Shown piece by piece: positions 1-64,000 of a DNA stretch of 64,000 nt. The stretch comes from Sinomonas sp. ASV322 (lineage in GTDB: Bacteria; Actinomycetota; Actinomycetes; Actinomycetales; Micrococcaceae). Under the pieces are notes generated by a model. It was not told the origin of the DNA. It saw only the letters and a program-made list of their open reading frames with translations, and made no database searches. A program made the position numbers and the translations under genes. The number at the start of each line of letters is the position of its first letter. The first letter of the stretch is position 1. The stretch lies in contig NZ_JAVFJJ010000018.1 in assembly GCF_030908245.1 (NCBI RefSeq), forward strand, positions 1 to 64,000, in the 5' to 3' direction.

Positions 1-240
1 CCACCCACGGGAAGTGACCCCAAACGCTCCGCCACCCACGGGAAGTGACCCCCAAACGATCCGCCACCCACGGGAGGTGACCCCCAAAACTCTCCCCCAC
101 CCACGGGAGGTGACCCCCAAACGATCCGCCACCCACGGGAGGTGACCCCCAAACGATCCGCCACCCACGGGAGGTGACCCCCAAACGCTCACCCACCCGC
201 GGGAGGTGACCCCCAAACGATCCGCCACCCACGGGAGGTG
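1..240. repeat. 32-bp degenerate tandem repeat array
   Basis: About eight head-to-tail copies of a unit of 31-33 bp beginning CCACCCACGGGAGGTGACCC run from the left edge to the end of the carbonic anhydrase gene. The copies differ mainly in the last ten bases (AACGATCCG, AACGCTCCG, ACTCTCCC). There is no unique spacer between copies, so this is not a CRISPR array. The array probably continues to the left of the window. Its function is unknown. Confidence 0.9.
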
Positions 241-258
241 ACGGCGCAACCGGAGGGG

Positions 259-783
259 TCAGAGGGCGGCGACCGCCTTGCGGTGGGCTCGGGCGAGATC
301 CACGTAGTGGGAGGCGTTGCGGTGCACGCTCTGCACCTCGTCGTCGGTGAGCTCGCGGCGCACCTTGGCGGGCACGCCCGCGACGAGGGAGCGGGGCGGG
401 ACGATCGTGCCCTCGAGGACGACGGCGCCCGCGGCCACGAGCGAACCCTCGCCGATGACGGCCCCGTTCATGATGGTCGCGCTCATGCCGACGAGGACGT
501 TGTCCTCGACCGTGCAGCCATGCACGACGGCGTTGTGCCCGATCGAGACGCCCGCACCCACCGTGCACGGGAAGCCCGCGTCGGCGTGCAGCACGACGTT
601 GTCCTGCAGGTTGCTGCCCGCGCCCACGATGATGGTTGCGGTGTCCGCGCGAACGGATACGCCGTAGAACGCACTCGACCGCTCGGCGAGATGCGCGTCC
701 CCGATGATGCTCGCGGTCGGGGCAACGAAGGCGCTCGGATGAATGTCGGGGCTCTTGCCCCCGAAGTCGATGACTGGTGCCAT
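259..783 (-). CDS. gamma-class carbonic anhydrase family protein
   Basis: This 174-residue protein is a left-handed beta-helix hexapeptide-repeat protein of the gamma-carbonic anhydrase/PaaY/YrdA type. The three expected zinc-ligand histidines are visible as H66 (NVVLHAD), H83 and H88 (IGHNAVVHGC), with the upstream arginine in VRAD near residue 45. The length is normal for the family. The likely role is reversible CO2 hydration in the cytoplasm, but many family members lack proven activity. The gene is divergent from the ROK regulator downstream. The ATG at 783 gives the natural start, MAPVIDFGG. Confidence 0.85.
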   Translation of the reverse strand: MAPVIDFGGKSPDIHPSAFVAPTASIIGDAHLAERSSAFYGVSVRADTATIIVGAGSNLQDNVVLHADAGFPCTVGAGVSIGHNAVVHGCTVEDNVLVGMSATIMNGAVIGEGSLVAAGAVVLEGTIVPPRSLVAGVPAKVRRELTDDEVQSVHRNASHYVDLARAHRKAVAAL

Positions 784-888
784 GGGCCAAGACTAATTGG
801 CCTCTGACGAGCCACGTCTTTGCGCCACAATTTGGACTTTTGTGTTCACTTCTTGACGGCAAGCGTGCTCGGGACCATGCTGTGAGCC

Positions 889-2082
889 ATGGTCTCCACC
901 CTGCGTTCGACGGCGAGCGCTTCCGACAACCCCGGCTCTCAGTCTGCACTCAGGCGGCTGAACGAGCAGCGCATCGTGGAAGCGCTCATGGCGGGCCCCG
1001 CCACCCAGGCCGAGCTCTCGCGTGCCACGGGGCTCTCGACCGCGACCGTCTCGAACATCGTCAAGGTCCTCCAGGAGGCCTCGATCGTCGCGACTGAGCC
1101 GACCACAAGCTCGGGCCGAAGGGCCCTGAGCGTGCGGCTCAACAGCAACAGCGCCGTGGCCGTCGGGATCGACTTCGGCCGGCGGCACCTGCGCGTCGTC
1201 GTCGCCAATCTCGGCTATGACATCCTCGCCGAGGAGACCGTGTCCCTCCCCCTCGGCCATCGCGCGGACGTCGGGATCGCCGCCGCCGTCGACGTCCTCG
1301 ACAGCCTGCTCGACGACGCAGGAATCGACCGGCGGGACATCCTCGGCGTGGGCACCGGCATCCCTGGGCCGATCGACCACAGGACAGGCTCGGTGGCCCA
1401 AGGGGCGATCCTGCCCGAATGGGTCGGCTTCAACCTCCTGAGCCATCTCGAGGAGACCCTCGGGCTCCCCGTCTTCGTCGACAACGACGCCAATCTCGGC
1501 GCCCTGAGCGAGGTCACGTGGGGGCCACACAGCTCCGTGGCAAATCTCATGTTCGTCAAGATCGGATCGGGCATCGGAGCCGGCCTCATCCTCAACGGAG
1601 AGCCGTTCTACGGGCATGTCGGTGTGACCGGCGAGATCGGCCACGCGACGATCGCCGAGCACGGCCTGGTATGCCGCTGCGGGAATCGGGGATGCCTCGA
1701 GACGGTCGCGTCGACGACGACGATGGTCGAGCTCTTGAGCCGAGGGCGGAAAGAGCCCATCACCCCCGACGACATCGTGAGTCAGGCCCTCGCGCACGAC
1801 CCGGCGACGCTGCGCGTGATCGACGACGCCGGGCTCGCCGTCGGACGTGCCCTCGGCAACGTCGCAAACCTCATCAACCCCGAGGTCATCGTCCTGGGCG
1901 GGCCCCTCGCGGAGCTCGGCGACCTCTTGCTCGACCCCGTCCGCCGCGGCCTCCGACGCCACGCCGTGCCCGTCATCGGGCAGACGACGACGGTCGCGAT
2001 GTCGTCCCTCGGGACGCGCGCTGAAGTGCTCGGGGCCGTCGCGCTCGTCTTCCAGCATGCGGACATTTCGCACCACGCGTAG
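889..2082 (+). CDS. ROK family transcriptional regulator
   Basis: The 397-residue protein has an N-terminal winged helix-turn-helix (about residues 22-70, with TQAELSRATGLSTATVSNIV as recognition region) followed by a ROK sugar-kinase-like domain. The domain has an ATP-binding-like segment (VGIDFGRRH, residues 92-100) and the ROK zinc motif CRCGNRGC at 262-269 after GEIGH. Such proteins usually repress sugar uptake genes and are released by a sugar. It lies 127 bp upstream of mmsA in the same orientation, so control of the mmsA-mmsB-chvE operon is likely. The effector sugar cannot be read from sequence. Confidence 0.9.
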   Translation: MVSTLRSTASASDNPGSQSALRRLNEQRIVEALMAGPATQAELSRATGLSTATVSNIVKVLQEASIVATEPTTSSGRRALSVRLNSNSAVAVGIDFGRRHLRVVVANLGYDILAEETVSLPLGHRADVGIAAAVDVLDSLLDDAGIDRRDILGVGTGIPGPIDHRTGSVAQGAILPEWVGFNLLSHLEETLGLPVFVDNDANLGALSEVTWGPHSSVANLMFVKIGSGIGAGLILNGEPFYGHVGVTGEIGHATIAEHGLVCRCGNRGCLETVASTTTMVELLSRGRKEPITPDDIVSQALAHDPATLRVIDDAGLAVGRALGNVANLINPEVIVLGGPLAELGDLLLDPVRRGLRRHAVPVIGQTTTVAMSSLGTRAEVLGAVALVFQHADISHHA

Positions 2083-2111
2083 GAAGCGTTTGTATCGATT
2101 GCGTTAAAGCC

Positions 2112-2141
2112 TTGACGACAACCTGAGCGAGACTGTTTACT
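2112..2141 (+). promoter_or_regulatory. candidate promoter of the mmsA-mmsB-chvE operon
   Basis: TTGACG at 2112-2117 (5 of 6 to the -35 consensus) is followed after 18 bp by TTTACT at 2136-2141 (4 of 6 to the -10). The distance to the mmsA start at 2210 fits a short leader. The assignment is by eye only. Confidence 0.4.
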
Positions 2142-2209
2142 CATTTGTCAGACGGCCTCGCTCGAGCGGATGGCCGGACAACGGGGTTCGACCAGGAGGC
2201 GAAGGGCGT

Positions 2210-3754
2210 ATGGCTGACCAACCTGTAATCCTGCAGATGCGATCCATCACCAAGGAATTCCCGGGAGTCAAGGCGCTCTCGGACGTGAACCTCAGCGTCA
2301 AGGCCGGCGAGATCCACGCGATCTGCGGCGAGAACGGCGCTGGGAAGTCAACTCTCATGAAGGTGCTCTCGGGCGTCTACCCGCACGGCACCTACACGGG
2401 CGACATCGTCTACCAGGGCTCAGTGCAGGAGTTCAAGGACATCCGCGCGAGCGAGCACGCGGGCATTGTCATCATCCACCAGGAGCTCGCGCTCATCCCC
2501 GAGCTCTCGATCATGGAGAACATCTTCCTCGGCAACGAGCCCGCGAAGCGCGGCGTGATCGACTGGAAGGAGGCCCGCCGTCGTTCGCTCGACCTCATGG
2601 CGCGCGTCGGGCTCTCGGAGGACCCGGACACCCCGATCAAGGAGATCGGCGTCGGCAAGCAGCAGCTCGTCGAGATCGCGAAGTCGCTCAACAAGTCGGT
2701 CAAGCTCCTCATCCTCGACGAGCCCACCGCGGCGCTCAACGAGACCGACTCGCAGCACCTCCTCGACCTCATCCTGGGGCTCAAGGGCCGCGGGATCACG
2801 TCGATCATCATTTCCCACAAGCTCAACGAGATCGAGCAGATCGCGGATTCGATCACGATCATCCGCGACGGAAAGTCGATCGAGACGCTCGACGTCAAGG
2901 CCGACGGCGTCGACGAGGACCGCATCATCAAGGGCATGGTCGGGCGCACGCTCGAGTCTCGCTTCCCCGACCACACGCCGAAGATCGGCGGGGTGCTCTT
3001 CGAGGCGAAGGGCTGGACCGTCCAGCACCCGACCGTCGCCGACCGCCTCGTGTGCAAGGGCTCGGACTTCTTCGTGCGCCAAGGCGAGATCGTCGGGTTC
3101 GCGGGCCTCATGGGCGCTGGCCGCACAGAGCTCGCACGCTCGATCTTCGGCCACTCGTACGGCAAGTTCCTCTCGGGCCAGACCTTCATGCACGGCAAGG
3201 AGGTCAAGATGCACAACGTCCCGCAGGCTATCGATGCCGGACTCGCCTATGTGACCGAGGACCGCAAGACGCTCGGCCTCAACCTGCTCGACGACATCAA
3301 GTCGACGACCGTCTCCGCCGCGCTCAAGAAGATCACGAAGGGCCTCGTGGTCGACGAGAACCGCGAGTACCAGGTGGCCGAGGAATACCGGAAGTCGCTC
3401 CGGACCAAGGCCCCGAACGTCGACGAGGGCGTCTCAAAACTCTCGGGCGGCAACCAGCAGAAGGTCGTCCTCGCCAAGTGGATGTTCACCGATCCCGAAC
3501 TCCTCATCCTCGATGAGCCCACGCGCGGCATCGACGTCGGTGCGAAGTACGAGATCTACGGCATCATCCAGAGGCTCGCCAGCCAGGGCAAGGGCGTCAT
3601 CGTCATCTCCTCGGAACTGCCGGAGCTGCTCGGCCTCTCCGACCGCATCTACACCATCTTCGAAGGCTCCATCACGGGCGTCCTCGACAAGGAGGAGGCC
3701 ACCCAGGAGAACCTCATGAAGTTCATGACCCAAGCCCGCAAGAACGCAGCCTGA
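2210..3754 (+). CDS. mmsA: multiple-monosaccharide ABC transporter ATP-binding protein
   Basis: This 514-residue protein has two fused ABC ATPase domains, as in the sugar importers GguA/XylG/RbsA. The first half has Walker [10 protein letters not shown] at residues 40-48 and Walker [12 protein letters not shown]. The second half keeps the signature [11 protein letters not shown] and [14 protein letters not shown] but has the degenerate P-loop typical of the family (GLMGAGRTE). It should energise uptake of a pentose or hexose together with the permease 26 bp downstream and the lipoprotein ChvE. The start is preceded by AGGAGGCGAAGGGCGT. The exact sugar is not determined; the whole is closest to the ChvE-GguAB group. 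Confidence 0.9.
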
Positions 3755-3780
3755 AGCAGGAAGAGAGCCTAGGAAAGACC

Positions 3781-5061
3781 ATGGACGCCCTCAAGAAGCT
3801 CTTCGGCGGCAACGCCCGCCAGTTCGGCATGATCTTCGCCCTCGTGGCGCTGATCGTCCTGTTCCAGATCCTCACCGGCGGGCTGACCCTCACGCCGGAC
3901 AACGTCATCAACCTGTTCAACGGCAACTCGTACATCCTCATCCTCGCGATCGGCATGGTCCTCGTGATCATCGCGGGCCACATCGACCTCTCGGTGGGCT
4001 CGGTCTCCGCGGCGGTCGGCATCATCGTGGCCATCACGATGCGCGACTGGCACCTCCCCACGTGGGTCGGGATCCTCCTTGGCCTCGTGATGGGCGCGAT
4101 CATCGGCGTCTGGCAGGGCTTCTGGGTCGCCTACGTCGGGATCCCGGCGTTCATCGTGACGCTCGCGGGCATGCTCATGTTCCGCGGCTTGAACCAGTTC
4201 ATCGGCCAGTCGAACACGATCCCCGTTCCGAAGGACTTCCAGTACATCGGCGCCGGCTACCTGCCCGAGATCGGCCCCGACACGGGCTACAACAACCTGA
4301 CCCTGCTCATCGGCCTCGTCGGCGCGGCCGCCGTCGTCTACTTCGAGCTCAGGAGCCGCCGCGCAGCGAAGGCGCTCGGCGCCGAGGTCCCCGAGCTCTG
4401 GGTGACGGTCACGAAGCTCGTGCTCATCGCCGCCGCGATCCTCTACGCGACGTACCTCTTCGCGACGGGCCGCCCCGGCACGTCCTTCCCGATCCCGGGC
4501 ATCATCCTCGGCGTCCTCGTCCTCCTGTACGGCTTCGTCTCCGCGAAGACGATCGTCGGCCGCCACGTCTACGCGGTCGGCGGCAACCGCCACGCGGCCG
4601 AGCTCTCCGGCGTCAAGTCCAAGCAGGTCAACTTCCTCGTCATGATGAACATGGCGATCCTCGCGGCCCTCGCCGGCATGGTGTTCGTCGGACGCTCGAC
4701 GGCCTCGGGCCCGTTTGACGGCACCGGCTGGGAGCTCGACGCGATCGCGGCCGTGTTCATCGGCGGCGCGGCCGTCACGGGCGGCGTCGGCACCGTGATC
4801 GGATCGATCGTCGGTGGCCTCGTCATGGCCGTCCTCAACAACGGCCTCCAGCTCCTGAGCATCGGTGCCGACCGCACGCAGATGATCAAGGGCGCCGTGC
4901 TCCTCGCGGCCGTCGCGTTCGACGTCTACAACAAGACGCAGGGCAAGAAGTCGATCATCGGCCTCCTCATGCGGGGCATCAGCGGCAACGGCGGCCGCGG
5001 CGTCCCGGCACAGCCGGACGAGACGACCAAGACGAGCGAGGTCGTCGCGAAGGAGGCCTAG
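3781..5061 (+). CDS. mmsB: multiple-monosaccharide ABC transporter permease
   Basis: The 426-residue polytopic membrane protein is of the XylH/GguB type. It contains the family sequence GHIDLSVGSV (about residues 62-71) and the cytoplasmic coupling loop near GRHVYAVGGNRHAAELSGV (about 260-278). Extra transmembrane segments in the centre make it longer than RbsC, as expected for GguB/XylH. It forms the channel with MmsA and ChvE. The start ATG follows GGAAAGACC and lies 26 bp after mmsA, so the genes are co-transcribed. Confidence 0.9.
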   Translation: MDALKKLFGGNARQFGMIFALVALIVLFQILTGGLTLTPDNVINLFNGNSYILILAIGMVLVIIAGHIDLSVGSVSAAVGIIVAITMRDWHLPTWVGILLGLVMGAIIGVWQGFWVAYVGIPAFIVTLAGMLMFRGLNQFIGQSNTIPVPKDFQYIGAGYLPEIGPDTGYNNLTLLIGLVGAAAVVYFELRSRRAAKALGAEVPELWVTVTKLVLIAAAILYATYLFATGRPGTSFPIPGIILGVLVLLYGFVSAKTIVGRHVYAVGGNRHAAELSGVKSKQVNFLVMMNMAILAALAGMVFVGRSTASGPFDGTGWELDAIAAVFIGGAAVTGGVGTVIGSIVGGLVMAVLNNGLQLLSIGADRTQMIKGAVLLAAVAFDVYNKTQGKKSIIGLLMRGISGNGGRGVPAQPDETTKTSEVVAKEA

Positions 5062-5095
5062 GACCTCACGCTTCGCGCCACCCGCAGCCCCTCGG

Positions 5096-5135
5096 CCCAC
5101 CCCTTAACCCACCCGACCCACCCCTTAACCCACCC
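5096..5135. repeat. two 19-bp direct repeats in the mmsB-chvE gap
   Basis: CCCACCCCTTAACCCACCC occurs twice (5096-5114 and 5117-5135) with a 21-bp period, just before a T5 run. The spacer between mmsB and chvE (160 bp) is longer than other gaps in this operon and is strikingly C-rich. It may influence relative expression of the binding protein, but nothing more can be said from sequence. Confidence 0.7.
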
Positions 5136-5221
5136 TTTTTGTCCCTTCTACCTGGTTCCACCCTGTGCACCACCCTCCACCCCACGATTTCCCCACCGGA
5201 AACCACAGAAAGCGAAACACC

Positions 5222-6322
5222 ATGCGTATGTTTGGCAAGGCAGGAAAGGCAGCAGCAGTCGCTGCCATTGCAGCACTGGCGCTGACCGCCTGCGGTCGCT
5301 CGGAAAGCCCTTCCAGCGGGGGCACAAGCGGAGCCTCGGGAGGCTTTGCCGCGAACTCCACGATCGGCGTCGCGCTTCCCCAGAAGACCTCGGAGAACTG
5401 GGTGCTCGCGGAGAACCTGTTCAACGACGGCCTCAAGAACGCGGGCTTCACCGCGAACGTCCAGTTCGCGAACGGCGGCGTCACCGAGCAGCAGAACCAG
5501 ATCTCGTCCATGGTGACGAAGGGCGCGAAGGTCATCATCGTCGGCGCGATCGACGGCTCGCAGCTCGGCACCCAGCTCGCCCAGGCGAAGGCCGCGGGCG
5601 CGACGATCATCGCGTACGACCGCCTGCTCAAGAACACCGACGCCGTCGACTACTACGTCGCCTACGACAACTTCAAGGTCGGTGTCCTCCAGGGCCAGGC
5701 GCTCCTCCAGGGCATGCAGGCCAAGAAGCCGAGCGGCCCGTACAACATCGAGCTCTTCGCGGGTTCCCCGGACGACGCGAACGCGAAGGTCTTCTTCGAC
5801 GGCGCCATGAGCGTCCTGCAGCCGAAGATCGACGACGGCACGCTCAAGGTCGTCTCGGGCCAGAAGTCGTTCGACCAGGCCGTGACCCAGGGCTGGAAGG
5901 CCGAGAACGCGCAGAAGCGCATGGACACGCTCCTCGCGGCGAGCTACAACTCCGCGGCGCTCGACGGCGTCCTCTCCCCGAACGACACGCTCGCCCGCGC
6001 GATCATCACCTCTGTCAAGAGCGCTGGCAAGCCGGTTCCGGTCGTGACAGGCCAGGACTCCGAGGTCGAGTCGGTCAAGTCGATCATGGCGGGCGAGCAG
6101 TACTCGACGATCAACAAGGACACGCGCAACCTCGTGGCCAAGGCGATCGACATGGTCAAGAAGCTCCAGGCCGGCCAGAAGCCTGACATCAACGACGACC
6201 ACTCGTACAACAACGGCACCAAGGTTGTCCCCGCGTTCCTCCTCCCGCCGGTCATCGTCACGAAGGCCAACGCCAAGGAGGCCTACGCGAACGACCCGAC
6301 CCTGAGCAAGCTCACGTCCTAG
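5222..6322 (+). CDS. chvE: sugar-binding lipoprotein of the ChvE type
   Basis: The 366-residue periplasmic-binding-protein family 2 solute receptor starts at the ATG at 5222, after ACAGAAAGCGAAACACC. It opens with a lipoprotein signal peptide (MRMFGKAGKAAAVAAIAALA, then LTAC with the lipidated Cys near residue 23) and a Ser/Gly linker. The mature part has the ribose/xylose-binding fold, including GAIDGSQLGTQLAQAKAAGA and VVTGQDSEVESVKSI. It captures a monosaccharide outside the membrane for MmsA/MmsB. Unusually for this family the binding-protein gene is last rather than first in the operon. An upstream in-frame start at 5165 would spoil the signal peptide. Confidence 0.88.
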   Translation: MRMFGKAGKAAAVAAIAALALTACGRSESPSSGGTSGASGGFAANSTIGVALPQKTSENWVLAENLFNDGLKNAGFTANVQFANGGVTEQQNQISSMVTKGAKVIIVGAIDGSQLGTQLAQAKAAGATIIAYDRLLKNTDAVDYYVAYDNFKVGVLQGQALLQGMQAKKPSGPYNIELFAGSPDDANAKVFFDGAMSVLQPKIDDGTLKVVSGQKSFDQAVTQGWKAENAQKRMDTLLAASYNSAALDGVLSPNDTLARAIITSVKSAGKPVPVVTGQDSEVESVKSIMAGEQYSTINKDTRNLVAKAIDMVKKLQAGQKPDINDDHSYNNGTKVVPAFLLPPVIVTKANAKEAYANDPTLSKLTS

Positions 6323-6345
6323 TCGCGCCGGCAATCCGCGCAATA

Positions 6346-6375
6346 CGGCGGCCGTCCCACTCGGGGCGGCCGCCG
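6346..6375 (+). terminator. hairpin terminator after chvE
   Basis: A perfect 9-bp GC stem (CGGCGGCCG at 6346-6354 with CGGCCGCCG at 6367-6375) and a 12-nt loop begin 24 nt after the chvE stop. There is no clear T tract, as is common in high-GC actinobacteria. Confidence 0.65.
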
Positions 6376-6462
6376 TCGTCGTCGGTGGACTGTGGCCCGT
6401 CGGCGCTCCAGCCCGTTTCTTCCGGCGCCCGCACCGTTTTGCACGGAACACGCCGCGTTCCG

Positions 6463-6492
6463 GACCGATTGGGAAATCACAACCGGGCGGGA
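6463..6492 (+). repeat. 30-bp dispersed intergenic element, copy 1
   Basis: The 30 bases from GACCGATTGGGAAATCACAA to 6492 match 53590-53619 at 26 of 30 positions in the same orientation. Both copies lie in non-coding gaps. This one is upstream of the Gfo/Idh gene, about 70 bp before its start. It could be a shared operator or a small dispersed repeat. Confidence 0.6.
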
Positions 6493-6563
6493 CCGGGAGC
6501 CCGGCGAAAACACCGACCCGGATCTCGGCGTCCGTGAAAGGCGTGCGTGAAAGGATGGGGCGT

Positions 6564-7643
6564 ATGACGCGTCACATTCAGCACCCGTGGCTCTTGCTCC
6601 AGGACAACCCTGACCCGCTCGCGGCAACCGGCACCACGGTGCGCTGGGGTGTCGCCGCGACAGGCGGGATCGCCCGGACAGTCGTGCGGGACCTCGCGAT
6701 GCTCCAGGACGTGGCGCTTCAAGGAGTGAGCTCGCGCAGCATCGAGCGGGCCGCGGACTTCGCGCGCGAATTCGGCTTCCGGCGCCACTATGCGGACGAC
6801 GGCGGGGTGCCCGGCTACGTGACGCTGGCCCGGGATCCCGACGTCGACATCGTGTACGTCGCGACGCCGCACGCCCAGCACTACGAGGTAGCGAAGGCCG
6901 CGATCGAGGCCGGGAAGCACGTCCTCGTCGAGAAGGCGTTCACGGTCAACGCGCATGAGGCCCACGAGCTCGTGGACCTCGCGAAAGCACGCGGCGTGTT
7001 CCTCATGGAGGCCGTGTGGTCGCGGTTCCTGCCCTCGATGCAGCGCGCGTTCGAGATCGCCGAATCCGGGGAGATCGGCGAGGTCCAGTGGGTCTCCGCC
7101 GACCTCGGATTCCCCGCCCCGAAGGACCCCTCGAACCGTATCTGGGCCGTCGATTCCGGCGGCGGAGCGCTCCTCGACCTCACGGTGTATCCGCTCCTCT
7201 GGGCGGTCGGGACGCTCGGCTTCCCCGATTCGCTCACGGCGCTCGGCAGCCTCAACGCCGACGGCGTCGACCAGCAGAACGTCCTTGCCCTCGGCTACAG
7301 CGGCGGCCAGCTGGCCACGCTCACGTCCTCGCTCCTCGCCCACGGTCCGCGCGCCGCGACCGTGGCCGGCTCCGAGGGAGTCCTCACGACGGTCGGGAGC
7401 ATCAACAACCCGAGGGAGCTCGTCGTGCGGCGCGGATGGGATCCGCCCCGGACCGAGAAGTTCGACGTCGTAGGGCGCGGCTACGTCTACGAGCTGCGCG
7501 AGGCGACCCGATGCGTCCAGCAGGGCCTCGTAGAGAGTCCGACGATGCCGTGGTCGCACACGCTCAGCACGATGCGGCTCTTCGATGGTGTGCGGCGGCA
7601 GCTTGGCGTGCGGTACCCCAACGACGAGCGCGCGTCGCGATAA
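6564..7643 (+). CDS. Gfo/Idh/MocA family NAD(P)-dependent oxidoreductase
   Basis: This protein of 359 residues has an N-terminal Rossmann domain (VRWGVAATGGIARTVVRDLA, about residues 20-40) and the family signature VEKAFTVNA, the EKP-type motif, near residue 127. The C-terminal domain has the usual alpha/beta substrate fold. Such enzymes oxidise or reduce sugars, inositols or trans-dihydrodiols with NAD(P). The start is uncertain: ATGs at 6534, 6555 and 6564 are in frame, and 6564 is best spaced behind GAAAGGA. It lies downstream of a sugar transporter but behind a terminator, so it is probably a separate unit. Confidence 0.82.
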   Translation: MTRHIQHPWLLLQDNPDPLAATGTTVRWGVAATGGIARTVVRDLAMLQDVALQGVSSRSIERAADFAREFGFRRHYADDGGVPGYVTLARDPDVDIVYVATPHAQHYEVAKAAIEAGKHVLVEKAFTVNAHEAHELVDLAKARGVFLMEAVWSRFLPSMQRAFEIAESGEIGEVQWVSADLGFPAPKDPSNRIWAVDSGGGALLDLTVYPLLWAVGTLGFPDSLTALGSLNADGVDQQNVLALGYSGGQLATLTSSLLAHGPRAATVAGSEGVLTTVGSINNPRELVVRRGWDPPRTEKFDVVGRGYVYELREATRCVQQGLVESPTMPWSHTLSTMRLFDGVRRQLGVRYPNDERASR

Positions 7644-7756
7644 TCCATATCCTTCACGCTATTTTTCGCTGATCCGACTCTGGTGCGGTCGGACCCCGAG
7701 TCCTACGATGGCCGCGTTGTGTGGCAACCGAGCCCTGAAGCTGGGGAGGAGGGGAC

Positions 7757-8614
7757 ATGCGGTTGACGCCACCAGCGCGATCTCGCGCCCTCGCCTTCTT
7801 GGCCCATGCTGTCGCCGCCGCTGGCCTCGGCCTCGGATGGCTGCTCCTCTCGGGCACAGCGGCCGACGCGTCCAATGGACCCGCGATCCCGCCACCTGCA
7901 CCGGCCTCCGTGACATCCGCCGTGGCTCCCGTCGTCCAGGCGGCGTCGGGGGCGCTTCCGGCGGTGCCCGGCCTCCAGGCAGCCGGCGCCGCAACAGTGC
8001 AGAGGACGACGACGGCGCTCGCCGCCAGCGTGGAATCGGCCCCGAGCGCTGCAGCACCCGTGCTGACGGGACCGCTCGCGCCAGCTGCGCCAGTCGCCCA
8101 AAGCCTCGCCTCCGCGGTGGGGCACACCGTGGCCTCGGCCGGCGATACGCTCAGCCAGGTCGTGGCCGCACCGCTACCGATCGTGGATGCGCTGGTCACT
8201 CCGGCCGGGCAGGCGCCATCCGGCGACGTGTCGCTGCCGGCTGCCCCCGTACTCGTGGCATCTGAGCAGGTTCAGCTCGCGCCCCCCGTCGGCGACGACG
8301 GCAAGGCAGTCACGCCCGGCGCTCCGGGGGAAGCCCGCGACTGGCTGGCCTTCACCCTCTCCGCGACGCCGTCGGGCGCCGCCCTCGCCGCGGGAGACCC
8401 GCGGGCCGCCCTGCCCGACGAACCCTTGTTCTCCCCGGAACCCGCCCGCTCGGGCTCTGGTTCCGCGAGCGCCTCCGCCGATGGCCCGGGCGCCGCGACC
8501 CTCGCGGCTGGATTCCTGCTGGCCCCTGCATGGCTCGTGAGCGGCCGAATGCGTGGGCCCTGCGGTCTCATGCCGCCTTCCCCGGCCTTCGATCCCGGAT
8601 CAACTCCCGACTGA
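7757..8614 (+). CDS. exported Ala/Pro/Ser-rich protein of unknown function
   Basis: I do not recognise this 285-residue protein. It starts behind an exceptionally strong GGAGGAGGGGAC site. It has a signal peptide (basic MRLTPPARSR, then a hydrophobic core to GTAADA, cleavage near residue 38). The rest is low complexity and rich in Ala, Val, Pro and Ser with no cysteines in the body. A hydrophobic stretch near residues 244-258 (AATLAAGFLLAPAWLVSG) followed by arginine could anchor it at the C terminus. The next gene encodes a protein of similar composition with the same signal-peptide/linker/C-terminal-helix plan, so the two are probably related cell-surface proteins. Confidence 0.6.
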   Translation: MRLTPPARSRALAFLAHAVAAAGLGLGWLLLSGTAADASNGPAIPPPAPASVTSAVAPVVQAASGALPAVPGLQAAGAATVQRTTTALAASVESAPSAAAPVLTGPLAPAAPVAQSLASAVGHTVASAGDTLSQVVAAPLPIVDALVTPAGQAPSGDVSLPAAPVLVASEQVQLAPPVGDDGKAVTPGAPGEARDWLAFTLSATPSGAALAAGDPRAALPDEPLFSPEPARSGSGSASASADGPGAATLAAGFLLAPAWLVSGRMRGPCGLMPPSPAFDPGSTPD

Positions 8615-8692
8615 CAGGGGACGAGTCTGCCCTCTGTGGCGGACGCATGCGTCCCGGCGCTCGCGAGCGCCCTGTCTAGTCAGGAGAATGCC

Positions 8693-10093
8693 ATGAACAC
8701 CCTTGCGCGCCGAGCACTTCTCGGCGTCCTTGCCGCCGGCGGCCTCCTAGGCCTCGGCGAAGCGGCCGCAATGGCCGACAGCGCGACAGCAGCGGCCAAC
8801 CCGGTCGCGACTGTCTCCATCCCGGTGATGGCTCAGTCTTCGGCGGGACCGCCGTCGACTGGCCCAAGCCTCGTTCTCACCGCTCCTGTGAGCGTTGCCT
8901 CCAGATCCACCGCGCAGGGCACTCCCGGGGTGCCGGCGGTTTCAGTGCCGGCGGTTTCAGTGCCCGTCGTGTCGGTGCCGACCGTGTCGGTGCCGACGGT
9001 TCCCCATGTCAGCGCGCCGGTTGGGAGCGTGCCCGTTGACACGGCACCGGCTGTTGCAGGGCCCGTTGGCACGTCCTCAACGCCGTCCCCGGTCGTCGCG
9101 GCGCAGGCTTCTTCAGGCGCCGGCGGCGCTGTGAGCGGACTCGTCTCGCTGCCAATCGCGACGACACCGTTCACGTCCGTCGAGGCGACGACGACCAACG
9201 GCGACTCGGGCTCGGCAACGATCTCGTTGCCTGACCTCACCGGGCTCACCGGCACCGCCCCCGCCGTCGGACTCCCCGACCTCACCGGGCTCACCGGCAC
9301 CGCCCCCGCCGTCGGACTCCCTGACCTCATCGGGCTCACCGATGGGCTAGGTTCCCTTGCGGAAGCGCCGTCCCTCCTCACGGGTGCGCTCGCCGGCCCC
9401 GGCGCCGAATCGGCGGGGAACCCGAACCCGCTCGACGTCCTTCTCGGCCTCAACGCCCCCGTGCCGGCCGCGAGCGCCCTCTCGCTGGGGCTCCCGAGCC
9501 CCGACCTGGGCACCGGGGACCTGCTGTCGGTCCTCATGAACTCAGCGGCCCCAGGCTCGGCGACGGGTCCGAATGAAGCCGCCGGAGGACCGGCTCCGGA
9601 GCTCGTGGCGGTCTCGCCTTCGGGCACGGCTGCGAACGAACCTCCCGCAGGCGGGACAAGTGCCCGAAGCACATCCGGCTCGACCGCCCCGCTCGTCGGC
9701 TCGCTCGTCGCACCGACCAGCGGCGGCGCGTCCGGCGGCACGTCCGAGGCCCCAGCCGGCGGCGCAGCCACGGCCAACGGGGGGTCCCCGGCGGGTGCCG
9801 TGCCGAACAACGGCGGCCCGCCCGCTGGAAGCGGCAACGGCACCCCCGGCACGGGATCCGCCGCCGCCGGGCCGCAGCAGTGCCTCGCGCCGAGCTCCTT
9901 CGTCGGCGAGGGTCCACTGAACGGGCTGACCATCGAGGCGCTCGTGGCCCTCTCGGCATTCCTCGGGATCGGGCTCGGGCTGGCGCTGGGCGGGCTGTCA
10001 GCTGGCAGGCGGTCCACCGGCCGCCGTCCAGCGGACGGCCGCTCGGCCGGTGTCCGCGGCGTCAGGACGTTCCCTGCCGCAATGATGCCCTGA
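8693..10093 (+). CDS. exported repeat-containing surface protein, unknown function
   Basis: The 466-residue product begins at ATG 8693 behind TCAGGAGAATGCC. It has a twin-Arg-like basic start (MNTLARRALLGV) and a hydrophobic signal segment. The mature part is a low-complexity stalk: about five VPxVS pentads near residues 80-105, a 15-residue unit LPDLTGLTGTAPAVG repeated 2.6 times from residue 179, then Gly/Ser/Pro-rich linkers. A cysteine near residue 397, a 20-residue hydrophobic helix (ALVALSAFLGIGLGLALGGL) and an Arg-rich tail suggest a C-terminal membrane anchor without an LPxTG box. It follows its similar neighbour by 78 bp. Function is unknown; a surface spacer or adhesin stalk is one idea. 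Confidence 0.6.
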   Translation: MNTLARRALLGVLAAGGLLGLGEAAAMADSATAAANPVATVSIPVMAQSSAGPPSTGPSLVLTAPVSVASRSTAQGTPGVPAVSVPAVSVPVVSVPTVSVPTVPHVSAPVGSVPVDTAPAVAGPVGTSSTPSPVVAAQASSGAGGAVSGLVSLPIATTPFTSVEATTTNGDSGSATISLPDLTGLTGTAPAVGLPDLTGLTGTAPAVGLPDLIGLTDGLGSLAEAPSLLTGALAGPGAESAGNPNPLDVLLGLNAPVPAASALSLGLPSPDLGTGDLLSVLMNSAAPGSATGPNEAAGGPAPELVAVSPSGTAANEPPAGGTSARSTSGSTAPLVGSLVAPTSGGASGGTSEAPAGGAATANGGSPAGAVPNNGGPPAGSGNGTPGTGSAAAGPQQCLAPSSFVGEGPLNGLTIEALVALSAFLGIGLGLALGGLSAGRRSTGRRPADGRSAGVRGVRTFPAAMMP

Positions 10094-10176
10094 GACCCCG
10101 CCCGGGGAGGCCACCTAGACCAGTCGATCTGGGCAGAGCTGACTGGGATGGGGGCCTGGCCTCCCCGGGACCGGGC

Positions 10177-10215
10177 CCCCGGTGCCCGGCACACCCCGCG
10201 TGCCGGGCACCGGGG
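10177..10215 (+). terminator. 16-bp stem terminator hairpin
   Basis: CCCCGGTGCCCGGCAC (10177-10192) pairs perfectly with GTGCCGGGCACCGGGG (10200-10215) around a 7-nt loop. It sits 84 bp after the surface-protein stop and before the convergent isocitrate dehydrogenase, so it likely ends the plus-strand transcript. Confidence 0.7.
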
Positions 10216-10369
10216 AGGGCAGCAGACCAACAGAATGAGTCTCAGACAAAGGACCGAGCGACATGTACAGCATCGGCAACTGGCCAGATCCCATGTAGTG
10301 ATCAGCCGGACCCGTTAGGAGATCATCAGGGAGGAGGGATGCCAAGCCCGACCATCTGCGGGCGGACCT

Positions 10370-10402
10370 GGCTTGGCGCGGCGCTGGGGGCCGCGCCAAG
10401 CC
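10370..10402. terminator. second hairpin in the convergent gap
   Basis: GGCTTGGCGCGGC (10370-10382) and GCCGCGCCAAGCC (10390-10402) form a 13-bp stem with a 7-nt loop. The 412-bp gap 10094-10505 contains no convincing gene, only this and two neighbouring hairpins. Confidence 0.55.
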
Positions 10403-10437
10403 TGGCCGTCCGCCGGTCGATCCGCAGAAACGGCGAA

Positions 10438-10463
10438 GCCCCGCACTCGGGAGAGCGCGGGGC
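10438..10463 (-). terminator. hairpin downstream of icd
   Basis: GCCCCGC (10438-10444) pairs with GCGGGGC (10457-10463). On the minus strand it begins about 43 nt past the isocitrate dehydrogenase stop, as expected for its terminator. Confidence 0.5.
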
Positions 10464-10505
10464 GCCGCGATGGAGCCGGTGCCTCGCCAAGAGGCGGCCG
10501 GCTGA

Positions 10506-12728
10506 CTAGCCGCGCAGGCCGTCGACGATGCCGTTGAGGGTCGCCGAGGGACGCATGACGGCGTAGGTCTCCGCCTCGTCAGGGCGGTAGTAGCCGCCGA
10601 TTTCGACGGCGTGGCCCTGGACCCCGAGGAGCTCGCCCACGATGGCCTCCTCCTGGGCAGCGAGCGCCTCGGCGACGGGCGCGAACGCGGCGGCCAGGCC
10701 GGCGTCGTCCGTCTGCTCGGCGAGCTCCTTGGCCCAGTACTGCGCAAGGTAGTAATGGCTGCCCCGGTTGTCGATCGTCCCGAGCTTGCGGCCCGGGGAC
10801 TTGTTCTCGAGGAGGAACGTGCCGGTCGCGCGGTCGAGCGTGTCGGCGAGGACCTTGGCCGCCGGCAGGTTCGCCTGCTCGGCGTAGAGCTCGAGCGAGG
10901 GAACGAGCGCGAAGAACTCGCCGAGGCTGTCCCAGCGGAGGTAGTCCTCTTCGAGGAGCTGCTGGACGTGCTTCGGGGCAGAGCCGCCCGCACCCGTCTC
11001 GAAGAGGCCGCCACCCGCGATGAGCGGGACGACCGAGAGCATCTTGGCGCTCGTGCCGAGCTCGAGGATCGGGAACAGGTCAGTGAGGTAGTCGCGGAGC
11101 ACGTTTCCCGTGACGGAGATCGTGTCCTCGCCGCGGCGGATGCGCTCCACCGTGAACTTCGTGGCTTCTTCCGGGGAGAGGATCTCGATCTGGAGGCCCT
11201 CGGTGTCGTGGTCGTTGAGGTACTCGCGCACCTTCGCGATGAGGTTGCGGTCGTGAGCGCGCGTCTCGTCGAGCCAGAACACGGCCGGCGTCTTGGACGC
11301 GCGGGCACGCGTGACGGCGAGCTTGACCCAGTCGCGAATCGGCACGTCCTTGGCCTGGCATGCGCGCCAGATGTCGCCCTGCGCGACCTCGTGCTCGATG
11401 AGCACGTTGTCCGCGCCGTCGACGATCTGGACGCGGCCGGCGGCAGGGATCTCGAACGTCTTGTCGTGGCTGCCGTATTCCTCCGCAGCCTGCGCCATGA
11501 GGCCCACGTTCGGGACGGTGCCCATCGTCGTGGGGTCGTAGGCGCCGTGCGCGCGGCAGTCCTCGATGACGGCCTGGTAGACGCCCGCGTAGGAGGAGTC
11601 CGGGAGGACCGCGAGGGTGTCGTGTTCCTGGCCGTCCGGGCCCCACATGTGGCCGCCGAGGCGGATCATGGCCGGCATCGACGCGTCGACGATGACGTCC
11701 GAGGGGACGTGCAGGTTCGTGATGCCCTTGTCCGAGTTCACCATGGCGATCTCGGGGCCCTCGGCGAGGCCCTTCGCGACGAGCGCCGTGACGCCCTCGC
11801 GGACGTCCTCGGGGAGCTCGTCGAGGCCGTTGAGGATCGAAGCGAGGCCGTTGTTCGGGCTCAGGCCGGCGGCAGCGAGCTGCTTGCCGTACGTGGAGAA
11901 GAGCTCGGAGAAGTAGGCCCTGACCACGTGGCCGAAGATGATCGGGTCCGAGACCTTCATCATGGTCGCCTTGAGGTGGGCCGAGAAGAGGACGCCCTCC
12001 TCCTTGGCCCGCTCGACCTGCTCGGCGAGGAACGCGTCGAGGGCGGCGGCGCTCAGGAACGTGCCATCGATGACCTCGCCCGCGAGGACCTTGAGGCCCT
12101 TCTTGAGGTCCTTGACGGTGCCGTCCTCGAGGACGAGCTGGATCGTGAGCGTGTCGTCCTTCGGGATCACGACCGACTTCTCGTTGTGCCGAAAATCACC
12201 GGCGGCCATGGTCGCGACGTTGGTCTTCGAGGCGGGGGACCATGTGCCCATCGAGTGCGGGTTCTTGCGCGCGTAGTTCTTGACCGAGAGCGGCGCGCGG
12301 CGGTCCGAGTTGCCCTCGCGGAGCACCGGGTTGACGGCGGAACCCTTGATCTTGTCGTAGCGCGAGCGGATGTCTGTCTCCTCGTCGGAGGCGGGGTTGT
12401 CCGGGTAGTCCGGAACCGCGTAGCCCTGCGACTGGAGCTCGGCGATCGCGGCCTTGAGCTGCGGGATCGACGCCGAAATGTTCGGGAGCTTGATGATGTT
12501 GGCCTCGGGGCGCTTCGCGAGCTCGCCGAGCTCGGCGAGGGCGTCCGCCGTGCGCTGCTCCTCCGCGAGGTAATCGCCGAACGTGGCGATGATGCGGCCC
12601 GAGAGGGAGATGTCGCGGGTCTGCACGTCAACGCCCGCCGTCGAGGCGAAGGCCTGGATGATCGGAAGGAACGAGTGGGTCGCCAGCATGGGCGCCTCGT
12701 CCGTGTGGGTATAGATGATCGTGGCCAT
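10506..12728 (-). CDS. icd: NADP-dependent isocitrate dehydrogenase, monomeric type
   Basis: The 740-residue protein has the length and sequence style of the monomeric IDH family (family-typical start [20 protein letters not shown], then [17 protein letters not shown] and EGNSDRRAP). It converts isocitrate to 2-oxoglutarate with NADP in the TCA cycle and is a main NADPH source. The start at 12728 is set by GGGAGG in front of ATG and by family conservation; the open frame extends 23 codons further upstream but without family sequence. Monomeric IDH is common in corynebacteria and Micrococcaceae. The gene is divergent from the secreted sialidase-like gene. Confidence 0.95.
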
Positions 12729-12945
12729 GGGTGGCGCCTCCCTGGAGGTCAGCAGACCGCGACGACGGTGTGCGTCAGCGTTCGCCGCAGCATGCATGCG
12801 TGATGCTATGTCAACGTCCTTAACTTACCGGTTCCCAGGGCGTGGCGCGGTTCGTGACAGATTCCCCGTCGCAGGGCGCGCGGATTCGGGCCCGTGAGTC
12901 GTTGTCGGCCGGCCAGCACCGGCCCTACCCTTGTGCGTGTTCCGT

Positions 12946-13003
12946 CCTCCGCCCCGCCGAGGGGCGGAGGAGCACTTTGGTTCGGCGGTTTCGCGCCGCC
13001 GAA
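12946..13003. other. two perfect hairpins in the icd/sialidase divergent gap
   Basis: The 412-bp gap between divergent starts (12729-13140) holds no convincing gene. It contains a 10-bp stem (CCTCCGCCCC 12946-12955 with GGGGCGGAGG 12961-12970) and then an 8-bp stem (TTCGGCGG 12981-12988 with CCGCCGAA 12996-13003). They may be leader structures of the downstream secreted-protein mRNA or an unrelated terminator. I found no riboswitch consensus here. Confidence 0.5.
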
Positions 13004-13140
13004 GCGGCGTGTTGTCGGTGCTGCTGAGGACGCCGGCATCGGGCCGCACACAGCCTGCCTGTGCTCCGCACGGGCGGCACCCTCCGCCGTCGTCCGTGTG
13101 CGAGCGGCGGCCCCGTGGTCCCCATGAGGAGCATCCCCAG

Positions 13141-15024
13141 ATGTCAATCCGTCCGTCCCTCGGGCGTTCCCTCGCGGTCGTGCTAGCCCTGACCGGGCCG
13201 CGCACCCCGCGATCAGGACGCCTGTCCCTGCGTTCGAGAAGCGTTGTCGCGCTGGCCGCGGCGTCGGCCATCGCGCTCGCCGCGGCACCCGCCGTCAGCT
13301 CGGCCCCCATCAGCTCTCCCACTACCGGTGACGCCATCGTCACGTCCGGGAGCCCAGCCGTCCCGTTCCCCCAGAACAAGCAGAACGAGCCGTCGATCGC
13401 GCGCGACCCCATCTCGGGAACCCTGATCGCGGGCGTCAATGACGAGATCGACCTCGCTCCGTGTGTCCAGCGCGCCAGCGGGGCCGGGTCCTGTCCGTTC
13501 ACCCCCGGAGTCGGCCTGAGCGGGGTCTATTTCTCGACGGACAACGGCGCGTCCTGGAAGCAGCCCACCTACGCGGGATTCTCGGCTCGCAGCGGCACCG
13601 GCAAGGCGGGAGGCCCGATCGGGACCCTGCCCAACTTCGCCGAGGCCGGGCTCGTGTCCGGCGGCGACCCCATCGTGTCCGTCGGACCCCGGCCGGACGC
13701 CCAGGGACACTTCTCGTGGAGCAACGGAAGCCGGTACTACTACTCGAACCTGACGGGCAACTTCCCGGGGACGAGCACCCTCGTGACGCCCAATTTCGCC
13801 GTGGCCGTTTCCCACACTGACGACGTCAAGGGCGCCGTCGCGGGCCACAACGCCGCGTGGAGCGCGCCGTCTATCGCGAGCGGGCGCCTCAACCCCGTGC
13901 TGTTCGACGACAAGAGCAGCATGTGGACCGACAACGCCGCCTCGAGCCCCTTCTTCGGGCGGGTCTACGTTTCTTGGACCGCGTTCCGCGCGGCCAACAA
14001 CACGCACACCCCGTCCGAGCCGGAGCCCATCTTGGCGGCCTTCTCGGATGACGGCGGCGACACGTGGTCGCAGCCCGCGCAGGTTAGCCCGGCCCACGAC
14101 AGCGCCCACAACGGCGGTCGGCAGGGCTCGACGATCCGCACCGACTCCAAGGGCAACGTCTTCCTGTTCTTCGAAGGCACGGTCGGGACCCAGAGCGTGC
14201 AGATGATGGCCGTCTCGGATAACGGCGGCCGCCAGTTCAGCACGCCGCGGCCGGTCGCTGACGTGGCCGACGTCGGCGTGCTCGACGCGTTTGCGAACAG
14301 GTTCACGTTCGACGGCTTCGCAGGCGCGCGGACCAACAGCTTCCCGAGCGTGGACATCGCGAACGGCGCGCCGTCCGGACAGGGAGCGAGCGACCGGATC
14401 CTGCTGGGCTGGAGCGACGCGCGGAACGGCCTCGGGCACGAGGAGGCGCTCCTGCAGACGTCTGCCGACGGCGGCGCAAGCTGGTCGACGCCGGTGTCTG
14501 TGCAGGCCCGCGGCGACCGGCCCGATTTCACCGCCGTGGCCATCAGCCCGGACGGCCGGACCGCCTACGCGGTGTATGACGCGTTCCACGCCGTCTACAC
14601 CGACCTGAGCGCGCCCCGGCCCATGGAGGGCGTCGTCGTCGCCCTCAATGGCGATCTCAGCGGCCCGGTGTCGATGCTGCACCGCGGAGTCAGCGGAGAC
14701 GCCCGCGCGGCGTCCTCGAACAGCCTCGTGAGCGAGTTCATCGGCGACTACAACTCGGCCGTCGCGAGCAACACCGCGGTCTACCCCGTGTGGAACGACG
14801 TGCGCAACGGCGACAACTGCAACGCCGTGGACGCCTACCGCACGGCCCTCCGGACGCCGTCGGGCTCGGCCGCCAACGCGTCGAGCGGCACCGATTGGGG
14901 CGAGGACAGCTCCACGGCGGCGAGCACCGACACGACGCCGCCTCGGCCGTTCCCGCCCGCGGCCTGCGGCGCAGGTTCGCGGTTCGGGAACTCCGACATC
15001 TACTCGGGAGTGTTCAGCCGCTAG
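13141..15024 (+). CDS. secreted Asp-box (BNR) repeat protein, sialidase-like
   Basis: The 627-residue protein has a long N-terminal export signal ending near APAVSSAPIS. It contains at least four Asp-box motifs: STDNGASW near residue 132, SDDGGDTW near 302, SDNGGRQF near 359 and SADGGASW near 441. These mark a six-bladed beta-propeller as in exo-alpha-sialidases and related glycoside hydrolases. The sialidase FRIP arginine motif was not clearly found, so enzymatic activity is uncertain and a sugar-binding propeller is an alternative. The chosen ATG at 13141 follows GAGGAG with a long spacer; the frame stays open further upstream, so the start is tentative. Confidence 0.72.
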   Translation: MSIRPSLGRSLAVVLALTGPRTPRSGRLSLRSRSVVALAAASAIALAAAPAVSSAPISSPTTGDAIVTSGSPAVPFPQNKQNEPSIARDPISGTLIAGVNDEIDLAPCVQRASGAGSCPFTPGVGLSGVYFSTDNGASWKQPTYAGFSARSGTGKAGGPIGTLPNFAEAGLVSGGDPIVSVGPRPDAQGHFSWSNGSRYYYSNLTGNFPGTSTLVTPNFAVAVSHTDDVKGAVAGHNAAWSAPSIASGRLNPVLFDDKSSMWTDNAASSPFFGRVYVSWTAFRAANNTHTPSEPEPILAAFSDDGGDTWSQPAQVSPAHDSAHNGGRQGSTIRTDSKGNVFLFFEGTVGTQSVQMMAVSDNGGRQFSTPRPVADVADVGVLDAFANRFTFDGFAGARTNSFPSVDIANGAPSGQGASDRILLGWSDARNGLGHEEALLQTSADGGASWSTPVSVQARGDRPDFTAVAISPDGRTAYAVYDAFHAVYTDLSAPRPMEGVVVALNGDLSGPVSMLHRGVSGDARAASSNSLVSEFIGDYNSAVASNTAVYPVWNDVRNGDNCNAVDAYRTALRTPSGSAANASSGTDWGEDSSTAASTDTTPPRPFPPAACGAGSRFGNSDIYSGVFSR

Positions 15025-15053
15025 GCAGCACTCGGGCGCCTCGTCACCGCTCT

Positions 15054-15089
15054 CGCGGCTCCACGGTCCGGATGGACCTTGGAGCCGCG
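15054..15089. terminator. bidirectional terminator hairpin
   Basis: CGCGGCTCCA (15054-15063) and TGGAGCCGCG (15080-15089) form a 10-bp stem enclosing a further GGTCC/GGACC stem. It lies between the convergent sialidase-like gene and the MacB-like permease and could serve both. Confidence 0.7.
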
Positions 15090-15115
15090 ATTGCGTGCCG
15101 GAAACGCATTGGCTT

Positions 15116-16357
15116 CTAGCGGTGCAGGGCTTCCAGAGGAGGGACTCGGGCAGCGCGGATGGCGGGGTAGAGACCAGCGAGCGCACCGGTGACGGTCCCG
15201 ATGAGGGGCGCAGTGAGGGTGACGGCTGGGTCGAGGATCGCGGTCCATTGCAAAAGAAGGGCCACACAGAGAATGGCGGCCACGGCCAGCGCCGTTCCAA
15301 CAAGTCCCCCGAGCGTGCCGACGAGGATTGCCTCGGCGAGGAACTGCACATAGACGTCGCGGGGTCGTGCGCCCAATGCGCGGCGCAGACCGATCTCGCC
15401 AGTGCGCTCGACGACTGCGACGAGCGTCGTATTGGCGATGCCAACCCCGCCGATCAGAAGCGTGAGCGCGGAAAGCGAGAAGAACACGGGGTTCAGCGCG
15501 GCGAACACGCTTTCCTCTACTGCGCGGTCGGTGCGCGGTGGGTTGACGCGGAGCAGCTCGGGTCGGTCCGGCCGCAAGGCCACAGGCAGCTGGCGGGCCA
15601 CTTGATCGGCAGCCCCGAGCTCGGTGGCCACGAGCATGGCCGCGGCACCGGTGGACGAGGGCTGACCATGGGCTGCGCGCGCAGTGGTGTCGGGGATGAA
15701 GACTGCTGACAGCGCTCCGGCCTGTCGTTTCACGTCGTCGATAATCCCTACCACGGTGTAGGAGGCTCCGTGAAGGAACACGGTCGGTCTCAGGGCGGCA
15801 GAGGTCACACCGAGCTGCGCGGCAGCGTCCTTGCCGAGGACGGCGACACGAGTCTCGCGGGCCTGGTCGAAACGATTGAACAGTGTTCCGGAGGAGGTGT
15901 GGGCTCCGAGCGCCTCGAGGTATCCGGGGGAGGCGGCGTAGACGCCGAGCTGCCGTGGCATGACGCGGGGGTCGAGCGTCGTAGTAACATCGGCCGGCCC
16001 TCCAGGTAGAGGCCACGACACCCCTGCGGCGGTGACCCCACGCAGGCTGCCGACGACCTGGTCCGCGTCGGCAGGGAACGAGGCCAGGGTGCCGTCGAGG
16101 CTCGCTGGGCCGACATCGTCGACGGTGACTTCGGTGGCCCGGAGCACCGAGAAGGTACCGGTGATCTGCGCGGCGGCCATGCCGGTGAGGCCAAGCACGA
16201 CGACGAACGCCCCGACACCGAGAAGGGTGCCCAACATGGTCATCACAGTGCGTCCCGGCCGGACTGTGAGGCTGTTCAGGGACTCTGGCAGCAGGTCGCG
16301 CCAGGCCAGCCGGGTTCTCACCACGGGCGGGCGCACCAAGGGCTTCTTCCACCTCAC
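15116..16357 (-). CDS. MacB/FtsX-type ABC transporter permease
   Basis: This 413-residue protein has one N-terminal transmembrane helix (about residues 38-65), a large extracellular domain (about 70-290) and three C-terminal helices. The C-terminal part reads SALTLLIGGVGIANTTLVAV and GEIGLRRALGARPRDV, the hallmark of MacB/FtsX permeases. Such proteins do not import; they couple ATP hydrolysis to export or mechanotransmission across the envelope. It is the last gene of a four-gene cassette, 16 bp after its ATPase. Confidence 0.88.
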   Translation of the reverse strand: MRWKKPLVRPPVVRTRLAWRDLLPESLNSLTVRPGRTVMTMLGTLLGVGAFVVVLGLTGMAAAQITGTFSVLRATEVTVDDVGPASLDGTLASFPADADQVVGSLRGVTAAGVSWPLPGGPADVTTTLDPRVMPRQLGVYAASPGYLEALGAHTSSGTLFNRFDQARETRVAVLGKDAAAQLGVTSAALRPTVFLHGASYTVVGIIDDVKRQAGALSAVFIPDTTARAAHGQPSSTGAAAMLVATELGAADQVARQLPVALRPDRPELLRVNPPRTDRAVEESVFAALNPVFFSLSALTLLIGGVGIANTTLVAVVERTGEIGLRRALGARPRDVYVQFLAEAILVGTLGGLVGTALAVAAILCVALLLQWTAILDPAVTLTAPLIGTVTGALAGLYPAIRAARVPPLEALHR

Positions 16358-16373
16358 TGGGTGGCCCTCCTTG

Positions 16374-17096
16374 TCATGGGCTGGCTTCGGGGAACAGCCG
16401 CCCGTCGCGCAGGATGACGCGCCGCTCGGCCCGCGCCGCTGTCGCCTGGTCGTGGGTGATCACGATGACCGTGACTCCCTGCGCGTGCAACTCGTCAATC
16501 TGGTCCAGGACCGCAGAGGCGGTGGCGGAGTCGAGGTTCCCCGTCGGCTCGTCGCAGAGCAGGATGCTGGGTTCTCCGACGAGGGCGCGGGCGATCGCCA
16601 CACGCTGCTGTTCGCCCCCGGAGAGGGTCGACGCCAGCGCGTCGGCCTTCGCTCCGAGCCCCACCCGATCCAGGGCGGCCTGCGCGGCGGAGAGGCGCTG
16701 GCTGGCCCGCGCGCGGGTGTAGAGCAGACCGAGGGCCGCGTTCTCGGACGCCGTGTAGTGCTTCAGGAGCTGGAAGTCTTGGAACACGAAGCCGATCCGG
16801 CGTCCGCGCAGGGCGGTTCGTTCACGCTCGGCCAGCCCACCCGTGTCCACGCCGCCGAGCAGGTAGTCGCCTCCGCTGGGCACGTCGAGCAGGCCCAGGA
16901 GGCTAAGCAGCGTGGACTTCCCCGACCCCGATGGGCCGAGCACCGCCAGATACTCGCCCGCCCAGACCGTCAGGTCGACGGGCCCGAGGGCCCGGACCCG
17001 CGGCGGGCCGGCGTGCACCTTGGCAAGGCCCTGCGTCTGGATGACCGGCACCAGACGGTCCTTCTCCGACGACTGCGATGTCCTTCCGGGAATCAT
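16374..17096 (-). CDS. ABC transporter ATP-binding protein, MacB/LolD type
   Basis: The 240-residue single ABC ATPase has Walker [10 protein letters not shown] (about residues 54-62), signature [15 protein letters not shown], and Walker B ILLCDEPTGNLDS, the last being typical of the LolD/MacB/FtsE group. Its ATG overlaps the stop of the adaptor gene (ATGA at 17093-17096), so translation is coupled. It energises the MacB-like permease downstream. Confidence 0.9.
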   Translation of the reverse strand: MIPGRTSQSSEKDRLVPVIQTQGLAKVHAGPPRVRALGPVDLTVWAGEYLAVLGPSGSGKSTLLSLLGLLDVPSGGDYLLGGVDTGGLAERERTALRGRRIGFVFQDFQLLKHYTASENAALGLLYTRARASQRLSAAQAALDRVGLGAKADALASTLSGGEQQRVAIARALVGEPSILLCDEPTGNLDSATASAVLDQIDELHAQGVTVIVITHDQATAARAERRVILRDGRLFPEASP

Positions 17097-18367
17097 CCGG
17101 TGACGACCCTGTCCCCAGCGTGGAGCGTCCCGCCTTCGTGCGGGGTCACCTCGACGAGTCCCTCGCTGATCATCCCGGTGCGCACCTTCACCGTGGTGCG
17201 GGTCCCGTCGCCGGCAAGAACGACGACGGACGTGTCCCCGGATGCCTCGCTCACGACGGCGGAGGAGGGGACCGTGAGCACCGGCCCGTCAGTGGCGGCC
17301 CCAACGATCTGGGCTCTCACGCTCAGCCCGAGCCAACTGAGGTCCAGCGGCTTCTCCGGGGCCACGAGCACCGGGTATCCGGTCCGGGCGCCTGTCCCTT
17401 GTCCGGGGTTCAGGCCCGCTCCCGTGCCCCCGCCTCCCAGGTTGCCTTGGGCTCCCGTGGTCCCGCCCTGATCGGGCCGGGCGTTCTGGCCGGCGCCGGA
17501 GGTGAACGCGCCGACCTCCTTCACGACGCCGTCCATCTGCCGGCCGGCGATGTCGTCGGTGATGAGCACCCTCTGACCGGCCTTGATCCCACCCTGTTCG
17601 CCGGAAGGGACCATCGCCTGGACCATGAGCGCCCCGGTATTCAGCTCGATGAGGGGGTCCGTGTCCGTTTCCAGCGGCGCGCCGCTCGCGGCGGGCACGC
17701 TCGCGATAGTGGCCGGCAGGATGGGGACAAAGGACAGCTCGGACAGCGGAACGATGGTCGCGTTTCCGCTGCCCGATGTCGTGTACCCGGCCCTCGCGTA
17801 GAGCCGTGCGACGGCATTCTGCGTCCTCCAGTCGAAGACCCCGGTGACCAAATCGGAGGACAGATCGCCAGTGGCTGCCAAGGCCTTCTGCAATTGCCGG
17901 ACATCCTGCCCCTCGATCCCGCGTCCGAGATCGCGGTACGCGGGCACCTCCCCGGTCATGGCGAAGAGTGGCCGTCCCGAGATCTCCAGCACGACCTGCC
18001 CAGATTCAACGCCCGCCCCCTTCGACAGGGGCCTGCCGGTCACCACCCGCCGCCCCGACGACCCCGCTGTCAGCGATCGGACCTTGAACGTGGCGGGCGC
18101 CTCGACGATGGCCCGGACGGCGACGGTCTGCGCGAGCGGCATGCTGCGGACCTCCGCCGTGAGGACCCTCGGTGGCGGCGGGGACAGCTCCGACGCCAAC
18201 TGGGCGGGAGACTTGACGGACCATGACGCCACGAGCCCACCCACGGCCAGCACCGCGGCGGCCACGGCCACTGCGAGCAGCGCCCGCTGCCTTCGCACCG
18301 TGCGGCTCAACGAGCGGAACCCTTCCTCACGTGGAAGGACCATCTCCTGCCCCTCGGGAATAGTCAT
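17093..18367 (-). CDS. membrane-fusion/adaptor protein with peptidoglycan-binding-like insert
   Basis: The 424-residue protein has one N-terminal transmembrane helix (about residues 29-50) and an extracytoplasmic HlyD/RND-adaptor-like body ending in a small beta domain. An inserted segment near residues 155-195 (GIEGQDVRQLQKALAATGDL, then FDWRTQNAVARLY) resembles a PG_binding_1 domain and could tether the complex to the wall. A Gly-rich loop lies near residues 315-340. Its start overlaps the stop of the lipoprotein gene (ATGA at 18364-18367). With the ATPase and permease it should form a tripartite exporter. Confidence 0.8.
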   Translation of the reverse strand: MTIPEGQEMVLPREEGFRSLSRTVRRQRALLAVAVAAAVLAVGGLVASWSVKSPAQLASELSPPPPRVLTAEVRSMPLAQTVAVRAIVEAPATFKVRSLTAGSSGRRVVTGRPLSKGAGVESGQVVLEISGRPLFAMTGEVPAYRDLGRGIEGQDVRQLQKALAATGDLSSDLVTGVFDWRTQNAVARLYARAGYTTSGSGNATIVPLSELSFVPILPATIASVPAASGAPLETDTDPLIELNTGALMVQAMVPSGEQGGIKAGQRVLITDDIAGRQMDGVVKEVGAFTSGAGQNARPDQGGTTGAQGNLGGGGTGAGLNPGQGTGARTGYPVLVAPEKPLDLSWLGLSVRAQIVGAATDGPVLTVPSSAVVSEASGDTSVVVLAGDGTRTTVKVRTGMISEGLVEVTPHEGGTLHAGDRVVTG

Positions 18368-19224
18368 TTCGCACGGCGAAGATAGCCGTCCCAATCCGCC
18401 GCGAACGCGTCCAGGGCCGCGCGATGCTTGGCGATGTACTCCTGGTCGTACGCCGTCTGAAGGGCAGCCCCGATCCCGACGAGATTTGTTGAGATCTTGC
18501 ACTGGACGTCCGCTACCGCCGCCGCGATCTCGGTCGAATCAGCCACCCCAACTCCTCGCCACCGTGGATCTCCGATAGCGGCACGCGGATCGTCATAGCC
18601 GAAGCCGCGGTCCTTCATGCAGGCCCGCCACGCGGCTACGGCCGTCACATACCGCGAATCCTGCGCGGGCACCTTGGGACCGCGGTCCGGAAGGAGCCCC
18701 TTTCCAGCAAACGCCCCCCAAAAATGACCCCCGAGGGCAGATTCCCCCTCCTTGAAGCACGATTCAGTGGTATCTGGAGTGCCGCCCTGCGGAGGTTGGA
18801 AGAACATACCTCCGGGCACGTCGGGAGGCCCCTTGTATCCAAGGGCGGGCGCACGCTGGACATCGAAGAACCCCCAAAGCTCCGAGCGCACAACGCGGTC
18901 CGCGATCTCGCCGCGGAGACCGGCCCGCAATTTTTCAGGCTCAGCGACCGTGATGGTCCCTTTCGCTCCATTTCTGGCGAAGCACGAATTCGCCGCCGCG
19001 GTGAACACCGCATAGAGCTGCTCGTATTGGTCCGCCGACGGGAGATACCGGTCGATCGGACGGGTGACCTGTTCCGGTCGCGACACCGTGAAAACTGTAC
19101 CCAGTGAGGGTTCCGCCGCGGCTACGGACTCATCGCGTGCCGGAGCGCAGGATGCACACCCGAACGCCAGACAGAGCACCACGATCCCAGCGAGCCAGGA
19201 GAAACCCAACGTTCGCACGTTCAA
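18364..19224 (-). CDS. putative lipoprotein of the exporter cassette
   Basis: I do not recognise this 286-residue protein. It has a signal sequence with a lipobox (CLAFGCASC, lipidated Cys near residue 23). The mature part is hydrophilic, with five further cysteines including SCFARNGAKG and AWRACMKDRGFGYDDP. The latter resembles a motif seen in small actinobacterial secreted lipoproteins. Its stop overlaps the adaptor start, so it is produced with the ABC exporter. A role as substrate receptor or immunity-like accessory on the outer face is possible but unproven. Confidence 0.7.
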   Translation of the reverse strand: MNVRTLGFSWLAGIVVLCLAFGCASCAPARDESVAAAEPSLGTVFTVSRPEQVTRPIDRYLPSADQYEQLYAVFTAAANSCFARNGAKGTITVAEPEKLRAGLRGEIADRVVRSELWGFFDVQRAPALGYKGPPDVPGGMFFQPPQGGTPDTTESCFKEGESALGGHFWGAFAGKGLLPDRGPKVPAQDSRYVTAVAAWRACMKDRGFGYDDPRAAIGDPRWRGVGVADSTEIAAAVADVQCKISTNLVGIGAALQTAYDQEYIAKHRAALDAFAADWDGYLRRAK

Positions 19225-19244
19225 CAGAGGATCTCGACGGCCGG

Positions 19245-19556
19245 TCAGTAGATAGCGACCAGGCCGACTGCCTGACGCGGAAAGGCAGCAGTCCTCCAGT
19301 GGTAGAACGTCTGCCAGCCTCCCGAGCTGAACTTGATGTACCCGGCATTGTTCCCCGCGGAGAGCCCCTGGACATCAGCAAGGTACACGTCTACGTAGCC
19401 CGCGTTGGCCCAGCAGGTGGTCTGTCCTGATTGGAGCCACAGGTATTCGTAGCTCGAGCAGTCGACCCGGTTGATTGCGTTCGCCGCGGCCGCGCTGGAA
19501 AGAACCAAGGCCGCGGCGACCCCTGCCGCAAGGAACGTTCTACTGACCTTTCGCAT
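19245..19556 (-). CDS. small secreted beta/gamma-crystallin-like protein
   Basis: The 103-residue product starts at ATG 19556 behind AAGGGGGAGTA. A clear signal peptide (MRKVSRTFLAAGVAAALVLS, cleavage after AANA at residue 27) leaves a mature domain of about 76 residues with two cysteines, C33 and C48. The segments TTCWANAGYVDVYLADVQGL and SAGNNAGYIKFSSGGW resemble actinobacterial beta/gamma-crystallin proteins such as the Streptomyces killer-toxin-like protein. That assignment comes from pattern memory, not a search. It lies 20 bp upstream of the lipoprotein-exporter cassette in the same direction, so it may be its cargo or a partner. Confidence 0.6.
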   Translation of the reverse strand: MRKVSRTFLAAGVAAALVLSSAAAANAINRVDCSSYEYLWLQSGQTTCWANAGYVDVYLADVQGLSAGNNAGYIKFSSGGWQTFYHWRTAAFPRQAVGLVAIY

Positions 19557-19758
19557 TACTCCCCCTTGTGAGCTCATGTCAGGCGCGTGAAGAGACGCGC
19601 ACTCTTGCACTGTAGCGCCAAGGGAAAGTACGGAGAGGCCGCAGGATCCGCGATCTCCGTGGTCCTTCAGGACGTCCGTCAGTACCCGCGGTCTGCCCTG
19701 ATTCCCGCCCTCGGATCTCCACTGAGGTTGCGAACACCCATAGGTCCGAAGCGCGATG

Positions 19759-20733
19759 CTACGCGAGCGCCGTCAGGCGTCCCGGCCGCGGGTCAGGCCG
19801 GGAATCGTGTCGTACCCGATACGTGAGCTGCTCGGTGCCCGCGGGCTCGTCGCCGTCGTCGGGGGCCACGTGCAGGAGCGTCTCACCGCCGCTGCGCGTG
19901 AGCACGAACGGGTTGCGCGTGATCGTGTGGCCCGCCGCGCTGAACGCCGGCACCGGCACCTCTGCCGCGAGTCGGCGCTCCACGAGGTCGACGACGGCGA
20001 TGCCCCCGAGCTCGAAGACGTCGCCCCGGGCGTCGGGCAGCTCGGCGACGCCCGCGGCGATGAGCCGCCCCGCGCCGTCGTACTGCGCATCCTGGAAGTC
20101 GACGAACGCGCTCGGGTTGCCCCATGCCTCGGGTTCGCGGCCGCCGTCCTTGACCGCCAGGCCGTCGAGGCGCCAGCGATAGAAGCGCCTCGAGCCCCAG
20201 CTCGCACCGTAGAGCTCGCCTGCGGTGGAATCCGCGGCAAGCCATGAGACATGGTCGGCGACGGTGAAACGCGCCGTCGGCTCGAGGGTGCCCAGGTCGA
20301 GCGTGTAGACGATGCTGCGGCTCTCGGCCCGGTACTCGGCCACCGGGACCCACAGGACTCCCCCGGCGACGTCGATCCCGCCCGGGTGATAGGCGTCGCC
20401 GTCGCCCACGGGAACGTCCGCGACGAGGGTGCCGTCTGGGTCGATGACGAGGACGTGCCCGCGGCCGCGGCCCTCCGTGCGCAGGGCTGGGTCGGCCGGG
20501 AAGGCCATATCCGGGCCTGACTCCGGCACCGGCACCGGGCGCTCGAAGAGCTCCACGGTCGAAAGGAAGATCCTCCCGCCCGAGAACGCCATACCCTGCG
20601 GATGGTGCGTCGGGAAGCGGAGCGGGAGCCGGCGCACAAGCTCGAAGCGCGTGCGCCGGCTCCACGTCTGAACCTCCGAGGACAGACTCCCGTCGCGCGG
20701 GGGCTCAGCCCACACCCAGTGCGTCCCGCGCAT
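19759..20733 (-). CDS. beta-propeller-like protein, DUF6454-type
   Basis: The 324-residue protein shows repeated beta-propeller-like blades (HPQGMAFSGGRIFLSTVELF, YHPGGIDVAGGVLWVPVAEY, HVSWLAADSTAGELYGASWG) and no signal peptide. It resembles the family annotated DUF6454, whose function is unknown. The first codon at 20733 overlaps the end of the GDPD-IMPase gene by 29 bp, so it is the last gene of the importer operon. It may act on, or sense, the same phosphodiester substrate; this is inference only. A later internal start is possible. Confidence 0.65.
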   Translation of the reverse strand: MRGTHWVWAEPPRDGSLSSEVQTWSRRTRFELVRRLPLRFPTHHPQGMAFSGGRIFLSTVELFERPVPVPESGPDMAFPADPALRTEGRGRGHVLVIDPDGTLVADVPVGDGDAYHPGGIDVAGGVLWVPVAEYRAESRSIVYTLDLGTLEPTARFTVADHVSWLAADSTAGELYGASWGSRRFYRWRLDGLAVKDGGREPEAWGNPSAFVDFQDAQYDGAGRLIAAGVAELPDARGDVFELGGIAVVDLVERRLAAEVPVPAFSAAGHTITRNPFVLTRSGGETLLHVAPDDGDEPAGTEQLTYRVRHDSRPDPRPGRLTALA

Positions 20734-22339
20734 CGCCCTGCGCAGCGCCTCGCGCCGCCGACCACACCTCGTACAGCTCGGCCGCGGCCTCGGGCCGCGC
20801 CGCGAGGATCCCGCCGTCGGGCCACAGCGTCGCGTTCCCCGCGTCGTCGAGCAGGACGCCGCCCGCCTCGCGCACGATGAGGACGGCCGCGAGGTGATCG
20901 ATCGGGCTGAAGCGCTCGATCACGCTGCCCGCGCCGCGTCCGGCTGCGACCCCCGCGAGGGTGAGCGTGCTCGACCCCATGATCCGCATCGTGCAGAAGA
21001 GCCCGCGCAGCCCCTCGACGAACGCGTCGAGGCCGGGCCACGGCTCGTACGCCAGGAGCTCCGTGCCGACGACGGTGCCCGTGATGCCGTCGGGCACATC
21101 GCCGGCCCCGGCCCGGAGGTCAAGGCGCCGCCCGTCGACCTCCGCCCCGAGGCCCGCGACCGCCGCGAACACCTGCCCGCGCCACACATCGCCGACGACG
21201 GCGACGAACGGCTCGCGGTCCACAGCAAGGGCGAGGGAGAACGCCGTCCACGGCACGCCGTTCGCGAGGTTCGCCGTGCCGTCCACAGGATCGACGTACC
21301 ACGTCGGGACGCCCGGCCGCGCGGCGCCGCCCAGCTCCTCCCCCACCACAAGATGACCGGGGAAGCGCTCGGCGATGACCTCGCGGACGCGACGCTCGAC
21401 GGCGAGGTCCACGGCCGTGACGTGATCGGCCGCGTGCGCCTTCGCGCCAACGATTCCGATCTCCGCGCCGCGCGTGTACTCGACCGCCCAATGGGCGAGC
21501 TCGTGGGCGACGACGATGGCCGCTGCGAGCTCGTCGCTCGCGATCCGCGCCGGCCGAGGTGCGGCCGACCACGCGTCCGGGCCCTCGGCCACGACCCTGC
21601 GCAGGGCGCTCAGGCGGTTCGTCGTCACGGCGTCCGCGCCGAGGGCGAGGACCCAGCGCATGGCGTCCTCGTCGTCGACCGTCCAGCACGCGACGCGGAG
21701 GCCCTCGGCGTGCGCCGCGTCGATGAGCTCGCGGCTCAGCACGGGGTACTCGGAGTTGACGACGTCGGGGCGCAGCTCCGCGAGGAGCCCGGCAGGCGGG
21801 AGGTCACGGCGGTTCCACGGGAGCCACACGCTCGCGTCGCCGTCGAGCGCACGCACCGTGCGCATCGCGTCGAGATCGCCGCACCACGCGACGCGGGCCG
21901 CAGGCCCGAAAGCGCGGACGACGGCGGCTGCGGGTTCCGCGCACTCCGGATCCTCGACGTCGATGAGCAGGGTCGATGGCGTTTCGGCCACGAGCGCGAG
22001 GGCGTCCGAGAGGAGCGGGATGCGCTCGGTTCCGCCGCCGAGGGCCGCGACCTCGGCCCACTCGATCTCCGAGACGAGCCGGTTGAGTCCCCACAGGCGC
22101 TCGAGCGTGCGGTCGTGGAGGAGCACGACGTGACCGTCCCGCGTGACGTGGACGTCGATCTCGACGAAGTCGGCGCCCGCCTCGATGGCGGCCTGCACGG
22201 CGTCGAGCGTGTTCTCGCGGAAGCGCTCGACGTCTCCACGGTGCGCCGTGAGCTGACGGTGCGCCGTGGCCAGAGGGCGAGCCGTCCTGGCGCCCTGATC
22301 GGACGCGGTGCCGGCGATCTCCGCGGGGGCCGTGTTCAC
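20705..22339 (-). CDS. fusion of glycerophosphodiester phosphodiesterase and inositol monophosphatase
   Basis: The 544-residue protein joins two enzymes. The N-terminal GDPD domain (about 28-265) keeps H33-R34, E42-N43-T44, E60 and D62 (EIDVHVTRDG) and H75, the metal and general-acid residues of the family. The C-terminal inositol-monophosphatase-like domain (about 270-540) has GEELG, VDPVDGTANL and SPIDHLAA, matching the family metal motifs except that the usual W of the WDxAA motif is replaced. The GTG start at 22339 overlaps the ATPase stop (GTGA). The product could split glycerophosphoinositol and remove the phosphate from the inositol phosphate. No signal peptide is seen, so it acts in the cytosol after import. 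Confidence 0.85.
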   Translation of the reverse strand: MNTAPAEIAGTASDQGARTARPLATAHRQLTAHRGDVERFRENTLDAVQAAIEAGADFVEIDVHVTRDGHVVLLHDRTLERLWGLNRLVSEIEWAEVAALGGGTERIPLLSDALALVAETPSTLLIDVEDPECAEPAAAVVRAFGPAARVAWCGDLDAMRTVRALDGDASVWLPWNRRDLPPAGLLAELRPDVVNSEYPVLSRELIDAAHAEGLRVACWTVDDEDAMRWVLALGADAVTTNRLSALRRVVAEGPDAWSAAPRPARIASDELAAAIVVAHELAHWAVEYTRGAEIGIVGAKAHAADHVTAVDLAVERRVREVIAERFPGHLVVGEELGGAARPGVPTWYVDPVDGTANLANGVPWTAFSLALAVDREPFVAVVGDVWRGQVFAAVAGLGAEVDGRRLDLRAGAGDVPDGITGTVVGTELLAYEPWPGLDAFVEGLRGLFCTMRIMGSSTLTLAGVAAGRGAGSVIERFSPIDHLAAVLIVREAGGVLLDDAGNATLWPDGGILAARPEAAAELYEVWSAARGAAQGDARDALGVG

Positions 22340-23484
22340 GCGCTTCCCTTCCGGACGAGCTTGCCGTCCTCGAACTCGAGCCATTTCGCGATGTGCGCCC
22401 GGCCCCGGGCCCCGACCGCGGGCGGCGCACCGGTCGCGAAGCTGCGCAGCACGGCGTCCTCGCGGCGCACCGTGAGCTCGGCGAAATGGCCACGCGGGAC
22501 CACGCGCTCGACGGTCGCGGGGAGCCCGGCGTCCGCGGAGCTGCCAGAGTCGCCGTCCTCAACGAACGCCACGTCCTCCGGCCGGATCCCGAGCACCCCG
22601 CCGCCGGCTACGATCCGCCCCTCCTCGATGCGCCCTTCGACGCGGTTGAGGCTCCCGACGAACGTCGCGACGAACTCGGTCGCGGGGGCGCTGTACAGCT
22701 CGGCGGGGGTGCTGAACTGCTCGATCCGGCCCTGGTTCATGACGGCGATGCGGTCCGACATCGACATGGCCTCCTCCTGATCGTGCGTGACGATGAGGGT
22801 CGTGATGCCGAGGCGCTGCTGGATCTCGCGGATGTCCTCGCGGACCTTGACGCGCAGCTTCGCGTCGAGGTTGGACAGGGGCTCGTCGAGGAGCAGCAAC
22901 TGGGGCTCCTGCACGAGCGCGCGGGCGAGCGCCGTGCGCTGCTGCTCGCCGCCGGAGATGCGGGCGGGTCGCGAATCCTTGTGGTGCAGGAGGTTCACGA
23001 GGGCGAGGGCGGCGTCGACGCGTTCGGCGATCACGGCCTTGGACAGTCTTGGGCGATTGCGCAGCCTCAGCGGGAACGCGACGTTCTTCGCGACCGTCAT
23101 GTGCGGCCAGAGCGCATAGTTCTGGAACACCATCGCGCTGGGCCGCTGCTCGGGGCCGAGGTGCACGACCTCGCGGCCGCCCACCATGATCGAGCCCGAG
23201 TCCGGGGTAAGGAAGCCCGCGATCATGCGGAGCGTCGTCGTCTTGCCGCAGCCGGACGGGCCAAGCAGCGAGACGAGCTCGCCCGGACGGACGGCCATGT
23301 CGAGGCTGTCGATGATGGTCCGCCCGCCGAGGACCTTGGTCAGGCCCTTGATGTCGAGGCCGCCGGTGCGGGGCGCGCCGCCGGTGCGGGGCGCGCCGTC
23401 GGAGGCGGCGCCGTCGGACGCCGGGGCGGTAGCGCTGTCGGCGGCGTGCGACGCCGCGCGGGAGAGGGTGGGATTGCTGGTCAT
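22336..23484 (-). CDS. ABC importer ATP-binding protein, PotA/UgpC type
   Basis: The 382-residue ATPase has Walker A GPSGCGKTT, signature ISGGEQQRTALARAL, Walker B LLLLDEPLSNLDAKLR and a C-terminal TOBE-like regulatory region (about residues 270-370). The first 45 residues are an Ala/Gly-rich extension with the duplicated segment GAPRTGGAPRTGG, absent from typical homologues. It powers the two permeases upstream. It begins 7 bp after the second permease and overlaps the GDPD-IMPase gene. Confidence 0.88.
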   Translation of the reverse strand: MTSNPTLSRAASHAADSATAPASDGAASDGAPRTGGAPRTGGLDIKGLTKVLGGRTIIDSLDMAVRPGELVSLLGPSGCGKTTTLRMIAGFLTPDSGSIMVGGREVVHLGPEQRPSAMVFQNYALWPHMTVAKNVAFPLRLRNRPRLSKAVIAERVDAALALVNLLHHKDSRPARISGGEQQRTALARALVQEPQLLLLDEPLSNLDAKLRVKVREDIREIQQRLGITTLIVTHDQEEAMSMSDRIAVMNQGRIEQFSTPAELYSAPATEFVATFVGSLNRVEGRIEEGRIVAGGGVLGIRPEDVAFVEDGDSGSSADAGLPATVERVVPRGHFAELTVRREDAVLRSFATGAPPAVGARGRAHIAKWLEFEDGKLVRKGSA

Positions 23485-23491
23485 GGCGCCT

Positions 23492-24313
23492 CTACTTGAT
23501 CTGGAAGCCTTCGGCGAGCTGGCCGCCGACGATGTGCTTGTGCGCGGCGAGGAGCAGCGCGACGGAGGGGATGGCGAGCAGGATCGAGAACACCGCGGCC
23601 ACCTGGGTCGGATAGTTGAGCACGAGGCTGTACATCTGGGTCGGCATCGTCATGTAGTCCGGCGCGCCCACGAGATACGTGCCCTGCGCCTCGTCGAAGG
23701 ACGCGAGGAAGCTCATGATCGCGGCCACGAGGATGCCCGGGAGGGCCATGGGCAGCGTCACGCTGAAGAAGACCCGCAGCTTCGACGCCCCCGCGTCCCG
23801 GGCGGCCTCCTCGAGGCTCCGCGGCACGGCCGCGAACGCCGCGGCCGGGATCCACGTCATGAACACGACCGTCCCGAGCACATGCACGATGAGGATGCCG
23901 AGGATCGAGTTCATGAGGTTGAACGCGTAGAAGAGCGCCGCGAGGGAGACGAACAGGCCCATCTTCGGGAAGGCGTTCGCCGCGAAGAGCCCGATGAGGA
24001 AGAACCGTCGGCCGGGGAACTCGAACCGCGCGAACGCGTACGCTGCGGGGAGGCACACGAGCGCCGAGACGAGCACCGTGAGCGGCGCGAAGAACAGCGA
24101 GTTCTGCACCGCGATCCCGAGGCTCCGGTCGCGGAACACGACCTCCCACCAGTGGAGGGTCCAGCCGTCCGGGAGGAGGTTCGGGTACGTCCAGCTGTCC
24201 GCGAACGCGCGCACGGCAAGCCATGCAAGCGGCCCGATGATGAACACCGCGAGCGCGACGGCGAAGACCGCCGCGAGCGCGCGGGCGAGGACTTTTCGCG
24301 ATACGGCGGTCAT
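23492..24313 (-). CDS. ABC importer permease 2 (MalG/PhnV-like)
   Basis: This 273-residue membrane protein has about six transmembrane helices and the conserved EAA loop EEAARDAGASKLRVFFSVTL (about residues 170-190) that docks on the ATPase. Its ATG at 24313 overlaps the stop of permease 1 (ATGA). It resembles permeases of family-1 binding-protein systems for phosphonates, spermidine, iron or glycerol phosphodiesters; the substrate is best inferred from the enzymes in the operon. Confidence 0.85.
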   Translation of the reverse strand: MTAVSRKVLARALAAVFAVALAVFIIGPLAWLAVRAFADSWTYPNLLPDGWTLHWWEVVFRDRSLGIAVQNSLFFAPLTVLVSALVCLPAAYAFARFEFPGRRFFLIGLFAANAFPKMGLFVSLAALFYAFNLMNSILGILIVHVLGTVVFMTWIPAAAFAAVPRSLEEAARDAGASKLRVFFSVTLPMALPGILVAAIMSFLASFDEAQGTYLVGAPDYMTMPTQMYSLVLNYPTQVAAVFSILLAIPSVALLLAAHKHIVGGQLAEGFQIK

Positions 24314-25320
24314 CGGACGGCCTGCTTTCCGGCGTTTTCCTTGGCCGAGCGGAAGTTCGCCCACACGTACACCGCCGCGATCCCGGACGCGATCGCGAAC
24401 ACGACGAACGCCATGACCACGGCCTGCTGGGGCTGGTTGAACGCCGAGAAGTAGTTCGACATGTCGACGCCGAGCATGTTCGGCGAGTTCGGCCCCGTGA
24501 AGTACGGCACGGTGAACGAGCCGAGGATGCCGATGGCCGTGAACGTCGTCGCGATGACAATCGGGACCCCCGCCATGGGGATGACCACGGAGGCGACGAC
24601 CCTCGCGAAGGAGGCTCCGGCGTCGCGCGCCGCGTCGATCATGGCCCGCGGAACCGCTTGGAGGCCCGAGGTCACGAGGAGCGTCGCGAACGGGAGCGAC
24701 GTCCACACCGAGCCGATGATCACGGTGACCATCGTGAACGACCACACGGGGAAGTCGACGCCGAACTGCGCGGCGACGCTTCGGAGGAAGCCGTCCGCGG
24801 AGTAGAAGCCGAGGATCGCCCACGAGGCGATGACGACGGGGATGAAGAGCGGCACGACCGCGAGCGCGGACAGCGCCTTCGCGATGACCCCGTCCGCGAA
24901 CTTGAGATACAGGCCGATCGCCACGGCGAGGAGGACGACGACGGCGGTGCTCACGAGCGTCACGACGACAGTCACGATGAGGTCACCGAGGAAGCGCCGG
25001 TCCGCGAACATGTCGCCGTAGGCACCGAACGTCGGGAGGCCCTGGGCCTCGTGCACGTTCTGGCCGATGAGGGCGATCGTGTGGTTGAGGCCGCCTGTGA
25101 AGCCGAGACTGAAGCCGAACGCGAGCACGATCGGGACGCCGATGAAGAGCGCGATGATCAGGATCGGCGGGAGCGCCATGACGAACCCCCGGGCCTGTCC
25201 CGCGCGCGCCGAGCCTCCCGCAGGACGACGGCGGCCCGGCGCGTCAGGCTGCACCGGCCCCGAGGCCGCGGGAGCGGGGCGCGCAGGCGCCCCGCTCCCG
25301 GTGTGGAGGCCGGTCGTCAC
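24310..25320 (-). CDS. ABC importer permease 1 (PotB/PhnU-like)
   Basis: The 336-residue protein begins at a GTG (25320) that overlaps the binding-protein stop. A Pro/Ala-rich cytoplasmic tail of about 47 residues precedes the first helix (MALPPILIIALFIGVPIVLA). Five further helices and an EAA-type loop (DAARDAGASFARVVASVVIP) follow. It pairs with permease 2. A long continuation of the frame upstream of 25320 is antisense-like noise inside the binding-protein gene, not part of this protein. Confidence 0.85.
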   Translation of the reverse strand: MTTGLHTGSGAPARPAPAASGPVQPDAPGRRRPAGGSARAGQARGFVMALPPILIIALFIGVPIVLAFGFSLGFTGGLNHTIALIGQNVHEAQGLPTFGAYGDMFADRRFLGDLIVTVVVTLVSTAVVVLLAVAIGLYLKFADGVIAKALSALAVVPLFIPVVIASWAILGFYSADGFLRSVAAQFGVDFPVWSFTMVTVIIGSVWTSLPFATLLVTSGLQAVPRAMIDAARDAGASFARVVASVVIPMAGVPIVIATTFTAIGILGSFTVPYFTGPNSPNMLGVDMSNYFSAFNQPQQAVVMAFVVFAIASGIAAVYVWANFRSAKENAGKQAVR

Positions 25321-26471
25321 TGGCCCGGGACCTTCTGGTCCCACAGGTTGTTGATGTCCTTGGACATCTGGTCGAAGTACCCCTTGCGGAGGTTGTTCGT
25401 GTCCGCGTTCGCGAACTTCTCCTTGAGCTCGGCCGGGAGCTTGTCGAGCGAGATGGCCGGGTAGCCCGAGATGTCCTTGACGATCATCGCCTGCTGCGCG
25501 GGCTCGAGCACGAAGTTGGCGAGCTTGACCGCGGCGTCCATGTTCGGCGTGTTCGCCGGGATGCCGAGGTACGCGGCGCCGCCCGTGAACGAGGGGTTGG
25601 AGATCTGGACGGCCTTGACGGTCGACGGGATCGAGCCGTTCGCGACGCCGGTCGTGAACTGATCGGACCAGACCGGGGCCATCGAGATCTGCCCGCTCGC
25701 GAGGAGCGTGAGCGTCTGCTGGTTGCCGTTCGGGTAGACGCCCTTCTGGTACACGTACGGGGTGAGGCCCTTGAGCTCGGCGAAGCCCTGGTCCCACGTG
25801 GACTCGAGGTCCTTCTCGTAGCCGACAGTCATCTTCTGGCGCGCGTCCGCGGGAACGTACTTGTCGAGGACGGTCGCGACGAACGCGCCGCCCGAGCCGC
25901 CCGACTTGGGCGAGTTGTACGTGAACTTGCCCGGGTTCGCCTTGATCCAGGCGAGGAGCTCGTCGAGCGTCTTCGGCGGCGTGGCCACGGCCTTCGTGTC
26001 GTAGGCGAGCAGCACGGACGAGCCGCGGTACGGGATGCCGCCCGTTCCGCCGGCCTTCACGACGTCCGCCGGGACGCTTCCGAGGGCGGAGATCTTCGTC
26101 GCGTCGACCGCTGCGAGGAGGTTGGCGGCGGACGCCTTCGCGACGAATCCGCCGTCGACGAGGTCGAAATCGGGCGCCTTCTTCTGCTCGATCGAGCTCG
26201 AGAGCTTCGCGAGCGTCTGAGCGTCGTGCTCGCCGTGGAGGTCGATCGTGACCTGGACCTTGTAGCCGGGGTTGGCCTTCTCGAAGGCCGGGCCGAGGTC
26301 CTTCTCCCAGAGGTTCTGGATGTTGGTGTCGCCGCTGATGAAGACCTTGACGGTCTTGGCGCCGGTGTCTCCGGCGTTGGCGGCGGTCGTGCTGCTCTGG
26401 GCGCAACCCGTGAGCGCGAGGGCGGTCGCGGTCACAGCGGCGGCAGCCCCGAGGGCGAATCTGAGCTTCAT
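25317..26471 (-). CDS. family-1 extracellular solute-binding lipoprotein
   Basis: The 384-residue protein starts at ATG 26471 behind CAGGAGACCTCC. It has a lipoprotein signal with lipobox ALTGC (Cys near residue 23). The mature part has the family-1 fold (VKVFISGDTNIQNLWEKDLG, FVLEPAQQAMIVKDISGYPA). It delivers substrate to the two permeases of this operon. The set resembles importers of 2-aminoethylphosphonate, iron or glycerophosphodiesters; the downstream GDPD-IMPase fusion favours a glycerophosphodiester. The first gene of a six-gene coupled operon. Confidence 0.85.
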   Translation of the reverse strand: MKLRFALGAAAAVTATALALTGCAQSSTTAANAGDTGAKTVKVFISGDTNIQNLWEKDLGPAFEKANPGYKVQVTIDLHGEHDAQTLAKLSSSIEQKKAPDFDLVDGGFVAKASAANLLAAVDATKISALGSVPADVVKAGGTGGIPYRGSSVLLAYDTKAVATPPKTLDELLAWIKANPGKFTYNSPKSGGSGGAFVATVLDKYVPADARQKMTVGYEKDLESTWDQGFAELKGLTPYVYQKGVYPNGNQQTLTLLASGQISMAPVWSDQFTTGVANGSIPSTVKAVQISNPSFTGGAAYLGIPANTPNMDAAVKLANFVLEPAQQAMIVKDISGYPAISLDKLPAELKEKFANADTNNLRKGYFDQMSKDINNLWDQKVPGQ

Positions 26472-26565
26472 GGAGGTCTCCTGGTACGCGGGCAGGTTCT
26501 CTGCCTGGGACGTCTCTGGCGGCATGTGGCGCCTCGCTCCCCCGGGAATGACGCCGACATTCCAT

Positions 26566-26594
26566 CCCAAACCTTTGTCCTGACCACCTGTCAA
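26566..26594 (-). promoter_or_regulatory. candidate promoter of the importer/GDPD operon
   Basis: On the minus strand a perfect TTGACA lies at 26594-26589, about 120 bp upstream of the binding-protein start. The -10 seventeen bases further on is poor (TTTGGG), so this is only a candidate. Confidence 0.3.
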
Positions 26595-26762
26595 CGTCGA
26601 GGTTTCCGCCGGGTGAACGGACCCGGAAGCTTGCCATACGGACGGCTCACGGACTCAATCCCGCACCACGCGTCACTTCCCCGCCTAGACTGCCTCTCAT
26701 AAGTGGGGGTACTTCCGTGCACCCGCCAGCTTTGGCCCCACCGCGCCACGACAGAGGAGAAG

Positions 26763-27014
26763 ATGGCACAGCATTCGGCGCCCGACGCAGATTCCGAGCC
26801 GCATGAGGCGGGTCTCGAGGAGCTCGGCACCCTCGTGCTTCGCGTATGGAACGGACCCGAGCCGGAGGACGGTCCGCGAATTCGGGTCCTCACGTCCGAC
26901 GGCGCATGGGAACCGTCCGAGCTGACGCTCACCTCCGACCCCGCCGCGGCACTCGACATTGTGCGCTCGTGGCTCGCGGGTCGAACTGCAGACGCGGGCT
27001 CGAACGAGAACTAG
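26763..27014 (+). CDS. small acidic protein of unknown function
   Basis: An 83-residue hydrophilic protein starts at ATG 26763 behind AGAGGAGA. It is strongly acidic (DADSEPHEAGLEELG, GPEPEDGPRIRV), with no signal or membrane segment and no cysteine. I do not recognise it. It is divergent from the importer operon and 231 bp upstream of the SARP-like regulator. Confidence 0.55.
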   Translation: MAQHSAPDADSEPHEAGLEELGTLVLRVWNGPEPEDGPRIRVLTSDGAWEPSELTLTSDPAAALDIVRSWLAGRTADAGSNEN

Positions 27015-27116
27015 CCCGTGTGACGCCGCCCTGCGGTGACTGCCCCGTGTTACAGCCGCAGTCACAATCTCGGGAGTGCACTCGCGGTAAGCCCAAAGAT
27101 CTGGTCAAGTTGAGAA

Positions 27117-27133
27117 AATCCATTGACTGGATT
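27117..27133 (+). promoter_or_regulatory. perfect inverted repeat upstream of the SARP-like gene
   Basis: AATCCA-TTGAC-TGGATT is a perfect 6-5-6 palindrome 112 bp upstream of the regulator start. The centre contains a TTGACT that could be a -35 box, so a protein bound here could control the promoter. Confidence 0.5.
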
Positions 27134-27245
27134 ATCTCCCCATCGTCATGCTTGTAGACGTTCAGCTGGCGTGCATCTGCGGGGAGAATCGCTCACAAGA
27201 CGAATTTCCCGCGGGCTCTCGCTTCTCGATGGAGGGTCACCGCCC

Positions 27246-27998
27246 ATGGAATGGGAATTACGCCTCTTGGGATGCTGGCAACTCCTCCGCAACGGGACCA
27301 CCGTCCCTGTCGGAGCCCGCCAGCAGCGCCTCATCACGGCACTCGCCCTCTTGGGCCCCAAGCCCCGCTCGTTCCTCGCGGGTCTCCTCTGGCCCGAGAG
27401 CACGGATCAGCAGGCCTCGGGAAGTCTCCGGGCCACCGTGTTCAAAGTCCGCCATCAGCTCCCCGGCCTCCTGGGCGACGCCTCAGAGCCCGTCTCCCTC
27501 TCAGCCGGCGTCGTCGTCGACCTCGACAGCGTCCGCCGAACCGCGGAGGAGGCCCGCGCGGGCAACGCGGTCGACGCGCGGCACGCCGAGCGCCTCTACT
27601 CGGCCGAGCTCCTCCCGGGCTGGTACGACGACTGGGTCATCTTCGAGCAGGAGCGGCTGCGCGAGCTGCGCATTGCCGCCCTCGAGTCGATCGCCCAGCA
27701 GTGCCTCGCCCAGAACGATCCGCACGCCGCGATTGCCGCCGCCATGCACGCGGCCGCCATCGAACCGCTCCGGGAGTCCGCCCACGCGCTCGTGATCCGG
27801 GGCCAGCTCCGCGCCGGGAACGCGGCGGGAGCCCATCGAACCCTCGAGGACTTCCGCCGCAGGCTCCGCGACGAAATGGGCCTCGCGCCCTCGCGACGGC
27901 TCGAGGCCGCCATCGGGGGAAACTCGGCCGACGACCTCGGCCTTCCCGGACCGCATGCCGCGAAGGCCCACGCGGACCGGGTCCTCATCCATCGCTAG
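27246..27998 (+). CDS. SARP/BTAD-domain transcriptional regulator
   Basis: The 250-residue protein has an N-terminal OmpR-like winged helix (about residues 1-95; ELRLLGCWQLLRNGTTVPVG, then RQQRLITALALLG) and a bacterial transcriptional activation domain of helical repeats (about 105-240; RLYSAELLPGWYDDWVIFEQ ... PLRESAHALVIRGQLRAGN). This is the layout of the AfsR/SARP family, which bind direct repeats spaced 11 bp near the -35 of peptide and antibiotic genes. It lacks the AfsR ATPase part. The ATG at 27246 follows GGAGGG. It is followed after 20 bp by the CxxC-repeat protein gene and may control it and the 45.8-kb peptide cluster. Confidence 0.85.
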   Translation: MEWELRLLGCWQLLRNGTTVPVGARQQRLITALALLGPKPRSFLAGLLWPESTDQQASGSLRATVFKVRHQLPGLLGDASEPVSLSAGVVVDLDSVRRTAEEARAGNAVDARHAERLYSAELLPGWYDDWVIFEQERLRELRIAALESIAQQCLAQNDPHAAIAAAMHAAAIEPLRESAHALVIRGQLRAGNAAGAHRTLEDFRRRLRDEMGLAPSRRLEAAIGGNSADDLGLPGPHAAKAHADRVLIHR

Positions 27999-28018
27999 CC
28001 CCGGAAGGATGTGGCGGC

Positions 28019-28771
28019 ATGGCTCGTCGCCCCCAGCACAAGATCTCGGCCGTTCTCCTGGCAGCCCTCGCCGCCGCGACGCTTGCGGCGGCCATTCCCG
28101 CGTCGGCCTCCGCCGAAGGCCGCGGACCGTCCGACGATTCGAGGGCCTCCTCGTCGCTCGACGCAGCATCCTCGGCGATCCCCACCTCCGCCCGCCCCCT
28201 CGTCACGGACGCAGCACGGTCCGAGGCCGTCCTCCGCCCCGAAGGAGGCAAGGCGGTGGCGACCGCCGTCGCCACGAGCGGATGCGACGGGTGCTCGGGG
28301 ACCGCGACGACCCTCCAGACCGTCACGCTCGCAGGCCGCGCCGCAGCCATCGGAGACAACGTCGCGACCGCCTGGTCGAGCTGCGCGGGGTGTTCGTCGA
28401 CCGCGGTGTCAGTCCAGATCATCACGGGCCCCAAGGCTGCGGCCGTCCAGGCCAATAACCGCTCCCTCGCCCTCAACGTCGCGTGCTCGGGCTGCAGGAC
28501 GACGGCCGTCGCGCTCCAATTCGTGATCCTCGGCGGCACTCGGCGCGATCTCTCGGCCCAGACGAAGGCCCTCATCCAGCGGATCGAGCAGGAGCTCGGC
28601 CTCACGCTGTCCGCGCAGAACGCGCGCAAGGACGACGATCCGTCCGAGTCGGGCCACGACGACGCCCGGCGTTCGGCGGATGAGTCCGCCGAACGGGCCC
28701 GCCAGGCCATCAAGGACGACACCGGCGCGGACGACGTCTCCACGCGCGTCGACGTCGAGATCGGGGACTGA
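28019..28771 (+). CDS. exported protein with three CxxC repeats
   Basis: This 250-residue protein has a signal peptide (MARRPQHKISAVLLAALAAA, cleavage near ASASAEG at about 33). The central part has three similar units of about 34 residues, each with CxGC: SGCDGCSGTATTLQTV, SSCAGCSSTAVSVQII and VACSGCRTTAVALQFV. The C-terminal third is charged and helical (RIEQELGLTL then many D, E, R, K). The Cys pairs could hold disulphides or bind metal outside the cell. I do not recognise a named family. It begins 20 bp after the SARP-like gene and is probably co-transcribed. Confidence 0.65.
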   Translation: MARRPQHKISAVLLAALAAATLAAAIPASASAEGRGPSDDSRASSSLDAASSAIPTSARPLVTDAARSEAVLRPEGGKAVATAVATSGCDGCSGTATTLQTVTLAGRAAAIGDNVATAWSSCAGCSSTAVSVQIITGPKAAAVQANNRSLALNVACSGCRTTAVALQFVILGGTRRDLSAQTKALIQRIEQELGLTLSAQNARKDDDPSESGHDDARRSADESAERARQAIKDDTGADDVSTRVDVEIGD

Positions 28772-28774
28772 GCG

Positions 28775-28830
28775 CCGCAACACGGCGTCACGCACGGTCA
28801 TCAACGGGCGTCCGCGACGCCGCGTTGCGG
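28775..28830 (+). terminator. hairpin after the CxxC protein gene
   Basis: CCGCAACACGGCG (28775-28787) pairs with CGCCGCGTTGCGG (28818-28830) with one mismatch. It sits immediately after the stop at 28771 and separates this unit from the riboswitch-controlled genes. Confidence 0.55.
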
Positions 28831-28882
28831 TGTTACGGGCGCCCTCGACCAGCCGTCGGGGCGGCGCCTAAGGTCGAGTCCA

Positions 28883-28985
28883 GGATCAAGAGTCCCGGCG
28901 GAAAGCTCTGGCTGGCCGGGCGGCAACCCTCTCCCGTAGCGGGGTGCCCCAGATGAGGATCCGGCCGCGGTGGCCATCCGCGGCA
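28883..28985 (+). promoter_or_regulatory. SAM-IV type S-adenosylmethionine riboswitch
   Basis: The leader of the flavin reductase gene matches the actinobacterial SAM-I/IV aptamer core. P1 is GGATC (28883-28887) with GATCC (28958-28962). P2 is CCCGGC (28894-28899) with GCCGGG (28915-28920), followed by the conserved CGGCAACCC. A CCCG-TAGC-GGGG hairpin then precedes the conserved GGTGCC. The P2 loop UCUGG (28907-28911) can form the expected pseudoknot with CCAGA (28949-28953). High SAM should lower expression of the sulfur genes downstream. The 3' expression platform is not resolved. Confidence 0.85.
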
Positions 28986-29035
28986 AGTACGGCGCCCGTC
29001 AAGGGCGTCCGGTGGGGAATGCCGAGGGACAGCCG

Positions 29036-29521
29036 ATGACCGTGACAACTGTGCAGAACACCGTCGACGGGGCGGAGCTCCGCCGCGCCATGGGGCACTG
29101 GGCCACCGGCATCTCGGTCATCACCACGGACCACGCGGGCACTGTCGCGGGACTCGTGAGCAACTCGTTCACCTCCGTGAGCCTCGAGCCCGCGCTCGTT
29201 TCGTGGGCCGTGGACAAGCGGTCCTCGTCCTTCGATGTCTGGAACTCGACCGACAACTTCGCCGTGCACATCCTGTCCGAGTCGGACCGCGGTCTCGTGC
29301 AGCGCTTCGTAGCGAGGGGAACGGACAAGTTTGCGGGACTGGCCTGGGAGCCCGGCGCGCTGGGCTCGCCGATCGTGGCCGACGACGTCCCGCGCATCGA
29401 GTGTCGCCTCTGGCAGCGGGTGGACGCAGGGGACCACGTGATCCTGATCGGCGAGGCAGTGAGCGTCTCGGATCCGGAGAGCTTCCGTCCCCTGACCAAC
29501 CACGTCTACTGGGCGAAGTAG
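29036..29521 (+). CDS. flavin reductase family protein (FMN reductase)
   Basis: The 161-residue protein has the flavin-reductase-like split-barrel sequence (LRRAMGHWATGISVITT, GLVSNSFTSVSLEPALVSWA, FAVHILSE). It supplies FMNH2 to two-component monooxygenases, four of which lie downstream. The start at ATG 29036 gives a normal family length; an upstream in-frame start at 28970 would lie within the riboswitch. It is the first gene after the SAM riboswitch, linking it to sulfur supply. Confidence 0.88.
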   Translation: MTVTTVQNTVDGAELRRAMGHWATGISVITTDHAGTVAGLVSNSFTSVSLEPALVSWAVDKRSSSFDVWNSTDNFAVHILSESDRGLVQRFVARGTDKFAGLAWEPGALGSPIVADDVPRIECRLWQRVDAGDHVILIGEAVSVSDPESFRPLTNHVYWAK

Positions 29522-29729
29522 CCTTCACCGCCCTGTAGCGCGCCGAGCCCGCCGCCCCGGTCGGAGGCGCCTCACGTCCGGGCGCGGCGGCCTCGGCCCG
29601 CCCTTCTCGAACCCACACCCCCTACCTCGAACTACCTCTTTCACGCTGCGCGCGGACTGCCCATCGGCCACTTCGACGCGCGCTCCACACGGCTGCCTTC
29701 GTGCGCCGCAGAACCCCTAGGAAAGCCCC

Positions 29730-30740
29730 ATGAAAAGCATCACGTCCATCGCGGGCGCGGCCACCGCCGTCGTCATCGCCCTCGCCGTCTCGGCCTGCTC
29801 AGGCCCGGCCGCAGCCTCGGGCGGCGGGCATCAAGTCACCGAACTCCGGTACCAAGGCTCCGCGAACAATGTCACCCTGCCCGAGCTGGCCGAGGATCTC
29901 GGATTCCTCGGCGACGTCAAGCTCAAATGGGTCGGGAACACCACGAGCGGCCCGCAGGACATCCAGTCGGCCGCGACAGGCCAGACGGATTTCGGCGGAG
30001 CGTTCGCCGGCGCCGTCGTCAAACTCGTCGAGGCGGGGGCGCCCGTAAAAGCCGTGGTGAATTACTACGGCGAGGATGAGAAGACCTTCTCGGGCTTCTA
30101 CGTCAAGAACGAGAGCTCGATCCACAATGCGCGCGATCTCATCGGCAAGAAAATCGCGGTCAATACGCTCGGGGCCCATTCGGAAGCGGTCATCGACACC
30201 TGGCTCGAGAAGAACGGGCTGACGCCGGACGATATCAAGCAGGTGCAGCTCGTGGTCCTCCCGCCGAATGACACGGAGGAGGCTGTTCGCCGCGGCCAGG
30301 TGGACGTCGGCTCGCTGAGCGGGCCCCTCCAGGACCACGCCATCGCGGCTGGCGGCCTGCGCTCGCTCTTCAGCGACTATGGACTGTTCGGGGCCTTTGC
30401 GGGCGGCCAATACGTGTTCCGGAGCGATTTCCTCGCCCAGAACCCGGATACCGTGCGCACGTTCACGACCGGCGTCGCGAAGGCCATCGAATGGGAGCGC
30501 ACGACTCCACGCGACCAGGTGATCCAGCGCTTCACGGAGATCATCCAGAAGCGCAATCGCGGCGAGAGCACCGCGAACCTCCAGTACTGGAAGAGCGTCG
30601 GCGTGCCGAACGCGGGAATCGTCTCCGACGCCGATTTCTCCCGCTGGGATTCGTGGCTCCGCGAGACGGGCATTCTGAGCAGCCCCATCACGCCGGCCAA
30701 GTACTACACCAACGAATTCAATTCCCTCGCGAAAGGGTGA
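29730..30740 (+). CDS. ABC solute-binding lipoprotein, sulfonate/nitrate/taurine type
   Basis: The 336-residue lipoprotein has a signal with lipobox AVSAC (Cys near residue 23) and the SsuA/NrtA/TauA-like fold (LPELAEDLGFLGDVKLKWVG, ARDLIGKKIAVNTLGAHSEA). It should bind an organosulfur compound such as an alkanesulfonate. The start follows TAGGAAAGCCCC. It is the first gene of a tight importer unit with the ATPase 3 bp downstream. Confidence 0.86.
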   Translation: MKSITSIAGAATAVVIALAVSACSGPAAASGGGHQVTELRYQGSANNVTLPELAEDLGFLGDVKLKWVGNTTSGPQDIQSAATGQTDFGGAFAGAVVKLVEAGAPVKAVVNYYGEDEKTFSGFYVKNESSIHNARDLIGKKIAVNTLGAHSEAVIDTWLEKNGLTPDDIKQVQLVVLPPNDTEEAVRRGQVDVGSLSGPLQDHAIAAGGLRSLFSDYGLFGAFAGGQYVFRSDFLAQNPDTVRTFTTGVAKAIEWERTTPRDQVIQRFTEIIQKRNRGESTANLQYWKSVGVPNAGIVSDADFSRWDSWLRETGILSSPITPAKYYTNEFNSLAKG

Positions 30741-30743
30741 GAC

Positions 30744-31625
30744 ATGACCCCGAAAATCAGCCTCCGGGACGTCAGCCAGCATTTCTCGGTGCGCGGCGGA
30801 ACCCTGACTGCGCTCGAAAGCCTCACGCTCGACGTCCGTGAGGGCGAGTTCCTCACGCTGGTCGGGCCGAGCGGCTCCGGCAAGACCACGCTGCTGGACC
30901 TGCTGGCGGGGCTCACGAAACCCACGTCCGGCGAGGTCCTCGTCAACGGCCGCCCCGTCACGGGACCGGGACCGGATCGTGCGGTCGTGTTCCAGCAGTA
31001 CGCGCTCTTCCCGTGGCGCACGGCCTCGCAGAACGTCTCGATCGGGCTCGAAGGAACGGGTCTGAGCCGCCGCGAACGCGCCGAGAAGGCCAGGCACTAC
31101 CTCGGGCTCGTGGGCCTCGCCGGCTTCGAGGACCGCTACCCGCACGAGCTCTCGGGCGGCATGAAGCAGCGCGTGGCGATCGCCCGGAGCCTCGCCTACG
31201 AGCCGGACATCCTCCTCATGGACGAACCGTTCGCCGCGCTCGACGCGCAGACCCGCGAACAGCTCCAAGGCGAACTGCTCAAGATCTGGCGGACGACGGG
31301 CAAGACGATCGTCTTCATCACCCACGGCATCGAGGAGGCCGTCTACCTCGGCCAGCGCGTCGCCGTCCTGAGCTCCCGGCCCGGGCGGCTCAAGGCGATC
31401 GTCGACGTGGACCTCCTGGCGTACGACGACGAGGCCGACATCCGCTCGCACCCCGCCTTCGTCGAATATCGCCACCGGGTGTGGGACCTCCTGCACGACG
31501 AGGTCCGCCGCGCTCAGGAGGCCGGCCACCGGAAGATCCTTCCCGACGGCTCCGCTCCCGACGAGCCGGCCGCCGCCGTGAACGACCAGCACGAAAGGAA
31601 CCTCGTCAATGTCAGTGCTCGCTAG
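30744..31625 (+). CDS. ABC transporter ATP-binding protein, SsuB/TauB type
   Basis: The 293-residue ATPase has Walker A GPSGSGKTT (about residues 43-51), signature LSGGMKQRVAIARSL, and Walker B ILLMDEPFAALD, as in SsuB/TauB. The C-terminal 40 residues form an extra tail beyond the usual length. It overlaps the permease gene by 17 bp. Confidence 0.88.
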   Translation: MTPKISLRDVSQHFSVRGGTLTALESLTLDVREGEFLTLVGPSGSGKTTLLDLLAGLTKPTSGEVLVNGRPVTGPGPDRAVVFQQYALFPWRTASQNVSIGLEGTGLSRRERAEKARHYLGLVGLAGFEDRYPHELSGGMKQRVAIARSLAYEPDILLMDEPFAALDAQTREQLQGELLKIWRTTGKTIVFITHGIEEAVYLGQRVAVLSSRPGRLKAIVDVDLLAYDDEADIRSHPAFVEYRHRVWDLLHDEVRRAQEAGHRKILPDGSAPDEPAAAVNDQHERNLVNVSAR

Positions 31626-32529
31626 CTCTCGCGTCGCGTCCACTCCGCGAGCCCTCGAGGCGGCCACGGCCGCTGCCCAACAAGACGCCGGGCAGGCTTC
31701 GACCGATCAGGCCGCGGCGACCCACCGCCGGGAGGCGGGCCGCGCGCTCCGGCGGGCCGGCGCCGTCGTCCGATCCGCCCTCTGGAAGTCCGCGGCGATC
31801 GTCGTCTTCCTCGCTGTGTGGGAGGCCGGGCCGCTGTGGCTCGTGCCGCCGTCGACCCGGGTGTTCCTTCCGCCGCTGCACGAGGTGCTCATCGCAACGT
31901 GGAAGCTGCTCGCGAGCGGCGCGCTCGAGGGGCACCTCGCCTCGAGCCTCACGCGGTCGGTCGCTGGGTTCGGCGTCGCCGTCGTCCTCGGGGTCGCCGC
32001 GGGCCTGCTCATCGCGTGGTACCGCCCGGTCAACACGTTCATCACGCCGCTGCTCGAGGTCTTCCGCAACACCGCGGCGCTCGCGCTGCTCCCCGTGTTC
32101 ACGCTCCTGCTCGGGATCGGCGAGGAATCGAAGATCACGATCGTCGCGTACGCGGCGTTTTTTCCGGTGCTGCTCAACACGATCGCGGGCGTGCGGACGG
32201 TGGATCCGCTGCTCGTGAGGGCCGCGCGCTCGCTCGGGCTCTCGAACCTCGCGCTCTTCCGCAAGGTGATCCTGCCCTCGGCCGTGCCCACGATCTTCAC
32301 GGGAATCCGGATGGCGGGCACGGCCTCGATCCTGGTCCTCATCGCGGCGGAGATGGTCGGGGCGAAGGCCGGGCTCGGCTACCTGATCGTCAACGCGCAG
32401 TCGAGCTTCCTCATCCCAGACATGTACGCCGGAATCCTCACCGTCTCGCTCCTCGGGCTTGCCGTGAACTCGCTCCTCGTCGCCCTCGAACGCCACTTCT
32501 CGCGGTGGCGGGTCGAGGTCCGCGCCTAG
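31609..32529 (+). CDS. ABC transporter permease, SsuC/TauC type
   Basis: The 306-residue protein has an Ala/Arg-rich N-terminal tail of about 55 residues, then six transmembrane helices. The BPD_transp_1 coupling segment reads RAARSLGLSNLALFRKVILP (about residues 203-222). It completes the sulfonate-type importer. The TauD-like gene follows after 58 bp. Confidence 0.88.
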   Translation: MSVLASSRVASTPRALEAATAAAQQDAGQASTDQAAATHRREAGRALRRAGAVVRSALWKSAAIVVFLAVWEAGPLWLVPPSTRVFLPPLHEVLIATWKLLASGALEGHLASSLTRSVAGFGVAVVLGVAAGLLIAWYRPVNTFITPLLEVFRNTAALALLPVFTLLLGIGEESKITIVAYAAFFPVLLNTIAGVRTVDPLLVRAARSLGLSNLALFRKVILPSAVPTIFTGIRMAGTASILVLIAAEMVGAKAGLGYLIVNAQSSFLIPDMYAGILTVSLLGLAVNSLLVALERHFSRWRVEVRA

Positions 32530-32587
32530 CCCACCGCTCCACCACCCTGCCCACCCTCGCCGCCTCAATCACGCAAAGGACCCCGAC

Positions 32588-33520
32588 ATGACTGCCGCCA
32601 TCGACACCCGCCTCGAATTCACGAAGCTCGGCTCCCGCATCGGCGCCGAAATCCGCGGCCTGGACCTGAGCCAGGACCTCTCGGACGACGTTGTCGCCCA
32701 GATCCGCGAGGCCCTCAACCGGCACAAGGCCCTCGTATTCCGCGAGGCCAACATCCGCACCGACGAGCAGCAGGTGCGCTTCGCGTCCCGCTTCGGACCG
32801 CTCACGAAGGCGCACCCGACGGTCGCGTCGGTCACCGGCGCCGAGAACGTGCTGCCCGTGGACAGCGAGGACGGGTCCGCGAACACGTGGCACACCGACG
32901 TCACGTTCGTGCTGAACCCCCCGCAGGCCTCGACGCTGCGCAGCATCGTGGTCCCCCGCTACGGGGGCGAGACGCTCATCGCATCGTCGGCCGGCGCATA
33001 CCAGGACCTGCCCGCCGAGCTTCGGAACTTCGCGGACACGCTCTGGGCGATCCACACGAACGACTACGACTACGCCGTGCCGAAGAATCTCGAGCACGAG
33101 GGCGCCGAGGACCGCCGCAAGATCTTCACGCGCGTCAAGTACCAGACCGCGCATCCCGTGGTCCGTGTGCACCCGCTGACTGGGGAACGCGGGCTGTTCA
33201 TCGGGGGCTTCGCGCAGCGGCTCCGGATCGTTGGCCTCTCGAACACCGAGTCGAAGGACATCCTGCGCCTCCTGCAGGCCTACATCACGCGGCCCGAGAA
33301 CATCGTCCGGGTCAACTGGGAGCCGAACCAGCTCGTCCTGTTCGACAACCGGATCACCCAGCATTACGCGCCGTCGAACTACGACGACCAGCCCCGGCGC
33401 CTCAACCGCGTCACGATCGCGGGCGACATCCCCGTAGCAGTCGACGGCAGCCGCAGCCAGGCGATCGAGGGCGACTCGTCGCACTACTCGGCGGTTGCCT
33501 CCACCCAGGCGGGGGCATGA
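32588..33520 (+). CDS. TauD/TfdA family Fe(II)/2-oxoglutarate dioxygenase
   Basis: The 310-residue enzyme carries the iron-binding HxD (WHTDVTF, about residues 101-107) and the distal His (FDNRITQHYAPSNY, about 256) with the 2-oxoglutarate-binding arginine near DDQPRRLNRVT. It should oxidatively cleave a sulfonate or sulfate ester (taurine/alkyl sulfate type) to sulfite plus aldehyde. Substrate is not certain: the family also acts on herbicides and other acids. Its stop overlaps the start of the monooxygenase downstream (ATGA at 33517-33520). Confidence 0.88.
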   Translation: MTAAIDTRLEFTKLGSRIGAEIRGLDLSQDLSDDVVAQIREALNRHKALVFREANIRTDEQQVRFASRFGPLTKAHPTVASVTGAENVLPVDSEDGSANTWHTDVTFVLNPPQASTLRSIVVPRYGGETLIASSAGAYQDLPAELRNFADTLWAIHTNDYDYAVPKNLEHEGAEDRRKIFTRVKYQTAHPVVRVHPLTGERGLFIGGFAQRLRIVGLSNTESKDILRLLQAYITRPENIVRVNWEPNQLVLFDNRITQHYAPSNYDDQPRRLNRVTIAGDIPVAVDGSRSQAIEGDSSHYSAVASTQAGA

Positions 33521-34845
33521 CCGTGGCCCGCAAACTTCATCTGAACGCGTTCCTCATGAGCACGGGCCACCACGAGGCGTCGTGGCGGCTCCCCGAGAGC
33601 GATCCCCACGCTGGGACAAGCCTCGCGCACTTCACGCGGCTCGCGCAGACCGCTGAGCGCGGCAAGCTCGACTCCGTGTTCTTCGCAGACTCCCCCGTGC
33701 TGTGGGGATCGGTCGAGCGGCGGCCCGTGAGCGCCGTCGAGCCGACCGTACTGCTCGCCGCGCTCGCGGCAGCCACCGAGCGAATCGGGCTCATTGCGAC
33801 GGCATCGACAAGCTACAACTCGCCCTACAACCTCGCGCGGCGCTTCGCGTCAATCGACCACCTTTCCGGGGGCCGCGCCGGGTGGAACGTCGTGACGACG
33901 GCGGGGGCCGACGCCGCGCGGAACTTCGGCCTCGACGACCAGCCCCTTCACCGCTACCGGTACGAGCGCGCCGCCGAGTTCCTCGATGTCGCCTTCAAGC
34001 TGTGGGACTCGTGGGACGACGACGCGATCCTCGCCGACAAGGCGGCCGGGGTGTGGGCGGACGAGGGGCGGGTTCACGCCGTCGACCATTCCGGACCGCA
34101 CTTCTCGGTGCGTGGCCCGCTCGACATCCCTCGCTCTCCGCAGGCCCACCCGGTCATCGTCCAGGCGGGATCCTCGGAGGACGGCAAGGATCTCGCGGCG
34201 CGCTATGCCGAGGCCGTGTTCACGGCGCAGCAGACCCTTGAAGAAGCACAGGCGTTCTACGAGGATCTGAAGGCTCGGACCGTGGCCGCAGGGCGCGATC
34301 CAGACTCGATCAAGATCCTGCCGGGCATCGTCCCGGTGCTCGGCGGGACCGAGGCCGAGGCGCTGCGCCGCGAGCGCGAGCTCGACGAGCTCATCCGGCC
34401 GGAGTACGCGCGGATCGAGCTTGCTCGGACCCTTGGCGTGGCGCCCGAGGAACTCCCGCTCGACCGGGAGCTGCCTGCCGATCTCCCGGACGAGGACGAG
34501 ATCGAGGGCGCCAAGAGCCGCTACACGCTCATCGTGGAGTTGGCCAGGCGCGAACGGCTCACGGTGCGCGAGCTCATCGGGCGCCTCGGCGGGGGCCGCG
34601 GCCACCGGACGTTCGCCGGCACGCCCGAGCAGGTCGCCGACGCGATCGAATCGTGGTTCGTCGCGGGGGCCGCAGACGGGTTCAACATCATGCCGGCCGC
34701 GCTCCCCTCAGGGCTCGACGAGTTCGTTGACCACGTGGTGCCGCTGCTTCAGGCCCGTGGCCTGTTCCGCGAGGAGTACACCGGCACGACGCTGCGCGAG
34801 CACTACGGCCTGGGGCGTCCGGCCAGCCGGCTCACAGCGGTGTAG
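33517..34845 (+). CDS. FMN-dependent monooxygenase, NtaA/SnaA/DszA family
   Basis: The 442-residue luciferase-like protein has the NtaA/SnaA/SoxA features: LNAFLMSTGHHEASWRLPES at the start, HFTRLAQTAERGKLDSVFFA, the motif NLARRFASIDHLSGGRAGWN and VTTAGADAARNFG. It uses FMNH2 from a partner reductase to oxidise compounds such as sulfones or N-acetylated S-substituted cysteines. The start ATG overlaps the TauD-like stop. It closes the plus-strand unit begun by the riboswitch. Confidence 0.88.
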   Translation: MTVARKLHLNAFLMSTGHHEASWRLPESDPHAGTSLAHFTRLAQTAERGKLDSVFFADSPVLWGSVERRPVSAVEPTVLLAALAAATERIGLIATASTSYNSPYNLARRFASIDHLSGGRAGWNVVTTAGADAARNFGLDDQPLHRYRYERAAEFLDVAFKLWDSWDDDAILADKAAGVWADEGRVHAVDHSGPHFSVRGPLDIPRSPQAHPVIVQAGSSEDGKDLAARYAEAVFTAQQTLEEAQAFYEDLKARTVAAGRDPDSIKILPGIVPVLGGTEAEALRRERELDELIRPEYARIELARTLGVAPEELPLDRELPADLPDEDEIEGAKSRYTLIVELARRERLTVRELIGRLGGGRGHRTFAGTPEQVADAIESWFVAGAADGFNIMPAALPSGLDEFVDHVVPLLQARGLFREEYTGTTLREHYGLGRPASRLTAV

Positions 34846-34855
34846 CACCCCTCAC

Positions 34856-34904
34856 ACGCCGCGCCCCCGACTGGTGGATTCTCCAACCGGTGGGGGCGCG
34901 GCGT
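34856..34904 (+). terminator. terminator hairpin after the monooxygenase
   Basis: ACGCCGCGCCCCC (34856-34868) pairs perfectly with GGGGGCGCGGCGT (34892-34904), followed by TT. It starts 10 nt after the stop codon. Confidence 0.75.
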
Positions 34905-35045
34905 TTCGCGCGTCACGTCGGCGCCGGGTTCCCCAGTTCTTCCGCCGGGTTCCCCGATTTCTGTGTCGTTGTCTGAGCTGAGTCTCGCGTGCGTCCCCGG
35001 TATTCCGCGGAAGGGCGCGGCGTCGTCGTCGGCCGTGCCCTAGAA

Positions 35046-35160
35046 GCTGGGGAACCCGGCGCCGAAGGCGGGGAGTCCGGCGCGGAAGGCGGGGAGTCCG
35101 GCGCCGAAGGCGGGGAGCCCGGCGCGGAACGTGGGCAACTTGGCGCGGAAGCCGAGGAGG
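35046..35160. repeat. 21-bp degenerate tandem repeats, CTGGGGAACCCGGCGCCGA type
   Basis: Five or six head-to-tail copies of a roughly 21-bp unit (CTGGGGAACCCGGCGCCGAA, CGGGGAGTCCGGCGCGGAAG and variants) fill the 3' side of the GNAT gene. The 343-bp gap 34846-35188 contains the terminator and this array and no gene. Similar units occur at 48600-48750 and 56950-57140. Confidence 0.75.
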
Positions 35161-35188
35161 TCAGACCGGCAGAGCCGCTCGCGCTGCC

Positions 35189-35704
35189 TCAGCCCAGGTG
35201 CTTCTCGAACGCGAGGTGACCGAGTTCCTCGGGATCCGCGTCGAGGTCGAAGAGCGGCGTGTACCCCGCCGCGAGGTACAAGGCGACGGCCTCGGGCTGC
35301 CGCGGGCCCGTCGTGAGGTAGAGGCGGGAGTAGCCGCGCTTCGCGGCCTCGGCCTCGAGCGCGCCGAGAACCACGCGGGCGAGGCCGCGACGCCGATGTT
35401 CGGGGTGCGTCCAGATCCGCTTGAGCTCCGCGGTCCGCGCATCGAAGCGCCTGAAGGCCCCACCCGCGACCGATGTCCCCGCCTCGCGCACCATGAGGAA
35501 CGCCCCGTGCGGCGGGGCGAAGTCCTCGGCCGGGAAGCGTGCGAGCTCGTTCGTCGCCCCGCCGTACCGGTCGCCGTAGCGAGCCGTGTACTCCTCGAGG
35601 AGGCCCGAGAGCAAGGGCGCGACGCGGGGATCGCCGAGCCGCAGCGGCAGGATCGTGTGGGCGGCCGACGGCGACTGGGCGGCTTGCGTGGACGGGCTGG
35701 TCAC
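35189..35704 (-). CDS. GNAT family N-acetyltransferase
   Basis: The 171-residue protein has the acetyl-CoA-binding motif of the family (RIWTHPEHRRRGLARVVLGA, about residues 96-115) and the C-terminal QPEAVALYLAAGYTPLF. The start is a GTG at 35704 preceded by GAAAGGA. In this sulfur context it may N-acetylate an S-substituted cysteine, like YtmI/SnaA of Bacillus, but the sequence alone does not prove the substrate. It is co-directional with, and 20 bp after, the FAD/NAD(P)-binding gene. Confidence 0.82.
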   Translation of the reverse strand: MTSPSTQAAQSPSAAHTILPLRLGDPRVAPLLSGLLEEYTARYGDRYGGATNELARFPAEDFAPPHGAFLMVREAGTSVAGGAFRRFDARTAELKRIWTHPEHRRRGLARVVLGALEAEAAKRGYSRLYLTTGPRQPEAVALYLAAGYTPLFDLDADPEELGHLAFEKHLG

Positions 35705-35724
35705 AGGGGGTCCTTTCGGGAGGG

Positions 35725-37668
35725 TCAGCCCGCGAGGCTGTGCACGAGGGCGACGGCGGATTCGATCCGGCCGAGGGGTTCGGACGTGAGCTGGGCAAGG
35801 ACGCGCCGCGCGAGCGCGTCGGTCTCCCGGAACGGCGCGGCATTGCTCTGGGGGCGTGCGAAGGCGCCGGCCCCCCAGCCCGTCGTCCCCGCCCCAACGG
35901 CGAAGAGCCAGCCGGAAGCGGTGCCGAGGACCCGGGCGTCGTCGCCGGTACGGAGGCGACCGGCCAGGTCCGCGCGCGCGAGGCCGTCGGCGGCGAGAGA
36001 GCGCAGCACGGGGTTGGCCGATCCCGCGAGAGCGGGCCCGGGAAGGCGGGCCTCGACGAACGCGCTCGCTTCCGCGGCCACGGCGCCGCCCGCGGCGCGT
36101 GCCCGGAACATGCCCGTCGACTCGTCCGCCTCGACCCGCAGGTCTGGCCCGAGGAACTGCACGAGGCCAGCCCGTTCGAGGGCGAGGAGTTCGCGAAGCC
36201 GCCGAGGCGGGGGGCCGGAGTCCACGAAGCTGAAGAAGCCGTGCCACCACCCGCACACGATCTCGCGCGATTCCGGCGAGAGCCGATCAAGTGGCACGAG
36301 CCGACCGAGATCCATGTAGGCACGCAGGAGGCCGAGGAACAGACCCAGCGTCTCGGTGCGGTCCCCCGAGTCGCGCAGCCGCAGGTCCTCGCGGACGTGG
36401 CGTACGACGGCGTCGTGCACCTCCGCTGCCGCTCCCGAGAGGCCCTCGAGGGGCCGGTCGAGGCGCGCGAGGTCGAGGCGGTCCGCGGCGACGGGGACGG
36501 CGGAGCGGACGAGGGCGTCGAGCGCGGCTCGAGAGGATCGGGCCGCGACCCCGAACCGGGCCGAGAACTCGGCCCAGGGAACCCTCGCCCGCTCGGGGTA
36601 GCCCGTGAACAGCTCGCGGTAGTACGCGTACTCGACGTCCTTCGCGATGAGCGGCCACAGCTCGCCCACGAAATCGATCTCGCCGCGGCGCGCAAGCAGC
36701 GGCGCGACGGCCTGCTCCGTGAGGAACCGCTGAGGCCCGGGCTCGTCCCCGCGCAGAGGTCCGCGCGCCTTCGAATGGTAGGGCACGCCGCGCCGTGATC
36801 CGGCTAGGAGGCGCGGCTCGCGGCCCGACCGCACGTACGTCAGCGCTCCCTCCTCGGGACCCGCAGCGTGGTCGGGCACGAAGCGCCCTCCGCGCCCCTC
36901 GAACAGCAGCACCATGAGGTCGACGAACGCGAGGCCGAGGCCTGAGACGATCACATCGGCTCCCGGTGCGAGGCCGGTGAGGTCGGCGTCGGTCGTGTAG
37001 TCCGGCGGGACGTAGGCAGTACCGTGCCGGAGCGCAAAGTCGGCAAGAGCGGACGACGACGGCGACGGCACCGCATCCGTGTGCCCGAGGGCGAGGACGA
37101 CGGCGTCTGCCGCGAGCGAGTGCCCCGAGGCGAGGTGCACGCGCGCCGGCCTGCCACGACCCGGCCGAGCCTCGACCTGCACCGCCGTGTCACGGTGCAC
37201 GGTGACCGGAACTCCCGCGCGCCCCAGCGCAGCGACAGCCCGGCGGAAGAACCACTCGAGGTACAGCCCCTGGAGGCGGCGCGTCGGGAACGAGTCTGCC
37301 GCGAGGCCCCGCGCCTCGGCTGCGAGCTCGGGGGCGGCGTCGAGCGCGCGCCGCAGCTCGGCGTCGTCCGCAAGGAAGGTGCCGGGCCCGCTCACGGCGG
37401 CGGCCCACTCGACGAGGCTCGGACCGTCGACGACGGGCCCCTCGCAGTCGACGGACGCATCGGTGAACGCCGTGACATCAGCCGCGCGAGAGTTGAGAGC
37501 GAGGAGCGGGGATTGATGCTGCCGCCAGATGCGCCCAGATCCAGGGGCGTGGGGCTCGACGACGTGGATCTCGAGGGTGCCCGACGCCGGGAGGTTCGCG
37601 GCCAGCCGTTCGAGGAGCATGGCGGCGCGGGGCCCTCCCCCGACGACGGCGAGAACAGCTGGCTGCAC
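35725..37668 (-). CDS. FAD/NAD(P)-binding protein
   Basis: The 647-residue protein has an N-terminal dinucleotide-binding glycine motif (LAVVGGGPRAAMLLERLAAN) and a second NAD(P)-type region (ADAVVLALGHTD, VIVSGLGLAFVDLMVLLF), as in the large actinobacterial FAD_NAD-binding_9 proteins. The C terminus (TASGWLFAVGAGTTGWGAGA) is typical of the group. The GTG start at 37668 follows GAGAGGGGGACC. The function is unknown; the neighbours suggest an oxidoreductase or N-hydroxylase-like step in organosulfur metabolism. Confidence 0.78.
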   Translation of the reverse strand: MQPAVLAVVGGGPRAAMLLERLAANLPASGTLEIHVVEPHAPGSGRIWRQHQSPLLALNSRAADVTAFTDASVDCEGPVVDGPSLVEWAAAVSGPGTFLADDAELRRALDAAPELAAEARGLAADSFPTRRLQGLYLEWFFRRAVAALGRAGVPVTVHRDTAVQVEARPGRGRPARVHLASGHSLAADAVVLALGHTDAVPSPSSSALADFALRHGTAYVPPDYTTDADLTGLAPGADVIVSGLGLAFVDLMVLLFEGRGGRFVPDHAAGPEEGALTYVRSGREPRLLAGSRRGVPYHSKARGPLRGDEPGPQRFLTEQAVAPLLARRGEIDFVGELWPLIAKDVEYAYYRELFTGYPERARVPWAEFSARFGVAARSSRAALDALVRSAVPVAADRLDLARLDRPLEGLSGAAAEVHDAVVRHVREDLRLRDSGDRTETLGLFLGLLRAYMDLGRLVPLDRLSPESREIVCGWWHGFFSFVDSGPPPRRLRELLALERAGLVQFLGPDLRVEADESTGMFRARAAGGAVAAEASAFVEARLPGPALAGSANPVLRSLAADGLARADLAGRLRTGDDARVLGTASGWLFAVGAGTTGWGAGAFARPQSNAAPFRETDALARRVLAQLTSEPLGRIESAVALVHSLAG

Positions 37669-37804
37669 GACGGTCCCCCTCTCACGGCCGACCCGCGCGG
37701 GCCGTTGAGCAGCCACGGTAGGCCTCCGCCTCCGGGTCTTCCACCGCCCTGCCACACGCCGTCACGGCCCGTCGCACAGGGTCACCATGACGTCGTATTT
37801 CTGA

Positions 37805-37820
37805 ACGTGACGCTTCACGT
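37805..37820. promoter_or_regulatory. perfect palindrome in the divergent promoter region
   Basis: ACGTGA-CGCT-TCACGT is a perfect 6-4-6 inverted repeat between the divergent FAD/NAD(P)-binding gene and the amino-acid permease gene. It is a good candidate operator for a regulator of both units; the protein is not encoded nearby. Confidence 0.5.
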
Positions 37821-37919
37821 CTTTGGGTGACGCCGCGCAACGGGTGCGTTGAGAGGCCCCAGAGGCACTCCTAGATTGAGGACCACTCCCGCCCGCCCAC
37901 TCGCCGAAAGAGAGCTCCC

Positions 37920-38885
37920 ATGTCCGCCGCATCATCGACCGCCGGCGCCGTTGTGCCAGCGTGGCCGCGAGCCGCCGGACGGCCCGACTACGCGTCCTAC
38001 GCCGTCGTCCCCGCCCGCCACCCGTGGCGCTGGGCGGGCACCGCCGTCGTCGCCCTCGTGACGGCCGCCATCATCTGGAGCCTCGCGACGAACCCCCGCT
38101 GGGAGTGGGGCGTCGTCGCCCAGTGGTTCACGGCCCAGTCCGTGCTCACGGGCCTCGCCGAGACGCTCAAGCTCACCGTGGTCGCGGGGACGCTCGGATT
38201 CCTCCTCGGCTTCGTCCTCGCGCTCATGCGGCTCTCGTCGTCGCCGCTCCTCGTAGGTGTCGCGTGGACGTTCTCGTGGATCTTCCGCTCGACTCCGCTC
38301 CTCGTCCAGCTCCTGCTCTGGTACAACCTCGGCTACCTGTACGAGAAGATCAGCCTCGGCATCCCGTTCACGGACGTGCGGTTCTTCGAGGCGCCTACCA
38401 CGACGCTCATCAGCCAGTTCGCGGCCGCGGTCCTCGGCCTCACGCTCAACCAGGCCGCGTACTCCGCGGAGATCATCCGTGGCGGGATCCTCTCCGTGGA
38501 CCACGGTCAGCTCGAAGCCGCGGCCGCCCTCGGCATTCCGGCGTGGCGGCGTTCGACCCGGATCGTTCTCCCGCAGGCCATGCGGGCGATCCTCCCGACG
38601 GCGTTCAACGAGATCATCGGGCTCGTGAAGGGCACGTCGATCGTGTATGTCCTCGCGTACTCGGAGCTGTTCTACACCGTGCAGGTCATCTACAACCGCA
38701 CCCAGCAGGTCCTCCCGCTCCTGCTCGTCGCGACGGTCTGGTATGTCGTCATCACGTCCGTGCTGAGCGTCGCCCAGTACTACATCGAGCGCCACTTCTC
38801 GAAGGGCGCCGTGCGGACGCTCCCGCCGACGCCGCTGCAGCGGGCGCGGGCGTTCTTCTCGGTGCACGCCAAGGGGATCCGATGA
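37920..38885 (+). CDS. polar amino-acid ABC transporter permease
   Basis: The 321-residue HisMQ-type permease has a 40-residue N-terminal extension and then about five helices, with the conserved segments [35 protein letters not shown] and [22 protein letters not shown]. The last is the family loop that contacts the ATPase. It fits an importer for cystine or a related sulfur amino acid. Its stop overlaps the ATPase start (ATGA at 38882-38885). Confidence 0.88.
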
Positions 38886-39664
38886 CGCGCGGGCTCGTCG
38901 AGATCGTCGACGTCCGCAAGTCCTTCGGAACCCACGAAGTCCTCAAGGGCGTCTCGCTCACAGTTCAGCCGGGCGAGGTCGTCGTCGTCCTGGGACCCTC
39001 CGGCTCGGGGAAGTCGACGCTCCTCCGGACGATCAATCACCTCGAGAGGGTCGACGGCGGGTACGTCGCCGTCGACGGCGAGGTCGTGGGCTACCGCCCG
39101 TCCCGGGGGAAGCTGCACGAGCTCCGCGAGCACGAGGTACTCAAGCAGCGGTCCGAGATCGGCTTCGTGTTCCAGGCGTTCAACCTCTTCCCGCACCTCA
39201 CCGCGCTCGAGAACATCGCAGAAGCGCTGGTCTACGCTCAGCGCAGGCCCAAGATCGAGGCCCGGAAGCGGGCGCTCGAGCTGCTCGGCCGCGTGGGCCT
39301 CGTCGAGCGCTCGCAGGCCTACCCACGCCAGCTTTCCGGCGGGCAGCAGCAGCGCGTCGCGATCGCACGCGCCCTCGCCCTCGATCCGAAGGTCGTGCTG
39401 TTCGACGAGCCCACGTCCGCCCTCGATCCCGAGCTCGTCTCGGAGGTCCTGGACGTCATCCGCGACCTCGCCTCGTCCGGGACCACGCTCATCGTCGTGA
39501 CGCACGAGCTGGGCTTCGCGCGCGACGTCGCCGACCGCGTCGTGTTCATGGACGACGGCGTGATCGTCGAAGAGGGGACGCCCGCCCAGATCTTCGGGGC
39601 ACCCCGCGAGGACCGCACGCGCGCGTTCCTCTCCAGGTTCATCGAACCCACCTTCCAGATCTGA
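38882..39664 (+). CDS. amino-acid ABC transporter ATP-binding protein (GlnQ/TcyC type)
   Basis: The 260-residue ATPase has Walker [10 protein letters not shown], signature [15 protein letters not shown], and Walker [16 protein letters not shown] with [16 protein letters not shown]. All are characteristic of polar amino-acid importers. The true start is ATG 38882, overlapping the permease stop; a much longer open frame upstream is antisense to no gene and is only a shadow of the permease. Confidence 0.92.
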
Positions 39665-39744
39665 CGGCCAGCTTGGCAAGCAGTGGCCACTCGTTCGTCA
39701 AGAGGTGGCCGATTCTTGCCGTCCTATCCCCGAGAGGTTTTCCG

Positions 39745-40788
39745 TTGACTCCCGCACCCACCCACACCCCGCCTCGCACCCAGGCGAGCACGCCCCGACG
39801 CACGTTCGCCGCGCTGGCATTCTGGAAGACGCTCGCCGGGCCCGCCGCCGTCGTCCTTCTCGCGCTCGCCGGATGCGCCGACCCCGGCGCGCAGGCCGCG
39901 GGCGGCAGCGCGTCCGCGACGCCGTCGAACGGCGTCCACTACAACCTCGCCCCCGAGCAGAACCGGATCCGAGCGCAGAAGGACCCTGCGGCCGCAGCCA
40001 AGGTCCCCGCCGCGATCGGCGCGGACGGGAAGCTCACGGTTGCGACGACGGCCGGCTCGATCCCCCTGAGCTTCCAGGCGACCGACAACCGCACCATCAT
40101 CGGCTCCGAGATCGACATCGCGCAGCTCGTCGCGGACAAGCTCGGCCTCGAGCTCGACCTCCAGCAGACCTCATGGGAGAACTGGCCGCTCAAGACGCAG
40201 TCAGGCGCGTACGAGGCAGTGTTCTCGAACGTCGGGATCAATGCGGACCGGGCGAAGCTCTTCGACTTCTCGACCTACCGTGCCGCGTTCATGGGCTTCG
40301 AGGCGAAGAAGAGCGCCACGTTCACCGTCAATGGCGCCGACGACATCTCCGGCAGGAAGGTCGCCGTCGGCTCGGGGACGAACCAGGAGAAGATCCTCCT
40401 CGCGTGGAACAAGGACCTCGAATCGCGCGGCAAGGCACCCGCCGAGCTGCACTATTACGCCTCGGAGGCGGACACGATCCTCGCGCTCTCCTCGGCGCGG
40501 ATCGACCTCAACCTCGCGCCCTACCCCTCGGTCGTGTACCGGGCGGCGACCCGGGATGACCTCAAGGTGGTCGGCAAGGTCAACGCAGGATGGCCCAAGG
40601 AGACGCTCGTCGCGGCGACCACGAAGCGCGGCAACGGGCTCGCCGACGCCATCACGGCGGCGGTCAACTCGGCGATCGCCGACGGCTCGTACCGCAAGGT
40701 CCTGGACCGGTGGGGCCTTGGCGACGAGGCCGTGCAGAAGTCCGAGACCGTGACGTCCGAGACGCTCGCGCAGAAGGCAGGGAGCTGA
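39745..40788 (+). CDS. amino-acid ABC solute-binding lipoprotein, copy 1
   Basis: The 347-residue protein, if started at TTG 39745 behind GAGAGG, has a long basic N-terminal region and a lipobox (LLALAGC). The mature family-3 receptor has ADGKLTVATTAGSIPLSFQA and EIDIAQLVADKLGLELDLQQ. It closely resembles the second receptor at 44521-45564: both read C(A/S)DPGAQAA after the lipid Cys, both have SGTNQEKILL/SGTNQEAILV and both have VLDRWGL near the end. The start is uncertain; an ATG at 39673 is in frame. It serves the permease and ATPase just upstream. Confidence 0.83.
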   Translation: MTPAPTHTPPRTQASTPRRTFAALAFWKTLAGPAAVVLLALAGCADPGAQAAGGSASATPSNGVHYNLAPEQNRIRAQKDPAAAAKVPAAIGADGKLTVATTAGSIPLSFQATDNRTIIGSEIDIAQLVADKLGLELDLQQTSWENWPLKTQSGAYEAVFSNVGINADRAKLFDFSTYRAAFMGFEAKKSATFTVNGADDISGRKVAVGSGTNQEKILLAWNKDLESRGKAPAELHYYASEADTILALSSARIDLNLAPYPSVVYRAATRDDLKVVGKVNAGWPKETLVAATTKRGNGLADAITAAVNSAIADGSYRKVLDRWGLGDEAVQKSETVTSETLAQKAGS

Positions 40789-40789
40789 C

Positions 40790-41923
40790 ATGAAGTTCCA
40801 GCTGCTCGACATCATTCCGCACCACCGACATCCGCTCACGGGCGAGCGTGTGCGCCCCGCGGACCGGCTCGCCCAGGTCATCGAGACCGCGCAACGCGCG
40901 GAGGACCTCGGCTTCGACTCGTTCGCGGTCGGGGAACGGCACGCGGGCGAGTTCCTCTCGTCCTCTCCCGCGACGGTCCTGGCCGCCATCGCTGTCGCGA
41001 CCTCCCGCATCCGGCTCCACACGGGAGTCACGGTCCTGTCCGTCCTCGATCCGGTTCGAGCCGCCGAGGACTACGCGACCGTCGACCAGCTCTCGCGGGG
41101 CCGCCTCGAGCTCACGATCGGCAAGGGCAACGAGGTGCTCCAGTACCCGCTCTTCGGGCTCGACCTCGCCGATCAGTGGGACCTCCTCGCTGAGAAGCAC
41201 GAGCTCCTGCGTCGCCTCTGGCACGAGGAGGGCGTCACGTGGAGCGGCCGCTTCCGGCCGCCCCTCGACCAGCCGACGACGACGCTCCCGCGACCGTTTG
41301 CCGGCCCGCCGAGGATTTGGCACGGCAGTGCGACATCGATCGCGTCGGCGGCCCTCGCCGCGAAGTGGGGCGAGCCGCTCTTCACGGCCAACGCCATCCA
41401 GCCGCGCGAGAACTACAAGGTGCTCATCGACCACTGGCGTGAGCAGTACGCCGCCCACGGCCACGATCCGCGCCACGCGTATCTCGGCTCAGGCAGCGGC
41501 GCGGGCGGGATCTTCATCGCGGACACCACCCAGGAGGCGAAACGCCGCTTCGGTCCGGTCTACGAAGCACTGACGGCGGCTCGGGACGTTCCCGGGAACA
41601 ACACCCCGTTCCGGGACATCGACCACGCCGTGGCAGAGGGTCCGTCACTCGTCGGCAGCCCCGAGCAGATCGTGGACAAGATCCTCTCGTACCACGAGCT
41701 CTACGGGCATGACCTCCAATCCGTCTCGCTTCCGACCGTCCTCCCATTCGACGAGCAGCTCGCCGTGCTCGAGCGCTTCGCGCTCGACGTCGTCCCCGCC
41801 GTCCGAGCGGCGGCACCCACCACGCTGTGGGGCGACAGCGACCCGTATTCGGGGCGACCCGAAGCCGCACCGCCGGGGACAGAACCCCTGACACCACGCA
41901 CCCCGCAAGGAGCCGCATCATGA
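40790..41923 (+). CDS. luciferase-like FMN monooxygenase A
   Basis: This 377-residue LLM-class protein has the bacterial luciferase fold (AEDLGFDSFAVGERHAGEFL, SRIRLHTGVTVLSVLDPVRA, QLSRGRLELTIGKGNEV). It is of the type of Bacillus YtmO (CmoO) in size and style, though I cannot align the two here. The start is 1 nt after the binding-protein stop (TGACATG) and the stop overlaps the next gene. It should need reduced flavin from the reductase of the island. Confidence 0.82.
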   Translation: MKFQLLDIIPHHRHPLTGERVRPADRLAQVIETAQRAEDLGFDSFAVGERHAGEFLSSSPATVLAAIAVATSRIRLHTGVTVLSVLDPVRAAEDYATVDQLSRGRLELTIGKGNEVLQYPLFGLDLADQWDLLAEKHELLRRLWHEEGVTWSGRFRPPLDQPTTTLPRPFAGPPRIWHGSATSIASAALAAKWGEPLFTANAIQPRENYKVLIDHWREQYAAHGHDPRHAYLGSGSGAGGIFIADTTQEAKRRFGPVYEALTAARDVPGNNTPFRDIDHAVAEGPSLVGSPEQIVDKILSYHELYGHDLQSVSLPTVLPFDEQLAVLERFALDVVPAVRAAAPTTLWGDSDPYSGRPEAAPPGTEPLTPRTPQGAAS

Positions 41924-43035
41924 CCCGTCCCAACGGACTCATCGGCCTCGACCTGGACGACGCCCACCCCTCGGGGTGGCGCTTTGCCGCCGCCCCGCCG
42001 TCGTCCGCCTTCTCCCCCGAGCGCTCGCTGCGGCGGGTTCTCGACGCGGAGTCGGCGGGCTTCCACTTCGCGACGTTCTCCGACCCGACCCCCGCGCGCG
42101 GGGCTGACGAGCACGGGCGGCTCGACGCCGTCCAGCGCGCGGCCCACGCCGCCCCTCTCACGCGGACCATCGCGCTCGTGCCCGAGGTCGAGGCCACCTC
42201 GACCGAGCCGTTCCACGTCTCGACCCAGCTCGCAAGCCTCGACTACGTGAGCTACGGTCGCGCGGGGTGGCTCGTCGCCGTCGACGGCTCCGCCCCGCGG
42301 CACGCCGCCGTGGGGCGCGGCCCCCTCGCCGCCGACGACGCGTTCGTCGAGGCCGCCGACGCCGTCGAAGTGGCGCGGCGCCTGTGGGACACGTGGGAGG
42401 ACAACGCCGAGATCCGCGACGTCGCCGCCGGCCGGTACCTCGACGCGTCGCGCGTGCACTACGCCGAGTTCCGCGGGCGCAGCTTCTCCATCAAAGGGCC
42501 CTCGATCATCCCGCGTCCCCCGCAGGGCCAGCTCCCGGTGTTCGCCCCGTATGGGCAGGTTCCGCCGGCCCAGGCGGATGTGCTCCTCACCACCGCTCCG
42601 GCGTGGGACCTGCTCCTCGCCGAAGCAGCGCTCGTGCGCGACGAGAATCCGGAGCGTCTCGTCGTCGCCGAGCTCGATCTCGTCCTCGACGCTCGCGGCC
42701 AGGCGGGGGGCGAGCGGCTGGCGGCGCTCGACGCGACGTCCTCGTGGCAGTCTCCGCACGCACTCTTCGCGGGCGGCCCGGCCGAGCTCGCCGACTACCT
42801 CGGCGAGCTCCTCCGCGTGGCCGACGGCGTGCGGCTCCACCCGGCCGTGGTCGACGTCGACCTCCCCGAGCTCGCGCAGCTCGTCCTTCCCGAGCTGCGC
42901 CGACGCGGCCTTCTCGCCCCGACTGTCCCGGACACCTCGCTGCGGTATCGCCTCGGGCTGCGCCGGCCGCCCAGCCGCTATGCCGCCGGCCCCCTGCCCG
43001 TGTACCCGGCGCCCACCGCCGATTCCACGATCTGA
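41920..43035 (+). CDS. luciferase-like FMN monooxygenase B, divergent
   Basis: The 371-residue protein begins at ATG 41920, overlapping the previous stop. It has LLM-like features (LRRVLDAESAGFHFATFSDP, ASLDYVSYGRAGWLVAVDGS, RSFSIKGPSIIPRPPQGQLP) but is more divergent and is rich in Ala and Arg towards the end. It resembles a shortened NtaA-type monooxygenase. Whether it is catalytic alone or a partner of its neighbours is unclear. Confidence 0.75.
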   Translation: MTRPNGLIGLDLDDAHPSGWRFAAAPPSSAFSPERSLRRVLDAESAGFHFATFSDPTPARGADEHGRLDAVQRAAHAAPLTRTIALVPEVEATSTEPFHVSTQLASLDYVSYGRAGWLVAVDGSAPRHAAVGRGPLAADDAFVEAADAVEVARRLWDTWEDNAEIRDVAAGRYLDASRVHYAEFRGRSFSIKGPSIIPRPPQGQLPVFAPYGQVPPAQADVLLTTAPAWDLLLAEAALVRDENPERLVVAELDLVLDARGQAGGERLAALDATSSWQSPHALFAGGPAELADYLGELLRVADGVRLHPAVVDVDLPELAQLVLPELRRRGLLAPTVPDTSLRYRLGLRRPPSRYAAGPLPVYPAPTADSTI

Positions 43036-43045
43036 AAGGCGCCTC

Positions 43046-44431
43046 ATGAGCATCCATCCCGATTTCACACCGAGCCGTCAACTCCAGTTCGGCGTCTTCT
43101 TCCAGGGCGTCAACTCGGGCACCGTGTGGAAGCTGCCGCAGTCCGGCTCGCAGACGGACTTCCTGTCGTTCCGGCGCGTCGCGCAGACCGCCGAGCGCGG
43201 CCTCTTCGCGGCGTTCTTCCTCGGCGAGGGGCTTCGCCTCCGCGAGCACCTGGCGCGCGTCCACGAGCTCGACGTCGCCGGCCGCCCCGACTCCCAGACC
43301 CTGCTCGCCGCACTCGCCTCGGTGACGCATCGCATCGGCCTCGTCGCAACCCAGAACACGACGTACAACGACCCCGCCGACCTCGCCCACCGCCTCGCCT
43401 CGCTCGACCTTCTGTCCGGCGGGCGCGCGGCGTGGAACGTCGTGACGACGGACAACGCATGGACCGGCGCGAACTTCCGCCGCGGCGGCTACCTCGACCA
43501 CGCAGACCGCTACCGCCACGCCGAGGCCTTCGTCGAGGTCGCGCTCGAGATCTGGGATGGCTGGAGGCCCGGCGCACTCGCCTCGGATTCGCGCGGGAGT
43601 ACGACGGCGCGGCGCTGGCTTGCGCCCGACTCCGTCCGGTCCGTGCACCATGAGGGCCAGCACTACACCGTGGACTACGAGCCGCGCCTGCCGCGCAGCC
43701 CTCAGGGACGGCCCGTGCTGTTCCAGGCCGGGGATTCGCCCGAGGGTCGAGACTTTGCCGCGCGACGTGCCGACGTCATCTTCTCGGCGCATCCCGGGCT
43801 GGAGGACGCCATCGAATTCCGGCGCGACCTCGTGTCTCGGACCATCCGGGCCGGACGGCGCCCGGAGTCGCTCAAGATCATGCCCGCGAGCGAGTTCGTA
43901 CTCGCCGAGACGCCCGCGGCCGCGCGCGAGAAGCTCGCGTGGCTGCGTGAGCTCCAGATCGGTCCGCAGCAGGCGATCGCCTACCTCGAGCAGTTCTGGG
44001 GGCGCCCCCTCGGAGGCTACGACCCGGCGGGGCCGCTCCCCGACGTCGAGCCCGCCGTCGAGACGACCTCGGAGACCCGCGGGAGCGGCTTCCACGGCGC
44101 CAAGGCGCGCGAACTCGCTGCCTCGTGGAGGGCTGAAGCCGCTGAGAAGGGGTGGAGCATCCTCGAGTTCGTGCGCCAACGGAATGCGCGCGCGTCGCGG
44201 AGCTTCGTGGGCTCGTATTCCGAGGTGGCGGACCGACTCGCCGAGTACGCCCGGATCGGCGCCGTAGACGGCTTCAACGTCTCGCCGTGGATCGTGCCGA
44301 GCGGCCTCGACGACATCGTGGACCGCCTCGTGCCCGAACTCCAGTCGCGGGGCGTGTACCCGACCGAGTATGCCGGGACGACGCTGCGGGAACATCTCGG
44401 CCTCGAAGTCCCGGCGTCGAGCTGGGCGTGA
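43046..44431 (+). CDS. FMN monooxygenase C, NtaA/SnaA/YtnJ family
   Basis: The 461-residue protein has the NtaA/SnaA signatures (LQFGVFFQGVNSGTVWKLPQ, RRVAQTAERGLFAAFFLGEG, LAHRLASLDLLSGGRAAWNV, VTTDNAWTGANFRRGGYLDH). It is the type of Bacillus YtnJ (CmoJ), which oxidises N-acetyl-S-substituted cysteines. It is a paralogue of the monooxygenase at 33517-34845 (both end DGFN...P-G-LD..VD..VP..Q.RG). The ATG follows TCTGAAAGGCGCCTC, 10 bp after the previous gene. Confidence 0.88.
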   Translation: MSIHPDFTPSRQLQFGVFFQGVNSGTVWKLPQSGSQTDFLSFRRVAQTAERGLFAAFFLGEGLRLREHLARVHELDVAGRPDSQTLLAALASVTHRIGLVATQNTTYNDPADLAHRLASLDLLSGGRAAWNVVTTDNAWTGANFRRGGYLDHADRYRHAEAFVEVALEIWDGWRPGALASDSRGSTTARRWLAPDSVRSVHHEGQHYTVDYEPRLPRSPQGRPVLFQAGDSPEGRDFAARRADVIFSAHPGLEDAIEFRRDLVSRTIRAGRRPESLKIMPASEFVLAETPAAAREKLAWLRELQIGPQQAIAYLEQFWGRPLGGYDPAGPLPDVEPAVETTSETRGSGFHGAKARELAASWRAEAAEKGWSILEFVRQRNARASRSFVGSYSEVADRLAEYARIGAVDGFNVSPWIVPSGLDDIVDRLVPELQSRGVYPTEYAGTTLREHLGLEVPASSWA

Positions 44432-44438
44432 CGAAACC

Positions 44439-44514
44439 GGCCACGCGTCGGGAACGATCTGGCCACGCGTCCGCAAACGGGACGCGTGGCCAGATCGTTC
44501 CCGGACGCGTGGCC
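44439..44514. terminator. very long bidirectional terminator hairpin
   Basis: GGCCACGCGT-CG-GGAACGATCT-GGCCACGCGTCC (44439-44472) pairs with 44480-44514 over about 34 bp with a single one-base bulge and a 7-nt loop. It lies between convergent genes. The stem contains the 10-mer GGCCACGCGT twice per arm, so it is itself built of repeats. Confidence 0.85.
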
Positions 44515-44520
44515 AGGGTC

Positions 44521-45564
44521 TCAGCTCTTGGGCAGGCCCTGAGGGTTGAGGTCCGAGTGCGTGATCGCCTCCGACGTCAGCCCCCAACGATCGAGGACCT
44601 TCCCGTACGCGCCGGAGTCGATGAGCTTGTTGAGCGCGGCCTGCGCTGCCGCGGCGAGGCCGTTGCCCTTCTTTGTGGTGAATGCGATCTGCGCCGTGAG
44701 CGGCCATCCCCCGCTGAGCGTGCCGACTTGCTTGGTCTTGCCGTTCACCGCCGCCTTGTACGCGGCAGTGGCGTTGGGCCCGAAGGTCAGGTCTGCGCGC
44801 CCGGACTGGATCGCGAGCGACGACGCCGAATCGTCGTCGTAGTACTGGAACTGCACAGGAGCCAGGCCTGCCGCCTTGTTCTGCTGGTCCCACTTCACAA
44901 GGATTGCCTCCTGGTTGGTCCCCGAGCCGACGATGATCCGCTTGCCCGCGACGTCCTTGGGCTCCCTGACTGAGCTGATCGAAGAATCGCTCTTCGCGTA
45001 GAAGCCCAGAAGGTCATTGCGATAGGTCGCGAAATCGAACTTCTCCTTGCGCGCCTCCGTCACGGTCACGTTGGACAGGACGGCGTCGTATTTGCCCGAC
45101 TCAACGCCGAGTGGCCAGTCGGCCCACGCGACCGGGGCGACCTCGACGGTCAGACCGAGGGTCTGGCCGATCGCATAGGCGATGTCCACCTCGTTGCCGA
45201 TGGGCGTCTTGTTGTCCGTCGCATAGAGCGAAAGCGGCGCAGCCCACGGCGCTGTTGCGACCACGAGCTTGCCCCGGGCCCTCACGTCAGCGGGCACGAG
45301 GGCCGCTGACGCCTCGTCCTTGGGCGCCTGGAAACGGTCCTGCTGCGGCGAGAGGTTGAAGGCCTTTCCGGCCACAGTGGCCTGAGTCGTGGCGCTTGCG
45401 GCCTGCGCGCCGGGATCGCTGCACGCGCTCAGCCCGAGGAGGGCGACGGCGGCCAGCGCGACAGCCGGCAGTCCGGCGGCATACCCGGCTCGCGCCCGAC
45501 GGCGGGCAGCGGGAGGGCGATGAGTCCCACGTTCGGTGGGGCTGGCAGTGAGGGATCGTGTCAT
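44521..45564 (-). CDS. amino-acid ABC solute-binding lipoprotein, copy 2
   Basis: The 347-residue family-3 receptor starts at ATG 45564 behind GGAGACCCGAG. It has a long basic N-terminal segment, a hydrophobic core and lipobox LGLSAC. The mature sequence (RGKLVVATAPWAAPLSLYAT, EVDIAYAIGQTLGLTVEVAP, FDFATYRNDLLGFYAKSD) parallels the receptor at 39745-40788, so it likely feeds the same permease/ATPase with a different substrate. It stands alone on the minus strand, convergent with monooxygenase C. Confidence 0.83.
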   Translation of the reverse strand: MTRSLTASPTERGTHRPPAARRRARAGYAAGLPAVALAAVALLGLSACSDPGAQAASATTQATVAGKAFNLSPQQDRFQAPKDEASAALVPADVRARGKLVVATAPWAAPLSLYATDNKTPIGNEVDIAYAIGQTLGLTVEVAPVAWADWPLGVESGKYDAVLSNVTVTEARKEKFDFATYRNDLLGFYAKSDSSISSVREPKDVAGKRIIVGSGTNQEAILVKWDQQNKAAGLAPVQFQYYDDDSASSLAIQSGRADLTFGPNATAAYKAAVNGKTKQVGTLSGGWPLTAQIAFTTKKGNGLAAAAQAALNKLIDSGAYGKVLDRWGLTSEAITHSDLNPQGLPKS

Positions 45565-45751
45565 CTCGGGTCTCCGGGGCTCAGGCGGCCCTTGTGGGCC
45601 ACACGTGCCACCACTGAACACGCACCGAGGAGGGCCTCTCAAAGCGGCCGACGCACGCCGAAACGGGCGGAAAACCGCGGCAATGCAACGCAACGCACCG
45701 TCATCGAGCGTCTCGGGCCGTCACCCCCGCCAACATCCGCCCACGTCAGGC

Positions 45752-45822
45752 CGATAACGCGACGATAACGCGCGAATAACAATCCATTCGATGTACTAAC
45801 TACAGCGATTGGCAGTCAATCG
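45752..45822 (+). promoter_or_regulatory. 11-bp-phased repeats and palindrome upstream of peptide 1
   Basis: GATAAC occurs at 45753-45758 and 45764-45769, with AATAAC at 45775-45780: three repeats with exact 11-bp spacing, on one face of the helix, as in SARP activator sites. A TACTAA-like -10 candidate lies at 45794-45799. A perfect 6-5-6 palindrome, CGATTG-GCAGT-CAATCG, follows at 45806-45822. The 302-bp gap 45565-45866 has no gene. The activator is unknown; the SARP-like protein at 27246 is a candidate. Confidence 0.6.
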
Positions 45823-45866
45823 CCAACCACACCAAGAAAACCCCATCGATCAAGGAGTTGAGTCCC

Positions 45867-46058
45867 ATGACGAAGCTGACCATTACCGAACTGACCGCCG
45901 AGACCGTCGAGCTGCTTCCGGGCCGCGAGACCCTCGTGTTTGACGGCAACTGGGCGGGCATCCTCGCCTCGAACAGCTCGGTCGCCCTCAACGCGATGAC
46001 GATCGCCTCTGTCGCGAACAGCGGCGCCGGCCAGTTCATCACGGTCACGCAGGGCTGA
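45867..46058 (+). CDS. LLPxR peptide 1, putative ribosomal peptide precursor
   Basis: The 63-residue peptide starts at ATG 45867 behind CAAGGAG. It is a gap-free paralogue of peptides 2-4. The N-terminal part (residues 1-26) is acidic and ends in VELLPGRETLVFD; the rest is hydrophobic with Asn at 28, 36, 42 and 51. It has no Cys, no GG site and no signal peptide. Relative to the others it has G27, W29 and G31 in the middle. It is separated from the protease gene by a hairpin. The function is unknown; a peptide processed by the M50 protease is the leading idea. Confidence 0.8.
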   Translation: MTKLTITELTAETVELLPGRETLVFDGNWAGILASNSSVALNAMTIASVANSGAGQFITVTQG

Positions 46059-46073
46059 CCCAGCCGGGTGATT

Positions 46074-46107
46074 CCGGGGCGGCCACCTCCCAGCACGGCC
46101 GCCCCGG
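46074..46107 (+). terminator. hairpin between peptide 1 and the metalloprotease
   Basis: CCGGGGCGGCC (46074-46084) and GGCCGCCCCGG (46097-46107) make a perfect 11-bp stem with a 12-nt loop. It begins 15 nt after the peptide stop. It may partly stop transcription so that the peptide is made in excess over the protease. The rest of the 164-bp gap shows nothing. Confidence 0.65.
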
Positions 46108-46222
46108 AGACCCGCCGGGGATCGCCCGCACGGCGAGCGACGTCGTCGTCCGTCGCACGAGGCACCCACGGCCTCGCTTCCCCACCCACCTGGACACCCC
46201 ACCCACCTGAGGAGCCCCGACC

Positions 46223-47566
46223 ATGACGCAAGGACTCGCGATACCGACGCAGCGCTGGCAGCGCGTGGCCGGGATCGAGCTCTTGGGCCTCGTGTCCGGT
46301 TCCGGCCTCAACCGCTCGACGTACCTCGTGCGACGGGCGGATGGGCAGGTCGTCCAGCTGAGCGAGCTCCTCCACCGCATCGTCGAGGAGGCCGCCCGGC
46401 CGCTCGCATCGGGCGAGCTCGCCCGGCGCGTGAGCGCACGCTTCGGCAAGGAGCTCGACGTCGAAGGCCTCACCCTTCTCGCGGAGGGCAAGCTCGAACC
46501 GCTCGGGCTGCTTGAGCGTCCTGAGAGCGCCGCCGCGCCGCCCGCACCCACGGCCACTCCCCTGCTTGCCCTGCGGGCGAAGGCCACGATCGTGCCGAAA
46601 CGCGGCGTCGAACGCCTCTCCCGCCTCCTCCGTCCGCTCTACGCTCCCCCGATCGTCGTCGTGGCGTGCCTCGCGCTCGTTGCCCTCGACGTCCGGATCT
46701 TCGTCGCCTCGAATGCGGGCGCCGCCCTCGGCGACGTCCTCATGACGCCCGCGATGCTCCTCGGACTCTTCGTCCTCATGAGCGTCGGCGCGCTCGTCCA
46801 CGAAGTCGGCCACGCTACCGCGTGCCGCTACGGGGGCGCGACGCCAGGCGTCATCGGCGTCGGCCTGTACGTCGTCTTCCCGGCGTTCTTCACGGACGTC
46901 ACGGACTCGTACAGGCTCAGCCGGGCCGGACGCATCCGCACCGATCTCGGCGGGCTCTACTTCCACCTGTGGTGGGTACTCGCGATGGGCCTCGTGTACC
47001 TCGCGACGGACAGCCCGCTCCTGCTCCTGCTCGTCATCATGACCCAGCTGCAGATGGCGCAGCAGCTCCCGCCCGCGATCCGGCTCGACGGCTACTTCGT
47101 CCTCGCCGACCTCGCGGGAGTCCCAGACCTCTTCGCCCGCGTCGGGCCCGTGCTGCGGAGCCTCGTGCCCGGCCGCCCCGCGGATCCGAGGGTGAGCGAG
47201 CTCAGGCCCGTCTCACGGCTCATCGTGACGTGCTGGGTCCTCGTCGTCGTCCCATTCCTGGCCGGCGTCACCGTATGGCTCGCCATTAGCCTCCCCTACA
47301 TCCTCACGACGGCGTTCGAGGCGGTCCTCGCCCACGCGCGGCATCTCGCCCTCGCCCTCGCGACCGGACAGCCGATCGACGCCGTCCTCTCCCTCCTCGC
47401 GATCGGGATGCTCGCGCTTCCCGCGATCGGATCCGTGCTCATGCTCTCGCAGGCCCTCGGAACCATCGTGCGGGCCATCATCCGCCGGCTCACGCCGCGC
47501 CTCCCGAATCCCCTCCCGCGGCACATTGCGCCGCGCCCCAAGCTCCGGATCGGCCGACACGGCTGA
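46223..47566 (+). CDS. membrane M50-type peptide zinc metalloprotease with PqqD-like domain
   Basis: The 447-residue protein has an N-terminal soluble domain (about residues 15-98: YLVRRADGQVVQLSELLHRI ... GLTLLAEGKLEPLGLL) that looks like a PqqD/RiPP-recognition winged helix. Multiple transmembrane helices follow from about 143. The catalytic HEVGH lies at 193-197 within GALVHEVGHATACRYGG, and RLDGYFVLADLAGVPDL at 287-303 supplies the third zinc ligand (D289), as in YydH-like putative peptide zinc metalloproteases. It lies between peptide 1 and peptides 2-4, so it likely cleaves or exports them. The ATG follows CTGAGGAGCCCCGACC. Confidence 0.82.
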   Translation: MTQGLAIPTQRWQRVAGIELLGLVSGSGLNRSTYLVRRADGQVVQLSELLHRIVEEAARPLASGELARRVSARFGKELDVEGLTLLAEGKLEPLGLLERPESAAAPPAPTATPLLALRAKATIVPKRGVERLSRLLRPLYAPPIVVVACLALVALDVRIFVASNAGAALGDVLMTPAMLLGLFVLMSVGALVHEVGHATACRYGGATPGVIGVGLYVVFPAFFTDVTDSYRLSRAGRIRTDLGGLYFHLWWVLAMGLVYLATDSPLLLLLVIMTQLQMAQQLPPAIRLDGYFVLADLAGVPDLFARVGPVLRSLVPGRPADPRVSELRPVSRLIVTCWVLVVVPFLAGVTVWLAISLPYILTTAFEAVLAHARHLALALATGQPIDAVLSLLAIGMLALPAIGSVLMLSQALGTIVRAIIRRLTPRLPNPLPRHIAPRPKLRIGRHG

Positions 47567-47626
47567 ACCGGACCAGCTCTCACCCGTTGAGAGTCACCGA
47601 CCAGACCCTGAAAGGGGGTGAACATC

Positions 47627-47818
47627 ATGCAGAAGCTCACTATGGCCGACCTCGCCGCCGAGGACGTGGAGCTGCTCCCCGGACGCGAGACCCTCGTGTG
47701 GGACCTCAACGCCGCTCTCGTCGCCGCGACGAACGCCTCTTACGCCGTGAACGCGGCAACCGTGCTCTCGTCCGCGAACAGCGTGGCGCTCCAGGGAATC
47801 ACGGTCAACCAGCACTGA
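47627..47818 (+). CDS. LLPxR peptide 2, putative ribosomal peptide precursor
   Basis: This 63-residue paralogue starts at ATG 47627, 8 nt after an outstanding AAAGGGGG ribosome site; an in-frame GTG at 47618 is less likely. It has VELLPGRETLVWDLN and AVNAATVLSSANS, with Asn at the four shared positions. It lies 60 bp after the protease gene. It ends in QH, as does peptide 3. Confidence 0.8.
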   Translation: MQKLTMADLAAEDVELLPGRETLVWDLNAALVAATNASYAVNAATVLSSANSVALQGITVNQH

Positions 47819-47831
47819 TCGTGACGGCTGT

Positions 47832-47862
47832 CCCGGCTCGGGTCCCCCAGCTCCGGGCCGGG
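47832..47862 (+). terminator. weak hairpin after peptide 2
   Basis: CCCGGCTCGG (47832-47841) pairs with CCGGGCCGGG (47853-47862) with one G-U pair. It may attenuate transcription into peptide 3 or protect the upstream mRNA end. Confidence 0.4.
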
Positions 47863-47887
47863 CACCAAACCAACCCAGGAGGACATC

Positions 47888-48079
47888 ATGACGGCACTCA
47901 CTGCCGCGGACGTCGCCGTCGAGCATGCCGAGCTGCTTCCGCAGCGGGACACGATGCTCTTCGACATCAACGTCGCGCCCGTCGTCGCAGTCAACCTCGC
48001 GATCGCGGTCAACGCCGCGACGATCGGGTCGACTGCGAACGCTACCGCGCTCCAAATGGTCGGCGTGCTCCAGCACTGA
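47888..48079 (+). CDS. LLPxR peptide 3, divergent paralogue
   Basis: This 63-residue peptide starts at ATG 47888 behind CAGGAGGACATC. It is the most divergent copy (AELLPQRDTMLFDIN, with few Ser/Thr, and P31) but keeps every family-invariant position: L4, T5, E12, LLP, R20, T22, D26, N28, A30, A34, N36, A40, N42, A43, T45, S48, A50, N51, A54, Q56, V60 and Q62. The divergence with equal length suggests a distinct product or a partner peptide. Confidence 0.78.
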   Translation: MTALTAADVAVEHAELLPQRDTMLFDINVAPVVAVNLAIAVNAATIGSTANATALQMVGVLQH

Positions 48080-48203
48080 CCGCCACCGACGGACCGGGGC
48101 CCGGCGCCCTGCGGAGGGGAAACTCCCGCTCGGCGCCCGGACCGGCCCACCTCAACCAGCCACACCCCACGGCGCCGAGGCGCCACCACCCAAGGAGATC
48201 AAC

Positions 48204-48395
48204 ATGACCAAGCTCACCATCGCCGAACTGTCCGCCGAGACCGTCGACCTGCTCCCGGGCCGCGAGACGCTCCTCTTCGACCTCAACTCGGCTCTCATCG
48301 CCGCGCACAACGCCTCGTTCGCAGTCAACGCAGGGACCGTGCTCTCGGCCGCGAACAGCCTCGCGGTCCAGGGCGTGACGGTCACGCAGGCCTAA
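48204..48395 (+). CDS. LLPxR peptide 4, putative ribosomal peptide precursor
   Basis: This 63-residue paralogue starts at ATG 48204 behind CAAGGAGATCAAC. It is closest to peptides 1 and 2 (MTKLTIAELSAETVDLLPGR, AVNAGTVLSAANS). It ends in TQA. A strong hairpin begins 68 nt after its stop, so it is the last gene of the cluster. Confidence 0.8.
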   Translation: MTKLTIAELSAETVDLLPGRETLLFDLNSALIAAHNASFAVNAGTVLSAANSLAVQGVTVTQA

Positions 48396-48462
48396 GCGTT
48401 TTCGCACCCACCCAAACCGCCCTACCCCGGCGGCGTTCCTCCCCCTTGCGGCGCCGGACAGC

Positions 48463-48497
48463 AGGAGGGAGGCCCGGTTTCCCCGGGCCTCCCTCCT
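48463..48497 (+). terminator. 15-bp stem terminator of the peptide cluster
   Basis: AGGAGGGAGGCCCGG (48463-48477) pairs perfectly with CCGGGCCTCCCTCCT (48483-48497) around a 5-nt loop. Confidence 0.8.
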
Positions 48498-48502
48498 CAC
48501 GC

Positions 48503-48760
48503 GTGCCGGGCCCGTTCTGTGCCGGGCCCGTTCTGTGCCGGGCCCGTTCTGTGCCGGGCCCGTTCTGTGCCGGGCCCGTTCTGTGCGGGGCCCGTTCTGT
48601 GCCAGGCTCCCCAGCTTCCCGGCCAACCTCCCCAGCTTCGCCGAGGACGACCACGCAACACGCCGCCGCTTCAGGCGACACGCCGCGCGCCGAGACCAAG
48701 AGTTGGGGCACTCGGCCCAAGACCTGGGGAGGTCGGCGCAGAGGTTGGAGGCCGCGGCGC
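48503..48760. repeat. six 16-bp tandem repeats followed by CCCCAGCTTC-type units
   Basis: GTGCCGGGCCCGTTCT is repeated six times at 48503-48598 (the last with one change), directly after the terminator. It is followed by CTCCCCAGCTTC and CTGGGGAGGTCGGCGCAGAG units that resemble those at 35046 and 57070. The 416-bp gap 48396-48811 holds no gene. Confidence 0.85.
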
Positions 48761-48811
48761 GAGCCCTAGCGCGAGCTCCAGTGCCATCGCGGCGTCAGTG
48801 CCATCGCGGCG

Positions 48812-50488
48812 TCAGTGGAAGAAGTGCCGCGCACCCGTGAGGTACATCGTGATGCCGGCGGCCTGGGCCGCGGCGATGACCTCATCGTCATGAATCGAAC
48901 CGCCCGGCTGGACGACGGCGCGGACGCCCGCCTCGAGGAGGATCTCGAGGCCGTCGGCGAAGGGGAAGAACGCATCGGAGGCCGCAACGGCCCCACGGCT
49001 CCGCTCGGGCGCGCCACTCGCGCCGGCGGCAGCCGCGGCGCCGGACGCCCCGCCAGGGGCGTCAACGGCAGACTCCACGGCGACGCCCAGCGTATTGGCG
49101 CGCTCAACCGCGATGCGGCACGAATCCACGCGATTCACCTGGCCCATGCCGATTCCGACCGACGCGCCGTCCCTCGCGATGAGGATCGCGTTCGACTTCG
49201 CCGCGCGAGAAGCGCGCCACGCGAACGAGAGGTCGGCGAGAGTCGCCTCGTCCGCGGCCTCGCCCGTTGCGAGCGTCCAGTTCGACGGGTTGTCGCCCGA
49301 GGCGTCCAGCCGATCCGAGACCTGCACGAGCATGCCGCCCGAGATCTGTCGGAACTCGGTCGGGTACCGGTCGTAGCCCTCGGGCAGCACGAGGAGGCGG
49401 ATGTTCTTCTTCTTGGAGAGGATCTCGACGGCCTCGGGCTCGAAGTCAGGCGCGACGACGACCTCGGTGAAGATCCCGGCGAGCGTCTCGGCCATGCCCT
49501 TCGAGACGGTCCGGTTCGCCGCGACGACGCCGCCGTAAGCCGAGACGGGATCGCACGCGTGGGCCTTGCGGTGGGCGTCCGCGATGGGATCCTCGGCACC
49601 CGGCGTCGCGACGGCGATGCCGCACGGATTGGCGTGCTTGATGATCGCGACGGCGGGCTCGGCGAAGTCGAACGCCGCGCGGAGGGCCGCGTCGGCGTCG
49701 ACGAAGTTGTTGTAGCTCATCGCCTTGCCGTGGAGCTGATCGGCCTGCGCAATGCCCGCGGGCGCGGCCTTGTCGACGTACATCGCAGCCTGCTGGTGCG
49801 GGTTCTCGCCATAGCGGAGCACCTCAGAGCGCTCGAGCGCGAGGCCCGCGTACGCCGGCCACTCAACTACGCCGTCGCCATCCCCGTCCTTGAACTGGCT
49901 CGCGGTCCACGTCGCGACGGCGGTGTCGTAGGCCGCCGTGTGTGCGAACGCCTTCGCAGCGAGGCGCTGGCGCGTCTTGAGGGTGAATCCCCCCGCCGCG
50001 GCGGCCGTGACGACCTCGCCGTAGAACGCGGGATCGACGACGACGGCGACGGCGGCGTGGTTCTTCGCCGCCGAGCGCACCATGGCGGGACCTCCGATGT
50101 CGATCTGCTCGACGACGTCGTCCATCGCCGCGCCCGACCGCACCGTCTCAACGAACGGGTAGAGGTTCACGACGACGAGGTCGAACGGCTCGATCTCGAA
50201 CTGCTCGAGCGTCTTCATGTGCTCGGGCACGCGCCGGTCTGCCAGGATGCCGCCGTGCACGCGCGGGTGCAGGGTCTTGACACGGCCGTCGAGCATCTCG
50301 GGCGAGCCCGTGACCTCCTCGACCTCCTGCACCGGCACGCCGGCGGCGGCGATGCGCTTCGCCGTCGAACCCGTCGAGACGATCCGCACCCCGGCCGCGT
50401 GGAGGCCCTTGGCAAGGTCCTCGAGGCCCGTCTTGTCGTAGACCGAGATGAGGGCACGTCGGATGGGGACACGGTCAAGCTGGATCAC
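48812..50488 (-). CDS. purH: bifunctional AICAR transformylase / IMP cyclohydrolase
   Basis: The 558-residue protein has the N-terminal MGS-like IMP cyclohydrolase domain ([47 protein letters not shown]) and the C-terminal formyltransferase with [13 protein letters not shown] near residue 280. It catalyses the last two steps of IMP synthesis. An Ala/Gly-rich insertion of about 30 residues near 495-525 ([20 protein letters not shown]) is not usual. The start is a GTG at 50488 ([15 protein letters not shown]). purN lies 1 kb upstream on the same strand, with a DoxX-like gene inserted in the opposite direction. Confidence 0.95.
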
Positions 50489-50611
50489 GGGGCACTCGTC
50501 TCTCTCGCGCGCGGCAGGGCAGGCAGGTGGGTTCCACAGCATTCTAGCGAGGCCCACTCGACGCCAGTCCCATGGGCGCACGTCCCAGCCATGTCGGCAA
50601 TCGCCGCACTG

Positions 50612-50823
50612 GGGCCCCGAGCCCGCAGTGGGCGCCCCTCCCCGCTTTGGGCCCCGAGCCCGCAGTGGGCGCCCCTCCCCGCTTTGGGCCCCGAGCCCGC
50701 AGTGGGCGCCCCTCCCCGCTTTGGGCCCCGAGCCCGCAGTGGGCGCCCCTCCCCGCTTTGGGGGCCCGGGCCCGCCACCCCAGTGCGGGGAGGCAGCCCC
50801 AGTGCGGGGAAGCCACCCCAGTG
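50612..50823. repeat. 37-bp tandem repeats upstream of purH
   Basis: Four exact 37-bp copies beginning GGGCCCCGAGCCCGCAGTGG start at 50612, 50649, 50686 and 50723. A degenerate tail to 50823 contains CCCCAGTGCGGGGA units. The 455-bp gap 50489-50943 lies between the divergent purH and DoxX-like genes and has no other gene. The array separates their promoters. Confidence 0.9.
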
Positions 50824-50943
50824 GCTCGAGGTTGACCGTTCCCATTGAGCTTCGGGCTGACAATCTCGCCCCGGCTCCCTAGGCTGAAGGCGCGCCTTGC
50901 GACGCGACGGGCGCCTTGACGCGAGCGGATTGAAGGAGAACTC

Positions 50944-51408
50944 ATGGGATTCACGCCGAGCCACGCCATCCTGCGCCTTGTCACGGGGGCGTACATGATC
51001 AATTCGGGCGTCTCCAAGCTCTCGCTCGACGAGGAGAAGGCCGAGGCCCTCCAGAACATGGCGGCCAACGCCATCCCGCAGGTCAAGCAGATCCCGGCCG
51101 CGACCTTCGGCAAGGCCGTCGCGGCGAGCGAGATCGCGCTCGGGTCAGCCCTCGTGCTGCCGTTCGTCCCGACGAAGCTCGCGGCCCTCGGTCTCACGGC
51201 GTTCGCCTCAGGCCTCGTGGTGACCTACGCCAGGACCCCCGGCCTTACCCACGCCGACGGCATCCGCCCCACTCCCGCCGGCGTCGCCATGGCGAAGGAT
51301 TCGTGGCTTGCAGCGATCGGCCTCGCCCTGCTTCTCGACCGCAAGCGGCGCAAGGCGCCCAAGCCCGCGGTCGAGGCGGCGAAGGCCAAGAAGGCCGGCA
51401 AGGCGTAA
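50944..51408 (+). CDS. DoxX-like small membrane protein
   Basis: The 154-residue protein has about four hydrophobic segments, with an N-terminal HAILRLVTGAYMINSGVSKL typical of DoxX-like proteins and a Lys/Ala-rich cytoplasmic tail (RKRRKAPKPAVEAAKAKKAG). The start follows TGAAGGAGAACTC. The role of such proteins is poorly known, with links to redox and envelope functions. It is convergent with purN. Confidence 0.7.
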   Translation: MGFTPSHAILRLVTGAYMINSGVSKLSLDEEKAEALQNMAANAIPQVKQIPAATFGKAVAASEIALGSALVLPFVPTKLAALGLTAFASGLVVTYARTPGLTHADGIRPTPAGVAMAKDSWLAAIGLALLLDRKRRKAPKPAVEAAKAKKAGKA

Positions 51409-51422
51409 CTCGAGCATCTACG

Positions 51423-51480
51423 GCCACAATTCGCGGGCCGAATGGCATATTCGGGGCCCGAAAGGCCCGTGAGTTGTGGC
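51423..51480. terminator. long bidirectional hairpin between DoxX-like gene and purN
   Basis: GCCACAATTCGCGGGCC (51423-51439) pairs with GGCCCGTGAGTTGTGGC (51464-51480) over 17 positions with two wobble pairs. It lies between convergent genes. Confidence 0.7.
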
Positions 51481-51498
51481 GTAACGAACCGTGCCGCG

Positions 51499-52086
51499 TC
51501 AGACCGCGGCGGGCGGGGCGAGTTCGCCCGCGGCGAGTCGGCGCAGGACGTCGACGAGGAGCCTCCGCTCAACGACCTTGATCCGCTCGTGGAGGCTCTC
51601 CTCGTCGTCGTCCGGCTCGACGGCGACCGGCTCCTGGGCGATGATCGGCCCCGTGTCGACGCCGGCGTCGGCCCAGTGGACCGTGCAGCCCGTGACTTTG
51701 ACTCCGTAGGCGAGGGCGTCACGCACGCCGTGCGCGCCCGGGAACGCGGGCAGGAGCGCCGGGTGCGTGTTGACGTAGCGCCCGCCGAAGCGCTCGATGA
51801 AGTCCGCGCTCACGATCCGCATGAAGCCCGAGGAGACGACGACGTCCGGCGCGTAGGTCGCGACCCGTTCCGTGAGCGCGGCGTCCCATTCGTCGCGGGT
51901 CGGGAACGAGTTGAAGTTCACGACGAAGGTCTCGAACCCGGCCTCATCCGAGCGCGCGATCCCGTAGGTCCCCTCACGGTCGGCTCCCACGGCCGCGATC
52001 TCGAGATCGAGTTCACCGGCCTTCACGGCGTCGATGACAGCCTGGAGGTTGGAGCCGGTGCCGGAAACGAGGACCACGATGCGCAT
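51499..52086 (-). CDS. purN: phosphoribosylglycinamide formyltransferase 1
   Basis: The 195-residue enzyme has the formyl-transferase fold with SGTGSNLQAVIDA at the N terminus, the catalytic region VSSGFMRIVSADF and NTHPALLPAFPGAHGVRDAL, and VDTGPIIAQEPV. It converts GAR to FGAR with 10-formyl-THF in purine synthesis. It follows the DUF6350 gene by 41 bp and is close to purH, a linkage usual in actinobacteria. Confidence 0.95.
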   Translation of the reverse strand: MRIVVLVSGTGSNLQAVIDAVKAGELDLEIAAVGADREGTYGIARSDEAGFETFVVNFNSFPTRDEWDAALTERVATYAPDVVVSSGFMRIVSADFIERFGGRYVNTHPALLPAFPGAHGVRDALAYGVKVTGCTVHWADAGVDTGPIIAQEPVAVEPDDDEESLHERIKVVERRLLVDVLRRLAAGELAPPAAV

Positions 52087-52127
52087 GGATCAACGATATT
52101 CGGTGTGCAGGCCGCCTGGCGCCGCAC

Positions 52128-53465
52128 CTAAGCCTTGGCCGCGACGTCGTCCGCGCGGGAGAGCTGGCCGCGTTCGAGCCACGGCGCGAGCGCATACCCG
52201 ATGACCGCGCCGATGGCGGTCTCCGCGCCGACCCACACGAGCGTCCAGAGCGGATTCGGACCGAGCTGCGTGAACCGGCCGATTCCGGCCGAACCGCCCG
52301 CGAGCCACGCCGCGCCCGCGCACAGTGCACCGCCTACGAGGCCCACGAGCGCGCCGACGACGAGCGCCGACACCGAGGCCGTGAACCAGCGCGCCGGGAC
52401 CTTGATCGCGAGCCACTCGTCGAAGTGGTCCTCACCGGCGCGCTGGAACCACCACCCGCCGAAGACCCCTGCGACGACGGGCAGGACGAGCGCTGCCGAC
52501 GCGACCGGCACCGACGAGGTTGGTATCGCCGCGAGCACGGGGATCGGCGGAAGGGGGCCCACCGCCGTCGCGAGCGCGCTCGCGCTCGAGCCGACGCCGA
52601 GCGAGACGCCCGCGCCCGACGACCAGCCCAGCGTCCACACCGCGAGGTTGGGCGCGTAGCCGAGCTGGGCGAAGGTGAGCGCCGCGCCGCCGACTCCGCC
52701 GGACCCGAGCGCCTCGTACACCGTTGCGATATCTGCCCATCGAGCCGCGAGATCGACCGCGAGGAGCGCGGCCGAGAGCCCGAGCGCCGCGACCGCTGAG
52801 ACGAAGCCGGCCCGGATCACCGCCCACACGTAGCTCCCGGCCCAGCGAGAATACTGGCCCGTGCGGGAGATCCAGTCGACAGCCTCGACGCCGATGAGCC
52901 GTGCCCAGGAGCCGGCCTCGCGGCGCGCCCCGACGACGAGGCCGAGGACCACGGGGATGAGCGGGATCCCGGCGCTGACGCCCACGCCCGCGCTCACGTC
53001 GGGCGTGCTGCACACGAATGCGGTGGCGAACCCCGCGAGCGAGTAGAGGGCCGCCGCGCCGACGAGACCCTGCCACAGGGTGTCCGCATAGGACGCGCGG
53101 GCGAGGCGGCGCCCGGCGCGCCACGAGAGGAAGAACGGGATGAGCGCGAAGCCGAGGGGCACGAACTCGAGGATGCTCGACGCGGGCGCGGCCCCGCCGT
53201 CGGACGCCATGCCCGCCCCGCTCAGCCGGAGCGGGACGCCGTGGATGACGAGCCAGGCCTGCCCGCCGAGCCGCGCGGCCTGATCGACCGCAAGCGATCC
53301 AAAGCCGCCGGTGAGCCAGACCGCCGCGATGGGGACGAGGACGCCGAAGGCGGAAATGGCCACCGCTTGGAAGGACTCGACGGCGCCCTGGAGCCAGAGC
53401 GGCATCGGGAGGCCTCGGAGCCCGGACTGGTCGGCGCGCAATTTCATCGCGATCCACTTTGCCAT
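52128..53465 (-). CDS. DUF6350 family polytopic membrane protein
   Basis: The 445-residue protein has about ten hydrophobic helices (SFQAVAISAFGVLVPIAAVW, ALIPFFLSWRAGRRLARASY, IPLIPVVLGLVVGARREAG) and ends in a short charged tail. It matches the actinobacterial family that precedes purN-purH, sometimes called cell division protein PerM. Function is not established here. The ATG at 53465 was chosen; the open frame continues upstream but is Arg/Pro-rich noise. Confidence 0.75.
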   Translation of the reverse strand: MAKWIAMKLRADQSGLRGLPMPLWLQGAVESFQAVAISAFGVLVPIAAVWLTGGFGSLAVDQAARLGGQAWLVIHGVPLRLSGAGMASDGGAAPASSILEFVPLGFALIPFFLSWRAGRRLARASYADTLWQGLVGAAALYSLAGFATAFVCSTPDVSAGVGVSAGIPLIPVVLGLVVGARREAGSWARLIGVEAVDWISRTGQYSRWAGSYVWAVIRAGFVSAVAALGLSAALLAVDLAARWADIATVYEALGSGGVGGAALTFAQLGYAPNLAVWTLGWSSGAGVSLGVGSSASALATAVGPLPPIPVLAAIPTSSVPVASAALVLPVVAGVFGGWWFQRAGEDHFDEWLAIKVPARWFTASVSALVVGALVGLVGGALCAGAAWLAGGSAGIGRFTQLGPNPLWTLVWVGAETAIGAVIGYALAPWLERGQLSRADDVAAKA

Positions 53466-53589
53466 GCGCGGCTCGACGGCCCGTTCAGGCGCACCGTCCA
53501 GGCGCGAAGCGCTCTGCGCCGGCGAGCGCCGCGCTCCCCGTCCGCTTCTTCGGCCGCAACACGCCCCGGGGCCGCGACGCGCCGCCCTC

Positions 53590-53619
53590 CCGACCGATGG
53601 GGAACTTACAACCGGACGG
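53590..53619 (+). repeat. 30-bp dispersed intergenic element, copy 2
   Basis: This sequence, from GACCGATGGGGAACTTACAA, matches 6463-6492 at 26 of 30 positions. It lies in the gap upstream of the DUF6350 gene and 20 bp past the end of the Old Yellow Enzyme gene. Confidence 0.6.
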
Positions 53620-53638
53620 GAGCGCAGCGCCGCGGGGT

Positions 53639-54802
53639 TCAGCTCAGGGTTTCGCGATCCTCGGCGCGGAACGGACGGATCTCTTCGTGGCGGCCCTCGC
53701 GGATCTTCTCGATCCACGCCGGATCGCTCAGGAGGACGCGACCGAGGGCCACGAGATCGAATTCGCCTCGTCCGAGCTGCTCGAGCACGGGCTCGAGTCC
53801 GGACACGCCGGCGCGGCCGCCAGCCTGGAAAGCGACCTGGAACGCCTCGTTGAGCCCCACCGAGCCGACCGCGATCGAGGGAAGGCCCGTGACCTTCTTC
53901 GCCCAGCCCGCGAGACCGAGCCGCCCGTCCGGGCCCTCAACCTCAGGGAATGCGGGCTCCCAGTGGCGGCGGGTCGACGCGTGGAACACCGAGACGCCGG
54001 CGTCGGCGAGGCGCCCGAGGATCGCCTCGAGCTCGGCGGGGGTGTTGGCGATGCGGGCGGTGTAGTCGCCGGACTTCCACTGCGAGAAGCGGAAGATGAC
54101 GGGGACATCCGGCCCGACGGCTTCGCGCACCGCAGCGGCGACCTCCGCCGGGAAGCGCGTCCGAGCCTCGAGCGAGCCGCCGTACTCGTCGTCACGCTTG
54201 TTGGTGCCCTCCCAGAGGAACTGGTCGAGGAGGTAGCCGTGGGCGCCATGAAGTTCGACGGCGTCGAACCCGGCTTCCCGTGCGGCGGCGGCAGCTCGCG
54301 CGAAGTCGTCGCGGATGCGGGCGAGCTCGTCGGCGGTCGCAGCGCGCCCGCGGCTCTTGCCCGAGGACGAGAGGCCGGAGGGGCTCAAGGTGGGCAGCCC
54401 GGCGTTGAAGGCCGGGTGATCGCCCCGCTCCGCGCCGAGGTGCCAGAGCTGCGGCGCGATGAGCCCGCCCTCGGCGTGCACCGCGTCGACGAGCCGCGCC
54501 CAGGCGGCGAGCTGGGCCTCTCCGAACAGGCGCGGGACGCGCGTGCTCGGGCCCGAGTCCTCGGAGACGTAGACGCCCTCGGTGATGAGCAGGCCGACTC
54601 CGGCCGCTGCGCGGCGCGCGTAGTACGAGGCGACCTCGTCCGTCACGGTCCCGTCCGGCGAGAACTCCCGCGTCATGGGGGCCATCGCGAAGCGGTTCCG
54701 GACCCGGAGCGGTCCGAGCTCGACAGGCCCGAAGAGGTCGGCGAGGCGGGCGGAGGACTTCGCGGCCTGGCCCGCGCGGCTTACGGTGTGCTCAACGGTC
54801 AT
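53639..54802 (-). CDS. Old Yellow Enzyme family NADH:flavin oxidoreductase
   Basis: The 387-residue TIM-barrel flavoprotein has the family segments LFGPVELGPLRVRNRFAMAP, LWHLGAERGDHP and ELHGAHGYLLDQFLWEGTNK with DDEYGGSLEARTRF. It is of the YqjM-like class, which reduces activated C=C bonds with NAD(P)H. The start ATG 54802 has only a distant GGAG; a start at 54823 is also possible. It is divergent from the DUF4383 gene. Confidence 0.9.
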   Translation of the reverse strand: MTVEHTVSRAGQAAKSSARLADLFGPVELGPLRVRNRFAMAPMTREFSPDGTVTDEVASYYARRAAAGVGLLITEGVYVSEDSGPSTRVPRLFGEAQLAAWARLVDAVHAEGGLIAPQLWHLGAERGDHPAFNAGLPTLSPSGLSSSGKSRGRAATADELARIRDDFARAAAAAREAGFDAVELHGAHGYLLDQFLWEGTNKRDDEYGGSLEARTRFPAEVAAAVREAVGPDVPVIFRFSQWKSGDYTARIANTPAELEAILGRLADAGVSVFHASTRRHWEPAFPEVEGPDGRLGLAGWAKKVTGLPSIAVGSVGLNEAFQVAFQAGGRAGVSGLEPVLEQLGRGEFDLVALGRVLLSDPAWIEKIREGRHEEIRPFRAEDRETLS

Positions 54803-54858
54803 GATTGGGCCAACTCCGTGCACGGGGTAAGCATTTCCACGGCGCTCCCGCTCGCGCA

Positions 54859-54872
54859 GTGACTTTGGTCAC
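54859..54872. promoter_or_regulatory. CRP/GlxR-like palindrome GTGA-N6-TCAC
   Basis: GTGACTTTGGTCAC between the divergent Old Yellow Enzyme and DUF4383 genes matches the CRP/GlxR half-site pattern GTGA-N6-TCAC. It lies 57 bp upstream of the oxidoreductase start and is a plausible operator for either gene. Confidence 0.45.
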
Positions 54873-55021
54873 GTATGGCGTCCACTACCGGACGTAGAAT
54901 TAATGTGTTGATGCAGCGACCTCCGCCCGCTCCTGGGGTGGGACCAAGGGGTGGCGCGCCGTGACACCAGCGCCCCGAGGCGTTCGCCTCACGGGCAGCT
55001 CAGCAGGTAGTAGGAGGAGAG

Positions 55022-55480
55022 ATGACTACCGCCGCGCCTCACGCACACCACGGTGTCCACTTCGGGCGCAAAGACATCCAGCTGCTGGCCATGGGAGCTG
55101 GCGTGGTCTGGGCCCTCGTCGGGATCTTCGGGTTCATTCCGGGTCTCACGCAGGACTACAGCAGCCTGAAGTTCCTCGGCCCCGACTCGCACGCGATGCT
55201 GTTCAGCGTCTTCCAGACCTCGATGCTGCTGAACATCGTTCAGCTCGTCATCGGCGTCGTCGGCATCGTCATGGGCCGCTCGGCTGCGGGTGCGCGCCGT
55301 TACCTCATGTGGTTCGGTGGCCTCTTGGCGGTGCTCGCGATCTACGGATTCGTCACCGGAACGTCCGCCGCGAACGTCTTCGCGTCCACCATGGTGGACA
55401 ACTGGATGCTGATCGTCCTCGGCCTGCTCATGGCAGGATCCGGCTGGTACGTGGCACACAACGTCGAGGATCAGACCTAG
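55022..55480 (+). CDS. DUF4383 domain membrane protein
   Basis: The 152-residue protein has four predicted helices (LLAMGAGVVWALVGIFGFIP, SMLLNIVQLVIGVVGIVMG, YLMWFGGLLAVLAIYGFVTG, WMLIVLGLLMAGSGWYVAHN) and matches the actinobacterial DUF4383 family. Function is unknown. The start follows a perfect AGGAGGAGAG. The upstream 218-bp gap carries the CRP-like site. Confidence 0.8.
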   Translation: MTTAAPHAHHGVHFGRKDIQLLAMGAGVVWALVGIFGFIPGLTQDYSSLKFLGPDSHAMLFSVFQTSMLLNIVQLVIGVVGIVMGRSAAGARRYLMWFGGLLAVLAIYGFVTGTSAANVFASTMVDNWMLIVLGLLMAGSGWYVAHNVEDQT

Positions 55481-55530
55481 TCCCCCGACACCCAGGATGC
55501 CTTCCGAAAACGACGGCGCGGACCTACTCG

Positions 55531-55632
55531 GCGGGGGCGGACGACGGCGGGCGGGGGCGGACGACGGCGGGCGGGGGCGGACGACGGCGGGCAGACAGCG
55601 GCGGGCGGGGGCGGACGACGGCGGGCGGCCGG
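55531..55632. repeat. 20-bp tandem repeats GCGGGGGCGGACGACGGCGG
   Basis: Three contiguous 20-bp copies and one further copy after a short interruption fill the gap before the MFS gene. The unit is purine-rich on this strand and lies between co-directional genes. Confidence 0.85.
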
Positions 55633-55659
55633 CGTCGCCGTGATCCGTAGACTCGGACC

Positions 55660-56898
55660 GTGAGCCTCCCCCGCACCCAACCCGCTCCGGCGAGTGCCGC
55701 CGTCGTCCCTTTGTACGCCGCGGGCTTTACGACGGCGTTTGGCGCCCATAGCATCGCGGCTGGCCTGGGCGCGACGAACTTCGCGGAACACCGCGACGTC
55801 GGCGCCGATCTCCTCGTGCTCGGCGTCCTGCTCGCGCTGTACGACGTCGCCGAGGTGTTCCTCAAGCCAGTGTTCGGCTCGCTGTCCGACCGGATCGGGC
55901 CGAAGCCGGTCATCATCGGCGGGCTCATGGGGTTCACGCTCGCCTCGCTCGCGGGCCTGTGGTCGGGGCAGGTGGTCATGCTCGCCGTCGCGCGCCTCGG
56001 GCAGGGCGCGGCGGCCTCGGCGTTCTCCCCTGCGTCGTCGGCGAGCGTGGCAAGGCTTGCCGGCAAGAGCACCGGGCGATACTTCGGCCGCTATGGTTCG
56101 TGGAAGGGGCTCGGCTATGCGTTCGGGCCGTTGCTCGGCGCCGGCGCGATCCTCGTGGGAGGCTTCCCGCTCCTGTTCGGCGTCCTCGCGGCCCTTGCCC
56201 TCGCTGTGGCGGTGTGGGTTTCGGCCGCGGTGCCGCGCCTCGACCCGCTCCCGCGCACCCGGTACACGGTCGCCGACCTCGCGCGCCAGCTCACGGACCG
56301 ATCGTTCCTCGGGCCGACGCTCGTCCTTGCGGGTGCCACGGGAGCGCTCGGGGCGGCGGTCGGCTTCCTCCCGGCCCTTGCGATTCGCGCGGGCATGGGG
56401 ACGGTCGCAAGTGTGGGCGCGGTGACGGTCCTCGCGGTCGCCTCCTCGCTCGTCCAGCCGCGGATCGGCCGGCTTCGTGACGCGGGGCGGATCCAGGACC
56501 GCGCCGGCATGGCGGGTGGCCTCGGCGTCATCGCGACCGGGGCCCTCGTCGCCTCGTTCACACCGCTCGCCCCGGGCGCGTGGGCCGCCGTCACGGTCTA
56601 CCTCGCGGCGCTGCTCGTGGGGGCGGGCATCGGCGTCGCGACGCCTGTCGCGTTCGCGCACCTCGCGGATGCGACACCGCACGAGCGCATGGGCCGCACG
56701 ATGGGCACCGCTGAGCTCGGCCGCGAACTCGGCGACGCGGGCGGGCCGCTTCTCGTTGGCGCCGTCGCGAGCGGAGCGGGGATCGGATGGGGCCTCGGGG
56801 CGCTCGCCGTCGCAGTCGGCGCCATCGCGGCCTCCGCCCCGACTGGCAGCGCCCCGACGGCGGCTGCCGGGTCCGAGGACCCCGAACGCAGGCCTTAG
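55660..56898 (+). CDS. major facilitator superfamily transporter
   Basis: The 412-residue protein has about twelve helices, with the MFS motif between helices 2 and 3 (GSLSDRIGPKPVIIGGLMGF, about residues 68-87). It fits a drug or metabolite efflux proton antiporter, but substrate is not predictable. It starts at a GTG (55660) just after the tandem repeat, with no clear ribosome site nearby, so the start may be off. Confidence 0.82.
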   Translation: MSLPRTQPAPASAAVVPLYAAGFTTAFGAHSIAAGLGATNFAEHRDVGADLLVLGVLLALYDVAEVFLKPVFGSLSDRIGPKPVIIGGLMGFTLASLAGLWSGQVVMLAVARLGQGAAASAFSPASSASVARLAGKSTGRYFGRYGSWKGLGYAFGPLLGAGAILVGGFPLLFGVLAALALAVAVWVSAAVPRLDPLPRTRYTVADLARQLTDRSFLGPTLVLAGATGALGAAVGFLPALAIRAGMGTVASVGAVTVLAVASSLVQPRIGRLRDAGRIQDRAGMAGGLGVIATGALVASFTPLAPGAWAAVTVYLAALLVGAGIGVATPVAFAHLADATPHERMGRTMGTAELGRELGDAGGPLLVGAVASGAGIGWGLGALAVAVGAIAASAPTGSAPTAAAGSEDPERRP

Positions 56899-56944
56899 CC
56901 GCCGACCTCCCCGTCTCAGCACCTTCACGAACCGGACCAACCAA

Positions 56945-57140
56945 CTCCCCCACCGAATTCCCCAACGCCCCCGCCAGATTCCCCAAGCACTGAGCCGATG
57001 TCCTCGGCCGCGAGGGCTGAACCACCGGCATTTCACGGAAGCAGTACGACTCCGCGGCGCAGCGCGGCTCAGAAGCTGAGGATGTCGGCGCAGAAAGTGG
57101 GGAGACCGGGCCCGAGGCTGGGGAAGTCGGCGCAGATCGG
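56945..57140. repeat. degenerate CCCCAA / CTGGGGAAGTCGGCGCAGA repeats
   Basis: The 341-bp gap 56899-57239 holds no gene. It contains ATTCCCCAA-type units at 56953-56990 and, in the opposite sense, units such as AGTGGGGAGACCGG and CTGGGGAAGTCGGCGCAGAT at 57093-57138. The second type matches units at 35046 and 48730. Confidence 0.65.
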
Positions 57141-57239
57141 CCAAATCGGCCCCGCCCGACGCCGCGCGTTAACCAATCCTTCCCCTCCGCGTCACGGCGT
57201 TTCCGCCATCTCGTTAGGCACTCCCGTGACCGTGGAAGC

Positions 57240-58388
57240 GTGAGGATAGCGATAGTTGCCGAATCGTTCCTTCCGCAGATGAATGGCGTGACCCACTCGG
57301 TTCTGCGGGTCCTTGACCATCTCCAGGAACGCGGCGACGACGTCCTCGTGATCGCCCCCGCGGGCGAAGCCGCCTCCGAGCCCGAGTACGTTTCGGGCGC
57401 CCTCGTGCGACGCCTCCCCGCCATGCCGATGATGGGCTACTCGAAGGTGCGCGTCGCGTTCGGGGCCGTCCCGAAGGTCAAGCGCATCCTGCGGAAGTTC
57501 GCGCCCGACGTCGTCCACCTCGCCTCGCCGTTCGAACTCGGCTGGCGCGCCGTCCGCGCTGCTCACAGCCTCGGGATTCCGACCGTGGCCATCTACCAGA
57601 CCGAGGTCCCAAGCTACGCGGCCCGATACGGCTTCCCCTTCCTCGAGAACTGGGCGTGGCAGCGGGTCGAGAAGATCCACCTCCTCTCGGACCGCACGCT
57701 CGCCCCGTCCACGTTCGCGATCAACCAGCTGCGCGGGCGCGGCATCTTCGACGTCGAGATGTGGCGCCGCGGCGTCGACGCCCAGCGCTTCAGCCCCGCG
57801 AAGCGCGACGCCGCGTGGCGGGCTTCCGTCGCGGGCCTTACGGCGAGCGGGCGGCCGCGGAAGATCATCGGCTACGTGGGCCGCCTCGCAGCCGAGAAGC
57901 AGGTCGAAGACCTGCGGGTCCTGGCCGACCTCCCGGACACGAAGCTCGTGATCGTGGGCGACGGCCCGCTCCGCCCGACCCTCGAGGCCCAGCTTCCCAC
58001 GGCGCATTTCACCGGCTTCCAGGGCGGCGAGGACCTCGCCCGCATCATGGCCAGCTTCGACCTGTTCGTCCATCCGGGCGAGTTCGAGACGTTCTGCCAG
58101 ACGATCCAGGAGGCCATGGCCTCGGGCGTGCCCGTCGTCGCGACGGGCCGAGGCGGGCCCCTCGACCTCGTCGAGAACTCGAAGACGGGCTGGCTCTACA
58201 CGCCGGGCCAGCTCAACGAGATGCGCTCCTATGTGCAGGACCTCATCGGCGACGACGCGAAGCGAGCCGCGTTCGCCGAGGCGGCTCTGCGGACGGTCCA
58301 GGGGCGCACATGGTCCTCGATCTGCGATCAGCTCGTGGGCCACTACGAAGACGTCATCGCGGCCCGAGCGCTGGTTGCCCAGCGCTGA
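57240..58388 (+). CDS. mgtA: GT4 glycosyltransferase, MgtA-like alpha-mannosyltransferase
   Basis: The 382-residue GT-B enzyme opens with MRIAIVAESFLPQMNGVTHS, as in the MgtA/PimB family, and has the C-terminal sugar-nucleotide site (GYVGRLAAEKQVEDLRVLAD, FVHPGEFETFCQTIQEAMAS). The E-x7-E motif is present. In corynebacteria MgtA adds mannose from GDP-mannose to glucuronosyl-diacylglycerol. The next gene makes UDP-glucuronate, which supports this role. The start is a GTG at 57240 without a strong ribosome site. Confidence 0.82.
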   Translation: MRIAIVAESFLPQMNGVTHSVLRVLDHLQERGDDVLVIAPAGEAASEPEYVSGALVRRLPAMPMMGYSKVRVAFGAVPKVKRILRKFAPDVVHLASPFELGWRAVRAAHSLGIPTVAIYQTEVPSYAARYGFPFLENWAWQRVEKIHLLSDRTLAPSTFAINQLRGRGIFDVEMWRRGVDAQRFSPAKRDAAWRASVAGLTASGRPRKIIGYVGRLAAEKQVEDLRVLADLPDTKLVIVGDGPLRPTLEAQLPTAHFTGFQGGEDLARIMASFDLFVHPGEFETFCQTIQEAMASGVPVVATGRGGPLDLVENSKTGWLYTPGQLNEMRSYVQDLIGDDAKRAAFAEAALRTVQGRTWSSICDQLVGHYEDVIAARALVAQR

Positions 58389-58415
58389 CCGCGGCACAGC
58401 ACTGAAAGGAACCCT

Positions 58416-59777
58416 ATGAAGATCTCGGTCATCGGATGCGGCTACCTCGGGGCGGTCCACGCAGCGACCCTCGCGTCGATGGGCCACGATGTGGTGGGCG
58501 TCGACACCGATGCCGAGAAGGTCGGGCATCTCGCACGGGGCTTCGCGCCGTTCTTCGAGCCGGGACTCGAGGATCTCCTGAGGGACGGGCGCACCAACAA
58601 CCGGCTCACCTTCTCAACGGACATGGACCTCGTCGCGGACTGCGACGTCCACTTCCTGTGCGTCGGCACGCCGCAGTCGAAGACGAGCGAGCTCGCTGAC
58701 CTCGCGTACGTCGAGGCGGCCACGCGCGCGCTCGCCGAGCACGCGAAGGCGGGCTCCGTCGTCGTCGGCAAGTCCACGGTGCCGGTGGGGACGGTCCAGC
58801 GGGTGCGGGGCTGGCTCGCGGGAACGAGCGTCGAGCTGGCATGGAACCCGGAGTTCCTGCGGCAGGGCACGGCGGTCAAGGACTCGCTCGTGCCGGATCG
58901 GCTCGTGTACGGGGTGGACGACGCCGACCTCGCCCCGGGAGCGCAAGCCGCGAGCGCCGTCGTGCGTGCGCTCGATGAGGTCTATGCGCCCCTCCTGCAC
59001 GCGGGAGTCCCGCGCATTGTGTGCAATTTCGCGACGGCCGAGCTCATCAAGTCGGCGGCCAACGCGTACCTCGCGACGAAGCTCTCCTACATCAACGCGA
59101 TGGCCGAGCTGTGCGACGCGGCGGGCGCGGACGTCACCCAGCTCTCGGCCGCGATGGGCCTCGATCCGCGCATCGGCCAGCGCTACCTCGCGGCCGGCCT
59201 CGGCTTCGGCGGAGGGTGCCTCCCGAAGGACATCCGCTCGTTCCGGGCGCAGGCGCGCGAGCTGGGAGTCGACTCGGTCGACGCGTGGATGGGGCTCGTC
59301 GACGAGATCAATATTAACCAGCGCACGCGCGTCGCCGAGGTGGCGGCCGAGCTGTGCGGCGGCTCAGTGTCGGGGCGGCGCGTGGCCGTTCTCGGGGCCG
59401 CGTTCAAGCCGGACACGGACGACATCCGCGATTCGCCCGCGATCGACGTCTCGCTGCGGCTCGCGGAGGCGGGCGCGCACGTGATCGTGACGGATCCCAA
59501 GGCGATCAACAACGCGTGGATGCGCTACCCGCAGCTCCAGTTCGAGACCTCGGTCGCGGCGGCGTGCGACGGCGCCGAGATCGTGCTGCTCGTGACCGAA
59601 TGGGCGGAGTTCCGGGCGGTCGATCCGGTCGAGCTCGTCGAACGCGTCGCCCGGCCCGTCATGGTCGACGCGCGGAACGTGCTCGATGCCGACGCGTGGC
59701 GCGCAGCGGGCTGGACGTTCCGCGGGCTCGGGACGGGCGAGGGGGCTCGTCGGCTCTCGGACGTCCAGGCCGGCTGA
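58416..59777 (+). CDS. ugd: UDP-glucose 6-dehydrogenase
   Basis: The 453-residue enzyme has the NAD site ISVIGCGYLGAVHAATLASM, the motif NPEFLRQGTAV near residue 144 and the catalytic GFGGGCLPKDIRSF with C268. It oxidises UDP-glucose to UDP-glucuronate; GDP-mannose dehydrogenase is a less likely alternative. It lies 27 bp after mgtA behind CTGAAAGGAACCCT. A 14-bp tandem duplication (CAGGCCGGCTGAGC twice) spans its stop codon. Confidence 0.9.
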   Translation: MKISVIGCGYLGAVHAATLASMGHDVVGVDTDAEKVGHLARGFAPFFEPGLEDLLRDGRTNNRLTFSTDMDLVADCDVHFLCVGTPQSKTSELADLAYVEAATRALAEHAKAGSVVVGKSTVPVGTVQRVRGWLAGTSVELAWNPEFLRQGTAVKDSLVPDRLVYGVDDADLAPGAQAASAVVRALDEVYAPLLHAGVPRIVCNFATAELIKSAANAYLATKLSYINAMAELCDAAGADVTQLSAAMGLDPRIGQRYLAAGLGFGGGCLPKDIRSFRAQARELGVDSVDAWMGLVDEININQRTRVAEVAAELCGGSVSGRRVAVLGAAFKPDTDDIRDSPAIDVSLRLAEAGAHVIVTDPKAINNAWMRYPQLQFETSVAAACDGAEIVLLVTEWAEFRAVDPVELVERVARPVMVDARNVLDADAWRAAGWTFRGLGTGEGARRLSDVQAG

Positions 59778-59798
59778 GCCAGGCCGGCTGAGCGACGT

Positions 59799-60119
59799 TC
59801 ACCGCTTCGGGCCCGGCTCGTCGAGGCCCTCGGCCTGGCGTGCGAGCTCCTGAAGCGCCGCGAGGTGGCCTTTCAGGGCCTCCCGCCCGGCTTTCGTGAG
59901 GGAAACCCACGTCTTAGGACGCCCGCCCATCCCGACGGGCCGGCGAATCGAGACGTAGCCCTCCTCGGCGAGGACCTTGAGGTGCTTCGACAGGACCGAA
60001 TCGGCGACGCCGAGCTCGTCCCGCAGGAGGCTGAACTCGAGTTCCTTGACGGCGGCGAGCATCGCACACGCCCGGAGTCGGATGGGAGCGTGAATGGTCG
60101 CGTTGAACTCTGCCCGCAT
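59799..60119 (-). CDS. winged-helix transcriptional regulator, YjcS/ArsR-like
   Basis: The 106-residue protein is a small DNA-binding winged helix (IRLRACAMLAAVKELEFSLL, then LSKHLKVLAEEGYVSIRRPV and a wing GGRPKTWVSLT), of the transcriptional regulator group paired with small membrane proteins. Its ATG overlaps the stop of the membrane protein by one base (TGATG). The two palindromes upstream of that gene are the likely operators, so the pair would be autoregulated. No metal-binding Cys is present. Confidence 0.82.
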   Translation of the reverse strand: MRAEFNATIHAPIRLRACAMLAAVKELEFSLLRDELGVADSVLSKHLKVLAEEGYVSIRRPVGMGGRPKTWVSLTKAGREALKGHLAALQELARQAEGLDEPGPKR

Positions 60120-60565
60120 CACGCGCCCGCTGCCAGGCGACGCGCCACGGCCCGCGTGCGGGTCACCATGGCGCCACCCGCGGCGACCCCGCTCACGGCG
60201 GCGACGAGCCATCCCGACCACGCGGGGAGTTCCTCGAAGCGCACGAGCAGGGCACAGAAGGCTCCCGCGAGCAGAACTGCCGTGACGATCGCCACGGCCC
60301 AGAAGTCGGCCGTTCCGAAGCGCGTCACCGCTCGGATCCTCTTGGCCGCGCCGGCGGCGAGTGCCGAGCCGCCGACGGCGCACAGCGAACCCGCTAGGGC
60401 GACAAGGGGCGCGGCGAACCACGCGATCGCGACCATGAGCAGGAAGATCTGCCCGCCCAAGGCCACGTAGTACCACCGGGGCGGCTCGAGCCGCGCGGCG
60501 AGGAGCTGCCGCGCGTCGTCGGCGTCCGCGAGGGCTTCGCGCGGCGAGTACGAGTTACTTTCCAT
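60119..60565 (-). CDS. small four-helix membrane protein co-transcribed with the regulator
   Basis: The 148-residue protein has about four hydrophobic helices (WYYVALGGQIFLLMVAIAWF, LVALAGSLCAVGGSALAAGA, FWAVAIVTAVLLAGAFCALL, GWLVAAVSGVAAGGAM). I do not recognise a functional family; the pairing with a winged-helix regulator is common in actinobacteria and Firmicutes. The start codon lies inside operator IR1. Confidence 0.75.
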   Translation of the reverse strand: MESNSYSPREALADADDARQLLAARLEPPRWYYVALGGQIFLLMVAIAWFAAPLVALAGSLCAVGGSALAAGAAKRIRAVTRFGTADFWAVAIVTAVLLAGAFCALLVRFEELPAWSGWLVAAVSGVAAGGAMVTRTRAVARRLAAGA

Positions 60566-60607
60566 AATGGAAAGCTACCTGAGCCGGTCACTTTCCGCAA
60601 CGGAAAG
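60558..60607. promoter_or_regulatory. tandem operator: two CTTTCC-N5-GGAAAG palindromes
   Basis: Perfect palindromes CTTTCC-ATAAT-GGAAAG (60558-60574) and CTTTCC-GCAAC-GGAAAG (60591-60607) lie 33 bp apart centre to centre, about three helical turns. IR1 covers the start codon of the membrane-protein gene. The winged-helix protein encoded in this operon is the obvious binder. The helicase gene starts 43 bp to the right in the other direction and could be affected. Confidence 0.8.
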
Positions 60608-60649
60608 CGACCGCGTTCTTCTGTCGGTCCCGCGTGGGAGGATGGCGTT

Positions 60650-63600
60650 GTGTCCCCCTCCCCCGCGTTCGAGTCGGCGTCGTCAGCCGCCAAGCTGCCT
60701 CACACCGAGGCGCCGGGCGCTGAGCTGCCTCGCCCTGAGCTGCCTCGCCCAGAGCTGCCGCTCGTTGACGTGCCGAGCCTCCTCAAGGCGGTGGGCCCCA
60801 CGACGATGGCCCGCGCGACGGCGTACGCGCGCGGCGGGCACGTGCTCGAGTTCGACTGGGACGCCGCCGCGGGCGAGCTGACGTCGCGGGTGCAGGGCGG
60901 CGAGGAAGAACCATACGAGTGCATCATCAGGATCCGCCACACGGGGGGCCGCGACGCGTACGCGGGCGGATGGTGCTCGTGCCCCGTCGGGACCGACTGC
61001 AAGCACATGCTCGCGACCGTCCTCGCCGCGAACGAACAGACGCTGCGCTCGCGCATGGGCCTCGCAGCGGCGAAAGGCGACCGCGCCCCGTCGTCCGCGA
61101 AAGCCCCGGCGTGGCGCACGGCGCTCGACGAGATCCTCGCCCCGTCGGCCGCCGGCCGCGCGGGGGCGCGGCGACCGCGCGCCGCTTCCCTCGGGATCCA
61201 GTTCGAGCTGCGCGACCTCGACGCCCACAAGGTCAAGAAGTACGGACGCGCGTTCGCGCGGCAGCACCGCGAGGGGACGAAGCTCGGGATCCGTCCCGTG
61301 AGCTGGAATGCGCAGACGAAGCGCTGGCTGCGCGGCAACCTGTCGTGGCAGACGTTCAGCCGTCCCGACGCCGCGGGCGAGTACGACCCGGCCCACTTCC
61401 GGCTCCTCCAACAGCTCTACCCGCTCCACCACGCGTCCGGCAGCTACTACTGGCGGCCGAACGATCCGTGGATCTACCTCGACGACTTTGCGAGCCAGCT
61501 CCTGTGGGCCGTCCTCGCCGACGCGCAGGCCGCAGGGATCGAGCTCATCGCAGGGCGGGGCGGCGCCGAGGTCGTATGCGCGCGCTCGGCCGAGATCGGC
61601 CTCGACGTGAGCGCGGCCGACGACGGCGCCATCACCCTCGCGCCGACCCTCTCCTTCGAGGGCGAAGGGCTTCCGGCCCCAGCGGCGGCCATCGGCGCGA
61701 TCTCCGATCACGGCGCGTTCGCCGTCATGCTCAGGGGGAAGGACGAGTTCATCGTGATCGGCCCGACGGCCCGGCTTCTCACGGATCGCGAGCGAGCCCT
61801 CCTGGGCCAGCCCGCGCCGATCGAGGTGCCCGCGCCTGATCGGGCCGCGTTCCTGACCGAGCTCTACCCCGATCTCGCGCGCACGCTCGCCGTCGCGAGC
61901 GGGGACGGGAGCATCGAGCTTCCGCCGGTCGAGCCGCCCGTGCTCGTCCTGACCGGGACCTTCGAGCCGAGGGATCGCCTTCGCATCGCGTGGCACTGGG
62001 AGTACAGGACGGGCGACGACGTGCGGCAGGCTCCGCTGTACTCTTCCGCGGGCGAGCGCCAGATCCGCGACGAAGCCGCCGAAGCTGCCGTGATCGAACG
62101 CGTGGCCGCGGCGCTCGAGGACAGCGTGCTCGGCCGTCGCGCTCTCGGCGACGCAACGCTCGCCGACCTGGACACGGCCGACTTCGCCGAGCGGACGATC
62201 CCGGAGCTCCGCGCGGTCGAGGGCGTCGACGTCGTCCTGCGCGGCGAACAGCCGGACTACCGTCGGCTCGACGGCGCCCCCGAACTCGTGCTGAGCGCAA
62301 TCGAGAGCGAGAAGCGCGACTGGTTCGATCTCGGGCTCATGATCTCGATCGAGGGGCGCCAGATCGCCTTCCAAGACGTGTTCGTCGCGCTCGCCAAGGG
62401 GCGGACGAAGGTCATGCTGCCGGACAAGTCGTGGTTCCGGATCGATACACCGGAGATCCTCAAGCTCAAGGAGCTCATCGAAACGTCCCACGAGCTGCGC
62501 GAATGGCGCGTCGAGGGCGGCACGCCCAAGCCGCCGCAGCTGAGCCTCTATCAGGCGGGGCTGTGGGACGAGATCGCCGAGATCGCGGGCGAGACGATCG
62601 AGCCGCCGCGCTGGCGCGAGACCGTCCGCGGGCTCCTCGACCCCGGGGCGCTCGAGGCCGTCCCCGTTCCAAGCGGCCTCGCGGCCGAGTTGCGGCCCTA
62701 CCAGTCCGAGGGCTTCCAGTGGCTCGCGTTCCTGTGGCGGCATGGGCTCGGCGGCGTCCTGGCGGACGACATGGGACTCGGCAAGACGCTCCAGACAATC
62801 GCGCTGTTCCTCCACGCCCGGGAGGCCGCGGGCGAGGCGACCGGCCCCGCCGAAGGCGAGACCCGCCGTCGTCCGTTCCTCGTCGTGGCGCCGACGTCGG
62901 TCGTGCCCAACTGGGCCGCCGAGGTCGCCCGCTTCGCCCCCTCGCTGCGGACGGTCGCCGTCACGGACACGGAGGCGGCCGCCGGGACACCCCTCTCTGA
63001 GGCGACCGTTGGAGCGGACGTCGTCGTCACGAGCTACGCGCTCTTCCGGCTCGACATCGACGCGTACGCGGCGCTCGAGTGGGATGGGATCGTCATGGAC
63101 GAGGCCCAGTTCCTCAAGAACCGTGCGACCAAGGCCCATCAATACGCGCGCGACTTCGACGCGCCGTTCAAGCTCGCGTTGACCGGCACGCCGCTCGAGA
63201 ACAACCTCATGGAGCTGTGGTCGCTCTTCGCGATCGTCGCGCCGGGGTTGTTTCCAGGCGCGAGCCATTTCGGGCAGGAGTTCGCCCGGCCCATCGAGAA
63301 GGGCGGGGACGCAGCGCGCCTCGGGCGCCTGCGCCGTCGCGTTCGGCCCCTCATGCTGCGCCGCACGAAGGAAGCCGTTGCGCGGGACCTGCCCGAGAAA
63401 GTCGAGCAGCGCCTCGACGTCGACCTCTCCCCCCAGCACCGGCGCCTCTACGAGCAGTACCTCCAACGCGAGCGCGAGAAGGTGCTCGGGCTTGTCGAGG
63501 ACCTCGATCGGAATCGATTCATCGTCTTCCGCTCCCTCACGCTCTTGCGGCTCATGGCCCTCGACCCCTCCCTCGTCGACTCGAAGCTCGACGGCGTGTC

Positions 63601-64000
63601 CCCCGCGAAGCTCGACGTCCTCCTCGAGCAGCTCGACGACGTCATCGCCGAGGGCCACCGCGCGCTCATCTTCAGCCAGTTCACGTCGTTCCTCAAACGC
63701 GCCGGCGAGCGGCTCGCGGCGGAAGGCGTCGAGTTCGCCTACCTCGACGGGACGACGAAGCGCCGGGGCGACGTCGTGCGCGCCTTCAAGGAAGGCACGG
63801 CGCCGGTCTTCCTCATCTCGCTCAAAGCCGGCGGCTTCGGACTCAACCTCACCGAGGCCGACTATTGCTTCCTCCTCGATCCCTGGTGGAATCCCGCTGC
63901 CGAGGCGCAGGCGGTGGACCGCACCCACCGCATCGGGCAGACGCGCACGGTCATGACGTACCGCCTCGTCGCGCGCGGAACCATCGAGGAGAAGGTCATG
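60650..64000 (+). CDS. SNF2-family DEAD/DEAH helicase with SWIM zinc finger, partial
   Basis: At least 1117 residues are present and the gene runs off the right edge. The start is a GTG at 60650 behind GGGAGGATG. A SWIM finger CSCPVGTDCKH lies at residues 109-119. An internal variable region of about 580 residues follows. The SNF2 core has motif I DDMGLGKT (705-712), motif II DEAQ (817-820), TGTPLEN, and the C-terminal motifs LISLKAGGFGLNLTEA and VDRTHRIGQTRTV. It is an ATP-driven DNA translocase, probably in DNA repair or chromatin-like remodelling. A long open frame on the other strand is a shadow. Confidence 0.93.
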   Translation, partial: MSPSPAFESASSAAKLPHTEAPGAELPRPELPRPELPLVDVPSLLKAVGPTTMARATAYARGGHVLEFDWDAAAGELTSRVQGGEEEPYECIIRIRHTGGRDAYAGGWCSCPVGTDCKHMLATVLAANEQTLRSRMGLAAAKGDRAPSSAKAPAWRTALDEILAPSAAGRAGARRPRAASLGIQFELRDLDAHKVKKYGRAFARQHREGTKLGIRPVSWNAQTKRWLRGNLSWQTFSRPDAAGEYDPAHFRLLQQLYPLHHASGSYYWRPNDPWIYLDDFASQLLWAVLADAQAAGIELIAGRGGAEVVCARSAEIGLDVSAADDGAITLAPTLSFEGEGLPAPAAAIGAISDHGAFAVMLRGKDEFIVIGPTARLLTDRERALLGQPAPIEVPAPDRAAFLTELYPDLARTLAVASGDGSIELPPVEPPVLVLTGTFEPRDRLRIAWHWEYRTGDDVRQAPLYSSAGERQIRDEAAEAAVIERVAAALEDSVLGRRALGDATLADLDTADFAERTIPELRAVEGVDVVLRGEQPDYRRLDGAPELVLSAIESEKRDWFDLGLMISIEGRQIAFQDVFVALAKGRTKVMLPDKSWFRIDTPEILKLKELIETSHELREWRVEGGTPKPPQLSLYQAGLWDEIAEIAGETIEPPRWRETVRGLLDPGALEAVPVPSGLAAELRPYQSEGFQWLAFLWRHGLGGVLADDMGLGKTLQTIALFLHAREAAGEATGPAEGETRRRPFLVVAPTSVVPNWAAEVARFAPSLRTVAVTDTEAAAGTPLSEATVGADVVVTSYALFRLDIDAYAALEWDGIVMDEAQFLKNRATKAHQYARDFDAPFKLALTGTPLENNLMELWSLFAIVAPGLFPGASHFGQEFARPIEKGGDAARLGRLRRRVRPLMLRRTKEAVARDLPEKVEQRLDVDLSPQHRRLYEQYLQREREKVLGLVEDLDRNRFIVFRSLTLLRLMALDPSLVDSKLDGVSPAKLDVLLEQLDDVIAEGHRALIFSQFTSFLKRAGERLAAEGVEFAYLDGTTKRRGDVVRAFKEGTAPVFLISLKAGGFGLNLTEADYCFLLDPWWNPAAEAQAVDRTHRIGQTRTVMTYRLVARGTIEEKVM

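What the first reader, a model, noticed from the sequence alone, without database searches (positions are those of the whole stretch)
45750..48500. Four equal-length LLPxR peptides around a PqqD-like/M50 metalloprotease: candidate new ribosomal peptide system
Peptides at 45867, 47627, 47888 and 48204 are each exactly 63 residues and align without a gap. About 23 positions are invariant, including L4-T5, E12, LLP at 16-18, R20, T22, D26, N28, N36, N42, N51, Q56, V60 and Q62. The front part looks like an acidic leader, and the rest like a hydrophobic, Asn-spaced, Cys-free core. The intervening gene encodes a membrane zinc protease (HEVGH, RLDGYF) whose N-terminal domain looks like a PqqD/RiPP recognition element. 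No radical-SAM, YcaO, lanthionine or other modifying gene is visible nearby. Family knowledge: YydH-like proteases act in peptide production. Inference: the protease binds the leader and cuts or exports the core.
Basis: partly seen in the sequence, partly recalled or inferred. Interest (0 to 1): 0.92.

Follow-up and report, generated by a model that had tools for sequence, protein, structure and literature searches.

The report
Leader-guided β-strand peptide secretion system
A soil bacterium carries four small leader-tagged peptide genes beside a membrane protease with a leader-binding-type domain; the set recurs in scattered relatives, often with a probably secreted protein built from similar repeats, so it may make self-assembling surface peptides that need no chemical modification.

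Summary
In detail: four 63-residue peptides (45867, 47627, 47888, 48204) align without gaps around an M50 protease (46223-47566). AlphaFold2 gives the protease an N-terminal β3α3 domain whose best PDB match is PqqD. In the Micrococcaceae sample all 19 peptide genomes have the protease, and all 21 short or ATPase-fused copies found sit in peptide loci. Peptide 1 has a triple 11-bp repeat (45754-45780), seen at 13 of 13 Sinomonas loci. From residue 28 alternate residues are conserved (0.62 vs 2.50 bits), a β-strand pattern, and the core resembles a repeat of the CxxC protein. No modifying enzyme is conserved. Each of 24 Micrococcales loci has exactly one constant-type peptide plus variable ones. 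Best reading: the protease releases unmodified β-strand peptides that assemble outside, probably with the CxxC protein. Leader-guided processing is well supported; assembly is inference. By the tests made it is not a daptide.

The parts
27246..27998 (+). SARP-family (BTAD) regulator, 250 aa from the ATG that fits relatives; the open frame runs from 27123
   Evidence: Pfam BTAD E 4.3e-15, 56.8 bits, cut-off 22.1; homologue in 13 of 13 Sinomonas and 10 of 11 other Micrococcales peptide loci
28019..28771 (+). CxxC-repeat protein, 250 aa, probably secreted (hydrophobic N-terminus): three repeats of about 33 aa by eye, then two helices
   Evidence: homologues upstream of peptide 1 in Sinomonas relatives; hydropathy; AF2 pLDDT 84.9, pTM 0.78, mostly strands
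28772..45739 (.). about 17 kb that separates the two halves of the locus here (sulfonate/taurine-type uptake, flavin reductase, monooxygenases, amino-acid ABC genes); not part of the system
   Evidence: blastn: 21534-28615 and 45740-48498 match parts of L042 only 251 bases apart; contents; left edge taken at the end of the CxxC gene
45754..45780 (+). triple direct repeat, RTAAC every 11 bp: probable SARP operator of peptide 1
   Evidence: only match in the window, 0 in 100 shuffles; before peptide 1 in 13 of 13 Sinomonas loci
45867..46058 (+). peptide 1, variable type, 63 aa (leader about 1-26, core 28-63)
46223..47566 (+). M50 membrane metalloprotease, 447 aa
   Evidence: HEVGH 193-197, RLDGY 287-291; NCBIfam daptide_HExxH E 5.5e-27, 94.9 bits, cut-off 300
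46277..46495 (+). PqqD-like domain of the protease, residues 19-91 (three strands, three helices)
   Evidence: AF2; top PDB Foldseek match PqqD 5sxy, prob 0.92, TM 0.63 by target, E 0.83
47627..47818 (+). peptide 2, variable type, 63 aa
47888..48079 (+). peptide 3, constant type (INVAPVVAVNLAIAVNAATIGSTANA...), 63 aa
   Evidence: exactly one of this type in 24 of 24 Micrococcales loci
48204..48395 (+). peptide 4, variable type, 63 aa

Best explanation
This is a regulated export system for unmodified, leader-bearing β-strand peptides. A SARP activator binds three 11-bp-spaced repeats and switches on the peptide-protease genes (inferred from the site). Each peptide has an acidic N-terminal leader that docks on the PqqD-like domain of the M50 protease (domain shown by prediction, docking inferred). 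The protease cuts near residues 23-27, the main internal stretch in which homologues differ in length, and lets the core out across the membrane (inferred). The core, about 36 uncharged residues from Asn28, is a strand-turn-strand unit whose even residues (N, A, S, Q, V/I) form a conserved packing face and whose odd residues form a variable outer face (pattern shown, fold inferred). It is related to one repeat of the CxxC protein. Released cores stack with one another and on the multi-repeat CxxC protein into a β-sheet fibre or coat at the cell surface; one constant-type peptide per locus is the common building block and the variable ones change its outer face (inferred).
For: Protease and PqqD fold. 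Co-occurrence: all 19 peptide genomes of 295 have the protease and 21 of 21 short or ATPase-fused copies lie in peptide loci; 11 of 12 phylum peptide genomes have it, 10 adjacent. Leader with unrelated core: L126, L127. Periodicity: even 0.62 vs odd 2.50 bits, 0 of 100,000 permutations. Pooled pN/pS of variable peptides: odd core 0.74, even 0.18; constant type 0.29 and 0.00. K, R, D, E together 0.7% of core residues; leader net -2 to -5. No gap in residues 26-62 of 47 peptides. Core 28-61 aligns gap-free to CxxC residues 139-172, E 1.1e-4, probability 56; score 31.7 against at most 18.2 and 26.2 in 60 shuffles of each kind. CxxC gene in 12 of 13 Sinomonas loci (one truncated; 17 kb off in the window) and 7 of 11 others, or fused to the protease with a two-core precursor upstream, 10 of 11 examined intact. 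14 of 16 phylum genomes with a CxxC match also have the protease. Triple repeat.
Against: No cleavage, export or assembly is shown. Foldseek hits of the CxxC model are weak (none at E 0.001 or better; best UreD, 0.01) and I could not see the coordinates, so solenoid versus antiparallel sheet is open. hhalign probability is only 56. The CxxC gene is missing in L050, L121 and L122 although the contig continues, and in at least three phylum genomes that have peptides (G688, G694, G747); G612 has a CxxC protein but no peptide or protease match. The alternation slips at residues 43-46. In the two peptide-1 pairs of the window, even positions changed slightly more than odd ones. Cores in the widest relatives differ greatly, one being Arg/His-rich (L193), so a fibre cannot be assumed for every member. 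Two solitary peptides have no protease nearby (L045, L049).
Confidence: 0.45

Rival explanations
1. Secreted antimicrobial or haemolysin-like peptides, as with daptides and epipeptides: the protease frees several membrane-active peptides that act together.
For: Closest named proteases are the daptide and epipeptide ones; several peptides per locus with a changing outer face; SARP control is typical of antibiotic clusters (recalled; SARP operators).
Against: Core is uncharged and alternates like a β-strand. No export or immunity gene is widely conserved; the one ABC ATPase shared by 8 of 37 loci (window 22336-23484) matches importer-type families best. The related repeat in a larger protein is not explained.
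Confidence: 0.22
2. A true RiPP whose modifying enzyme lies elsewhere in the genome, for example an epimerase making an alternating D/L helix of the polytheonamide type.
For: Alternating, Asn-spaced core; the polytheonamide resemblance is recalled. Three luciferase-like monooxygenases and a flavin reductase lie in the 17-kb stretch, and a luciferase-like enzyme helps to make D-Ala in one daptide cluster (PMC12338566).
Against: No known RiPP-modifying family among 20 neighbours scanned and none conserved in relatives; the 17-kb stretch is absent from L042 at that place. The PoyD model finds nothing in the genome, but no control rang, so that is inconclusive.
Confidence: 0.11
3. Peptide pheromones: short extracellular signals with the CxxC protein as receptor or carrier.
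For: Several variable paralogues and a regulator in the same locus.
Against: Core is long and conserved on a packing face; no sensor kinase or receptor is among the widely conserved neighbours.
Confidence: 0.08
4. A divergent daptide cluster.
For: Protease resembles NF041824; both leaders hold an acidic E-L motif.
Against: No C-terminal Thr in the window peptides, no ELExMEAP motif, none of the four modifying genes among the neighbours scanned; protease far below the family cut-off.
Confidence: 0.03

Closest known systems
Daptides (MpaP/DapP protease, NCBIfam NF041824; PMC10036551)
   Same: PqqD-like domain fused to an intramembrane site-2 protease, several short precursor genes per locus, Actinomycetota (section 6 read)
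   Different: DapB, C, D, M not seen; no ELExMEAP leader motif; no invariant C-terminal Thr in the window; SARP and CxxC-repeat protein instead
Epipeptides (EpeP/YydH/LiaK M50 protease, NF058609; PMC10885120)
   Same: M50 membrane protease thought to cut and export a small peptide (passages)
   Different: Match 46.4 bits against cut-off 225; no radical SAM family among 20 neighbours scanned; different precursors
Functional amyloids such as curli (CsgA/CsgB) and chaplins (recalled)
   Same: Strand-turn-strand units rich in N, Q, S, A, with a multi-repeat partner; CsgA and FapC are among the weak Foldseek hits
   Different: One repeat per peptide; leader and protease in place of a Sec signal and outer-membrane channel (recalled); fibre formation untested
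Proteusins (polytheonamide; recalled)
   Same: Long alternating, Asn-rich core
   Different: No epimerase found (uncontrolled); leader of another type (recalled)

Membership tests
Daptides | PqqD-like domain fused to site-2 protease | tested here: met
   by prediction and motif
Daptides | protease reaches the NF041824 cut-off | tested here: not met
   94.9 bits, cut-off 300
Daptides | leader motif ELExMEAP and invariant C-terminal Thr | tested here: not met
   the four peptides end G, H, H, A and lack the motif; some distant relatives do end in ST
Daptides | DapB, DapC, DapD, DapM beside the precursors | tested here: not met
   no such family among 20 neighbours scanned (three of the 20 tables were cut at 25 rows, two of them for ABC ATPases) nor widely conserved in relatives
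Epipeptides | protease reaches the NF058609 cut-off | tested here: not met
   46.4 bits, cut-off 225
Epipeptides | radical SAM epimerase in the locus | tested here: not met
   none among 20 neighbours scanned or widely conserved
RiPPs in general | leader recognised and removed | tested here: inconclusive
   leader conservation, core swap and PqqD fold fit; cleavage untested
RiPPs in general | modifying enzyme | tested here: not met
   no known RiPP family found locally; an unlinked or unknown one is not excluded
Proteusins | PoyD-type epimerase in the genome | tested here: inconclusive
   no match, but no control genome rang
SARP regulators | BTAD domain | tested here: met
   PF03704, 56.8 bits, cut-off 22.1
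SARP regulators | operator of direct repeats at 11-bp spacing | tested here: inconclusive
   such repeats stand before peptide 1 and are typical of SARP sites; binding untested
Functional amyloids | cross-β fibres | not testable with these tools
   sequence pattern and AF2 strands only

The most novel reading that the evidence does not exclude
A class of ribosomal peptides, scattered over the phylum, that are not modified: a leader-reading intramembrane protease releases single β-strand units that polymerise on a secreted multi-repeat protein, with one constant unit and changing outer faces. A variant fuses the repeat protein to the protease and uses a two-core precursor. It would be an actinobacterial surface-fibre pathway built on RiPP-style leader recognition.
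Probability: 0.33. Interest if true: 0.92.

Novelty: new variant of a known kind. Interest (0 to 1): 0.78.

Why it matters
Leader recognition by a PqqD-like domain is known as a step in making modified peptides. Here it seems to serve export of unmodified β-strand peptides in scattered Actinomycetota, under a regulator family known from antibiotic clusters. If true it opens a set of precursor genes without a family name (no match of the peptides or of the window's repeat protein reached a curated Pfam or NCBIfam cut-off) and a testable route to bacterial β-fibres.

Tried and rejected
Daptide or epipeptide membership: tested, not met. Chance ORFs: rejected by conservation and codon selection. 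Mobile carriage: one Streptomyces plasmid record matched peptide 4 weakly (E 7e-3) and holds a protease and a CxxC homologue by profile; tblastn of the window's CxxC protein at E 1e-5 found no plasmid record, so it missed that one, and the protease found no phage record. Solved relatives by sequence: no convincing match. Sigma-70-like promoters and terminators: none found at 45600-48800. PoyD: uncontrolled negative. The first count of loci without a protease was partly an artefact of contig ends: a whole-genome search found it in 7 of 8 genomes, one of which (G107) was already known to have it. My first regex for the constant peptide misjudged some rows; the counts given come from the second, written after seeing the sequences, whose window row misses peptide 4 because its open frame exceeds the length filter. 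Weighing the genomes without a CxxC gene, I lowered the best explanation from 0.5 to 0.45.

Literature: nothing on this system was found in the held library. That is no proof of absence; supplements could not be read.
Full report
Observation. The peptides are 63 aa each, gap-free, with 25 invariant positions; pairwise identities are 29 to 44 of 63. The protease has HEVGH and RLDGY. No Pfam or NCBIfam match of the peptides reaches a cut-off. The best NCBIfam match of the protease is the daptide metalloprotease, far below its cut-off. The three named loci found are from Sinomonas.

Distribution. A profile of the four peptides finds 11 of 15 Sinomonas genomes. A 47-row profile finds 19 of 295 genomes of the family, 6 of 297 of the order, two of these (G375, G401) by the leader only, and 12 of 396 of the phylum; the window's genome is counted in each. 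The protease search at E 1e-20 finds 36 of 295 family genomes, all 19 peptide genomes among them (it scores only four candidates a genome). By my count its table holds 43 distinct copies: 21 lie in peptide loci (19 short, two fused to an ATPase) and 22 are long forms. Of the phylum's 12 peptide genomes, 10 have the protease adjacent, one (G730) has it on another contig, and one (G573, peptides on a 5.6-kb contig) gave none. Two solitary peptides without protease nearby exist (L045, L049).

The missed half. Profiles of neighbouring genes showed a SARP regulator and a CxxC-repeat protein before peptide 1 in Sinomonas relatives, and the same two genes in the window at 27.2-28.8 kb. In 10 of the 12 other Sinomonas loci the CxxC gene ends within about 0.3 kb of peptide 1 (truncated in L043), in L048 it is 1.7 kb away, in L050 absent. 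Alignment to L042 shows 21534-28615 and 45740-48498 to be neighbours there, so about 17 kb lies between the halves in this genome. In the 24 Micrococcales loci (13 Sinomonas with the window, 11 others) SARP is present in 13 of 13 and 10 of 11, the CxxC gene in 12 of 13 and 7 of 11; of the four without it, two end at a contig edge (L116, L125) and two do not (L121, L122). In two of the others it lies after the protease (L123, L124). In the phylum sample 16 of 296 genomes have a CxxC match; 14 of these have the protease, G573 and G612 do not. Peptide genomes G688, G694 and G747 had no CxxC match.

Neighbours. Among ORFs of 100 aa or more clustered over 37 loci, the widely shared families were the protease, the SARP and the CxxC protein; other clusters are antisense shadows, synteny groups, and an ABC ATPase in 8 of 37. 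Twenty window neighbours scanned in NCBIfam gave transport, oxidoreductase, phosphatase, purine and unnamed genes and no known RiPP-modifying family. The 17-kb stretch holds three luciferase-like monooxygenases; such an enzyme helps to modify a daptide elsewhere, but the stretch is absent from that place in L042.

Control. Upstream of peptide 1 a triple repeat, RTAAC every 11 bp, lies at 45754-45780, the only match in the window and absent from 100 shuffles. I saw it in an alignment of eight Sinomonas loci. With C or T allowed at the last base of each unit it stands 93-118 bp before peptide 1 in 13 of 13 Sinomonas loci, five of which were not in that alignment; also before the solitary peptide of L045, before a second peptide gene in L048, and in L115, L117 (twice) and L121. 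That is 20 matches in 32 loci against none in 20 Markov shuffles of the set. It was not found in L049, L056-L059, L116, L118-L120 and L122-L127. Heptameric repeats with 4-bp spacers are typical SARP operators (PMC3367932, passages).

Leader and core. The leader is acidic (net -2 to -5 in 47 peptides) and the core nearly uncharged (37 of 47 at zero). Internal length changes lie mainly after residues 24-25, a few near residues 2-8, none in 26-62. In L126 and L127 the same leader precedes an unrelated Asn/Asp/Gly/Ser-rich core just upstream of the protease. Of ten further protease loci without a peptide hit, seven have a short ORF upstream with a recognisable leader by profile (E-values up to 0.51), one more (L199) was seen only by eye, and two (L201, L202) have none. 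Their cores differ widely, one being Arg/His-rich (L193). One weak protease match (G589) was not followed.

Core pattern. From 28 to 62 the even positions carry 0.62 bits of entropy and the odd ones 2.50; no permutation of 100,000 reached the difference, and the leader shows none (1.20 vs 1.31). The alternation slips at 43-46. In ten gene pairs pooled pN/pS of the variable peptides (seven pairs) is 0.22 in the leader, 0.18 at even and 0.74 at odd core positions; the constant type (three pairs) has 0.38, 0.00 and 0.29. Against the trend, the window's peptide 1 compared with L042 and L043 shows three changes at even and two at odd positions. Pairs share species and are not independent, and values below 1 do not show positive selection. 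Each of the 24 Micrococcales loci has exactly one constant-type peptide (pattern written after seeing the data).

Relation to the CxxC protein. hhalign aligns core 28-61 without a gap to residues 139-172, E 1.1e-4, probability 56. My rerun scored 31.7; 60 column shuffles reached at most 18.2, 60 alternation-preserving shuffles at most 26.2, the reversed core 18.7. The peptide profile also touched this region in the own genome (E 0.27) and in others (best 0.0005). In a second architecture the protease is fused to the CxxC domain and preceded by a precursor with two cores: 10 of 11 examined loci have it intact, the eleventh (L059) only its tail; the other long forms were not read.

Structures. 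AF2 of the CxxC protein (21 sequences) has pLDDT 84.9, pTM 0.78 and seven strands of 11-15 residues in the repeat region. Foldseek in the PDB gives nothing at E 0.001; the best is UreD (0.01), and many weak hits are β-solenoids, among them ice-binding proteins, FapC and CsgA. AF2 of the protease (31 sequences) has pLDDT 84.3 and a β3α3 domain at 19-91. Its top match is PqqD 5sxy (prob 0.92, TM 0.63 by target, E 0.83); MibB, TglHI and MadB, which carry such domains (recalled), rank 4, 7 and 20, while GdmN, not known to me to carry one, ranks 2 and 3. No match reaches E 0.001.

Conclusion. Shown: a conserved peptide-protease pair, with a SARP in Micrococcales and often a CxxC-repeat protein, with leader/core modularity and a β-strand-like core. 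Inferred: docking, cleavage, export, assembly. Leader-guided processing I hold at about 0.85, assembly with the CxxC protein at about 0.4. Daptide papers were read in passages and one section each, of the second only the first part (PMC10036551; PMC12338566), PMC10885120 in passages.

Noticed in passing
window 28772-45739: About 17 kb with sulfonate/taurine-type ABC transport, TauD-like dioxygenase, flavin reductase and three luciferase-like monooxygenases, splitting the locus; absent from that place in L042.
   Followed up: partly
L121:10123-12480, L122:10243-12549, L123:8467-11256: The protease frame runs on into a ParA/MinD-like ATPase domain.
   Followed up: partly
L126:9396-9716, L127 same place: Same leader as the window peptides with an unrelated Asn/Asp/Gly/Ser-rich core, beside the protease.
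   Followed up: partly
L193:4031-4309: Leader-like start followed by an Arg/His-rich core upstream of the protease.
   Followed up: no
L131:8607-8897 and L202:5763-6020: Small ORFs (MRIRKV.NK...) with a core-like stretch but no leader.
   Followed up: no
L043:11632-12084: CxxC-repeat gene appears broken: only short pieces in different frames match.
   Followed up: no
L132:6166-6942: Lipoprotein-like ORF conserved in three distant loci (L132, L137, L138) beside the CxxC gene.
   Followed up: no
window 48515-48610: Tandem repeat of a roughly 16-base GC-rich unit just after peptide 4, read by eye.
   Followed up: no
L045:9739-9927 and L049:9478-9675: Solitary peptides without protease nearby; L045 has the triple repeat upstream, L049 does not.
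   Followed up: partly
L163 (G612:C617): CxxC-repeat protein in a genome without a peptide or protease match.
   Followed up: no
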